Origin: Acidimicrobiia bacterium
GTDB lineage: Bacteria; Actinomycetota; Acidimicrobiia; Acidimicrobiales; Bin134
Direction of reading: 5' to 3'
Length of the DNA: 41,820 nt
Assembly: GCA_022822265.1 (NCBI GenBank)
Contig: JAJECA010000052.1
Location: forward strand, 1-41,820
Numbering within the stretch: position 1 is the first letter of the stretch; each line of letters opens with the position of its first letter. Below the pieces are notes generated by a model, which did no database searches, had not been told where the DNA came from, and saw only the letters and a list, made by a program, of their open reading frames with translations. Both the position numbers and the translations under genes were made by a program. This document shows, piece by piece, positions 1 to 41,820 of the stretch.

Positions 1-690
1 CACCGCGTGGGTGGCCCCGAAGGAGATGGCCTCGTCGAGCTTGGCCGGGTTCTTGTCCACCGCCACGATCTCGGCCGCCCCGGCGATCCTGGCGCCCTGA
101 ATGGCGGCCACGCCGACCCCTCCGGCGCCGATCACCAGCGCCGAGGAGCCCGGGCTGATCTTGGCCGTGTTCAATGCGGCCCCGGCCCCGGTCATCACCC
201 CGCAGCCGATGAGTGAGGCCACGTCCAAGGGGATATCGTCATCGATCTTCACCACTCCTTGGCGGGGCATGAGCATCTTCTCGGCGAACGTGCCCGCTCC
301 GGCCATGCCGCCGATCTCCTGGCCGTCCTGGGTGAACTTCATCCGGGCCATCTCGCCGAATGTGATGTTGACGCACAGGTTGGGCTGGTGGCGACCCGTG
401 CAATAGAGGCACTCCCCGCAGGGCGGCGACCACATAACGATCACGTGGTCGCCAGGGACGAGGTCGTCCACATTGGATCCCACCTCCTCGATGATCCCCG
501 CGCCCTCGTGGCCGAGCACCGCCGGGGCAGCTTGGGGAATGGTCCCATTCATGGCCGACACATCGGAGTGGCATACCCCGGTGTGGGTGATCTTGATGGC
601 TACATCATCGGGGCCCAGATCCAGCATCTCGACGTCGTCACACACGTCCAGATTGACCTCTCCCACCTCTCGCATAATCGCCGCAAGCAT
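1..690 (-). CDS. Zinc-dependent alcohol dehydrogenase, C-terminal part beyond window
   Basis: Partial gene; 230 N-terminal residues are visible and the rest lies left of the window. It is a medium-chain zinc alcohol dehydrogenase (NAD(P)-dependent oxidation of an alcohol or aldehyde adduct). Visible motifs in order: GVCHSD (catalytic zinc Cys), GHEGAGIIEEVG with the zinc His/Glu, a structural-zinc cluster of four cysteines spaced C-x2-C-x2-C-x7-C around PPCGECLYC, and the start of the Rossmann fold, VIGAGGVGVAAIQGA. The pattern resembles the class III/NDMA-dependent actinobacterial branch, but the substrate cannot be told. Start chosen at the ATG at 690, giving MLAAIMREVG, the normal beginning for this family; an ATG at 675 is an alternative. 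It is divergent from the hypothetical gene at 763 with about 70 bp between. Confidence 0.88.
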   Translation of the reverse strand, partial: MLAAIMREVGEVNLDVCDDVEMLDLGPDDVAIKITHTGVCHSDVSAMNGTIPQAAPAVLGHEGAGIIEEVGSNVDDLVPGDHVIVMWSPPCGECLYCTGRHQPNLCVNITFGEMARMKFTQDGQEIGGMAGAGTFAEKMLMPRQGVVKIDDDIPLDVASLIGCGVMTGAGAALNTAKISPGSSALVIGAGGVGVAAIQGARIAGAAEIVAVDKNPAKLDEAISFGATHAV

Positions 691-762
691 CCAAAAATCG
701 TAGGCCGAGCTTGGCCTCCACGACACACCTAGCCGCCAAACCGATGGCTAGTGTCATCAGCC

Positions 763-1920
763 ATGCCGCAGACCATGCCGCTGGACACCGAGGAGCTGAA
801 CCGAATGGTGGAGTTCTGGGACATCTTGGTGTCAGAGAACTCCAAGAAGCGCACCGGCCTCACCTCGGGTCTCATCCCGGTGAGGGAGTACACCGGCTAC
901 TCGGGCATGGAGGCCTGGCTGCGGTGGCCCGACATTCTGGCCCGCTGCGATGAGGTGCTCGATGCCTCCGAGCTGGGGGCCAAGATGCGGGGACCGGGAA
1001 CCCAGACCACCAACGCCCACCCCTTCGCCATCGTGTGCATCCCGTTCGGCGGCTGGCGTGCACTCGAGGAGTTGTCGTCCATGGGGCTCACCACCCAGGT
1101 GGACGACGTGGAAGACAGGGTGCGCTTCCTCATGGACTACTGGATCCGCTGGGTGGAGCCGTGGCGGGGCGACGGCTTCCGCTCGTGCTGGGACGCGGCC
1201 GACACGCTGCGAACCTGCGACCCCGAGATCATAAGCACCCTGTATGAGGCCGCCTGGCCGGTGGAGGATGACAGCGACAACCGCACGGCGCGACGGTTTG
1301 TGGCCGGACTCCAGCAGTACCTGTTCCTACTGTACTTGGACACTCGGCTGGGCACCGGCGACACCGGCCCGTACCCGCTGCCCAACGGCCGCCACATGAT
1401 CGTGCGGGAGTTTTCCTCGCTGGCCCAGAGCTGGATCCCGTGGAGCGACGTGGCCGCCGATGTGCCCTATCAGAACCTGGTGGTGGGCCTGGTGTTCCGA
1501 CCCGGCATCCACAACCGGGTGAACGATCTGTCCACCACGTTCTCGGTTCCGGCCGACAACCTGGCCTGGCTGGAAGCTATGTCGGTGTTCGAGCCCCGCC
1601 CCGGAGGGGAGCTGGTGCCGGTGGACCGGGAAGAAATGCCCGAGATCCTGGCCGCGGTCAAGAAAGCCCAGGCCGATGCCTACCGGTTGATGAACACCTG
1701 GACGTTCGAGGAAAAGGTCCGCAACGGCACCCATGTCTATTTCCGGGGTCTGATGTGGCCGTTCACCAACATGCTGGGCATCGACCACGAGTTCGATTGG
1801 TCGATCCCCCACCCCCACACCGCCGAGACGGTGTGGCCCATCTTCGCCGGCGGCCTCCCGGAACAGGAGGACGCCGAGGAAGTGCCGTTCCCGATGTTCC
1901 CCCGACTAGAAAGCGCCTAG
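763..1920 (+). CDS. Conserved hypothetical protein, ~385 aa
   Basis: I do not recognise a family. The protein starts MPQTMPLDTEELNRMVEF (ATG 763; a GTG at 751 would add four residues). It is soluble, with no signal peptide or membrane segment, rich in Trp and acidic residues, and has a C-terminal stretch ending PFPMFPRLESA. Codon use is typical of the window, and the third-position GC bias supports real coding. It lies 44 bp before the F420-type oxidoreductase at 1965 in the same direction, so the two are probably co-transcribed. Function unknown. Confidence 0.75.
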   Translation: MPQTMPLDTEELNRMVEFWDILVSENSKKRTGLTSGLIPVREYTGYSGMEAWLRWPDILARCDEVLDASELGAKMRGPGTQTTNAHPFAIVCIPFGGWRALEELSSMGLTTQVDDVEDRVRFLMDYWIRWVEPWRGDGFRSCWDAADTLRTCDPEIISTLYEAAWPVEDDSDNRTARRFVAGLQQYLFLLYLDTRLGTGDTGPYPLPNGRHMIVREFSSLAQSWIPWSDVAADVPYQNLVVGLVFRPGIHNRVNDLSTTFSVPADNLAWLEAMSVFEPRPGGELVPVDREEMPEILAAVKKAQADAYRLMNTWTFEEKVRNGTHVYFRGLMWPFTNMLGIDHEFDWSIPHPHTAETVWPIFAGGLPEQEDAEEVPFPMFPRLESA

Positions 1921-1923
1921 GCC

Positions 1924-1968
1924 ATGAAGATCGAAATTGTGGGCAGCCAGACGAGGAGGAACTCATGA
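1924..1968 (+). other. Possible 14-aa leader ORF overlapping the next start
   Basis: A short ORF, MKIEIVGSQTRRNS, begins at 1924 and ends in a TGA that overlaps the ATG of the next gene (ATGA at 1965-1968). Its first 11 bases, ATGAAGATCGA, are repeated exactly at the start of the downstream gene. This may be a coupled leader peptide or simply a duplicated start region; no conservation data are available to decide. Confidence 0.2.
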
Positions 1969-2975
1969 AGATCGACATGCCGCTATCTGCTGATCTGGCG
2001 GGGGTCCGGGCACAAGCCGAGGCCTACCAGGCCATGGGGGTCGACGGGGTGTTCACCTTCGAGGGCCAGCGCGACGTGTTCTTCCCGCTGCTGGCCGCGG
2101 CCGAGCACACCGGGCTCGACCTCTACACCAACGTTGCCATCGCCCTGCCCCGCAGCCCGATGCACCTGGCCTACCAGTCGTTCGACCTGCATCGGCTGTC
2201 GGACGGCAAGTTCGCCCTGGGCCTGGGATCGCAGATCAAGCCCCACATCACCAAGCGCTACAGCTCGGTGTGGGACCGCCCGGTGGCTCAGATGCGAGAG
2301 CTGATGGCGGCCACCAAGGCCATATTCGCCCGGTGGCAGGATGGCGATCCCCTCGACTTCAAGGGCGACTACTACACCTTCACGCTCTCCACCCCGATTT
2401 TCGAGCCCGAACCCCTGGAGTGGGGAACTCCCCCCATCTGGGCCGGGGCGCTGGGCCCGAAGATGACCAAGATGGTGGCCGAGACCGCTGACGGCATCTT
2501 GATCCACCCGTTCTGCTCCGAGCGCTTCCTGCGCACCAAGACGCTTCCCGCGGTGGAAGCAGGGCTAGGCGCAGCCGGACGCAGCCGGGACGAATTCACC
2601 TTCGGTGTGGGGGTGATCGTCGGGTTGTACGGAGATGACGCCGATGAGGCGGAGGCCTGGCGGGTGGAACAGCTCTGCCGCTCCAACCTCGGCTTCTACG
2701 GCTCCACCCCCGCCTACCGGGTAGTGCTCGAGGCCCACGGCTGGGGCGAGCTCCAGGACGAGCTGAACCGACTGACAAAGCAAGGCCGCTGGGGCGACAT
2801 CGGCGACGTGTGGGACGACGAGATGGTCCACACCCTCAGCGTCCAGGGCACCCCCTCTGAAGCCGCCGCCGAGATCAAATCCCGCTTCGGCGGCCTCGCC
2901 GACCGCATCCACCTCTCCCTCCACGGCGCCCCCCAACCCCTAGTCGCCGAACTCTTCGCCGCCCTCAAGGGCTGA
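1965..2975 (+). CDS. LLM-class F420-dependent oxidoreductase
   Basis: Luciferase-like TIM-barrel oxidoreductase of the actinobacterial F420-dependent type (about 336 aa, normal for the family). Support: an N-terminal MKIDMPLSADL beta-strand followed by YQAMGVDGVFTFEG, LYTNVAIALPRSP, the RLSDGKFALGLGSQIKPHI segment typical of the family, and WAGALGPKMTKMVAETADG near the cofactor site. The start at 1965 is fixed by a strong ribosome-binding site (GAGGAGG, 1953-1959) and by homology; the open frame extends upstream to 1440 but only as a shadow of the previous gene. Substrate unknown. Its last 17 bases are one copy of a direct repeat that recurs at 4015-4031. Confidence 0.85.
   Translation: MKIDMPLSADLAGVRAQAEAYQAMGVDGVFTFEGQRDVFFPLLAAAEHTGLDLYTNVAIALPRSPMHLAYQSFDLHRLSDGKFALGLGSQIKPHITKRYSSVWDRPVAQMRELMAATKAIFARWQDGDPLDFKGDYYTFTLSTPIFEPEPLEWGTPPIWAGALGPKMTKMVAETADGILIHPFCSERFLRTKTLPAVEAGLGAAGRSRDEFTFGVGVIVGLYGDDADEAEAWRVEQLCRSNLGFYGSTPAYRVVLEAHGWGELQDELNRLTKQGRWGDIGDVWDDEMVHTLSVQGTPSEAAAEIKSRFGGLADRIHLSLHGAPQPLVAELFAALKG
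2959..2975 (+). repeat. 17-bp direct repeat, left copy
   Basis: CCGCCCTCAAGGGCTGA, forming the last codons and the stop of the F420-type gene. The identical 17 bases end the PIN toxin gene at 4015-4031, so the toxin-antitoxin module sits exactly between the two copies (1056 bp period). The core CCCTCAAGGG is itself a near-palindrome. Confidence 0.8.
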
Positions 2976-3011
2976 GTGTCAATACTTGCTTTCGTTTCTT
3001 GCGTTTAGGGT

Positions 3012-3017
3012 TAGACT
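3012..3017 (+). promoter_or_regulatory. Putative -10 box for a leaderless transcript
   Basis: TAGACT fits the TAnnnT -10 pattern, and the ATG of the antitoxin gene follows 6 nt later (3024). There is no Shine-Dalgarno sequence before the ATG. This is the arrangement of leaderless transcripts common in Actinomycetota. A TTGCTT at 2986-2991 is a poorly spaced -35 candidate. Confidence 0.45.
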
Positions 3018-3023
3018 GGTTGC

Positions 3024-3464
3024 ATGGCCATCGCGACCACCTCAAGACCCGACGGCGCAGCAGACGCAACGGCGTATTCGGACTTTGCTGAGACCGTCTC
3101 CAAGAAGCTACTCGACGGGGCTTCTCTGCGAATCGGTATAAAGGACTCGGAGTGCGAGGTGACCGGAGAGATCGCGCTGGCCATCGTGGACCTTCTCAGA
3201 ATGGGTCCAGGCGCTCACGCTGTTGAGCTTCAAGCCCTCCCCCCCGTATTGACCACAGGTCAAGCCGCCGACCTTCTCGACGTCACCCGGCCCACAGTGG
3301 TCAAACTCGTAGACGAGGGAAAGCTGCCCGCCACCCGAGTTGGAACTCACCGACGCATTCCAACTCCAGATCTGCTCGCCTACCGCGAGCGCTGTCGGCA
3401 CCAACGCTCGGAACAAATCAGCGAGATCATCCGTACGTCGCAAGAACTTGGCCTCTATGACTGA
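3024..3464 (+). CDS. Excisionase-type HTH antitoxin
   Basis: 146-aa protein with a helix-turn-helix of the excisionase/MerR-like type in its second half: TTGQAADLLDVTRPTVVKL followed by the wing VDEGKLPATRVGTHRRIP. The N-terminal half (about residues 15-75) is probably the toxin-binding or dimerisation part. The gene lies 6 nt before a PIN-domain gene, the usual order for a toxin-antitoxin operon in which the DNA-binding antitoxin also represses the operon. Base composition is less GC-biased than that of its neighbours, consistent with an acquired module. Confidence 0.75.
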   Translation: MAIATTSRPDGAADATAYSDFAETVSKKLLDGASLRIGIKDSECEVTGEIALAIVDLLRMGPGAHAVELQALPPVLTTGQAADLLDVTRPTVVKLVDEGKLPATRVGTHRRIPTPDLLAYRERCRHQRSEQISEIIRTSQELGLYD

Positions 3465-3470
3465 GCGCCA

Positions 3471-4031
3471 TTGAGACGCCCCCGCATCTTCCTCGACACC
3501 AACATCCTCGTAGACGCCCAAATCCGAGACATCTTCTTCACTATCGCCGAAGCCAGGCTCATCGACCTTCGCTGGAGCGACGAAGTTCTGAACGAGACTC
3601 GCAACGTGCTCACCAACCAAAGGGGAATCGAGCCCTCCCGAGTCGACTACCTCATCTCCATTATCGACGCGGCATTTCCCGAATCGAGCGTGGCTGCCGC
3701 CAAGATCACGCCTCTACCTGTCGCTCTCCCTGACGAGGACGACCTTCATGTCCTCTCTGCAGCAGTCGATGCCGACTGCGACCTACTCGTTACCAACAAT
3801 CTGCGCGATTTCCCCGACGGAGCAGTTGCTCCATTCGGGCTATCAGTACTCAATGCCGATTCAGCAATTGCGATGCTCGTCCAGGACTTCTCCGAGCGAA
3901 TGCCAGCCATCATCAGTCGCCTGCTATCTGAACTGCGCAAGCCCCCGATCAGCGTTCAAGAGTTCCTAGACCGCCTAAAACAGCGAACTCCAACCGCTGC
4001 CCAAGCTCTCAGCACCGCCCTCAAGGGCTGA
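3471..4031 (+). CDS. PIN-domain ribonuclease toxin
   Basis: 186-aa PIN-domain protein. The first acidic residue is in the classic FLDTNILVD strand (D9); further acidic positions are in SDEVLNETRN, in LPDEDDLHVLSAA and in the TNNLRDFP segment, matching the four-acid metal site of the family. Likely a VapC-like or related RNase neutralised by the preceding protein. The start is a TTG at 3471, 6 nt after the antitoxin stop; no better ATG lies upstream in frame. The C-terminus ends with ALKG, the same peptide as the end of the F420-type gene because both end in the shared 17-bp repeat. Convergent with the thiolase gene, 17 nt apart. Confidence 0.8.
   Translation: MRRPRIFLDTNILVDAQIRDIFFTIAEARLIDLRWSDEVLNETRNVLTNQRGIEPSRVDYLISIIDAAFPESSVAAAKITPLPVALPDEDDLHVLSAAVDADCDLLVTNNLRDFPDGAVAPFGLSVLNADSAIAMLVQDFSERMPAIISRLLSELRKPPISVQEFLDRLKQRTPTAAQALSTALKG
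4015..4031 (+). repeat. 17-bp direct repeat, right copy
   Basis: CCGCCCTCAAGGGCTGA, identical to 2959-2975. It supplies the stop codon of the PIN toxin gene and marks the right border of the toxin-antitoxin module. Confidence 0.8.
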
Positions 4032-4048
4032 CAGCTGCCGGTGCTCGG

Positions 4049-5230
4049 CTACATCGACTCCAGCACCACGGCGATGCCTTGACCCACGCCGATGCACAGG
4101 GTGGCCAGCCCCCAGCCGCCTACCCGCTTGAGCTGATGGGCCAACGTGACCGCGATACGGGCTCCTGATGCCCCAACGGGGTGACCGATGGCGATGGCTC
4201 CGCCATTGAGGTTGACGATGCCCTGATCCAGCTCAGGCCACTCCTTGAGACAAGCCAGGGTTTGGGCCGCGAATGCCTCGTTCAGCTCCACCACCGACAG
4301 GTCCGACCACCCGATCCCCGCTCGTTTGAGGGCGGTTTGGGCCGCTTCCACTGGGCCGATGCCGTACATGTGGGGGTCCACCCCCGAGACGGCCCGGCTG
4401 GCCACCCGGGCCAGCGGGGGTCGCCCGATCAGCTCCAAGCCGGCCTCTGAAGCCAGCAGGAGTGCGGCCGCGCCGTCGTTCATCGGCGAGGAATTTCCAG
4501 CGGTGACCGAGCCGTCGGAGCGAAACGCCGGGCGCAGCCGGGCCAGCGCGTCGGCGGTGGTGTCGGGGCGGATGCACTCGTCGGTAGCCAGCTCCGCGCC
4601 CCACGGGGGCACCACCTCGTCGTCGAATCGACCCGCCCGCCATGCGGCGGCGGCCTTCTGGTGGCTGCGGAGTGCGTAGGCGTCCTGCACCGGCCGGGAT
4701 ATCTCATAGGCATCGGCCAGGATCTCGGCTCCCTCCCCCAGCGCCACCGTCCACTGGTCGGGATGGCGGGGGTTCACCAGCCGCCACCCCAGCGTGGTGG
4801 AGTGCATCTGCTGATGGCCCCGCTCGTAGGGCCGTTCCGGCTTCGGCACCACCCACGGGGCTCGACTCATGGACTCCACCCCGCCGGCGATCACCACATC
4901 GGCGTCGCCCACCGCCACCTCCCGGCTGGCCCCGATTACCGCCTCCAAGCCCGAGCCGCACAGCCGGTTCTGGGTAACGCCGGGCACAGAGGAGGGCAGT
5001 CCGGCCAGCAGTGCCGCCATCCGGGCCACGTTGCGGTTCTCCTCCCCAGCCCCGTTGCTGTTTCCGAAATTCACGTCGTCGATCCGGGCTGGGTCCAAGT
5101 CGGCGCACCGCTCCATCAACGAGGCGATCACCCCGGCGGCCAAGTCATCGGGCCGGACTCCGGCCAACCCACCCCCGATGCGCCCCACCGGAGTCCTCAC
5201 CCCGTCGACCACATACACGTCGCCGGTCAC
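4049..5230 (-). CDS. pcaF: Thiolase (3-oxoadipyl-CoA / acetyl-CoA acyltransferase)
   Basis: 393-aa type II thiolase, full length. Visible: the N-terminal DVYVVDGVRTPVGR, the nucleophilic cysteine in NRLCGSG (C91), the NxNGGAIAIGHPVGASGAR block with the catalytic histidine, and the second cysteine in LCIGVGQG. In this operon, next to maleylacetate reductase and a CoA-transferase, the obvious role is thiolysis of 3-oxoadipyl-CoA to succinyl-CoA and acetyl-CoA, the last step of the beta-ketoadipate route. A beta-oxidation thiolase cannot be excluded. I chose the GTG at 5230, which has GGTGGAG upstream; the longer open frame to 5482 overlaps the preceding gene and is not needed. It follows the maleylacetate reductase stop by 16 nt. 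Confidence 0.85.
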   Translation of the reverse strand: MTGDVYVVDGVRTPVGRIGGGLAGVRPDDLAAGVIASLMERCADLDPARIDDVNFGNSNGAGEENRNVARMAALLAGLPSSVPGVTQNRLCGSGLEAVIGASREVAVGDADVVIAGGVESMSRAPWVVPKPERPYERGHQQMHSTTLGWRLVNPRHPDQWTVALGEGAEILADAYEISRPVQDAYALRSHQKAAAAWRAGRFDDEVVPPWGAELATDECIRPDTTADALARLRPAFRSDGSVTAGNSSPMNDGAAALLLASEAGLELIGRPPLARVASRAVSGVDPHMYGIGPVEAAQTALKRAGIGWSDLSVVELNEAFAAQTLACLKEWPELDQGIVNLNGGAIAIGHPVGASGARIAVTLAHQLKRVGGWGLATLCIGVGQGIAVVLESM

Positions 5231-5246
5231 TGGCAAGACTCCACCA

Positions 5247-6314
5247 TCAAACTTGACTTGGCCGCCGTCCAAAGTAGGCGTTGTCCAGCATTTGCCGGAT
5301 GCCGTCTTCTTCTGGAGGCCGCACGTTGGCCGCCGCTTCAATGACGACCCGTCGGGCCGCTTCATCGAGGCCATCGGCGGGCATGCCAATGGCCTCGAGA
5401 CTGGTTGGCGCGCCGATGGCAGCGGCCAGATCGAACATGGCGCCAGGCACGCCGGGGACATCAACCCCCACTGCACTCGCAATGCGCATCATGCACTCGG
5501 GAATGGCCGGAGCGTTGTAGGCCAAAGCGTGTCCCAGTACCACCGAGTTCATATCACCGTGGTTCAGGTTGAACATTCCGCCCAGCACATGGCAGGTCTT
5601 GTGATGTAAGGCCGTACCGGTGCCGGCCAGGGCAACCGCGGCCAGATAGGCGCCGTAGAGCACATGGGAACGCCCGTCCAGATTCTCAGGCTCAGCCACC
5701 ACAACAGGCAGCCCGGTGTGGAGAGCGGCGATGGCCTCGACAGCCATGGCCGACACCACCGGATTGGACCCAGGTCCATACAGCGCCTCCACCGCGTGGG
5801 CCATGGCATTCATCCCCGACGGGCCGGCAATGAAGGCGGGCAGCGTCAGGGTCAGCTCGGGGTCGTACACCACCACGTTCGGCTTGACCCGGGGATCCTT
5901 GCCGGTCTGCTTGTGGTCACCCTCGGTAAGCCCCCAGACGTCGGTCATCTCCGACCCGGCGTAAGTGGTGGGCACTGCGATCAACTGGACATCCAGCGAC
6001 CGGGCGATGATCTTTCCAAACCCGGTGGCCGAGCCGCCCCCGATGGTCACCACCGTGTCGGCTTCTGACTGACGGGCCAGGGAGATGGCCGCATCGGCCT
6101 GGGCGATCGGCACATGCTGGGCCACGTCAGAGAAGCGGGCGACAACCAGATCGCCGAGGACCTCGGCCACTTCGGCGGCGATGGCGTCTTCAGCCACGTC
6201 GGCCACCACCAATATCCGCTGGCCGCCCAATGCGGCTGCCTCCTCGGCCAGCGACCGACGAGATCCAGCCCCGAACACCACTCTTCCGGCCAGAACGTTG
6301 TAGGTGAAGTTCAT
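5247..6314 (-). CDS. Maleylacetate reductase (iron-type alcohol dehydrogenase family)
   Basis: 355 aa, the typical length for maleylacetate reductases (MacA/TfdF/PcaF-type), which reduce maleylacetate to 3-oxoadipate with NAD(P)H. Features: N-terminal YNVLAGRVVFGAGS, nucleotide-binding GGGSATGFGKIIA, VPTTYAGSEMTDVWG, the MNAMAHAVEALY helix and HHKTCHVLGGMFNLNHG, the conserved histidine block of the family. The ATG at 6314 overlaps the stop of the CoA-transferase beta gene (ATGA), so translation is coupled. Maleylacetate arises from hydroxyquinol or from chlorinated dienelactones, so its presence beside a dienelactone hydrolase at 15793 points to a modified ortho pathway. Function is well supported by sequence and context. 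Confidence 0.87.
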   Translation of the reverse strand: MNFTYNVLAGRVVFGAGSRRSLAEEAAALGGQRILVVADVAEDAIAAEVAEVLGDLVVARFSDVAQHVPIAQADAAISLARQSEADTVVTIGGGSATGFGKIIARSLDVQLIAVPTTYAGSEMTDVWGLTEGDHKQTGKDPRVKPNVVVYDPELTLTLPAFIAGPSGMNAMAHAVEALYGPGSNPVVSAMAVEAIAALHTGLPVVVAEPENLDGRSHVLYGAYLAAVALAGTGTALHHKTCHVLGGMFNLNHGDMNSVVLGHALAYNAPAIPECMMRIASAVGVDVPGVPGAMFDLAAAIGAPTSLEAIGMPADGLDEAARRVVIEAAANVRPPEEDGIRQMLDNAYFGRRPSQV

Positions 6315-7078
6315 GACGCCGCCTTCAGCTCTCTAAGCACCGCAAGCTCTTCCGCTGTGGGGGGCGGTGTGATGGCCAGTTCGTCGGCCACCGCCAACTC
6401 CCATCCCGTGGCGGATTGCACGTCGTCAACCGACACTCCGGGGTGGACACTGGTCAAGTTGAGCTCCTTGGTATCCGGGTCGGGGCGCAGCACGCACAAG
6501 TCGCTAATGACCGCTGACGGTCCCCGGCCCCGCAAGCCGAGCTGCTCGCGGTTTCCGGGGCCAGCACCGTGCCCCAGCGACGTGACGAAGTCCAGTTGCT
6601 CGACAAAGGCCCGCCGACTGTGGGGCAGAGTGATGATGACCTCGCCGCAATTGGCCGCGATCTCCGGGGCACCTCCCGCGCCGGGAAGCCGCACCTTGGG
6701 CGTGTCATAGGCGCCTATGACGGTGGTGTTGATGTTGGCGAATCGATCGATCTGAGCTGCTCCCAAGAACCCGACGTCGATGCGCCCGGCTTGGAGCCAA
6801 TAGCTGAATATCTCCACCACCCCGACGTTGGCCACCGCGGTCTCCGACAACACCCCGTCGCCGATAGATGCGGGGAGATGGTCGGGTCGAGAGCCGATAC
6901 AACCGGACTCATAAATCAGAACCGCATTGGGCGCGTGCATCCGTCGAGCCACGTTGGCCGCGGTCGAAGGCAAACCAATGCCCACGAAGCACACAACACC
7001 GTCGGCCAGCTCCCGGGCCGCGGCCACCGCCATCATCTCATCCGATGTCCACTGGCCATTCCGGCGGTCGATGCTCAT
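6311..7078 (-). CDS. CoA-transferase beta subunit (3-oxoadipate CoA-transferase type)
   Basis: 255-aa family I CoA-transferase small subunit. It contains VCFVGIGLPS, the IYESGCIGSRP segment where family members carry the catalytic glutamate (here the E of YESG), and LPGAGGAPEIAA. Most likely the beta half of a 3-oxoadipate:succinyl-CoA transferase (PcaJ role). A related family of CoA-thioester hydrolases (IpdB, steroid ring degradation) is close in sequence and cannot be fully excluded. The start MSIDRRNG at 7078 overlaps the alpha-subunit stop (ATGA, 7075-7078); an in-frame start at 7108 would lie inside the previous gene. Its own stop overlaps the start of maleylacetate reductase. Part of a tightly coupled four-gene operon. 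Confidence 0.82.
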   Translation of the reverse strand: MSIDRRNGQWTSDEMMAVAAARELADGVVCFVGIGLPSTAANVARRMHAPNAVLIYESGCIGSRPDHLPASIGDGVLSETAVANVGVVEIFSYWLQAGRIDVGFLGAAQIDRFANINTTVIGAYDTPKVRLPGAGGAPEIAANCGEVIITLPHSRRAFVEQLDFVTSLGHGAGPGNREQLGLRGRGPSAVISDLCVLRPDPDTKELNLTSVHPGVSVDDVQSATGWELAVADELAITPPPTAEELAVLRELKAAS

Positions 7079-7884
7079 GGTTTGACTTCCACCACGCCGG
7101 CCAGCCAATCGGTAAACGCGTCCCTGCTCCGGGCAATGGGATCCCAGGCGGCATAGAAGTCGTTGTCCCTATCGCTGTAGTCATGGGCGTACGACGGATG
7201 GGGGCCTCCGGGAACCACTGCCACCGCATCCACCGCCCATGACGGCAGCACTACCCCGCCAGTGCGGACGGCGAATTCGTCCACCACTTCTTCCACGGTC
7301 ACGATGCTGTGGCGGCTGGCCAACACACACTCCTTTTGTACCCCGGTGATGCCCCAGTACATGACGTTGCCATCCCGGTCGGCCTGCTGGGCGTGGATGA
7401 TTCCCACATCGGGGTTGATGGCGGGCACTGCGGTGAGCTCTTCGCCGGTGAACGGACAGGAAATGGAGGCGATGGTCTTGGTGTGGTCGGCCAGGCTGGT
7501 TCCCACATAGCCCCGCAGCACGCCGAAGGGCAGACCAGCCGCCCCGGCACGCCACCGTTCGGCCAGCCCGGCGTGGGAATGCTCCTCCACTTCGAGGGGC
7601 CGCGGAAACTGATTCTCCACCGCATCGCGCATGCGGTGCAGCGAGCCCACTCCGGGATTGCCTCCCCAGCCGAAGATCAGCTTGCTAGCGCATCCGGCCC
7701 CGATGAGCTGGTCATACACCAGATCAGGGGTCATCCGAACCAGGGTCAGGTCTCGGCGCCCCTGGCGGATGATCTCGTGACCCGCGGCGAACGGGATGAG
7801 GTGGGTGAAGCCCTCCAGGGCGAGGGTCTGGCCGTCCTCCACATAGCGGGCCACCGCCTCTCGGAGTGACAGAAACTCGCCCAT
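7075..7884 (-). CDS. CoA-transferase alpha subunit (3-oxoadipate CoA-transferase type)
   Basis: 269-aa family I CoA-transferase large subunit: LSLREAVARYVEDGQTLALEGF, then the LIFGWGGNPGVGSLHRMRDA glycine-rich CoA-site region and GIIHAQQADRDGNVMYWG, a family hallmark. It pairs with the beta subunit encoded downstream with a 4-nt overlap. Proposed reaction: transfer of CoA from succinyl-CoA to 3-oxoadipate. First gene of the operon, divergent from an IclR-family regulator across 110 bp with two palindromic operators. Start set at the ATG at 7884 (GGAGAAACC upstream); the open frame continues to 7986 but that part covers the operators. Confidence 0.82.
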   Translation of the reverse strand: MGEFLSLREAVARYVEDGQTLALEGFTHLIPFAAGHEIIRQGRRDLTLVRMTPDLVYDQLIGAGCASKLIFGWGGNPGVGSLHRMRDAVENQFPRPLEVEEHSHAGLAERWRAGAAGLPFGVLRGYVGTSLADHTKTIASISCPFTGEELTAVPAINPDVGIIHAQQADRDGNVMYWGITGVQKECVLASRHSIVTVEEVVDEFAVRTGGVVLPSWAVDAVAVVPGGPHPSYAHDYSDRDNDFYAAWDPIARSRDAFTDWLAGVVEVKP

Positions 7885-7925
7885 ACCAACCGGTTTCTCC
7901 TGAGTCGCCAAGTATCTACTATGGT

Positions 7926-7940
7926 GTTCGTTATACGAAC
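7926..7940. promoter_or_regulatory. IclR-type operator 1 (palindrome)
   Basis: GTTCG-TTATA-CGAAC, a perfect 5-bp inverted repeat with a 5-bp spacer, in the divergent region between the CoA-transferase operon and the IclR gene. The half-site and spacing resemble those known for PcaR/PcaU-type IclR regulators of beta-ketoadipate genes. Confidence 0.65.
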
Positions 7941-7944
7941 ATTT

Positions 7945-7959
7945 GTACGCAATATGAAC
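7945..7959. promoter_or_regulatory. IclR-type operator 2 (imperfect palindrome)
   Basis: GTACG-CAATA-TGAAC, a degenerate copy of operator 1, its centre 19 bp (nearly two helical turns) from the first. Tandem sites on one DNA face are expected for IclR tetramers. Confidence 0.5.
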
Positions 7960-7994
7960 ATTATGGCAGCCACCTACCCGGGTCAAGCGGGGCC

Positions 7995-8750
7995 ATGAGC
8001 GAATTCGTGCAATCCCTCGCCCGGGGAATCTCGGTCATCCGGTCGTTCTCCTCCGATACCCCTAGGCAAACCCTCGCTGACGTGTCCCGAAGCACCGGGC
8101 TGACGCGAGCCACCGCCCGCCGTCTCCTTCTCACTCTGGAGGAACTGGGTTATGTGCGAAACAACGGCCGTTACTTCGAACTCACCGCCCGAGTCCTCGA
8201 CATCGGATATTCGTATTTGGCTTCGCTCAACCTCACCGATATCGCTCAGCCCTTCCTCGAATCATTCAGCGAGGTAGTCAACGAGTCGTCATCCGTGTCG
8301 GTGCTCGATGACACCGACATCGTGTACATCGCCCGAGTGCCCACCAAGCGAATCATGACCGTAGCCATCGGCTTGGGATCGCGATTCCCGGCCTTTCAGA
8401 CATCAATGGGGCGCGTGTTGCTGGCCGAGTTGAGCGACGACGAAGTGCGCGAGCGCTTGGATCGAAGCGACCGTTCCCAGACAACCATGCACACGGTTAC
8501 AGCCGGAGAGGAACTGCTCAAGCGACTGCACACAGTGCGTCAGCAGGGTTGGGCCCTCGTTGACCAGGAACTTGAGATCGGTGTGCGCTCGCTGGCCGCC
8601 CCTTTGCGCGATGCCACCGGAACGGCCATCGCCGCGGTGAACGTTTCCACCCATGTGGGTCGCACCGACCCGCATGAACTCACTGATGAGTTCTTGCCCC
8701 GGCTCTTGGAAACTGCCTCCAACATCAGCCGGGCCATTGCCATGAGGTGA
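7995..8750 (+). CDS. IclR-family regulator, PcaR/PcaU-like
   Basis: 251 aa. The N-terminal winged helix (ARGISVIRSFSSDTPRQTL, then ADVSRSTGLTRATARRLLLTL) is followed by the IclR effector domain with GYSYLASLNL, VYIARVPTKRIMTVAIGLGSR, PAFQTSMGRVLLA and the C-terminal helix. The sequence follows the pca-regulon subgroup (RFPAFxTSMGRVLLA), whose ligands are 3-oxoadipate, protocatechuate or 4-hydroxybenzoate. Divergent from the CoA-transferase/maleylacetate reductase/thiolase operon, it probably controls that operon and itself through the two palindromes at 7926-7959. Start at the ATG at 7995; the longer frame to 7866 runs back through the operators. Confidence 0.88.
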   Translation: MSEFVQSLARGISVIRSFSSDTPRQTLADVSRSTGLTRATARRLLLTLEELGYVRNNGRYFELTARVLDIGYSYLASLNLTDIAQPFLESFSEVVNESSSVSVLDDTDIVYIARVPTKRIMTVAIGLGSRFPAFQTSMGRVLLAELSDDEVRERLDRSDRSQTTMHTVTAGEELLKRLHTVRQQGWALVDQELEIGVRSLAAPLRDATGTAIAAVNVSTHVGRTDPHELTDEFLPRLLETASNISRAIAMR

Positions 8751-8792
8751 TTTCATGGCCGCGACCGGCCTGAGCTGACGAACGAAGGCTGG

Positions 8793-10361
8793 TCAGGCGA
8801 TTCCCTGCGGCGGGGTGAGCGGTCCCCGCAGAGGAGGAAGGTTGTCGTAGAGGTCGGCGACGAGGTCGCTTCGTAGGGAGGCCGCCGCGGGATCGTCCCA
8901 GCGGTTCACCTGCTGGTGTGGATCCTCGGCCAGGTTGTAGAGCTCGCCCTCAGTCCCCTCGTATTCGATTCTGGGGGGCAACTCGATCCCCAGCATCTGC
9001 CCCAACATCGCGGTGGGCAAACCCCAATTGGTGGCATTGGCCTCGTAGGCCGTGCAAATCCAACCATCGCGCACCAGGGTCCGCATCCGATAGCCAGTGT
9101 CCAGCGTGCTCTCCCAATCGACCAAGGCCCGCTCGCGCCCCGATCCCGGCGCAGACGGCAGTAGCACGCCGTCCATCTCGGCGGGAATCTCCACCCCGGC
9201 GATCGAGCAAATGGTGGGGGCCAAGTCCTGGAGGCAGACCGGTTCGGCCAACACCGCCGGATCGGTGCCAGCCGACGAGGCCGGGTTCCAAATCAACGGC
9301 ACCCGCATGAGGGCGTCAACGTGGTAGGGACCCTTGTACAGCAGCCCGTAGTCGCCTTGGAACTCCCCGTGGTCGGCGGTGTAGAAGACGTCGGTGTCGT
9401 CGGCCCAGCTTCGAGCCGCGATGTGATCGAGCACGCGTCCGCAGGCTTCATCCACCAACTCGTTCGAGATGTGGACGATGGCATTCAATTCCCGGAAGTT
9501 GTCCTCGGTGAGCCGACTGGGAACCACGCTGGGCATGCAGGCCCCCTCGAGGTTGGCGGCTGAGCCGTCATACCAAGCCAGCCAATGCCCCGGCTTCTGG
9601 CCCAGAACTTCAGTCGCCCGGTCAGGATCCAGATACCCCTCGGGAAGGTCGAGGTCGCGCCAATCCACCCGGTGGCGCTCCGACGCCGGCGGGTCCCACG
9701 GATGGTGCGGGTCGGGAAAGCTCATCCAGCAGAACCAGTCGTCGTCTTGGTCGAGCGAGTCCAGCCAGGCAATCACCCGATCGGCCACCCAGTCGGTGTG
9801 GTAGAGCTCCCGAGGCACCGGGTTGTACAGCAGTTCGGGAACACCTGTGTCCCCTCCGAGGGAGGGATCGAGCGGCTTGACGAAGCCAGCCGCGGCCTCA
9901 GGGTGATGCTTGTTCAACCACTTGGCGTAGTGAGTCATGCCCACCGGTCCGTGGACGGCCAGCTCGGCATGGTCGAAACCCCGATACGGCCCCGTGCTTT
10001 CCTCGGCCGCCAGCCGGTTCTCGGCGAACTTCAGGTCTCCGGAGAGAACGGGCTCGAAGTGCGCCTTGCCTACTATTGCCGTCTTGTATCCGGCGCTTCC
10101 CACCAGTCCGGCGATGCTCAAGGCGTCTTCGGCCAACGGAATCCCACTGGCCACCAGACCATGGGTTCTGGGGTGCTGGCCGGTGAGGATAGTGGCCCGC
10201 GACGGCATACAGATGGTGTTCTGCACATAGGGCCGCTCATAGCGGATGCCCGTCTCGGCCAATCGGTCGATGACCGGCGTGCGGGCCACCTCCCCGCCAT
10301 TGCAGCCCAGAGCATCCCAACGCTGCTGGTCGGTGGTGATCAACAAGACCTTGCGTCCCAT
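8793..10361 (-). CDS. Type I sulfatase (formylglycine-dependent)
   Basis: 522-aa sulfatase. N-terminal metal ligand motif LLITTDQQRWDALG (D11); the formylglycine signature CMPSR with C51, followed by ATILTGQHPRTHG; PYHVDALMRVPLIW and a TADHGEFQGDYGLL block with the second metal-site residues. No signal peptide is seen, so it is probably cytoplasmic, and it needs a formylglycine-generating enzyme encoded elsewhere. Substrate not determinable; a sulfate ester of a phenol would fit the island. ATG 10361 has GGGGGAGAAGG just upstream; the frame open to 10721 overlaps the LysR gene and is rejected. Divergent from LysR over about 100 bp. Confidence 0.87.
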   Translation of the reverse strand: MGRKVLLITTDQQRWDALGCNGGEVARTPVIDRLAETGIRYERPYVQNTICMPSRATILTGQHPRTHGLVASGIPLAEDALSIAGLVGSAGYKTAIVGKAHFEPVLSGDLKFAENRLAAEESTGPYRGFDHAELAVHGPVGMTHYAKWLNKHHPEAAAGFVKPLDPSLGGDTGVPELLYNPVPRELYHTDWVADRVIAWLDSLDQDDDWFCWMSFPDPHHPWDPPASERHRVDWRDLDLPEGYLDPDRATEVLGQKPGHWLAWYDGSAANLEGACMPSVVPSRLTEDNFRELNAIVHISNELVDEACGRVLDHIAARSWADDTDVFYTADHGEFQGDYGLLYKGPYHVDALMRVPLIWNPASSAGTDPAVLAEPVCLQDLAPTICSIAGVEIPAEMDGVLLPSAPGSGRERALVDWESTLDTGYRMRTLVRDGWICTAYEANATNWGLPTAMLGQMLGIELPPRIEYEGTEGELYNLAEDPHQQVNRWDDPAAASLRSDLVADLYDNLPPLRGPLTPPQGIA

Positions 10362-10408
10362 GGCCTTCTCCCCCCGTTGGCGGCTCGATCGCAGGAACGA
10401 GTGTTGAT

Positions 10409-10461
10409 GGTATCCAAGCGCGTGAAACGGCTGCACGCGTCGAGAGAGCGGGTTGGATACC
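10409..10461. promoter_or_regulatory. Nested inverted repeats in the sulfatase-LysR divergent region
   Basis: GGTATCCAA (10409-10417) and TTGGATACC (10453-10461) are perfect 9-bp inverted repeats 35 nt apart. Inside lies a second pair, CGCGTG and CACGCG. The outer half-site is related to the GGTATTGG element found before other genes of the island, so this looks like an autoregulatory LysR site shared by both divergent genes. Confidence 0.5.
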
Positions 10462-10464
10462 GTG

Positions 10465-11373
10465 ATGGCGGTGGGCTTAGACATTCGACAGCTCGAGTGC
10501 TTCATCGCGGTCGCCGAAGAGGGCAACCTGGGCCGAGCCGCCGCCCGGCTGCACATGACCCAGCCGCCCCTCACCCGGCGCATCAAAAGGCTGGAAGCCG
10601 ACGTGGGCGCGGCCCTGTTCATCCGAACGCCGCGGGGGGTCGACATCACTGCGCCGGGAAAGGCGCTGCTGGAACAGGCCCGCCGGATCGTCGCGTTGAG
10701 CGACCTAGCCCTGGAGATCACTTCGGCCGCCCACGCCGGCGAAGTCGGGCAGTTGGTGGCCGGCTACTTCGGCTCCCCGATATTCGGAGATGTGCCGACG
10801 CTGCTTTCCGAGTTCTCACAGGAGAATCCGGGCATCGAAATCAGGCTGGAACGAGTTCCTAAGACCGAGCAACCCGACGCACTGCGCGACGGGCGGATCC
10901 ATATTGGCTTCAGCCGGATCTACCCTACGGCCGATGATCTCGTGACCCTGGACATCGCCCAGGAAGCCCTGTACGCCGCAGCCAGCATCAGTCACCCATT
11001 GGCGAACCAGGCGTCGATAGAGATGGGCGATCTTGCCCAGGAGCCACTGGTTCTGTTCCCCCGGGCCCGACCCAGTTTCGCCGACGAGGTGCTGCAATTG
11101 TGCGCGGCGGCCGGCTTCAAACCCCAGGTGCATAGCGAGGTCGAAGACGCGGTCACCGGGTTGGCCAACGTGGCGGTGGGATCAAGCGTGGCGATAATTC
11201 CCGCATCGGCCACCAACATCGCGCTCCCCGGCCTGGCCTTCATCCCCATCGCCGACGCCCCCCGACAGGCCATGTCCTGCATCTACCGGGCCGACGACCC
11301 TTCTCCGGTCCTGGCCAAATTCTTGGAGTACATCTCCGGCTGGCAGCCGCCCGGCGATAGGGAAACGGCATGA
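10465..11373 (+). CDS. LysR-family regulator, CatR/BenM-like
   Basis: 302-aa LysR-type regulator. The N-terminal HTH is clear (LDIRQLECFIAVAEEGNLGRAAARLHMTQPPLTRRIKRLE, in parts) and the rest is a periplasmic-binding-like effector domain. QLECFIAVAEEGNxGRAAxRLHMxQPPLxRRI is characteristic of the CatR/CatM/BenM/ClcR branch that responds to muconates. Encoded between the sulfatase and the importer and near catA-B-C, it is the best candidate for the regulator acting at the repeated GGTATTGG sites. Start taken as ATG 10465; GTG 10462 and TTG 10453 are in frame, the last one inside the inverted repeat. Confidence 0.87.
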   Translation: MAVGLDIRQLECFIAVAEEGNLGRAAARLHMTQPPLTRRIKRLEADVGAALFIRTPRGVDITAPGKALLEQARRIVALSDLALEITSAAHAGEVGQLVAGYFGSPIFGDVPTLLSEFSQENPGIEIRLERVPKTEQPDALRDGRIHIGFSRIYPTADDLVTLDIAQEALYAAASISHPLANQASIEMGDLAQEPLVLFPRARPSFADEVLQLCAAAGFKPQVHSEVEDAVTGLANVAVGSSVAIIPASATNIALPGLAFIPIADAPRQAMSCIYRADDPSPVLAKFLEYISGWQPPGDRETA

Positions 11374-11380
11374 CTTTGTG

Positions 11381-11396
11381 CCAATTAGGGTATTGG
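11381..11396 (+). promoter_or_regulatory. GGTATTGG element before the importer
   Basis: CCAAT-TAGGGT-ATTGG, an inverted repeat containing GGTATTGG (11389-11396), 40 bp before the importer start. A partial second copy (GGTATAGG) follows at 11400-11407, merging into the ribosome-binding site AGGAGGGG. Confidence 0.5.
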
Positions 11397-11436
11397 ACGG
11401 TATAGGAGGGGTTGCTTAGCCTCGCCAGGAATTGCC

Positions 11437-14136
11437 ATGGAGACTTGGATTCGGTTTGGGCTCCTCGGCCTTGGCCCCGGGGGGATTTATGCGCTGTCGG
11501 CGCTGGGCATCGTCATCGCCTACCGCGCCTCGGGGACGCTGAACTTCGCCAGTGGCGCCATGGGGGCGCTAGCCGCTTTCTTCTTCTTCGAACTCCGTGA
11601 CGCGTACGGAATGTCCTGGCCGCTGGCGCTGGCCGCCACCTTGGGCCTGGGGGCCGCCATGGGCGCCGCGCTGCAGCTCGGCGTGCTTCGCCAGCTCCGA
11701 AACAGCTCACCGCTGACCAAGCTCATCGCCACGCTCGGCGCCCTCATCGTGTTCCAGGGCCTGGCCGTAGCCATCTGGGACGACGAGCAGCGATTGGTTC
11801 GACCGGTCATCAAGGCCGTTCAAGTCGACTTCACCGACTCCCTCAGCGTGGGGCGTGATCGCCTCATACTCCTCGGGATGGCGGTGGTGCTGGCCGCCAT
11901 CTTGGCCATCCTCTACCGGCGAACCATGTTCGGTTTGGCGACCACCGCGGTGGCCGAGAACCGACGGGCGGCGGCCAGCGTGGGATGGTCGGCCCCCCGA
12001 ATTGAGCTCTACAACTGGATGATTGGCGGCGCCCTCAGCGCCTTGGCCGGTGTGTTCCTGGCCCCCATCACCGGTTTGAAGGCCTCCACGCTGAGCCTTC
12101 TGGTGATCCCGTCGCTGGCCGCAGCCCTCATCGGGGGATTCTCCTCATTCACCCTCACCGTTGTCGGAGGGCTCATCATTGGCGTCGCCGAGTCGGAGCT
12201 GTCCCGCTACAACGGCGACATCCCCGGCATATCTCGGGCTGTCCCGTTCCTCATCATCGTGGTGGTCATGATCGCCGGCGGGCGGGCCCGCCCAACTAGG
12301 GCAGACCTGCCCACTCGCCTGCCCCGGCCCGGAACCGGGCGAATCCTGCCAACCATCGCGTTGGTAGGGGGAGCCGGAGCGATCATCTTTGCCCTGCTGG
12401 CCTCCGACAGCTGGGTGACCGCCTTGATCTTCGCGGCCATCGCCGGGCTCATGATCCTGTCCGTCGTGGTGGTCACCGGGTACGGCGGCCAACTCTCGCT
12501 CAGCCAGTGGGCATTGGCCGGCTTTGCCGCGTGGGTGGCGAGCCGCCTGGCCGTTTCGACCTCGTTGGGATTCTGGGACTCTGCCATCATCGCCGTCATC
12601 GCCACCATCCCTGTCGCGGTCATTGTGGGGCTTCCCGCGTTGCGAAGCCGAGGGGTCAACCTGGCCATTGCCACTGTCGGTTTGGCCCTGCTGATCGAGG
12701 CGATGATTCTGGGAAACGGCGACCTAACCGGAGGGTTTGATGGAACCAAGACGGTGCCGCCCAACTTCTTCGGCCTGGAGTTGGATGCGGTCATCACCCC
12801 AACTCGCTATGCCATCTTCGCCATCGTGGTAGTGGCCTTCTCGGCAATGATCGTCGCCAATGTCCGACGGAGCCGTACCGGACTGCGCCTTCTATCGGTT
12901 CGGAGCAACGAGCGCGCCGCAGCCGCCCTGGGAATCAACGTCTTCGGCGTCAAGCTCTATGCCTTTGCGCTGGCATCGGTGTTTGCCGCATTGGCCGGGG
13001 TGTTGGCGGCGTTCCAAAACCGGTTCGTGCTCTTCCAGCAATTCAACGTCTTCGGCTCGATCGAATACGTGACATATTCCGTCATCGGAGGCGTTGGCTG
13101 GGTGTTGGGAGCGATGCTGAGCGGTTTGGCCGCCCCAGATTCCATCCTGCCCAAAGTGCTGGACACGCTGTTCGACCTAGGCGACTGGATTTTCGTCTTG
13201 CTGGGCGGCGTGGTCCTGATCATCATCATGGCCGCCCCCGAGGGCATCGCCGCCCGATGGACGGCGGTAGGGCGGAGGATTCGGAAACCTCCCCCGCCTA
13301 AGCCCGCTCCGGTTATCGAGCGACGGCCCCACACTGATCTGACCATCCGCATCGAGGATCTGTGCGTGCAATTCGGGGGGGTGGTGGCCCTCGACAACGT
13401 GAGCATGGAGGTTCCTCCTCGATCCATCACCGGGTTGATCGGTCCGAATGGCGCGGGGAAAACCACTCTGCTCGACACCGTCACCGGCTTCACCAAACCA
13501 TCCTCGGGGCGCGTCTTGGCGGACGGTCAAGACATCACGTCCATGTCTCCAACCCGAAGGGCGCGCCTCGGGCTGGGACGATCGTTCCAAACTGTTGAAT
13601 TGTTCGAGGAGATGTCGGTTCGGGAGAACCTCCTCACCGCCGTCGAACGCCACGAGAACAATCGCTACCTCATCGACCCACTCAAACCAGGCCAGCTACC
13701 GGTCAGCGAGCTGATGCTGCAAGTGATCGACGATTTTAACCTTGAGCCTCACTTGGGGGCGTCTCCGTCGGAGCTGCCTCAAGGACTCCGACGCATCGTG
13801 GGCATCGCCCGGGCAATTTTGAACGAGCCCTCGGTGCTCTTTTTGGACGAGCCCGCCGCTGGCCTGGATGAGCGGGAGACCGCCGAACTCGGCCAGCTGC
13901 TCCGTCGGATTGTGGACGAGTACAAGATCGCCATCGTTCTCGTCGAACACGATGTGCCGCTGGTAATGGACATCTGCTCGCACATCGTGGTCTTGGATTT
14001 CGGCGGCATGATCGCCGAAGGCGACCCCGAGTCAATCAAGCGCGATCCAAAGGTCGTAGCCGCTTACCTGGGTAGCGAGGACGGAGAAGGCAGCGATTCA
14101 AACGGCGAACCGGCACCCGCGGGAGCAGCGGAATGA
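11437..14136 (+). CDS. Fused LivH-LivM-LivG branched-chain-type ABC transporter
   Basis: A single 899-aa protein combines three normally separate subunits. Residues ~1-285 are a LivH-type permease (GIYALSALGIVIAYRASGTLNFASGAMG). Residues ~300-620 are a LivM-type permease (VVTGYGGQLSLSQWALAGFAA, VGLPALRSRGVNLAIATVG, LGINVFGVKLYAFALAS). Residues ~640-880 are a LivG ATPase with Walker A GPNGAGKTT (669-677), Walker B SVLFLDEPAAGLDE and the switch histidine VEHD. The ABC signature is unusual, LPQGLRR (780-786) instead of LSxGQ-like. The second ATPase, LivF, overlaps its stop by 4 nt, and the lipoprotein at 20764 is the likely partner. Such systems import branched amino acids but also aromatic acids; context favours an aromatic or its acid. 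Confidence 0.9.
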   Translation: METWIRFGLLGLGPGGIYALSALGIVIAYRASGTLNFASGAMGALAAFFFFELRDAYGMSWPLALAATLGLGAAMGAALQLGVLRQLRNSSPLTKLIATLGALIVFQGLAVAIWDDEQRLVRPVIKAVQVDFTDSLSVGRDRLILLGMAVVLAAILAILYRRTMFGLATTAVAENRRAAASVGWSAPRIELYNWMIGGALSALAGVFLAPITGLKASTLSLLVIPSLAAALIGGFSSFTLTVVGGLIIGVAESELSRYNGDIPGISRAVPFLIIVVVMIAGGRARPTRADLPTRLPRPGTGRILPTIALVGGAGAIIFALLASDSWVTALIFAAIAGLMILSVVVVTGYGGQLSLSQWALAGFAAWVASRLAVSTSLGFWDSAIIAVIATIPVAVIVGLPALRSRGVNLAIATVGLALLIEAMILGNGDLTGGFDGTKTVPPNFFGLELDAVITPTRYAIFAIVVVAFSAMIVANVRRSRTGLRLLSVRSNERAAAALGINVFGVKLYAFALASVFAALAGVLAAFQNRFVLFQQFNVFGSIEYVTYSVIGGVGWVLGAMLSGLAAPDSILPKVLDTLFDLGDWIFVLLGGVVLIIIMAAPEGIAARWTAVGRRIRKPPPPKPAPVIERRPHTDLTIRIEDLCVQFGGVVALDNVSMEVPPRSITGLIGPNGAGKTTLLDTVTGFTKPSSGRVLADGQDITSMSPTRRARLGLGRSFQTVELFEEMSVRENLLTAVERHENNRYLIDPLKPGQLPVSELMLQVIDDFNLEPHLGASPSELPQGLRRIVGIARAILNEPSVLFLDEPAAGLDERETAELGQLLRRIVDEYKIAIVLVEHDVPLVMDICSHIVVLDFGGMIAEGDPESIKRDPKVVAAYLGSEDGEGSDSNGEPAPAGAAE

Positions 14137-14819
14137 ACCCGCTGCTCGCGTCCCGGGGACTGAGTGCTGGATATGGCGGCACAACCGTGGTCTGGGATGT
14201 GGACATCGACGTTCACGAGGGAGAGGTGGTTGCCCTGCTCGGCGCCAATGGCGCCGGCAAGACCACCACCCTCCTCACGCTCAGCGGCGACCATCCCGCG
14301 TCGGACGGCGAAGTGCACTTGTTTGGCCAGCCCACCAAGGCCCCGCTCTCCGTCCGGGCCTCTCGGGGGTTGGCCATGGTGCCGGAAGACCGATCGGTTT
14401 TCTCCGGGCTAACTGTTCGAGAAAACTTGCGAGTCTCGCGAAGCGACCAAGACCAGGCGCTCGAGTTGTTCCCCGAACTGGTTCCGCTCATCGACCGCAA
14501 AGCGGGTTTGCTGTCGGGAGGCGAGCAGCAGATCTTGAGCCTGGCTCGAGCCTTGTCCCGAAACCCGCGCCTTCTGCTGGCCGATGAGCTGTCCCTGGGC
14601 TTGGCCCCCAAAATCGTAAGTCGCCTCATCGAGGCGGTGAGCGACGCTGCTGTCAACCGCGGGGTGGGTGTTCTGCTGGTGGAGCAGCACGCTCGACAAG
14701 CACTGCGGGTGGCCGACCGCGTCATGGTGATGCGCCGAGGCCGCATCGTGTTGAACTTGACCGCCGAAGAGGTCGGCAAAGACCTGTCCCTGCTGGAGGA
14801 CACCTACCTGACCGGCTGA
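14133..14819 (+). CDS. livF: LivF-type ABC ATPase
   Basis: 228-aa ATPase of the branched-chain amino acid transporter class. Walker A GANGAGKTT, a canonical signature LLSGGEQQILSLARAL, Walker B LLLADELSLGL and the switch segment VLLVEQHARQAL. Its ATG overlaps the stop of the LivHMG fusion (ATGA), so the two are made together; a heterodimer with the fused LivG domain is expected, this one having the intact signature. Its last 16 bp overlap the 3' end of the convergent selenoprotein gene. Confidence 0.9.
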   Translation: MNPLLASRGLSAGYGGTTVVWDVDIDVHEGEVVALLGANGAGKTTTLLTLSGDHPASDGEVHLFGQPTKAPLSVRASRGLAMVPEDRSVFSGLTVRENLRVSRSDQDQALELFPELVPLIDRKAGLLSGGEQQILSLARALSRNPRLLLADELSLGLAPKIVSRLIEAVSDAAVNRGVGVLLVEQHARQALRVADRVMVMRRGRIVLNLTAEEVGKDLSLLEDTYLTG

Positions 14820-15796
14820 AGATCGACGGCCGCCACCTCATCGCCCCGCAGCCCGGCGGCATCGGCCAGCCGGTCCATCCGCTGGAACGTGGCCATGACC
14901 CCAGCGGCGTCCACCACCGCGGCGGGGCCAAGCTCAGCCGTCAGCTGCTCTCGGGCGTCAGCCACCTCTGCACTTCGGTCAACTGCTGCGTCGGCAAATG
15001 CGCCGAGCACGGCAGCCCCCGCCGACGGCTCGTCTTGTGAGCTGCTCGCCCGGAGCAGCCTGCCGTGGGCAATCGCTCAATAGACGCAGCCGTTGCGCTC
15101 CGAGACCCGCGAGGCCAGGAACTCGATTTGAGATCGGTCCAGTGATCGCCCCGGAGTCCATTCGATGTCGGGCACGAACTGGGTGGGTACGTAGTGCATC
15201 TCGGTGAGCGAGATGGCCATCCGCATGGCATCGGGCACCAAGCTGAGGCTGCGAATGACGTTCCCCGTCCGAGCGCCGGGAAACAGATCGGCTTCCGACT
15301 CCTCCCGAGTGGCGGGATCCAGCGTGGGTACCCAGTGCAGATTGCGGGCGGCATTGGCCGGGCGATAGCGGTCGGGAGACCCTGGCCGAGAAGCGGGCAG
15401 AGGGTCGAGGGCCATCCCGAGCACGCGGTTGAACTCGTCGATGTTGATCGCGCACGTCACCACGCCGAGCAACTCCACATAGTGGCCATCGGTGACGCCT
15501 GCATGGTGCAACTTGTCGAGCCAGGTGCGGGTCAGCCGAGGAGCATCGTTCACCACCCGGTGAACGGCGTCCACCACCACATCATCGAGAACCGACTCAG
15601 GGTCGCCGCAGCGCTCTCCCCAAGCCGGCGAAAGCGACGCCTTCCGCTCTGCGCAGCGAGGGCAGTCCCATGCTTTTCGGGCGGCAGCCACCATGGCCAC
15701 GCGCTCGTCTCCGGTCCACCACGAACCTGGACCCGCGATCTGCTCCCAAATGCGACTGTGCAGGTCGCCAAGCCCAGTGGGCAGCGGCCAGGTCAC
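14804..15796 (-). CDS. Selenoprotein 1: two-domain AhpD/CMD-like protein with in-frame TGA (Sec240)
   Basis: Read through one TGA (15077-15079) this is a 330-aa protein. Domain 1 has WTGDERVAM and a cysteine pair C45-P-R-C48 followed by ERK. Domain 2 has NVIRSLSLVPDAMRMAISL, then RVSERNGCVY-U, where U240 takes the place of the second Cys of the AhpD motif CxxCxxxH. After the TGA the same frame gives AIAHGRLLRA (H at +4, R at +9) and VVDAAGVMATFQRMDRLADAAG, ending at TAG 14804. Two paralogs at 23624 and 24840 have the TGA at the same site. The start GTG at 15796 overlaps the hydrolase stop (GTGA), so it is the last gene of the cat operon. A plain stop would remove the catalytic His and the last quarter. 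Probable thiol/selenol peroxidase or disulfide reductase; the exact reaction is unknown. Confidence 0.87.
15041..15059 (-). promoter_or_regulatory. SECIS-like hairpin of selenoprotein 1
   Basis: On the minus strand GCTGCTC-CGGGC-GAGCAGC forms a perfect 7-bp stem with a 5-nt loop. The loop starts 25 nt after the TGA (24 nt between) and has G as its second base, in line with bacterial SECIS rules. Confidence 0.7.
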
Positions 15797-16551
15797 GCCG
15801 GGAGGCGCTGGTTCAAGTAGGCGAGAGTCCTCTTCCATGAGTTAGCCGCTGCGGCCGAGTCAATCCGGTCTTCCACCAGTCCTTGCAGAAATGCGTGCCC
15901 GGCGTCGGGATAGATGTGGGCTTCGTAGTCGATGCCCTGAGCGGTGACCGCGTCGCCGAACCGATTCATGACGTCGACGCCTATGTAGTCCTCCTCGCCC
16001 CAGAAGGAGAGGATCGGCCCCGTCATTTCTTCCACAAGGTCTATGGGCCGGGGCGAGGGAACTCTCACCGGAGCGGAGATCCCCTCGGGGAACCCGTAGT
16101 AGCTCACCGTCACCAAGTCGTCTCGCTGCGCGGCCAGCACGAAGGCAAACAGCCCTCCGAGGCAGAACCCCACCACCCCGACCTGGTCGACCCCGAAGCG
16201 CTCCTTCACGAAGTCCAGAGCCGCCGACGTGTCGGCAATGCCCCGCGGCTCGTCCATGCCGCTGCGGCGCGCGAATGCCGCTTCTCTGGTGTTCTCCGCC
16301 AACTCGCCCTCGCGCCAGAAGATGTCGATGAGCAGCGTGGGGTGGCCGGCGGCGGCCAGCCGTCCTGACACCTCATGGTAGAAGGGAACCGTGCCATAGA
16401 TGTCGGTGATCAAGACGACTGGCCCGCCGGAAGGGGCGTCGTGAGGCTCGTACAGCGTGCCGGGCAGCAGGCCGTCGGGTACTGCTACGTCAACTGGGAT
16501 GCTCCGCGCTCGGGCCTCCGAGGTCGACCCGACCCAGTCTTCGTGGCACAC
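15793..16551 (-). CDS. Dienelactone hydrolase family protein
   Basis: 252-aa alpha/beta hydrolase of the dienelactone hydrolase family. Catalytic triad visible as the cysteine in GVVGFCLGGLFAF, the aspartate in FWGEEDYIGVD and the histidine in YPDAGHAFLQG. In chlorocatechol and related pathways this enzyme opens cis- or trans-dienelactone to maleylacetate, the substrate of the reductase encoded at 5247; alternatively it may act as a 3-oxoadipate enol-lactone hydrolase here, since no separate PcaD/CatD is visible. I chose GTG 16551, 4 nt after the catA stop; there is no strong ribosome-binding site, so the start is uncertain. Its stop overlaps the GTG of selenoprotein 1. Confidence 0.82.
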   Translation of the reverse strand: MCHEDWVGSTSEARARSIPVDVAVPDGLLPGTLYEPHDAPSGGPVVLITDIYGTVPFYHEVSGRLAAAGHPTLLIDIFWREGELAENTREAAFARRSGMDEPRGIADTSAALDFVKERFGVDQVGVVGFCLGGLFAFVLAAQRDDLVTVSYYGFPEGISAPVRVPSPRPIDLVEEMTGPILSFWGEEDYIGVDVMNRFGDAVTAQGIDYEAHIYPDAGHAFLQGLVEDRIDSAAAANSWKRTLAYLNQRLPA

Positions 16552-16555
16552 GCTG

Positions 16556-17356
16556 TCAGCTAGCTGGACGCAGGCGCCAGGAGTACTCGGCGGTCTGATA
16601 CGGGACCGGCACCCCATACGTTGAGGCGATATCTGGGTCCGAGCCCTCACCGATAGAGATGATGAGCTCGTCTTTCACACCGCCGACGATGTCTCCCTGG
16701 CCTTCGATGATCGAATCGCCCTCGAAGTAGATCTGGGTGGTGAGCGGGTCGTATCCCTCTTTGTTGAGTTTGAAGTGGAAGTGGGCCGGCCGCCAGGCGT
16801 GCCGTCCGATCATCAGGAGGAACTGGCCGGTCGGGCCGGCGTGGGGAATCTGATAGGGCGCAGGCCGGATGCTGGAAAACCGAAACTCGCCGTTCTCATC
16901 GGTTTCCATGATCCCCCGGAGGTTGTTCTCCGGCGGAACTGGATTGAACCCGGAATAGGTGCCGTCATTGCCCGAGTGCCACGTGTCCACGGTCACCCCG
17001 GCCAGCGGAGCGCCGTCGAGGTCGGTGATCTTGCCGGAGAAAACAATCGGATCGCCGGGCTCATCCTCGCGCATCGGCAGGCGGTACGGAGGTTCGAGCT
17101 GGCTGTGCTCCTTGTAGTAAGGGCCTTGCACTGCACCCTTTGAACCCGGCTTGTGGTCGAACGTGATTCTCTCCACTGCCGCCTCGAAGAAGACCATCAT
17201 GAACAGCGGCATCTCGCCGGAGCCTGCAAGCTTGCCCATAAACTGGACCGCCGCCATGAACTCCTGATGGTTGACGTCGTGGGCCGCCAATCGATCCTTG
17301 ATGGTCTCGATGATGTCTACGGCCACTTTCGTGACTCGGTCATTTTGCTCGGTCAT
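16556..17356 (-). CDS. catA: Intradiol ring-cleavage dioxygenase (catechol/hydroxyquinol 1,2-dioxygenase)
   Basis: 266 aa, typical for catechol 1,2-dioxygenases with the N-terminal helical dimerisation domain (residues ~1-95). Non-heme Fe(III) ligands can be placed: Tyr in VQGPYYKE, Tyr in RPAPYQIPHAGP, and the two histidines of WRPAHFHFKL. DTWHSGNDGTYSGF is the usual core motif. It cleaves a catechol between the hydroxyls to a cis,cis-muconate; whether the preferred substrate is catechol, halocatechol or hydroxyquinol cannot be read from the sequence. Start MTEQNDRV at 17356, preceded by GGGGGAA; the extra frame to 17401 is unlikely. It has its own 116-bp upstream region with a GGTATTGG element, separating it from catC. 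Confidence 0.9.
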   Translation of the reverse strand: MTEQNDRVTKVAVDIIETIKDRLAAHDVNHQEFMAAVQFMGKLAGSGEMPLFMMVFFEAAVERITFDHKPGSKGAVQGPYYKEHSQLEPPYRLPMREDEPGDPIVFSGKITDLDGAPLAGVTVDTWHSGNDGTYSGFNPVPPENNLRGIMETDENGEFRFSSIRPAPYQIPHAGPTGQFLLMIGRHAWRPAHFHFKLNKEGYDPLTTQIYFEGDSIIEGQGDIVGGVKDELIISIGEGSDPDIASTYGVPVPYQTAEYSWRLRPAS

Positions 17357-17416
17357 TTGGTTCCCCCGTTTCTGTGTGGCTGTTGGCCCAGTGATAGTCA
17401 AGCACGGTCATTCCCG

Positions 17417-17450
17417 CCAATACCTTTTGCGACCGCTCGACATACCCAAT
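17417..17450 (-). promoter_or_regulatory. Regulatory region of catA with GGTATTGG element
   Basis: Read on the minus strand, GCAAAAGGTATTGGCGGG ends 60 bp before the catA ATG. A second related element, CATATTGGGTATG, lies about 25 bp further upstream. The same GCAAnAGGTATTGG core occurs before catB, and CAAATGGTATTGGCGGG occurs before the lipoprotein gene. Confidence 0.55.
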
Positions 17451-17472
17451 ATGAATGAATACTCGCGGCACT

Positions 17473-17775
17473 TCAATCGCTTGCGTCCGGGTTGGATTCG
17501 CCGAGCCAGCTGGAGTGAGCGGCCAAAGGAGTCACGGTGATTTCGAGGTAGGGAAACAGCGGCAGCCCCGACAGAATCCTGTGGAGTTCGTCGTTGTCCT
17601 CCACGTCGAAAACGCTGTAGTTGGCCCACTCACCAACGATCCGCCACAAGCCAGTCCATTTCCCGGCCCGCTGCCACTGGTGGGAGTAGTCGCGTTCTTG
17701 CTCCAACAGCGTTGCCACGAAATCCGGGTCGAGGTCAGACGGCAGCTTCACCGTCATGTGAACGAGGTACTCCAC
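17473..17775 (-). CDS. catC: Muconolactone isomerase / chloromuconolactone dehalogenase family
   Basis: 100 aa, full family length. The protein reads EYLVHMTVKLPSDL, ERDYSHQWQRAGKWTGLWR, VGEWANYSVFDVEDNDELH, LPLFPYLEITVTPL, closely following CatC (muconolactone delta-isomerase). Members that work in halocatechol routes (ClcF) are 5-chloromuconolactone dehalogenases of the same fold, and the neighbourhood makes either plausible. The start is GTG 17775, which aligns with the usual N-terminus; an internal ATG six codons later would remove the first strand. It lies 11 nt after the catB stop, in one operon with it. Confidence 0.87.
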   Translation of the reverse strand: MEYLVHMTVKLPSDLDPDFVATLLEQERDYSHQWQRAGKWTGLWRIVGEWANYSVFDVEDNDELHRILSGLPLFPYLEITVTPLAAHSSWLGESNPDASD

Positions 17776-17786
17776 GGCCCGCCTGC

Positions 17787-18923
17787 TCAGCTGGCCGAAG
17801 AGGGGCGCTGAAACTCCGCGACCTTGTCCCAGTCAACCTCGACGCCCAAGCCTGGACCCTGGGGAACGACAAGGTCACCGCGTTCATATTCAAGCGGCTC
17901 GACCAAGATCTCATCGGCCAGCAGAAGCGGCCCGACAAGCTCGCACCCGAGGTCTAGCTGGGGAAGCGCGGCGAACAGATGGGCAGATGCCGCCGTTCCT
18001 ATGGGCGACTCCAAGGCGGTCCCTCCGTAGCAGCCCAAACCGGTTGCTGTGGCAATCTGACCCACGGCAAGGCCCCGGAGCAGCCCACCGGCCTTGGCGA
18101 CTTTCACTGCCACACCGTCGCAGGTCCGAGTCCGGGTCGCCCGTAGGGCGTCGCTCGGCGTGCAGACGGATTCGTCGGCAATCAGGGAGATCCTCGTTGC
18201 CCGAGCGGTCAGGTGCGCGAGGCCTTCCAGGTCGTCACGGCGGATCGGCTGCTCCACAAAGGACACACCGAGGGTCTCGAGCTTGTCGATTACCCACCGA
18301 GCAGTCTCCAACGGCCAAGAAGCGTTGGGATCGACCAGGTAGTCCACGTCGGGACCGAGCGCGTCGATGACCGCGGCCACTCGCTCCACATCCTCGTCGG
18401 GATTGACCGCCCCCATCTTCAGCTTCAGCGCGGTATGGCCTTGATCGAATCGCTCCTGTACCTCCTGCACAATGGATTCGATGTCGGCCGCGCCCACCGC
18501 CCACCGCACCGGGATGCGATCGCGGGCCGGACCACCGCCGAGCAAGGTTGAGACCGGCAGGCCGAGTTGGCGGCCCAAGGCATCAAATAGCGCCATCTCG
18601 ACTGCCGCTTTGGCGAAGTGATTGTCGTAGGCCACCGCATCGAGGTGTTGGACCACGGTGGGAAGGGAAACCGCGCCGAGTTCCTGCAATGCCGGTAGGA
18701 AGTGGTGCTCGATCATGGCCTGCTGGGTTTCGATGGCCTCGCCGCTCCACCACGGTCCTCCGGGGGACACCCCTTCGCCTATTCCGATGGCACCCTCGCC
18801 GGTTTCCAATTTCACAATCAGGTAGGCCTGCTGATTGATCTCCAGCCCGGCAAAGCGGTGCGGGCGAATGCTGGGGACATCGATGATCACGGTTGTGATG
18901 TCCTTGACGGTCAGGGTCTGCAT
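17787..18923 (-). CDS. catB: Muconate cycloisomerase (enolase superfamily)
   Basis: 378 aa. Muconate-lactonizing enzyme of the enolase superfamily: TALKLKMG with the catalytic KxK pair, metal ligands in DYLVDPNASW (Asp), FVEQPI (Glu) and LIADESV (Asp), and the second lysine in GVAVKVAKAGG. Substrate lid residues near the N-terminus (RPHRFAGLEINQQAYLIVKL in parts) fit the CatB/TfdD group. It converts cis,cis-muconate to muconolactone, or chloromuconate to dienelactone. ATG 18923 has GGGAGACC upstream; the frame open to 19325 runs through the promoter region and is rejected. Divergent from the first Rieske gene, with several GGTATTGG elements between. Confidence 0.9.
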   Translation of the reverse strand: MQTLTVKDITTVIIDVPSIRPHRFAGLEINQQAYLIVKLETGEGAIGIGEGVSPGGPWWSGEAIETQQAMIEHHFLPALQELGAVSLPTVVQHLDAVAYDNHFAKAAVEMALFDALGRQLGLPVSTLLGGGPARDRIPVRWAVGAADIESIVQEVQERFDQGHTALKLKMGAVNPDEDVERVAAVIDALGPDVDYLVDPNASWPLETARWVIDKLETLGVSFVEQPIRRDDLEGLAHLTARATRISLIADESVCTPSDALRATRTRTCDGVAVKVAKAGGLLRGLAVGQIATATGLGCYGGTALESPIGTAASAHLFAALPQLDLGCELVGPLLLADEILVEPLEYERGDLVVPQGPGLGVEVDWDKVAEFQRPSSAS

Positions 18924-19001
18924 GTGCTCGGTCTCCCTGCCAGCCTTTCGAATTTCCGAAGCCGGGCGCCGCTGAGCATCACACAGCACAGGCACCGAAC
19001 T

Positions 19002-19065
19002 CCAATACCTATTGCGGACCCACCCAATACCGAATTGGAATTGATCATTCCATTGGCCGGTATTG
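19002..19065. promoter_or_regulatory. Divergent operator region catB / Rieske oxygenase
   Basis: CCAATACC at 19002-19009 and again at 19024-19031 (22 bp apart, two helical turns), the latter within CCAATACCGAATTGG; then GGTATTGA at 19059-19066 in the opposite direction. CAATACCG at 19025 and CGGTATTG at 19058 form a large imperfect palindrome centred near 19045, with an inner GGAAT-TGATC-ATTCC. This is a credible multi-site LysR-type control region serving both directions. Confidence 0.6.
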
Positions 19066-19169
19066 ACGCGTATGGCGGTGGGCCTACACTGTGAATTACA
19101 GCCCGGATGCACCGGCTGTTGTCGTCGGCGCAACCTGGGTCCCATATCACTTCTCAGGGAATTGGTCCC

Positions 19170-20582
19170 ATGACATTGGCACCCGATACCACCACCAAAC
19201 GGACTCCCACAGTTCCCTCGGTGGGACTCAGGCGGCGAATCGCAGAGGTAACCCGCTGGCAGACCAGGGAAATGCTTCTGGGTGTTCTGACGCGGTTGGG
19301 CAGATGGGGCGCCAAATTCGACCAACCCCGCCGGCAGCCCTTGCGCTCGGGTTCAATCAAGCTCTATCGCTGGCACAAGAAGCCATACGGCTCGGAAGAC
19401 AAGCCCATGTCGCTTCTGGAGATCCCCTGGGACTACGTGGAGGAGAATCAGCACAAGACCCCCTTCCTCGGTCTGCGGGAGTACTGGTATCCGGCCTTGA
19501 TTTCCAAGGAACTTCGCAACAACCAGCCCAAAGCGATCACGCTCTTGGGCGACGACCTGGTGTTCTTCCGAGACGGCGAAGGTAAACCCCGGGCCCTGGA
19601 GAATCACTGCCCCCACCGCGGCGCCTTTTTGTCACTGGGTCAGGTCGGGGTGTATGAGCCCGGCACCATCACCTGCCGCTACCACGGCATGACCTTCGAC
19701 GGCGACGGCCAGTGTGTTGCCTACCTCACCGACGGACCCGACAGTTCGATTCCGGGCCGAATCACCGCTCGTTCATTCCCGGTCGAGGAGCACAACAGCG
19801 TCATCTTCATCTACATGGGAGACCGCGAGCCCGAACCTCTGATGGATTCCGTGCCCCATGCCGACACGGTGCTAAGCGGTGTCGGCGAGTACTTTCTCGA
19901 TCGGGTCCCATTGCCTTACAGCTACTTGAACCTGCTGGACAACACCGTCGACCTCACCCATCCGGGCATCCTTCACCGCAATTGCCTTCAGTTCGCCGGC
20001 CAGGCCCCCGAGGTGGGGTCGGTCAGCACCAAGCGGCTTGACGACGGCGGCCTGTACGCGTATCTGACCGAGACTCCCAACCATCCCGGAAGACTGAACT
20101 TGGTGGACCAGACGTGGTACCTGCCCAACATGATCTATGCCCCCGTCGGCCGCAGCCCGGTATTGGCGGGCGGCGGATGGGGCTGGTTCGTCCCTGTCGA
20201 CATAGGCAACCACAACTTCTGGTTCATCGCTCGATTGACGAACCCCGAGCGTCCGGAGAGGAAGCTGCTCACCAAGACGAAGAAGAGCTTGGCCTCATTT
20301 GCCATGGGCCGAATCGCAGGGCGCGACGTCTTCTGGCCGGGGAGCGCCAAGTCATGCCTCGATGGCGGCGACACCCCCATTCAGACATCGCAGGGCCGCA
20401 TCGTGCGGTGGGATAAGGAAAAGCTCACCAGCGCCGACCGGGGAACCGTCCAAGTCCGACGGATCATGCAAGAGGCCCATCAAGCCGAGATCGCCGAGCG
20501 GGCTGCCAAAGGCATCCCCGAGCGGCGCATTCAACGACCATATGCGCCCATGGAGCGGGAAGCGCCGGTCAACGTTCGCTGA
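19170..20582 (+). CDS. Rieske non-heme iron oxygenase, alpha subunit (1)
   Basis: 470-aa ring-hydroxylating oxygenase. Rieske centre CPHR (ENHCPHRGAFLSLGQ) and CRYHG (TITCRYHGMTFDG); mononuclear iron site in LDNTVDLTHPGILHRN (N-x2-D-x2-H-x4-H). An unusual N-terminal extension of about 90 residues precedes the Rieske domain and is shared with the paralog at 22206 (GSIKLYRWHKKPYGS, IPWDYVEENQ). It probably hydroxylates or demethylates an aromatic substrate; no ferredoxin or reductase gene is in the window. The start at ATG 19170 has CAGGGA 9 nt upstream. Downstream of a GGTATTGA element in the catB divergent region. Confidence 0.88.
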   Translation: MTLAPDTTTKRTPTVPSVGLRRRIAEVTRWQTREMLLGVLTRLGRWGAKFDQPRRQPLRSGSIKLYRWHKKPYGSEDKPMSLLEIPWDYVEENQHKTPFLGLREYWYPALISKELRNNQPKAITLLGDDLVFFRDGEGKPRALENHCPHRGAFLSLGQVGVYEPGTITCRYHGMTFDGDGQCVAYLTDGPDSSIPGRITARSFPVEEHNSVIFIYMGDREPEPLMDSVPHADTVLSGVGEYFLDRVPLPYSYLNLLDNTVDLTHPGILHRNCLQFAGQAPEVGSVSTKRLDDGGLYAYLTETPNHPGRLNLVDQTWYLPNMIYAPVGRSPVLAGGGWGWFVPVDIGNHNFWFIARLTNPERPERKLLTKTKKSLASFAMGRIAGRDVFWPGSAKSCLDGGDTPIQTSQGRIVRWDKEKLTSADRGTVQVRRIMQEAHQAEIAERAAKGIPERRIQRPYAPMEREAPVNVR

Positions 20583-20648
20583 CTCTCCGGGCCGCGCATC
20601 GCTCAGGCCCCTTCTCATACCAGTTGGGCATGGCGTAACGCCTCAAAT

Positions 20649-20656
20649 GGTATTGG
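20649..20656 (+). promoter_or_regulatory. GGTATTGG element before the lipoprotein gene
   Basis: CAAATGGTATTGGCGGG (20645-20661) differs at one position from the catA element CAAAAGGTATTGGCGGG on the minus strand. It lies 107 bp before the lipoprotein start. Confidence 0.5.
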
Positions 20657-20763
20657 CGGGTTTGCCTTGGCCGATGTGATACTCGGCTTTGACTGAAGTG
20701 GGGCGGGCTGCGATTCCCACGATTCGCAGGCGGCCGCAATCTGGACCAGGGGAGACCGCGGAT

Positions 20764-22182
20764 ATGTGGACACGACGGCACCGGACCAAGCATCTGCTCA
20801 TCGCATTTCTTGCTGTGATCGCCATGCTGGCGGCTTCTTGCGGCAACGATGACGACGGAGACAGCGGAGTTTCCGGCGAAGCAGAGCCCGAGCAGACCGC
20901 GGCGCCGGCCGACGAGCCCGAACCCGAACCGGCCCCCGCAGAAGAGCCGGCCGACGAGCCCGCGTCCGAACCGGCCGATGAACCCGAACCGGTCGACGAG
21001 CCTGAACCGGCCGATGAACCCGAGCCAGCCGATGAGCCTGAACCCGAACCTGAGGCCACGGAAGCGCCTCCTCCTCCCGAGCCGACCGGACCGCCGATCA
21101 AGCTGATGGCATCGGGCTCGATAAGCGGCCCGGTGGGCATTCCTGAGGTACAGGATGCCGCCGAGGGCGCCGTCGCGGCCATCAACGCCGCCGGTGGCGT
21201 AAATGGTCGCCCCATCGAGCTGCTGATCTGTGACGACGAATCCAACCCGAATCTGTCGGTCGAATGTGGGCGCAAGGCGGTAGAAGAGGGAGTTGTGGCC
21301 GTTGTCGGCGCCACCAGCGGATTCGGCAACGAGTACATGGGCGTGCTTCAAGATGCCGGTATCCCCTCCATCGGCAATTTGTCCCGCAGCCAACTGGAAC
21401 TCTCATCCCCGCTGTCATTCCCGATCGGGGGCGGCATTGCCGTTGCTTTGGCCGCGATTGGCTATGGCCTCGGTGAAAATGGTGCCACCACCGTTCACGC
21501 AGCCATCCCCGCCACCGGCAACGCCGCCGCTCTGGCCGGGATCTTCTTGAATGCCGGTCTTGCCCCCTATGGCCTCAGCCTCAAGGGTCAAACGGGGTTC
21601 CCCCCGGATGCCGCTGATATCACCCCATTGGTGCAGGCCACCCTGGAGGGCGGGACCGACGGTGTGGCCTTCATCATGACCCCCGACCTGATCAACAAGT
21701 ATCTGCTAGCCCTGCCCAATCTGGGTGCCGACCCCCTCTTGGTGTCCTCACCGCTGGTCTACTCCCAGACGAACTTCGACATCGTGGGCGATGCCGCCGA
21801 AGGCCTCATCCTGGCGGGACAGATCCTGCCCTCCACGTACACCGAGAATCCCGGCATACAGCGGTTCCACGATGACTTAGACGCCATCGGGTCTGATGCC
21901 GCCCGCAGCGAGTTGGCGATAAATACCTGGGCGTCGTATCACATCGTGGCCGACATCATGAGGACCATGGACCCGGAGGCCATCGACTCGGCATCACTGG
22001 TTGCCGCCATGGAGGCCGCCGGGGAAATCCACTTCGATCCGCTACCACCGTTCAACTGGGCAGAGCCGATCATGGCGTATCCACCGGCTTCCCGAACGTT
22101 CAGCGACTATGTGGTCCTCTCCGAAGTTCGCAATGGCCAGATCGTAGCCCTGACCGGAGAATACGTAAGCCTCTCGCGATGA
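20764..22182 (+). CDS. ABC importer substrate-binding lipoprotein (LivK-type)
   Basis: 472 aa. Lipoprotein signal: a basic start (MWTRRHRTKH), a hydrophobic core and a lipobox LAASC, so the mature protein is anchored on the outer face of the membrane. Residues ~35-125 form an acidic Pro/Glu-rich tether (repeated EPADEPEP units). The remainder is a type I periplasmic-binding fold: IKLMASGSISGPVGIPEV, GVNGRPIELLICDDESNP, AVVGATSGFGNEY. Probable partner of the LivHMG fusion and LivF encoded at 11437-14819. It sits between the two Rieske genes, which suggests that it binds their substrate. ATG 20764 starts the signal peptide; longer frames are not needed. Confidence 0.88.
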   Translation: MWTRRHRTKHLLIAFLAVIAMLAASCGNDDDGDSGVSGEAEPEQTAAPADEPEPEPAPAEEPADEPASEPADEPEPVDEPEPADEPEPADEPEPEPEATEAPPPPEPTGPPIKLMASGSISGPVGIPEVQDAAEGAVAAINAAGGVNGRPIELLICDDESNPNLSVECGRKAVEEGVVAVVGATSGFGNEYMGVLQDAGIPSIGNLSRSQLELSSPLSFPIGGGIAVALAAIGYGLGENGATTVHAAIPATGNAAALAGIFLNAGLAPYGLSLKGQTGFPPDAADITPLVQATLEGGTDGVAFIMTPDLINKYLLALPNLGADPLLVSSPLVYSQTNFDIVGDAAEGLILAGQILPSTYTENPGIQRFHDDLDAIGSDAARSELAINTWASYHIVADIMRTMDPEAIDSASLVAAMEAAGEIHFDPLPPFNWAEPIMAYPPASRTFSDYVVLSEVRNGQIVALTGEYVSLSR

Positions 22183-22205
22183 TCCTCTGACGACCTGGAG
22201 GCGTC

Positions 22206-23627
22206 ATGTCAACAGCTGAAGCCCACCGGACTCAGGAAGAATTCGGGGACACCGCCGAGCGGCACGCCGCCGCGTTGCCCTCAATTCCCGCCCCAGCCCG
22301 CATCCGTCAAGTCCTCGCCCAGCAATTCACAGAGTGGGGTGTCAGCTTTCTGAGCCGATTCCCCAGCCTGAAGCCGCTGGTGGACAAGCCCCGGACCCAG
22401 CCGATGAAGTCGGGGGCCTACCGCCTCTACCAATGGTGGAAGAGCCCCTATGGCGTACCAGAAAAGCCGGCCTCGGTGGGCGAAATCCCCTGGGACTACG
22501 TCGAGGAGAGCCAGGACAAGATTCCGTTCCAAGGGCTGCGGGAGTACTGGTACCCGGCCATTGAGTCGAAGGACTTGATGCACAACGAGCTGAAGCCGGT
22601 GACCTTGCTGGGCGACAACATCGTGTTGTTCCGAGATGCCGAGGGTCGGGCTCGAGCTCTCCAGAACCGCTGCCCCCATCGAGGACCGCTGTTGTCGCTG
22701 GGACAAGTCGGCGTGTGGGCGCCGGGAACCCTCACCTGCCGCTACCACGGCATGACCTTTGATGGAGACGGCGAGTGCGTCGCTTTTTTGGCTGACGGTC
22801 CCAACAGCAACGCGTGCGGAAAAGTCCGAGCCCGGTCGTACCCGGTAGAGGAGATCAGGGGTGTCGTGCTCGTCTACATGGGAGATAGAGAGCCCCCGTC
22901 CTTCCTGGAGACCTTTCCCCATGCCCAAACCGTGTTCGGCCAAAAGCTCCTCATGGTCCAACAGCTCGACCTGCCCTATAGCCACCTCAACATGTTGGAT
23001 AACACCGTGGACATGACCCATGTGGGCTGCCTCCACCGGACGTGCTCGCTGTTCAATGGACAGAAGCCGGCCGGTGACTTGGAGTTCGAGGAGATCTTCG
23101 ACGGCCAGGGCCTCCACGTGTGGTACACGGAGCCCGATGAACACCCGGGGACGTTCAGCATCGACCACATCGAGTGGCTGCTGCCCAATCTCGTGTACCA
23201 CGCTCCCGGGGATCTGGCTGGACCCCTCGATGAGGGTTACTTCTGGTTCGTTCCCCGCGACGTGGGCAGCTTCACCGGATGGCTGATCATGGGGAAGACG
23301 GACTTCGGCACCCCCATGCGCAACACGTTGGCCGCCCAGGCCATCAATCTCATGATGGGGCGCTTCTTCGGCCGCATATACCCGTGGCCGGGCAGCATCA
23401 CCAGCTGCATCTACGGGGGCGACGCCGTTTTGCAAGCCGCCCAAGGGCGGGTGGCCCGTTGGGATATGGACCGGTTAGCTCGAACTGATCGCCCGGTGGT
23501 CAAGATCCGCCGGATGCTCCAGGCGGCCCACCAAGAAGAGGTGGCTGAGCGCCAAGCGCGCGACGAGCAGAAGGTCCACCGGATCCGCCGCCCCGAACCG
23601 GCCGCGGAGGAGCCGGCGACCACATGA
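22206..23627 (+). CDS. Rieske non-heme iron oxygenase, alpha subunit (2)
   Basis: 473 aa, clearly paralogous to the oxygenase at 19170 over its whole length. Rieske ligands CPHR (QNRCPHRGPLLSLGQ) and CRYHG; catalytic iron motif LDNTVDMTHVGCLHR. The same ~95-residue N-terminal extension is present (KSGAYRLYQWWKSPYGV, EIPWDYVEES). The two enzymes may be subunits of one hetero-oligomer or act on successive intermediates; sequence alone does not tell. Its stop overlaps the start of selenoprotein 2 (ATGA), so the redox-active selenoprotein is translationally coupled to this oxygenase. Confidence 0.88.
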   Translation: MSTAEAHRTQEEFGDTAERHAAALPSIPAPARIRQVLAQQFTEWGVSFLSRFPSLKPLVDKPRTQPMKSGAYRLYQWWKSPYGVPEKPASVGEIPWDYVEESQDKIPFQGLREYWYPAIESKDLMHNELKPVTLLGDNIVLFRDAEGRARALQNRCPHRGPLLSLGQVGVWAPGTLTCRYHGMTFDGDGECVAFLADGPNSNACGKVRARSYPVEEIRGVVLVYMGDREPPSFLETFPHAQTVFGQKLLMVQQLDLPYSHLNMLDNTVDMTHVGCLHRTCSLFNGQKPAGDLEFEEIFDGQGLHVWYTEPDEHPGTFSIDHIEWLLPNLVYHAPGDLAGPLDEGYFWFVPRDVGSFTGWLIMGKTDFGTPMRNTLAAQAINLMMGRFFGRIYPWPGSITSCIYGGDAVLQAAQGRVARWDMDRLARTDRPVVKIRRMLQAAHQEEVAERQARDEQKVHRIRRPEPAAEEPATT

Positions 23628-24826
23628 GCATTGCGACGCCCGACCACACCACCGATATCGATGTCCGCGACGACCTGATCGACGCCCACAGGTACTACTG
23701 GGACCATCTCTCGAAGCCTGGGACGTGGTGGTCGGGCGCCGAACGGGTGGCCATCGCCCGCGAGACCCGCTTGGCCCGCCAGTGTGCCCTCTGCTTGCGT
23801 CGGAAAGCGGCATTGTCGCCCTACGGGATTGACGGCGTACACGATGATTCTGGCAGCGGGCTAGCCCCCGGAGTGATAGACGCCGCCCACCGGATCGCCA
23901 CCGACGCCGGTCGCCTGACGAAGTCGTGGTTTGATTCGGTTATCGATGACCAGTTCACCGATGCGCACTACGTGGAGCTTTTGGGGATCGTGTCTTCGGT
24001 GATGTCGATTGACACCATCCACATCATTTTGGGCCTTCCCCTGGATCCGCTCCCCGAGCCGTTACCCGGGGAGCCGTCTCGCCAGCATCCCGCTGGGCTC
24101 GAGGACATCGGCGGCTGGGTACCGGCGATAAATCCAAGCAAGGCATCCTCCAGCGAAAGGGACCTGTTCGCCACCCGGCGGGCCAGCAATGTGTCCAAGT
24201 CGCTGAGCCTGGTGCCCGAGGAACACCGATCGATGAAGCGGGTCTTGGCCGCTCAGTATCTCCCCATCGAACTGGTGCCCTCACCGGGCGAGAACGGGGG
24301 GCGGGCCATCAGCAGAGCGCTGATGGAACTGGTCGGAGCGCGGACTTCAGCCATCAACGAGTGCTTCTATTGAACGAACGGCCATTCGTTCCTGTTCCGT
24401 GAGAACAGCAAGCTCGACGGCACACCAGGCGACCCGGTCGCCGCCACCGACCGGACCCGAGACAGCGGTGTTGTTGGTGGCAGCGAACTGCTCGACCTGG
24501 CCGACGCCGCTTTGACCAATCCCGATCAAATGCCCGAAGCCCGGGCTGCCGTCATCCACCGCTTGGGCGAGGCCGCGCTGGTGGACGCCGCCGGTGTGAT
24601 CGGTGCCTTCCAGCGGATGAACCGGCTGGCCGACGCAACTGGTTTGCCGGTCGACAAACCCCTGGCCGTGCTGACCGCGGGCCTGGACGACGAACTCGGC
24701 ATCCAGGGGTTTTACACCGCACAGCACTCCAAGAGGCTGCCATGGGTGGTGCGCAAGCTGGGTCAGATAATGCGTCCATTCGGGAGCGTAATGATGAAGG
24801 TGCTTGCCCCTAAGAACGACGTCTGA
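23624..24826 (+). CDS. Selenoprotein 2: two-domain AhpD/CMD-like protein with in-frame TGA (Sec250)
   Basis: 400 aa when the TGA at 24371-24373 is read as selenocysteine. Domain 1: WWSGAERVAIARETR, C54-A-L-C57, LRRKAALSPYG. Domain 2: NVSKSLSLVPEEHRS, then SAINECFY-U with U250 at the second redox position of CxxC, and TNGHSFLFR (H +4, R +9). The C-terminus continues with ALVDAAGVIGAFQRMNRLADATGLP, a classic CMD-family helix, and a basic tail. The stop TGA at 24824 is not followed by homologous sequence in frame. The N-terminal ORF would otherwise end right before the essential residues, and the C-terminal ORF has no ribosome-binding site of its own. Coupled to Rieske oxygenase 2 by ATGA overlap. 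Confidence 0.9.
24392..24408 (+). promoter_or_regulatory. SECIS-like hairpin of selenoprotein 2
   Basis: CTGTTC-CGTGA-GAACAG: a perfect 6-bp stem with a 5-nt loop, 24 nt between the TGA and the loop, G at loop position 2. Geometry is the same as in selenoprotein 1 although the stem sequence differs. Confidence 0.7.
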
Positions 24827-24839
24827 TTGCTCCCGTGCG

Positions 24840-26087
24840 ATGAGGTCAGAGACAGCGCCGGCCTTTTTCCTCGACGATTCTCCCTATCCAATCCGAGAAG
24901 GGGTCCTCGAAGCGTACCGCGAGCTGTGGCAGCGCTTCTCCGAACCGGGAGACTCCTGGACCGGAGCCCAGCGCATCGCCATCGCCCAGGAGAGCCGAGA
25001 TGCCAAAGACTGCGATCTCTGCGTCCGACGCAAACAGCAGCTCAGCCCCTATGGCCTGAATGAGAGCCACGTCCTATCCGACAACGGGAAGCTCATCGGG
25101 GCGGCCGCGGTGGACTGCGTCCACCGCATCGTCACCGACCCTGCCCGTCTGAGCCGCCGAATGGTGGAGGACGCCCGCAGCTCCGGGTTGTCCGATGAGC
25201 AGATCGTGGAGCTGATCGGGATCACCTGCGTGACGATGGCCATCGACGAGCACTACCGGGCCCTCGGCTTGCCGCTGGCGCCGCTACCCGAGCCAGTCCC
25301 CGGTCCTCCTCGCGGCCGCCGTATAGCTGAGGATCGGCAGGAAATCGGTACTGCTTACGTGCCGATGTTGGCCCGAGACAGCGCGGTGGGCGACGAAGCC
25401 GATCTGTGGTCTGGCCGTCGCACCGCCATTCACATCATCCGGGCCCTCAGCCTGGTGCCCGACGCGCTCCGGGACCTAACGATCCTCAGCAATGAGCAGT
25501 ACCTCACGCTGGAAGAGGCCCCTGCGTTCGCCCTCCAACCAGAGGGCCGGGCCATTGACCGCCTTCAGATGGAATTGCTTGCCACCCGCGTCTCACAGGT
25601 CAACGAGTGCTTCTATTGAGCGGTCGGCCATGCCACGGCGTTCCGTGTGGCCGCCGACATGAACAAAGCCGATGCCGATGTATCGCTGCTGAACCAGGCC
25701 GAGAGCGGCCTCCCGCAGGAAGATGGCCAAGAAGTGGCCTATGCCGCCGAATTGGCCGCCTTCGCCGAAGCCCTCGCCGGTGGCGACACCGGGGCACTGG
25801 CCGCGGCACGAGCCGAACTCGATGCCGTGGCGGGCCGCGCCGTGACGGCCGACGCGGCGGCCATTGCCGCCAATTTCCAGTGCATGACCCGAGTGGCCGA
25901 CGCCACCGGTATCCCCTTGGACACTCCCATGATGGCGGCCAGCCAGTCGGTGCGAGACAAGCTGGATTTCCACCAATACGCATCCGCGACGAACAGCAAG
26001 CCGATCCCCCGGCCACTGCGACCCGTTGCTCGATTGCTGGGCAAAGCGATCCCGGTCATCTTGAAACGGGTGCGCCTGAAGCTGTGA
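24840..26087 (+). CDS. Selenoprotein 3: two-domain AhpD/CMD-like protein with in-frame TGA (Sec260)
   Basis: 415 aa with the TGA at 25617-25619 read as selenocysteine. Domain 1: SWTGAQRIAIAQESR, C58-D-L-C61, VRRKQQLSPYG. Domain 2: AIHIIRALSLVPDALRD, RVSQVNECFY-U (U260), AVGHATAFR (H +4, R +9), then AAAIAANFQCMTRVADATGIP and a basic C-terminal tail (RLLGKAIPVILKRVRLKL). Start taken at ATG 24840, 13 nt after the stop of selenoprotein 2; the frame is open to 24804. Full-length collinearity with selenoproteins 1 and 2 shows gene duplication with the TGA retained. The frame ends at TGA 26085, 9 nt before the MetE-like gene. Confidence 0.9.
25625..25653 (+). promoter_or_regulatory. SECIS-like hairpin of selenoprotein 3
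   Basis: Outer stem CGGCCA/TGGCCG, a 3-nt bulge (TGC), inner stem CACGG/CCGTG and loop CGTT. There are 19 nt between the TGA and the loop, and G is at loop position 2. The strongest of the three hairpins (11 bp in total). Confidence 0.72.
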
Positions 26088-26096
26088 GGGATAGTG

Positions 26097-27182
26097 ATGG
26101 CTGAAGCAAGCAACGAACGGCGAGTGCTGTTGGTTGGTTCATTGCCGTATCAGGATGAGGCATCGGCCATGGACCGGGCAGTGGAGCTGATCCAAGATCG
26201 GCTCATCGCCCTGCCCGACGGCGAGATCGGCGAGCGGTCAGAGCGCTTCCCCAACGGCGCTCGTTCTGGTTGGGTCGTCGGTCTGTCCGAGCATCTCAAG
26301 GCAGAGACCGACCTGTTCAAGGTTGTCAACCCCGGCAAAATGAACGAGCAGGGTCTTCCCGTCAACTTCCGGGGGCTGACCCGGTTGCGCCCGAGACTCA
26401 ATCCCGATGAGCTGGGCGAACGGCTCTATCTGGGCTATGACCAATTCGCGCTGAGCAGTTGGCCCCATTTTCAACAGCTCCGCGAGACCACCGGGAACCG
26501 AGCGCTGAGATTTCAGATCGGCTTTCCCTCAGCCCTTGACGCCGCTTTCACCATGCTCAGCCCCCCGAAGGCTCTTCGTTACTACCCGGCCTACGCCGCA
26601 GCCCTGGCCCGAGACGCCGATGCCATAGCAACCCAATTGGGTGCCGAGAATCTCTTGTTCCAGATCGAAGCTCCTGCCGAGGTGATGGCAGCTCACAAGC
26701 TCCCCAAACCCCTGGTCAGGCTAACGCTGAGACCGATCTTGAACCTGGTGAAGCGACTCGACCCTCAGGTGCCCATCGGTATCCATCTGTGTTTCGGCGA
26801 TCTCAACAACGAATCGCCTTTCACGCCAAAGAGCGCCGACCGGCTGGTGTATTTTGCCCAGCAGCTCATCAACCGCTGGCCGTCGTCTCACTCGATGGCC
26901 TACATACACCTGCCATTTGCGGCGGGAAAGTCGCCACCCCCCAAGAAGGCGAAGGCCTACCGCGCCCTGCGCGACCTGAAACTGCCTCTGGGCACTCGCC
27001 TAGTAGCCGGCTTTGTGCACGAGGAGATGTCAATGCAGGAGCAGACTGAACTCCTCCAGGTGATTGAAGAAGCCAGGGGAGACCCGGTCGACATCGCCAC
27101 CGCCTGCGGCCTGGGCCGACGGCCCACCGAGGACGCCGATCTGCTCCTCCAACGGTGCGCTGAACTGGCCTCAGCAAGCTGA
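26097..27182 (+). CDS. MetE-like (cobalamin-independent methionine synthase C-terminal fold) protein
   Basis: 361-aa protein resembling the MetE/UROD-fold catalytic domain: RVLLVGSLPYQDEASAMDRAV at the start (in parts), LIALPDGEIGER, RFQIGFPSALDA, and a zinc site suggested by the His and Cys in GIHLCFGD and the Cys in TACGLGRRPTEDA. It is far shorter than a full MetE and lacks the folate domain, so a simple methionine synthase role is unlikely; methyl transfer from another donor is possible. GAGGG at 26086-26090 serves ATG 26097. Last gene of the Rieske-selenoprotein operon; it might handle a methyl or thiol group generated there, which is speculation. Confidence 0.7.
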   Translation: MAEASNERRVLLVGSLPYQDEASAMDRAVELIQDRLIALPDGEIGERSERFPNGARSGWVVGLSEHLKAETDLFKVVNPGKMNEQGLPVNFRGLTRLRPRLNPDELGERLYLGYDQFALSSWPHFQQLRETTGNRALRFQIGFPSALDAAFTMLSPPKALRYYPAYAAALARDADAIATQLGAENLLFQIEAPAEVMAAHKLPKPLVRLTLRPILNLVKRLDPQVPIGIHLCFGDLNNESPFTPKSADRLVYFAQQLINRWPSSHSMAYIHLPFAAGKSPPPKKAKAYRALRDLKLPLGTRLVAGFVHEEMSMQEQTELLQVIEEARGDPVDIATACGLGRRPTEDADLLLQRCAELASAS

Positions 27183-27205
27183 GCGCCCGATAGCCCTCGC
27201 TCGGG

Positions 27206-28417
27206 TTACAAGAACTTGCGACCGGCGAGGTGCGGACCTCCGGGCATGTTCCTGGTGATCCAATAGGAACCGCAGGAGGCCAACTCGACCTCGGCGGTGA
27301 TGATGTGGTTCCAGGCGGTGGCCATGTCGCGGAATATCTTCTCCAGCTTCCGGCCCCGGAACACCGCGGACGAGCCCGCCATGTGGAAGATGAGGTCGAC
27401 GGCTTCCTTGCACACCTGGGTGGTGTAGATCATCGATTGGCGCAACAGAACCTTGTGCTCGAGGTCGCAGTCTTTGCCATGCTCCGCGTTCTCAAGGGCG
27501 TCGATCACCGTCTGGTGGGTGAACAGGCGGGCCGACCGCACCATGGAGTCGGCCTTGGCGTAGTTGATCTGGTGGATCTGCTCGTTGCCCATGAGCATTT
27601 TGCGGATCGAACCGGGGGCGGCCTTCTCGGTCATGATCCGGGCGAACTCGTCCAGCGCGGCCTGGGCCAGCCCCAAGGCGTGGGAGGCGTGGGCGTGAAC
27701 CGGCAGAAGCCGGATTCGGAACATGGGCCGGTCGTAGGTGAGGCCGTGGAACCCCATCTCGTTCACCATGTCGGTGGGAACGAACAGGTCCTCGGCCACC
27801 ATGTCGATGCTGCCCGTGCCCCGAAGGCCAAGCCCGTCCCAGGTGTCGATGAAGGTGACCTGCTCCACGGGCCACTGACCCATGATCAGCCAGGGCAGCC
27901 CGTCGGGGTGCATCACCGTCTGGCCTTCGTCGTCCACCAAAACCGATGCTCCGCCCACATGAGTGGCCTCCGGCGCGCCGCTCATGAACGGCCATCGGCC
28001 CGAGATCTGGTAGCCGCCCTCGACCTTGCGGGCCATGCCGCCCCACCGGCCGATCTGCATGGCGTGGATATAGCGGCCCTTCTCGTCTTTGATCTCCTCG
28101 AATTTCTCGGGCGGGAGGTAGTTCATGAAGAAGCCGCAGTTGTTCATGGCCAGCCAGCCGATCGACCCGTTGATGGCCGAAAGGCGCTCCGACATGTGGA
28201 GCCACTCGATCGGGTCCATCTCCTCGCCGCCGCATTCCTTGGGGATGAACGTTTGGTACATCCCGATCTCCCAAAGGACGTCGATCACCTCGTCGGGCAG
28301 GCGGTATCCCTCCTCGATCTCCTCCTCGTGCGCCTCGATGACGGGCTGCGCATAGTTGGCCCGCTCTATGCCGTTCATCTCGCTGATCGGCTTCTGCTGG
28401 GTGGTTGCCTCGGCCAT
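27206..28417 (-). CDS. Acyl-CoA dehydrogenase-fold flavin oxidoreductase (HsaA/group D monooxygenase-like)
   Basis: 403 aa of the acyl-CoA dehydrogenase superfamily, nearer to two-component flavin monooxygenases than to true acyl-CoA dehydrogenases: GYRLPDEVIDVLWEIGMYQTFIP (in parts) at the N-terminus, RLSAINGSIGWLAMNN, GGYQISGRWPFMSGAPEATHV, WDGLGLRGTGSIDMVAEDLFVP and a C-terminal FHMAGSSAVFRGRKLEKIFRD (in parts) where a true dehydrogenase would differ. Likely role: hydroxylation of an aromatic ring with reduced flavin supplied by another protein. Start ATG 28417 with AAAGGGGGA upstream. Divergent from a TetR regulator with operator-like repeats between; convergent with the MetE-like gene. 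Confidence 0.78.
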   Translation of the reverse strand: MAEATTQQKPISEMNGIERANYAQPVIEAHEEEIEEGYRLPDEVIDVLWEIGMYQTFIPKECGGEEMDPIEWLHMSERLSAINGSIGWLAMNNCGFFMNYLPPEKFEEIKDEKGRYIHAMQIGRWGGMARKVEGGYQISGRWPFMSGAPEATHVGGASVLVDDEGQTVMHPDGLPWLIMGQWPVEQVTFIDTWDGLGLRGTGSIDMVAEDLFVPTDMVNEMGFHGLTYDRPMFRIRLLPVHAHASHALGLAQAALDEFARIMTEKAAPGSIRKMLMGNEQIHQINYAKADSMVRSARLFTHQTVIDALENAEHGKDCDLEHKVLLRQSMIYTTQVCKEAVDLIFHMAGSSAVFRGRKLEKIFRDMATAWNHIITAEVELASCGSYWITRNMPGGPHLAGRKFL

Positions 28418-28436
28418 GATGTCCCCCTTTGGAAAT

Positions 28437-28474
28437 TTGACAAAGTGTCTACTCGGTGAGTGTATTCTCGGTGA
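28437..28474 (+). promoter_or_regulatory. TetR-gene promoter with direct-repeat operator
   Basis: A consensus -35 box TTGACA (28437-28442) and a -10 candidate TGTATT (28461-28466, 18-bp spacing). Two exact CTCGGTGA direct repeats at 28452-28459 and 28467-28474 flank the -10 region and are 15 bp apart, so a bound repressor would block the promoter. Probably controls both divergent genes. Confidence 0.55.
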
Positions 28475-28475
28475 A

Positions 28476-29141
28476 ATGACGAGGCAAGAGGCGGCCATGG
28501 CCGAGAGCAAGAATGGGGGGATGGTTGATGCCCCTCCTCGCACCACCCGCCAAGAGCAGGCGGCGGCCACCCGAGCCCACATCGCCGACATCGCCCTCCG
28601 TCTGTTCGCCCGGCAGGGCTACTCGGCCACCTCTACACGGCAGATCGCCGAAGAAGCGGAGGTGTCTGAGGGAGCGATCTTCCATCACTTCCCCACCAAG
28701 CACGAGATCTTGCGCAGCATCCCCGAATACCGGACGACCTTCATTCGAGAAGCCGAGTTGCTCGTCGAGCAGTCAGACGACGCCAGCGCCGAGACTTTTC
28801 TGCGCGCCCTGTTCAGCCGATTCGGAGAGCTATTGGAGACCGAGAGGCACTACGTGAGGCTGCTGCTCACTGAGTCGGGAGCCGATCCGGCCATCGATGA
28901 CGTCTTCCAGGAGATGATCGATCGCACTACCAGCACGGTGGCTGGATTTCTCGACCGTAGGGTTGCGGCGGGCGAGTTGAGGCGTGACCTCCCCACCCAA
29001 GAGGCGGCACAGTCGCTACTTGGCGCTCTTCTGCTGTTCTTGCTGGTCGACCGCACCGGCACTGTTGCTCAACGCCGAACCCGCCTAGCCGCCTACTTCG
29101 ACAACGTGCTCGACATTTGGCTGGATGGAGTTCGAAGCTGA
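28476..29141 (+). CDS. TetR-family regulator
   Basis: 221 aa. N-terminal TetR HTH: ATRAHIADIALRLFARQGYSATS, TRQIAEEAEVSEGAIFHHFPTKHEI (in parts), a normal match to the family, followed by a helical ligand domain (ETERHYVRLLLTESG, LLGALLLFLLVDRT). Divergent from the flavin oxidoreductase at 27206, which it probably represses through the CTCGGTGA repeats. ATG 28476 comes directly after the second repeat; ATG 28497 is an alternative start. Ligand unknown. Confidence 0.87.
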   Translation: MTRQEAAMAESKNGGMVDAPPRTTRQEQAAATRAHIADIALRLFARQGYSATSTRQIAEEAEVSEGAIFHHFPTKHEILRSIPEYRTTFIREAELLVEQSDDASAETFLRALFSRFGELLETERHYVRLLLTESGADPAIDDVFQEMIDRTTSTVAGFLDRRVAAGELRRDLPTQEAAQSLLGALLLFLLVDRTGTVAQRRTRLAAYFDNVLDIWLDGVRS

Positions 29142-29145
29142 GAAC

Positions 29146-29445
29146 TCAGCCGGGCGGCTGGATGTGGGCTTCTACTCGGTTGGCGGATTCGTCGATCCAG
29201 CCTTTGGAGTTGGCGTAGGCCAGCATTCCGTCGAACTGGGCCTGCCACTCGGCGTCGGCGGCGTCGCCGGCCAGCTCTCGCACGAAGGCGATGTCGATCC
29301 ACAGGTGGTTGTCCCGTTCTGAGGCGGCGGCCCGGCCATCGAAAGCGGCCACCGCGGCGGTCACGTCGCCGTCGATTGCCACATGGAACTCCCGGAAGTT
29401 GCCTGCGTCCTCGAGGGTGATGGTGTCGGCGATGGCGATGAACAT
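29146..29445 (-). CDS. Small hypothetical protein (99 aa)
   Basis: Begins MFIAIADTITLEDAGNFREF and contains DNHLWIDIAFVRELAG. No domain recognised; the size and strand pattern could fit a small dimeric alpha/beta-barrel-like protein, but that is a guess. It follows the MFS transporter gene upstream on the same strand by 16 nt, so the two are probably co-transcribed. Convergent with the TetR gene. Confidence 0.6.
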   Translation of the reverse strand: MFIAIADTITLEDAGNFREFHVAIDGDVTAAVAAFDGRAAASERDNHLWIDIAFVRELAGDAADAEWQAQFDGMLAYANSKGWIDESANRVEAHIQPPG

Positions 29446-29461
29446 GGCCCCAGCCTTGCGC

Positions 29462-30841
29462 TTAGCGAGGGCGGGTGTCGATCCGAGCGCTGAAGGGGAG
29501 CGACACCACCGCGGTGATGATCACCATGCCCATGAGCAGGTCGATGGCCTGCGACGCTGAGGCCGCGGTGGTGGCGAACGTGAGCCCGAGAGCCACACCG
29601 ATGGTGGTGGCCACCCGCTGGGAGGTGAAGTTGATTCCCGAGGCCAAGGAGTGCTGGTCGGGGGGCACATCGACCACTGCGGCAGCCATCAACGAGGGGA
29701 ACACCATGCCGGTGGCCACCCCGATCACGGTCATGCCCGCCACGAACACCGCAGCGTTGGGCTCATCGCCCAACAACACCCACAACATGATGGTGCCGCC
29801 CACATAGATTGCGGTGCCGGGCAGGATGAACATGCGATGGCCGGTGCGGTGCGCCACCCGGCCGATGAGCACCCCGACCACCCCGGCGAACAATGCCAGC
29901 GGCGCCACCGCGAAGCCTCCCTCGATGGGAGTCCACCCCCAAGACCGGATGACGATCACGGTGAAGCCGAAGAACATGCCGAACCACGACGACGCGAAGA
30001 CCAGCATGGCCAGGTTGCTCCGGCGGACATTGGGGAAGCGGAACAGCCGCAGCTCCACCAGCGGGTTGGGGTGGTGCCACGTGCGCAGCACGAACAGCCC
30101 GAACACCACCAGGCCCCCGACAATGCTGCCCACCACCTTCCCGTCCAGCCATCCCCACGGATCGCTTTGCACGATGCCCAGGGTGACCAAGGCGGTGGCC
30201 CCGGCCACCATCACTCCACCGAGGGGATCGGGCAGCGCCTTGGTCTCGCCGCTGAGGGACTCTCGGTACACCAGCGGCACCACAATCAGGACGACGAAGC
30301 AGAAGGGAATGTTCAGCCAGAACATCCACTCCCACCCGAACCACTCGATGGCCAAGCCCCCCACCGGAGGGCCGACCGCCGAGGATGTGCCGCCCGCCAC
30401 CGCCCAGATGCCAACGGCCAACGGCAGCCGGTTGGCGGGGATCGTGGCCAACAGCAGCGCCACCGCAGCGGTGTTGATGATCGAGGAGGCCACCGCCAGC
30501 ACCGCTCGAGCCCCGATCAGCACCGCCACTGAGGGGGCCAACCCGCCCAGCACCGATCCGACCAAGAACAAAAGCGTCCCAACCAGCAGCATCCGCCGGC
30601 GGCCCAGCCGGTCGGCCAGCACACCGGCAGGCACCAGGGTGGCCGCCCCCACAATGGTGAAGATGTTGGTCACCCACGACAAGGTCGGGTCGGAGGTGCC
30701 CGGAAACGCCTCGCCGAGGGCCGGGTAGCCCACCGTCATGATCGACAGGCCGATGCCGGTGAGGGAGGCCGCGATCACCAGCGTGGTCAGGCCAATCGCC
30801 GGATGCCCAGTGACCGGTTGGGGCGCCGCCGCTGCGGTCAT
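29462..30841 (-). CDS. MFS drug/solute exporter (DHA2, 14-helix type)
   Basis: 459-aa major facilitator protein. Motif A GVLADRLGRRRMLLVGTLLF after helix 2, the antiporter motif C AVAGGTSSAVGPPVGG in helix 5, and many hydrophobic helices, as in EmrB/QacA-like proton antiporters. Probable role: export of a toxic aromatic or other compound. The ATG at 30841 is at the edge of a 61-bp gap to the divergent crotonase gene. Confidence 0.87.
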   Translation of the reverse strand: MTAAAAPQPVTGHPAIGLTTLVIAASLTGIGLSIMTVGYPALGEAFPGTSDPTLSWVTNIFTIVGAATLVPAGVLADRLGRRRMLLVGTLLFLVGSVLGGLAPSVAVLIGARAVLAVASSIINTAAVALLLATIPANRLPLAVGIWAVAGGTSSAVGPPVGGLAIEWFGWEWMFWLNIPFCFVVLIVVPLVYRESLSGETKALPDPLGGVMVAGATALVTLGIVQSDPWGWLDGKVVGSIVGGLVVFGLFVLRTWHHPNPLVELRLFRFPNVRRSNLAMLVFASSWFGMFFGFTVIVIRSWGWTPIEGGFAVAPLALFAGVVGVLIGRVAHRTGHRMFILPGTAIYVGGTIMLWVLLGDEPNAAVFVAGMTVIGVATGMVFPSLMAAAVVDVPPDQHSLASGINFTSQRVATTIGVALGLTFATTAASASQAIDLLMGMVIITAVVSLPFSARIDTRPR

Positions 30842-30902
30842 TTAGCTTTGGGGTGGGCGGCGTTCCAAGACACGACCGGCCACGCTAGACGAGGTACAGA
30901 CC

Positions 30903-31751
30903 ATGAGCAGTGAGAGCACAGGCGAAACCGTGACCGAGGTCCTCGGCGGCGACATCCTGGTGGCCCAAGACGGCGGCGTGCGCACCCTCACCTTGAACCG
31001 CCCCGACGCCCACAACGCCATCACCCCCGACCAGCGGAACTTCCTGGCCGACGAATTTGCCCGCATCAGCGAAGACCTGTCGGTGCGAGCAGTGATCTTC
31101 ACCGCCAACGGCAAGGGGTTCTGCACCGGGGCCGATCTGCGGGTGGCCCGGCCCGATCAGGTTCGACCTCCGGGCGCCCCCGACCGGGCCATCATGGAGG
31201 TGGCCCGAGGCATCAAGGTCGGGGCTCAGAAGCTGATATCGGCCATCTTGGACTGTGAGAAGCCTGTTATCGCCGCGGTCAACGGGACCGCCGCCGGCAT
31301 GGGCGTCCATATGGCGGTGGCCTGCGATCTGGTGGTCGCGGCCGAGGGGGTGCGGTTCATCGAGGTGTTCGTCCGGCGCGGCCTAGTGCCCGACGCTGGC
31401 GGCGTGTACCTGCTGCCCCGACTGATCGGTCCGCAAAGGGCCAAGGAGTTGATGTTCTTCGGCGACGATGTGAGCGCGGCCGACGCCGCGGCCATGGGCC
31501 TGATCAACCGGGTGGTACCGCCTGACGAGCTGATGCCCGCGGCCCGGGCATGGGCCGAGCGACTGGCCGCCCAGCCCACCAAGAGCCTGACCATGAGCAA
31601 GCTGCTGGTGAACCGCAGCTTCGAGACCAGCCGACAGACCATGTTCGAAATGGAGTCGTGGGCCCAAGAAGTGCTGATGGCCGGCGAGGACGCCGACGAG
31701 GGGGTCAGCGCCTTCAAGGAGCGGCGGGACCCGAACTGGAAGGGCTGGTAG
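30903..31751 (+). CDS. Crotonase-family protein (enoyl-CoA hydratase/isomerase-like)
   Basis: 282 aa. Crotonase core: TLNRPDAHNAIT, GFCTGADLR (oxyanion hole), AAVNGTAAGMGVHMAVACDLVVA and FVRRGLVPDAGGVYLLPRLIG. The glutamate normally found in GGGxE is replaced (GMGVH), and the second hydratase glutamate aligns with a non-acidic residue, while the aspartate of VPDAGG, the catalytic acid of PaaG-type isomerases, is present. It is therefore more likely an isomerase than a hydratase. Convergent with the acyl-CoA dehydrogenase pair; the two stop codons abut. Confidence 0.85.
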   Translation: MSSESTGETVTEVLGGDILVAQDGGVRTLTLNRPDAHNAITPDQRNFLADEFARISEDLSVRAVIFTANGKGFCTGADLRVARPDQVRPPGAPDRAIMEVARGIKVGAQKLISAILDCEKPVIAAVNGTAAGMGVHMAVACDLVVAAEGVRFIEVFVRRGLVPDAGGVYLLPRLIGPQRAKELMFFGDDVSAADAAAMGLINRVVPPDELMPAARAWAERLAAQPTKSLTMSKLLVNRSFETSRQTMFEMESWAQEVLMAGEDADEGVSAFKERRDPNWKGW

Positions 31752-32888
31752 CTACCCCGCGCTGGCTAAGCCACGGCCGATAGCGGCCAACTGGCGGCTG
31801 CCGCCGCCGAAGGTGTTCTCCAGCTGCTTGACCCACAGGAAGTAGCGATGGACGGGGTAGTCCACATCGGCCCCCATGCCGCCGTGTAGATGCTGAGTGG
31901 CGTGTACCACCCGCTGGCCGGCATCGGCCGACCACCATTTGGCCACCGCAGCAGCATCGGCGATCTCGGCCGCTGAGCGGCCCTCGTCGATGAGCCAGGC
32001 TGCCTGGAGCAGAGTGACGCGCATGCAGTCGTTGTCGATGTAGCAGTCTGCCGCCCGCATGGCCACCCCCTGGTTGGTAGACAACGGGCGTCCGAACTGC
32101 TCGCGCTCCGACGTGTAGGCCGCAGCCATGGCCGTGGCCTCCTCGCAGCAGCCCAGCACCACCGCGGCCACCGCCACCTGGGCCCGTGCCAGGGTCCACT
32201 CCACAATCGACTGGCCGTCGGCGCCGTCCAGCTTCGCTTCATCACCAACGACCGCCGACCTAAGCGTTAGCTCGCCGTGAAGCTCGCGGTTGGTGGTCTC
32301 GCTCAGCGTCACCTCTGCTCCGTCGGTGTTGAGATCAACCAGAAAGACCACTAGGCCATCGCCGTCTCCAACGGTGCGGGCAGGCACCACTACGGCATCG
32401 GCCACCCCCGCGGCGGGAACCGCCGGTTTGGATCCATTCAGTTCCCAGGTCCCGTCTTCGTGGCGGGCCGCGGTCACCGACGGAGACAGCGCCTCGTTGG
32501 CCCCCCATTCCGAGAACGCCCCGGTCAGCACGGCCTGGCCTGACACAACCGCCCTCAGCCAGCGGTCCCGCAGCGCCGGAGTGCCGAACTCGGCGATGGG
32601 CATGGCCCCCAGCACCAAGGTGGGCCACAGCGGCACAGGCGCCACCCGGCGACCCTGCTCTCGCAGCACCAATGCGGTCTCGACCATGCCGAGGCCGAGG
32701 CCGCCGTGCTCCTCGCCAATCGACACTCCCAGCAGGTCGGAGGCGGCCAGGGTGGCCCACAGCTCCCGGTCGAAGCGGTCGGCGCTGCGCTCCACCTCGG
32801 CCACCCGGTCAGATCCCGCCGAACCGGTAAACACCTGTTCGGCCAGCGCGGCCACCGCCTCTTGCGACTCGCTGAAATCGAAATTCAC
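31752..32888 (-). CDS. Acyl-CoA dehydrogenase, second subunit of a pair
   Basis: 378 aa. It starts NFDFSESQEAVAALAEQVF and has EHGGLGLGMVETALVLREQGRR, the QFGRPLSTNQGVAMRAAD block and HLHGGMGADVDYPVHRYF of the family C-terminus. Its GTG start at 32888 overlaps the stop of the preceding acyl-CoA dehydrogenase (GTGA), typical of alpha2-beta2 heterotetrameric dehydrogenases such as ChsE/FadE pairs for side-chain or alicyclic acyl-CoAs. The frame open up to 33233 is a shadow. Substrate unknown. Confidence 0.85.
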   Translation of the reverse strand: MNFDFSESQEAVAALAEQVFTGSAGSDRVAEVERSADRFDRELWATLAASDLLGVSIGEEHGGLGLGMVETALVLREQGRRVAPVPLWPTLVLGAMPIAEFGTPALRDRWLRAVVSGQAVLTGAFSEWGANEALSPSVTAARHEDGTWELNGSKPAVPAAGVADAVVVPARTVGDGDGLVVFLVDLNTDGAEVTLSETTNRELHGELTLRSAVVGDEAKLDGADGQSIVEWTLARAQVAVAAVVLGCCEEATAMAAAYTSEREQFGRPLSTNQGVAMRAADCYIDNDCMRVTLLQAAWLIDEGRSAAEIADAAAVAKWWSADAGQRVVHATQHLHGGMGADVDYPVHRYFLWVKQLENTFGGGSRQLAAIGRGLASAG

Positions 32889-34084
32889 CGTCGCCCGCCC
32901 CGAGTCATCTTCAGCCCGGTCCAGGCCACGATCTCCCGCTGGACCTCGTTCACGCCGCCGCCGAAGGTGTTGATCTGAGCGGTGCGGGCCGCGGCCTCCA
33001 CCCGGCCAGCCAGCAAGGCACCTGGGCTTCCCTCTCGGATGTGGGCACCCGCTCCCAGTACTCCCAAAAGCAGGTGATAGATGTCGCTCACCGCCTCCGT
33101 GCCGTACACCTTCACCGCCGACGCCCGGGCCGGGGTCAGCGAATCGGCGGCCACCGCGGCGGCCATCTGCCAGTTGAGCAGCTTCATAGCCTCCAACTTG
33201 GCGTGGCACCGGGCTAGATCCATCTGCACCCATCCCTGGTCCAGCACCGAAGCCTCGGCCCCGTCGCCAGCCAGCGTTACAGCCGGAGTGTCAGCCGCCC
33301 ATGCCGCCACTTCGTCATAAAGCTGGAACGACAGCGCCCCCACCGCGGCCAGTCCCACCCGCTCGTGGTTGAGTTGGCTGGTGATGAGCTTCCACCCCTC
33401 GTTCTCGGCGCCCACCAGGTTGGCAACCGGTACCCGCACCTCGTCGTAGTAGGTGGCCGTGGTGGTGGCGTTGCCCACGGTGACGATCGGGGTATGGGAA
33501 AAACCGGGGCTGTCGGTAGGCACAATGATGATGGAGATGCCCTTGTGGTTGGGAGCATCGGGATTGGTCCGGCAGGCCAGCCAGATGTAATCGGCTTCGT
33601 TGGCCCCCGAGGTGAATATTTTCTGGCCGCTGATCACCCATTCGTCACCGTCTCGCACCGCCCGGGTAGTGAGCGACGCCAAGTCAGTGCCCGCCCCCGG
33701 CTCGCTGTAGCCGATGGCGAACTGGATTTCACCGGCCAGAATGCCGGGCAGATAGGCCGCCTTGTGCTCTTCGGAGCCGTGGGCCATGAGCGTCGGGCCC
33801 ACGGTGTTGAGAGTCACGAACGGCATCGGACAGCCCGACCGCTGGGCCTCGTCGAAGAAGATGAACTGGTCGATGACCGACCGGCCCTGGCCGCCGTAAG
33901 CCTTGGGCCAGCCGATGCCCAACATGCCGTCCCGCCCCAGTTGGCGGAAGATCTCCAGCCGGACCGGGCTGGTCTCGTGAGCCCCCATGAGGGCCTCGCG
34001 CACCTCGTCGGTCATCAGACCGGCGAAGTACGCCCTCAGCTCAGAACTGAGAGCGCGCTGTTCGTCTGTGTAGTCGAGATGCAC
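32885..34084 (-). CDS. Acyl-CoA dehydrogenase, first subunit of a pair
   Basis: 399 aa. It starts MHLDYTDEQRALSSELRAY and has GWPKAYGGQGRS, FAIGYSEPGAGTDLASL (FAD-site region), DEWVISGQKIFTSGANEADYIW (in parts) and INTFGGGVNEVQREIVAW at the C-terminus. In FadE28/29-like enzymes only one subunit carries the catalytic base and FAD contacts come from both. Translationally coupled to the gene at 31752. Probably oxidises an acyl-CoA in lipid, steroid or alicyclic acid metabolism rather than in the cat pathway. Confidence 0.87.
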   Translation of the reverse strand: MHLDYTDEQRALSSELRAYFAGLMTDEVREALMGAHETSPVRLEIFRQLGRDGMLGIGWPKAYGGQGRSVIDQFIFFDEAQRSGCPMPFVTLNTVGPTLMAHGSEEHKAAYLPGILAGEIQFAIGYSEPGAGTDLASLTTRAVRDGDEWVISGQKIFTSGANEADYIWLACRTNPDAPNHKGISIIIVPTDSPGFSHTPIVTVGNATTTATYYDEVRVPVANLVGAENEGWKLITSQLNHERVGLAAVGALSFQLYDEVAAWAADTPAVTLAGDGAEASVLDQGWVQMDLARCHAKLEAMKLLNWQMAAAVAADSLTPARASAVKVYGTEAVSDIYHLLLGVLGAGAHIREGSPGALLAGRVEAAARTAQINTFGGGVNEVQREIVAWTGLKMTRGGRR

Positions 34085-34148
34085 CGAGTCGCGACGCTAC
34101 CAACGCCGGTGGTGCAGCACCGTTTTGGAAGGGATGAGACGCGGTGGA

Positions 34149-34520
<372 letters not shown>

Positions 34521-34595
34521 CTATCAGGTCAATACAAAAGAGGCAACAACTAAGGAATAGCCGGTATTTTCCCAAATATTGTGCTTTATGCATCA

Positions 34596-34610
34596 GTACA
34601 TTAGTACAAT
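34596..34610 (+). promoter_or_regulatory. GntR-gene operator and leaderless -10 box
   Basis: GTAC-ATTA-GTAC (34596-34607) is a palindrome overlapping TACAAT (34605-34610), a TAnnnT -10 box. The GTG start follows 6 nt later (34617). Binding would block the promoter, so autorepression and a leaderless transcript are likely. Confidence 0.55.
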
Positions 34611-34616
34611 GTCGGT

Positions 34617-35012
34617 GTGCGGATTTGGATAGACGAGAGCTCGCGAATCCCGCCCTATGAGCAGCTTCGGGCCCAGCTCCGATTGATGGTGTCGTCGGGC
34701 CGGCTCAAGCCCCGCGAGCGGCTGCCGCCCATCCGGTCGCTGGCCGCAGAACTGGGCCTGGCCCCGGGAACGGTGGCTCGGGCCTATCGGGAACTGGAAT
34801 GGGAGGGAATCATGGAGGGCCGAGGCCGGGCCGGCACGTTCGTGGTTGACGAGCCCCCGGTGGCGTTCTCAGTGGTGGAACGACAACTGGCCGACGCCGC
34901 CGAGGCCTTCGCCGCAGAAGCCGATCGTCTGGGTGTGGGCCAACAAGCTGCCCTGTCAGCCTTGGAGACCACCTTTGCCTCCCGTTCCGACCCCGAACAG
35001 GATTCCGGCTAG
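34617..35012 (+). CDS. GntR-family regulator, YtrA-type
   Basis: 131 aa: a GntR winged helix (RIPPYEQLRAQLRLMVSSG, LPPIRSLAAELGLAPGTVARAYRELE in parts, GRGRAGTFV) followed by only a short helical tail of about 50 residues. Such short members (YtrA subfamily) usually repress adjacent transporter genes. No ABC transporter lies next to it. Autoregulation through the GTAC palindrome is likely. Start GTG 34617, probably leaderless. Confidence 0.85.
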   Translation: MRIWIDESSRIPPYEQLRAQLRLMVSSGRLKPRERLPPIRSLAAELGLAPGTVARAYRELEWEGIMEGRGRAGTFVVDEPPVAFSVVERQLADAAEAFAAEADRLGVGQQAALSALETTFASRSDPEQDSG

Positions 35013-35037
35013 CCCCTCTCCCTTGACCAGAGCCTGC

Positions 35038-35820
35038 TCAGCCCAACACCACCGAGGGGTCGGGCACCAGGTCGCGGGCCAACCACTGGAACATCCGCCA
35101 GCCGTTGTCCGCCGAGAACAGCGAGGCCTCGACTTCTTTGGCCGCCTCCTCGCTGATGGGTTTGGCATCAGGGGCTTTCACATGCACCTCGGCCACCCGC
35201 TCGGCAGCCACAAACCACCCCACGGCCTCGCCCGGTGAGCGCCCCCCGGTGAGCAGCCCGTGATTGCGGAGGATGCACACCCGGCTGGGGCCCATGGCCT
35301 GGGCGATGGCCTCGCCGCCATCGACATCGTTCACCTCAAGGTTGTCGCCGTCGTAGAGCGATTGGTCGAACACAAAAGCGCACGACTCCTGGCTGATAGC
35401 CCGAAACAGCTCCACGTTGGCCGACCACGGCGTGCCGTAGGGAGTGTGGGTGTGAGCAGCCGAGGCTAGATCGGGGCGGGCGTTCAGGATCGGCCAGTGG
35501 ATGTGGTACGCCGCGAAGTTGACCCCGTTTTCGAGGGGACCGGCCACGCCCTGGCCGTCGGGGCCCACCAGAGTGAGGTTGTCGATGGTGGCATCGCCGA
35601 AGCGGATGCCGTAACCCAGCACCCAGAAGTGGTCGGTGAGGATCGGGTCGCGGGCGGTGATGTGGCCGTCGCCAGTTTGCCCCCAGCGCATGGCGGCAAA
35701 GATGCGATAGCCAATGGCCGCCTCCCACTTGCGCAGAAGGCGAAGATCCTCAAGATCGGTTACCACAGGAGGGGCGGCGTCATAGGTGACGCCCGGATAC
35801 CGGTCTAGCGCCAGTGCCAT
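35038..35820 (-). CDS. Class II aldolase/adducin-family protein
   Basis: 260 aa. Zinc ligands in the histidines of AAYHIHWPIL, SAAHTHTPYGTPWS and ILRNHGLLTGG, and an acidic residue nearby. Members include fuculose-phosphate aldolases, decarboxylases and unknown hydroxy-acid enzymes; the substrate here is unknown. Start set at ATG 35820; TTG 35826 is two codons upstream. Convergent with the GntR gene. Confidence 0.82.
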   Translation of the reverse strand: MALALDRYPGVTYDAAPPVVTDLEDLRLLRKWEAAIGYRIFAAMRWGQTGDGHITARDPILTDHFWVLGYGIRFGDATIDNLTLVGPDGQGVAGPLENGVNFAAYHIHWPILNARPDLASAAHTHTPYGTPWSANVELFRAISQESCAFVFDQSLYDGDNLEVNDVDGGEAIAQAMGPSRVCILRNHGLLTGGRSPGEAVGWFVAAERVAEVHVKAPDAKPISEEAAKEVEASLFSADNGWRMFQWLARDLVPDPSVVLG

Positions 35821-35881
35821 GGCCAAATGATACTTGTGGAATGAGCAGATGAATACCCCTTGGACTGACTAGAACTGTGCC

Positions 35882-36538
35882 ATGGCCCATCTGAATCTGA
35901 GCGCCGATGAGGTGCTCACCACCACCCGAGCGGTGCGTCGGCGGCTGGACACCTCCCGGCCGGTGGCACCGGAGCTGATCACCGAGTGCTTGGAGATTGC
36001 CGTGCAGGCCCCCACGGGATCGAACCGGCAGAACTGGCGGTTCATGGTGGTTACCGAGCCCGATCTCATAGCAGCGCTGGCCGACCTGTACCGCCGAGCC
36101 GGTGAGGTGGCCGGCGACTATCTGGGCGTGCTCCCCCGGCTGGAGGTGCCGGACCCAGCGCAGCTGGAGGCCGCAAACGAGAAGATGTACGCCTCGGCCG
36201 GCCACTTGTCCGCCCATCTTCACGAGGTGCCGGGAATGCTGATTCCGTGTCTGGTGGGACGGGTTTGGGACCATCCCCCGGTAACGGTGGCCTCCCATGT
36301 GGGCTCTGTCATCCAAGCGGCGTGGTCGTTCATGCTGGCTGCTCGGGAGCGGGGCATCGGCACGGTGTGGACCACCATCCATCTCTGCTACGAGCAAGAG
36401 GCGGCTGAGTTGCTAGGCATCCCCTACGACGAAGTCATGCAGCTCGCCCTCATCCCGTTCGCCCACACCATCGGCACCGACTTCCGCCCCGCCCGCCGCG
36501 AGCCCCTGGAACTGGTCACCCGCTGGAACCGCTGGTAG
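35882..36538 (+). CDS. Nitroreductase-family flavoprotein
   Basis: 218 aa. TTRAVRRRLDTSRPV and CLEIAVQAPTGSNRQNWRFMVV are the typical FMN-phosphate binding segments; RARERGIGTVW-like sequence (LAARERGIGTVWTTI) and LLGIPYDEVMQLALIPFAH follow. FMN-dependent reductase of nitro compounds, quinones or similar. The next gene (PPOX fold) lies 22 nt downstream in the same direction. Confidence 0.87.
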   Translation: MAHLNLSADEVLTTTRAVRRRLDTSRPVAPELITECLEIAVQAPTGSNRQNWRFMVVTEPDLIAALADLYRRAGEVAGDYLGVLPRLEVPDPAQLEAANEKMYASAGHLSAHLHEVPGMLIPCLVGRVWDHPPVTVASHVGSVIQAAWSFMLAARERGIGTVWTTIHLCYEQEAAELLGIPYDEVMQLALIPFAHTIGTDFRPARREPLELVTRWNRW

Positions 36539-36560
36539 AGCATCCCTCTAGGATCCTCCC

Positions 36561-36968
36561 ATGGACCCAGCACAGGCTCTGGACTATGTCCGGGAGAACA
36601 CCAATGCCGTACTAGCCACCGCAAGAACTGATGGCACCCCGCAGATGTCGCCGGTCACCTTGGCGGTGGTGGGCGACACGGTGGTGATGAGCACCCGGGA
36701 AACGGCCTACAAGACAAAGAACCTTCGCCGCGACCCCCGCAGCTGGCTGTGCGTGTTCCCCCGCAACTTCTTCGGCGACTGGGTGCAGATCGAATGCCAG
36801 GCTGAGATCATCTCCGGACCGGATGCGCTGGAGCCACTGGTCGAGTACTACCGCACTTTGCGGGGCGAGCACCCCGACTGGGACGAATACCGCCAAGCCA
36901 TGGTCGATGACCAGCGCTGCCTGGTGAGGTTCCACATCCTCCGCGCCGGCCCCGACCGCTCGGGCTGA
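36561..36968 (+). CDS. PPOX-class F420-dependent oxidoreductase
   Basis: 135 aa, split beta-barrel: NAVLATARTDGTPQMSPVTLAV, VVMSTRETAYKTKNLRRDPR (phosphate-binding Lys/Arg), GDWVQIECQAEII. This is the small actinobacterial PPOX family that binds F420 or FMN. Likely co-transcribed with the nitroreductase; substrate unknown. Confidence 0.85.
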   Translation: MDPAQALDYVRENTNAVLATARTDGTPQMSPVTLAVVGDTVVMSTRETAYKTKNLRRDPRSWLCVFPRNFFGDWVQIECQAEIISGPDALEPLVEYYRTLRGEHPDWDEYRQAMVDDQRCLVRFHILRAGPDRSG

Positions 36969-36985
36969 CCTTTGGAAGGCGCTGG

Positions 36986-37810
36986 TCAGCCTTCGTCGAC
37001 TATGCGCCGCAGCTTTTTGTCGAATTTTGCCCGGTAGTTGAGATCGTGCCGGTGGGCGTCCCTCTTCTCCTCGAATAGCGCATCGATCAGCCCCGACATC
37101 TGCCCGGAGGTCTTGAGGAGGGGGATCACCTGCCGGTGGTCAATGCCCCGCTCGTCCAGCAACTTCTTCACAAGGTCAACCTGGCGGCTGCTCGGCGGAT
37201 TGGTCGAGCCTCGGGAGACCCGCCTCATGGCTTGCTGGCTTCTCTCCCGCCAACCTTGGTTGGACGCCTGGATCAAGTCCACCGCGGTGCCCTTGCTCCA
37301 CTCGGCGGCCAAGTGCTGCGCCAGCGCCAGGGTTGCCGCCGCGTCCGATCCTGCGTCATGGGCTTTCTGCTCTATGCCCAACTCTTGGCACAGCGTGGTC
37401 AGGCGGTACGACTTGGTCCGCTCCGGCCACACCAGATGGGCCATCCGCAGCGTGCACCCGATCGACCCAAAGGCCGGCTCGGGCTGCTCGTAGTGGGTCA
37501 TGGCAGAGTTGATGCAATTGAGATCGAATTCCGCATTGTGGGCAATGACAGTCCGCCCGCCAATGAAATCAACCGCTTTGGCCCAAACCTCCGGAAACCC
37601 TGGTGACGCCACCGTGTCTTCTGCCGTGATGCCGTGGATACCCACATTCTTGATGTCGTATCGATTGCCGGGTGGCTTAACGAGCCACGACCGCGAGTGG
37701 ATTTTGCCGTCGAGAATCGCGGCAACCCCCACCTGACAGACGCTGCTCGGGCTGCTGGTGGCCGTCTCGACATCCACCGCGGCCACACCGGCCAAATCGA
37801 CTCGACTCAA
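36986..37810 (-). CDS. DnaQ-like DEDDh 3'-5' exonuclease
   Basis: 274 aa. Exo I GVAAVDVETATSSPSS, Exo II VIAHNAEFDLNCINS and Exo III KAHDAGSDAAATLAL with the DEDDh histidine. A further ~90-residue C-terminal region (QQAMRRVSRGS, LLDERGIDHRQVIPLLK) is not a recognised nuclease part. Either a proofreading-like exonuclease or an RNase; function not resolved. Convergent with the PPOX gene. Confidence 0.82.
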   Translation of the reverse strand: MSRVDLAGVAAVDVETATSSPSSVCQVGVAAILDGKIHSRSWLVKPPGNRYDIKNVGIHGITAEDTVASPGFPEVWAKAVDFIGGRTVIAHNAEFDLNCINSAMTHYEQPEPAFGSIGCTLRMAHLVWPERTKSYRLTTLCQELGIEQKAHDAGSDAAATLALAQHLAAEWSKGTAVDLIQASNQGWRERSQQAMRRVSRGSTNPPSSRQVDLVKKLLDERGIDHRQVIPLLKTSGQMSGLIDALFEEKRDAHRHDLNYRAKFDKKLRRIVDEG

Positions 37811-37972
37811 ACTCCGCCCTTCCAGATTCGAGCTGACCTCGAATCATCGAGCCAACCCCCATCGTTGCTGCGCCCAAAAGTTACATCGCCATTCCATGAC
37901 ACGCCTATGTCGGACATCGGGGGCCCACTGAGGATTCACATCAGGGCCACGTATGGCACCTGGGGTCGAGAT

Positions 37973-39196
37973 TCAATTGCGCAGAACAGGATTGTGCTGG
38001 GCTAGCTGGTAGGTGGTGGTTCCGAAATCGGGAAAGGGATCCGGAGGGGCCTTGATTTTGTTGCGACCCGACGGATCTTGATCGACCTGCCAGTTGCAGT
38101 CGTGGACCAGGTGATGGCACCCGGGGCAGAGCTGGGCGAGATTGGGAATGTCCGTGGGCCCGTCGTCTAACCAATGCTGTATGTGGTGGGCCTCGCACCG
38201 TTCAGGCGGCGCATGACAACCGATGCACCCTCCATCGCGAGCAGCGAGCATCATCCGCTGGGCCAAAGAAGCCGACCGCTGAGACCGGCCCAGCCACAAC
38301 GGCTGGCCCCTGGCATCGGAAAACGCTGTGTACACATCGGCATCGTCCACAAACCGAGCCAACATCTCTGGAGGCACCGGCTGCCCATCGTCGAGCCGGG
38401 GCTGGCCGAGCTCACCAGTGAAGGCGTCATATTCGGAAATGATCAGAAGCGACGCTGGCGCCGCTCGCTGTGGGCCGTCGCGGGTAATCAGCTGCAAGAG
38501 TGCGTCAGCGTTTCGCTGCAAGTACGTGATCTTGCTGTCAGGCTTCTCTTCCCGGCGAAACGCCTCAGCCATCTTGGCCAGGGCCATGCTGGCCCGGCGA
38601 CCGGCCATGTAGTCGAAGTGGGCATACAGTTTCCACGACCCGTCGGGCTCTTGAGTGATCGACGCCTGGCGATCCTCGTGCTGCTGCTTGTACTTGGTGT
38701 AGTCCCGGACCTCAGCCCGCTCCCGGCGCAATGCGTAGCGAGACAACAGATCAGCTGGCACCGCCTTGGCGTCATTCAAGATGACCTCTTCGCTGCGGTA
38801 GTCGGGCTTCCCAGCCAATCGGTCAATCACCCGAGCATGGCCCGAGGTGATCTCGCCCGCAGCCAACGCCTCCAGCGTCGCCGGAAACTGCTCCGACAAC
38901 GACACCGCCAACTTCACATCCGAGCTCGCCCGCCCCGCCGACTCCAACACCCGCTCGCGCAATACAGCCGACGCAGCCCGGGACGTACTCCTACGAGCCC
39001 GCTCAGCCAAAGCCTCAGCCAATTTGCCCTCAATCATCGATCGAGCCCGACCAAGTTGCTCGACACGATCATCCAAGTCATCAAGCGGCATTTCTCCGAC
39101 ATCAGCACGAATAACACGAAAAACAATCTCCGGCTCTAAGACATCGATATCGGTGCCAAAATCGGCTATCGCACCCATTGCGCCAGCGATTTCCAT
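37973..39196 (-). CDS. DUF222-HNH endonuclease
   Basis: 407 aa. N-terminal DUF222-type helical domain (GRARSMIEGKLAEALAERAR, GEITSGHARVIDRLAG) and a C-terminal HNH nuclease: GGCIGCHAPPERCEAHHIQHW with zinc Cys pair, then LCPGCHHLVHD. These proteins are abundant, often repeated in actinobacterial genomes, and linked to mobile elements. Start at ATG 39196; an in-frame TTG at 39226 would add ten residues. Next to the CRISPR locus but separated by 340 bp. Confidence 0.85.
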   Translation of the reverse strand: MEIAGAMGAIADFGTDIDVLEPEIVFRVIRADVGEMPLDDLDDRVEQLGRARSMIEGKLAEALAERARRSTSRAASAVLRERVLESAGRASSDVKLAVSLSEQFPATLEALAAGEITSGHARVIDRLAGKPDYRSEEVILNDAKAVPADLLSRYALRRERAEVRDYTKYKQQHEDRQASITQEPDGSWKLYAHFDYMAGRRASMALAKMAEAFRREEKPDSKITYLQRNADALLQLITRDGPQRAAPASLLIISEYDAFTGELGQPRLDDGQPVPPEMLARFVDDADVYTAFSDARGQPLWLGRSQRSASLAQRMMLAARDGGCIGCHAPPERCEAHHIQHWLDDGPTDIPNLAQLCPGCHHLVHDCNWQVDQDPSGRNKIKAPPDPFPDFGTTTYQLAQHNPVLRN

Positions 39197-39539
39197 GTCG
39201 ACGAGAATACTGGCTACCTGTGACAATTACTCTGACGTGATCCCAATTTGAGATGTACGGAACCACCATCCTTCGGTGGCATTATCCGGCGGCCCTCCTA
39301 CACAGTTGAGTTGCAAAGGATAACTCCTGTCGGGCTGAGTTACTCTTATTCTCCTTTCATCTTTATGCTGATAGCCGAAGACCCAATACCGTTGGTTCAC
39401 GCATCGAGCCGGTTTCGCTAGATGAAGAGTGAAAAATTGGCAACCATTGAGATCGATCTTATCACGCCCAAGTCAAACTCGATCCGGAACTAGAACGCCT
39501 GTTGTAGTGGTTGGGCTTGGCTGCAGGGAAGGCAGATCT
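39197..39539. other. Gene-free stretch before the CRISPR array
   Basis: No convincing ORF. It contains a short hairpin CCACC-ATCCTTC-GGTGG (39264-39280) and one isolated copy of CCCAATACC (39382-39390), the element seen in the aromatic island. It is less GC-rich than the genes to the left. The CRISPR trailer end lies at its right border. Confidence 0.5.
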
Positions 39540-40578
39540 GTATTTCCTTGAAGGGAGAGTTCAGATCTCCCGAACATGAAGACCAGCGCCCGTATGACCA
39601 AAATGGCACCTCTCCAATGAGGGGGGGGTTCTGAAGCCCCCCGAATGTGGCTAGCGTTCATCAAGCACCAGAGTCGATTCGCGCTTCAATGAAGGGGGCC
39701 CTTAAACCCCTCGAACGAGCTTGAGGTTCTTGAACGCGTGGGCCTCGTCGATACTTCAATGAAGGGGGGGCTCTATATCCCCCCGAACAAGGATAGGCAT
39801 ATCAAGTAAGGATTAGCATATGGCTGCTTCAATGAAGAGGGGGCTCTATATCCCCCCGAACTGAGCCCGAGCTGGCCGACAGCGTGGTGAACCTGAGCTT
39901 CAATGAAGGGGGGGCTCTATATCCCCCCGAACGCGACGTTTTCTGGATGTGGGTGATGAGGTCCTTGCGGCTTCAATGAAGGGGGGGCTCTATATCCCCC
40001 CGAACGCGACACCGCCGGCGACGACTGGCTCTACCTAACCGCTTCAATGAAGGGGGGGCTCTATATCCCCCCGAACGGGGATCATCTTCGGGGTGTGGGA
40101 GGTGCTGCACGAGCTTCAATGAAGGGGGGGCTCTATATCCCCCCGAACCAGAATGCAGAGTCTCTATGGACAGGAGCTATATCAGCTTCAATGAAGGGGG
40201 GGCTCTATATCCCCCCGAACCTGTAAGTGTTTTGCAAAAACACTATTCACTAGTAGGCTTCAATGAAGGGGGGGCTCTATATCCCCCCGAACTGAGGGTG
40301 TACGACTACGACCCGGCGGAAATACCCGGCTTCAATGAAGGGGGGGCTCTATATCCCCCCGAACTCAGAAGCTGCGCGATGAGGGTGCCATGCTGGCGGC
40401 GCTTCAATGAAGGGGGGGCTCTATATCCCCCCGAACCCGAGCGCGTCGGCTAGGGTTGGGGCCATGGCCTTGCTTCAATGAAGGGGGGGCTCTATATCCC
40501 CCCGAACCCGGAGAGATCGACACGCTCATCGACCACGTTCTTGCTTCAATGAAGGGGGGGCTCTATATCCCCCCGAAC
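39540..40578 (-). CRISPR. CRISPR array, 15 repeats (first ones decayed), 36-nt repeat
   Basis: Repeat unit 36 nt, plus-strand form starting GCTTCAATGAAG, then a G-run, CTCTATAT, a C-run and CGAAC. On the minus strand it starts GTTCGGGG and ends TTCATTGAAGC, the normal 3' end of many repeats, with a stem of G6/C6 around an 8-nt loop. Eleven perfect or nearly perfect repeats end at 39932, 40005, 40076, 40148, 40220, 40292, 40364, 40436, 40507, 40578 and (one change) 39861; 39753-39788 has one base changed. Three more at the left end (about 39540-39575, 39611-39646, 39683-39716) are increasingly degenerate. Spacers are 35-37 nt, all different. Decay at the left and cas genes at the right place the leader on the right, so transcription is on the minus strand. 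Effector genes are not in the window, so the subtype is not assigned. Confidence 0.95.
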
Positions 40579-40748
40579 GGCTCGCTTTAATCGTCCGCAG
40601 TGACCTGCCGGTATGCGGATGCTTGCGAGCGGTTGTGGTTAGGAAGCATTTTTTCGGTCATATTCAGTTGTCAAGGAGCGCCATATCGCCTGTATTCATG
40701 CGGTTTCGAGCGCTGCCGGGTACTTTAGAGCCCACCTCAGCGCTCGCA
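40579..40748 (-). promoter_or_regulatory. Probable CRISPR leader
   Basis: 170 bp between the intact repeat end and cas2. AT-richer than the rest (stretches such as AAGCATTTTTTCGGTCATATTC in parts), with no convincing gene. It should hold the array promoter and the integration site. Assigned by position and array polarity. Confidence 0.55.
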
Positions 40749-41048
40749 TCACAGAATGACTGGGCCACTAGTCGGCAGGGGGACGGAAACTCCCATGAAC
40801 TGAAAGCAGTCTCTGCCCCTCTGGCTCGGGTCACCGATGTCGATCATAGCAATGGAGTCTTCAGCGTGATGGATGATCTCTCCTAGCTCGGTCTTCATGG
40901 CAATCAACTCCATAGCATCGAGGTCGCAAATGAACACGCTGTATTGCATCGGCCAGCCGTAGCCCACCATCGTCTTGTGAACCTTCCTGAGGCGCTTGGG
41001 ATCACGGATGTCGTATGCCACCAAGAACCTCTTGCGTCCCTGTGCCAT
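40749..41048 (-). CDS. cas2: Cas2
   Basis: 99 aa. Ferredoxin-like core with the metal-binding Asp in RFLVAYDIRDPKRL, then VHKTMVGYGWPMQYSVFICDLD and ELGEIIHHAEDSIAMIDIGD. Dimeric spacer-acquisition protein that joins Cas1. It starts 3 nt after the cas1 stop in the same operon, transcribed toward the array. Confidence 0.92.
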   Translation of the reverse strand: MAQGRKRFLVAYDIRDPKRLRKVHKTMVGYGWPMQYSVFICDLDAMELIAMKTELGEIIHHAEDSIAMIDIGDPSQRGRDCFQFMGVSVPLPTSGPVIL

Positions 41049-41051
41049 GGG

Positions 41052-41820
41052 CTACCTCGTCATGAACGGCACGTACTCGGGAATCTCGCCAAGCAGATAG
41101 GCACCTAGCATTCGCGCTTGAACTTCGAGGACGCGGCGGTAGGTGATCTTGTACCCGTAGACTGGATGGGCCACTTCTTGATCAAGACGGCGTTCATAGG
41201 CCGCAATGAATGATCGGCGGCCTTGCTGAGTCATAGCAACGCCTTGAGCCCTTACTATGAATCCGTTCTCCTGAATCTCACCATTGTTGATTACGTTGAT
41301 CACGACTGAGTCGGCAATGAGGGGGCGGAACTCTTCAGCGAGGTCAAGAGCCAGCGCGGGGCGTCCAAATCTCGGCTTGTGAAAGACACCCAAATAGGGA
41401 TCAAACCCCACAGCCAGTGCGACAGCAGTTAGATCTTTTGTCAGCAAAGAGTACCCATAGGAAAGCAGACAATTTATGGGATCTCTAGGAGGTCTTCTAT
41501 TTCGCCCTTGAAAGTCAAATATTCCCAACAAGTCATCTTTCAACATCGCCGAAAACCGTGAGAAATAGAGCCGGGCAGCTGCACCTTCCACACCCAGCAG
41601 CGATTCAACAGTGTCTACCTCAGCAGTCTGATCAGCTGTCGCCTTCAACTGCTCCAAGATAGGCTTGACTTCGCTTCGTGAGTTCCGTCGCAGCAGTGTC
41701 CTTGAGTTCCTGATCTTCCCTTCGATCATCTTTTGGGCTATCGGCAAACCCGCCTGCGCCGCAATAGCAACTTGACGCCTCCGAAGGTCAACGTGCTTGG
41801 ACGGCAGCCCATGGGCGATG
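41052..41820 (-). CDS. cas1: Cas1 (N-terminal part beyond window)
   Basis: 255 residues visible; the frame is open to the right edge and the start lies outside. Catalytic residues: Glu in LLGVEGAAARLYFSRF, His and Asp in GVFHKPRFGRPALALDLAEEFRP (in parts), and the C-terminal PEYVPFMTR. This is the integrase of spacer acquisition. The missing N-terminus prevents telling whether it is fused to Cas4, as occurs in some subtypes with similar C-terminal sequence. Confidence 0.92.
   Translation of the reverse strand, partial: IAHGLPSKHVDLRRRQVAIAAQAGLPIAQKMIEGKIRNSRTLLRRNSRSEVKPILEQLKATADQTAEVDTVESLLGVEGAAARLYFSRFSAMLKDDLLGIFDFQGRNRRPPRDPINCLLSYGYSLLTKDLTAVALAVGFDPYLGVFHKPRFGRPALALDLAEEFRPLIADSVVINVINNGEIQENGFIVRAQGVAMTQQGRRSFIAAYERRLDQEVAHPVYGYKITYRRVLEVQARMLGAYLLGEIPEYVPFMTR

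What the first reader, a model, noticed from the sequence alone, without database searches (positions are those of the whole stretch)
14804..26087. Three paralogous selenoproteins: AhpD/CMD-like enzymes with TGA at the second redox cysteine
In all three genes one TGA interrupts the frame at exactly the same place: (N)(E/G)C-x-Y-TGA-x3-H-x4-R. In AhpD-family proteins this position is the second Cys of CxxCxxxH. After the TGA each frame stays open for 90-156 codons and encodes homologous sequence (DAAGVxxxFQRMxRLADAxG). Random mutation would not place identical nonsense codons at the active-site Cys of three diverged paralogs in two operons. Selenocysteine is the simple explanation. Multi-copy two-domain Sec-containing AhpD proteins in a Rieske/cat island look undescribed to me, though AhpD-like selenoproteins in other bacteria have been reported.
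Basis: partly seen in the sequence, partly recalled or inferred. Interest (0 to 1): 0.96.

Follow-up and report, generated by a model that had tools for sequence, protein, structure and literature searches.

The report
Three selenocysteine-containing double-AhpD redox enzymes
A bacterium, probably related to sponge symbionts, carries three genes with a UGA codon at the redox active site, in a stretch of aromatic-degradation genes; they belong to an already named selenoprotein family, very likely read UGA as selenocysteine, and are predicted to make two-domain enzymes, shaped like the animal stress protein sestrin, that would probably destroy peroxides.

The parts
14804..15838 (-). Copy A, two-domain AhpD-related selenoprotein, 344 aa with Sec; frame overlaps the end of the dienelactone-hydrolase-like gene
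   Evidence: (NF041238 340.4 bits, cut-off 175)
15077..15079 (-). In-frame TGA (Sec254) of copy A
15041..15059 (-). Predicted SECIS hairpin of copy A (nt 21-39 counted from U of UGA)
22206..23627 (+). Rieske-domain oxygenase gene 2; its stop TGA overlaps the ATG of copy B (ATGA)
23624..24826 (+). Copy B, two-domain AhpD-related selenoprotein, 400 aa with Sec
   Evidence: (410.6 bits)
24371..24373 (+). In-frame TGA (Sec250) of copy B
24392..24408 (+). Predicted SECIS hairpin of copy B, with the paired U-A change at nt 25/35
24840..26087 (+). Copy C, two-domain AhpD-related selenoprotein, 415 aa with Sec
   Evidence: 378 bits
25617..25619 (+). In-frame TGA (Sec260) of copy C
25626..25652 (+). 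Hairpin after the TGA of copy C; the family stem is broken at one pair (U-C at nt 25/35) and a longer alternative fold is predicted
19107..20582 (+). Rieske-domain oxygenase gene 1, 47% identical to gene 2
15793..16650 (-). Dienelactone-hydrolase family gene
16556..17401 (-). Intradiol (chloro)catechol dioxygenase-like gene (under both NCBIfam cut-offs)
17473..17775 (-). Muconolactone isomerase-like gene (Pfam over cut-off, NCBIfam 123.5 against 130.6)
17787..19325 (-). Muconate/chloromuconate cycloisomerase (over cut-off; matched part is residues 141-507 of the listed frame)

Best explanation
The three genes are UGA-interrupted members of the known family NF041238; their UGA very likely encodes selenocysteine, and they are predicted to make fused double-AhpD enzymes, shaped like sestrin, that would probably reduce peroxides. 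Shown: the UGA at the same active-site position, the family match, selA/selB/selD/tRNA-Sec in the genome, and a conserved RNA hairpin after UGA. Inferred mechanism: SelB with Sec-tRNA reads UGA by way of that hairpin. In the second domain Glu235, Cys247, Tyr249, Sec250 and His254 (copy B) match in order and spacing the AhpD proton relay (Glu36, Cys48, Tyr50, Cys51, His55 of PA0269). The selenolate would attack a hydroperoxide, Cys247 would close a selenenyl-sulfide bond, and a dithiol would reopen it. The first-domain pair Cys54/Cys57 lines up with Cys247/Sec250 but has Lys for His, so it may be the built-in thiol relay rather than a second peroxidase site; this is untested. In the window copy B overlaps the stop of a Rieske oxygenase, so local removal of peroxide from uncoupled oxygenase turnover is a plausible job there; across the loci examined there is no fixed partner gene.
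Confidence: 0.8

Rival explanations
1. The Sec enzymes are reductive dehalogenases (or decarboxylase-dehalogenases) of halogenated aromatic catabolites, working like the AhpD-fold debrominase Bmp8 with selenium as the attacking atom.
Against: Several AhpD chains match better than Bmp8. Family members elsewhere mostly lack such neighbours (Rieske in 2 of 60 adjacent same-strand genes in named genomes). The L158 dioxygenase directly beside the Sec gene leans to catechol (186 against 157). No halide-specific gene was identified, and the muconolactone isomerase-like gene points to ordinary catechol.
Confidence: 0.1
2. The proteins do not act on peroxide themselves but pass electrons, as mycobacterial AhpD does for AhpC, to a peroxiredoxin encoded elsewhere. 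This is not exclusive of Sec and the relay, only of direct peroxide reduction.
For: Same relay residues as AhpD. The genome has a match to the peroxiredoxin C-terminal domain PF10417 on contig 64.
Against: That match lies on another contig. The CxxC of the first domain could already serve as a built-in donor (inference).
Confidence: 0.15
3. UGA is a real stop: the genes encode about 250-residue proteins and the downstream frames are decaying remnants.
For: Predicted proteins end there (118 of 120 listed). Folding energies after UGA are unremarkable.
Against: Downstream frames are homologous, carry the relay His and are kept in 133 TGA genes with a fixed hairpin and fixed codon choice; full-length Cys versions exist; Sec machinery is present.
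Confidence: 0.03
4. UGA is read as another amino acid through a changed code or plain readthrough.
For: Frames continue past UGA.
Against: 12 of 14 checked window genes end in TGA and 11 have none inside; the site aligns with Cys in relatives; tRNA-Sec with anticodon TCA is present.
Confidence: 0.02

Closest known systems
NCBIfam NF041238 AhpD_rel_CFYUT, alkylhydroperoxidase-related (seleno)protein; 'hypothetical protein 1' of the Sargasso Sea selenoproteome
   Same: All three copies exceed its cut-off; CxxU motif, Sec and length agree. NCBI uses this name for a Candidatus Poriferisocius protein 84% identical to A.
   Different: A has CVYUA and a shorter tail; three copies in one genome; adjacent Rieske and (chloro)catechol-type genes.
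AhpD and peroxidase-related AhpD-core proteins (6k40, 2prr, 2oyo, 3c1l, PA0269)
   Same: Second domain has the same predicted fold and the Glu-Cys-Tyr-Cys/Sec-His relay with the spacing of PA0269.
   Different: Those are single-domain Cys proteins; here two domains are fused and Sec replaces the second Cys.
Sestrin2 (5dj4, 5t0n) and bacterial Cys-type fused AhpDs likened to sestrins in PMC11429811
   Different: No sequence match; the relay site is in the second domain, not the first; Sec instead of Cys; the second domain keeps the catalytic helix-turn-helix that sestrin has lost.
Bmp8 debrominase (6ohi)
   Different: Single domain, bromopyrrole pathway; not among the sequence hits.

Membership tests
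NF041238 (alkylhydroperoxidase-related (seleno)protein) | Score above the curated cut-off of 175 bits | tested here: met
   A 340.4, B 410.6, C 378
NF041238 (alkylhydroperoxidase-related (seleno)protein) | CxxU active site, or Cys in its place in Cys versions | tested here: met
   Cys versions P0008, P0020, P0238 and L091; P0008, P0020 and L091 also exceed the cut-off
Bacterial selenoprotein | In-frame UGA aligned with Cys in relatives | tested here: met
Bacterial selenoprotein | selA, selB, selD and tRNA-Sec in the genome | tested here: met
Bacterial selenoprotein | SECIS hairpin directly after UGA with G in a small apical loop | tested here: met
   for the family and for A and B; C has a mismatched stem and an alternative fold; criterion from PMC1088965 passages
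Bacterial selenoprotein | Se in the purified full-length protein | not testable with these tools
   needs 75Se labelling or mass spectrometry
AhpD-type alkylhydroperoxidase | Glu, Cys, His/Tyr, Cys, His proton relay with AhpD spacing | tested here: met
   B: 235, 247, 249, Sec250, 254; PA0269: 36, 48, 50, 51, 55; Sec for the second Cys
AhpD-type alkylhydroperoxidase | Peroxidase or AhpC-reducing activity | not testable with these tools
   no assay
Gamma-carboxymuconolactone decarboxylase | CMD-family site without CxxC and proton relay | tested here: not met
   CxxU and the relay are present; PMC3141380 passages say gamma-CMD members lack them. The broad Pfam CMD model is reached by A and C, not B
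Sestrin | Second domain has lost the catalytic helix-turn-helix and bears an acidic hinge (DDYDY) | tested here: not met
   the second domain keeps CxYU-x3-H between two predicted helices; sestrin definition from PMC11429811 passages
Sestrin | Fused pair of AhpD-like domains | tested here: met
   (prediction only)

The most novel reading that the evidence does not exclude
The three enzymes are selenium-dependent reductive dehalogenases: sestrin-shaped double-AhpD proteins whose Sec strips halogen from halogenated catechol-pathway compounds in likely sponge-associated bacteria, a bacterial counterpart of the Sec deiodinases built on a different fold, with the CxxC of the first domain as built-in reductant.
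Probability: 0.08. Interest if true: 0.85.

Novelty: new member of a known kind. Interest (0 to 1): 0.4.

Why it matters
The family was listed as a selenoprotein in 2005 with only a possible redox function suggested (PMC1088965 passages). The data here give it a structure prediction, a complete AhpD-type relay with Sec at a defined position, and a second CxxC in one large subfamily. Since Sec usually takes the place of the attacking Cys (recalled), it suggests which Cys of the AhpD pair attacks, a point where the sestrin work points to the other Cys. It also shows that in the protein database searched nearly all listed members stop at the active site (118 of 120 and 27 of 30), so their catalytic half is missing there.

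Tried and rejected
A conserved operon partner was sought and not found: among 60 adjacent same-strand complete genes in named-genome loci no Pfam family occurs more than 3 times and Rieske occurs twice, in the near relative L101 and in L158; among 33 in class loci acetyl-CoA synthetase-like domains occur 6 times. In all-against-all clustering of 1,556 frames the most widespread neighbour cluster reached 13 of 79 named-genome loci.

A lineage-wide Rieske link was tested and not found: the Rieske gene 2 family is found only in the own genome among 296 class genomes (E 1e-60) and 396 phylum genomes (E 1e-40), and not in the plasmid collection (E 1e-40). The protein search does list relatives under names such as Haloechinothrix and Amycolatopsis, so the genome samples missed some; whether a family gene lies beside those was not looked at.

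A recent triplication was considered; the trees put A with a Cys protein (P0020), B and C each with a partner from L101 in separate places, but one clade is rejected only marginally (p-AU 0.047, quick tree); the B+C test did not finish.

Thermodynamic folding alone and Rfam gave no SECIS signal; the signal came from comparison.

Distance between the two redox pairs in the model could not be measured: the tools return no coordinates.

Absence in print: for a Sec protein likened to sestrin I searched (154 papers, 20 listed); for the family, (32, 20 listed; 101, 20 listed). NF041238 by name occurs in one held paper, the 2026 review. The search for Poriferisocius listed 5 of 4,004 papers, none of them holding that word; that its members live in sponges is recalled.
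Full report
Observation. Three genes, A (14804-15838 minus), B (23624-24826 plus) and C (24840-26087 plus), each hold one in-frame TGA at C-x-Y-TGA-x3-H-x4-R. TGA is otherwise the ordinary stop in this window: 12 of 14 genes checked end in it, and only these three have one inside. A and C are 35% identical over 358 columns spanning the TGA.

Identity. All three exceed the cut-off of NCBIfam NF041238, AhpD_rel_CFYUT, 'alkylhydroperoxidase-related (seleno)protein' (340.4, 410.6, 378 bits against 175), and they are the only three matches in the genome, each with one TGA. A 2026 review table equates NF041238 with 'hypothetical protein 1' of the Sargasso Sea (PMC13188914, passages), which the 2005 survey listed as a CXXU selenoprotein with a possible redox function (PMC1088965, passages). 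NCBI names a Candidatus Poriferisocius protein, 84% identical to A over 69% of it, by the same title. So the kind is known; these are new members.

Host. L101, from an Acidimicrobiia assembly, is 85% identical in DNA over 7,986 bases of the window, and named relatives close to A (84%) and to Rieske gene 1 (87%) are from Candidatus Poriferisocius, a genus of Acidimicrobiia. That the host is a sponge associate is inferred and partly recalled.

Sec machinery. The 3.48 Mb, 94.7% complete genome has selB and selA over cut-off, selD over cut-off with a TGA at HGAGUAGK, and tRNA-Sec with anticodon TCA. selA, selB and the tRNA lie on one contig.

Conservation of the UGA. A scan of named genomes with a single pattern in the first domain, so independent of the Sec codon, found 213 relatives; the best 80 gave 79 loci. 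They hold 83 family genes, all with TGA, in Gammaproteobacteria, Myxococcota and other 'deltaproteobacteria', Alphaproteobacteria, Binatota, Acidobacteriota, Verrucomicrobiota and one Acidimicrobiia genome (L101), among others. In the window's own class 45 of 296 genomes exceed the cut-off; of 48 loci taken there (47 over the cut-off, one under), 47 have TGA and one TGC. Of the 120 listed of 268 protein-database relatives of B, 118 stop exactly at CxY and two are full-length with Cys. Of 30 listed for A, 4 of them shared with that list, 27 stop there, two are full-length with Cys (P0020 CTYC, P0238 CFYC) and one ends otherwise. Thus TGA exchanges with Cys, rarely. tRNA-Sec is found in 41 of 44 class genomes with a TGA member and 160 of 252 others (Fisher p 3.6e-5, not corrected for kinship); the Cys-version genome G247 has no hit.

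The RNA signal. Single-sequence folding is no better than shuffles. Comparison is decisive: in 133 TGA genes the four pairs between nt 24-27 and 33-36 (UGA = 1-3) form in 132, 131, 132 and 133. The codons that encode them are frozen: Leu9 is CTC in 125 of 128, Ser12 AGC or AGT in 127 of 127, and Arg10 is never CGC in 113, against 33.5%, 36% and 37% for those codons elsewhere in the same genes. The genes are related, so these are not independent counts. Copy B and its L101 partner carry a paired change (U-A for C-G at 25/35). Copy C and its partner carry U-C there and fold differently, so decoding of C may be weaker. In the Cys version L091 two of the four stem pairs are broken (sequence).

Active sites. 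In B, Glu235, Cys247, Tyr249, Sec250, His254 copy the spacing of PA0269 Glu36, Cys48, Tyr50, Cys51, His55 and of mycobacterial AhpD Glu118, Cys130, His132, Cys133, His137 (PMC3141380, passages). Sec is at the second Cys. The first domain has C-x2-C-x3-K/R/Q in 83 of 83 named-genome genes and 3 of 3 window genes; in class loci a CxxC stands there in 1 of 48, followed by Thr. The scan was seeded with such sequences, so 83 of 83 is partly selection. The window copies therefore belong to the double-motif subfamily, seen here mostly in Proteobacteria and Myxococcota, unlike 47 of the 48 genes taken from their own class. With the trees this suggests arrival by horizontal transfer, in more than one event or as an old set; p-AU 0.047 against one clade is marginal.

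Context. Beside the genes lie two Rieske oxygenases, an intradiol dioxygenase, a muconolactone isomerase-like gene, a muconate/chloromuconate cycloisomerase over cut-off and a dienelactone-hydrolase family gene; further off are a thiolase whose best models are 3-oxoadipyl-CoA thiolases (under cut-off), two CoA-transferase subunits and an iron-type dehydrogenase. B overlaps the stop of Rieske gene 2 by four bases. One unrelated genome, Halieaceae bacterium APA_bin_75 (L158), has a Rieske gene 49% identical 30 nt upstream of its Sec gene, a dioxygenase directly downstream, and a second, chlorocatechol-like dioxygenase (336.9 against a cut-off of 359), a cycloisomerase and a LysR regulator nearby; its Sec protein is 38% identical to B and 35% to A. 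Three equal contig lengths in the protein tables (18,761; 321,437; 3,431,372) hint at further contigs with both a Rieske relative and a family member, one of them the Cys version P0020; this is inference. The other loci examined mostly lack such neighbours.

Mechanism. Most likely the enzyme is a Sec-based hydroperoxidase: selenolate attacks the peroxide, Cys247 closes a selenenyl-sulfide, and a dithiol, possibly Cys54/Cys57, reopens it. Everything after 'Sec at the AhpD site' is inferred. Peroxide from uncoupled Rieske turnover is established chemistry (recalled) and would explain the overlap of B with Rieske gene 2. The Bmp8 match and halocatechol-type genes leave a dehalogenase role open.

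Verdict. A correct and well-supported reading of a known selenoprotein family; the fold, the second redox motif, the RNA constraint measured over 133 genes and the recurring island are the additions.

Noticed in passing
G000 C11:115856-116800 (L022): The genome's selD is itself UGA-containing, at the HGAGUAGK site.
   Followed up: yes
class genomes f29/g65 (about 1 Mb), e.g. G005, G073, G077: Many very small genomes of the class carry a short (about 190-200 aa) AhpD-like match below the NF041238 cut-off with one TGA, probably another AhpD-like selenoprotein family.
   Followed up: no
G109:C88:33818-34384 and G086:C35:20700-21110: Weak AhpD-like matches with two TGA codons inside the frame; matches in G062, G156, G168 and G243 also list TAA or TAG.
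   Followed up: no
window 26094-27182 plus: 362-aa frame directly after copy C without Pfam or NCBIfam match; a 389-aa frame follows copy C in L101 too, without NCBIfam match.
   Followed up: partly
L017:16132-17670 minus (contig 60, near selA): 513-aa protein whose first 197 residues match molybdenum hydroxylase iron-sulfur subunits, best the selenium-dependent xanthine dehydrogenase model, below cut-off.
   Followed up: no
window 11437-14136 plus: Single 899-aa frame joining two branched-chain-type permease stretches and an ATPase domain.
   Followed up: no
L165, L132, L128: Gammaproteobacterial loci with two family genes within about 4 kb of each other, so multiple copies are not unique to the window.
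   Followed up: partly
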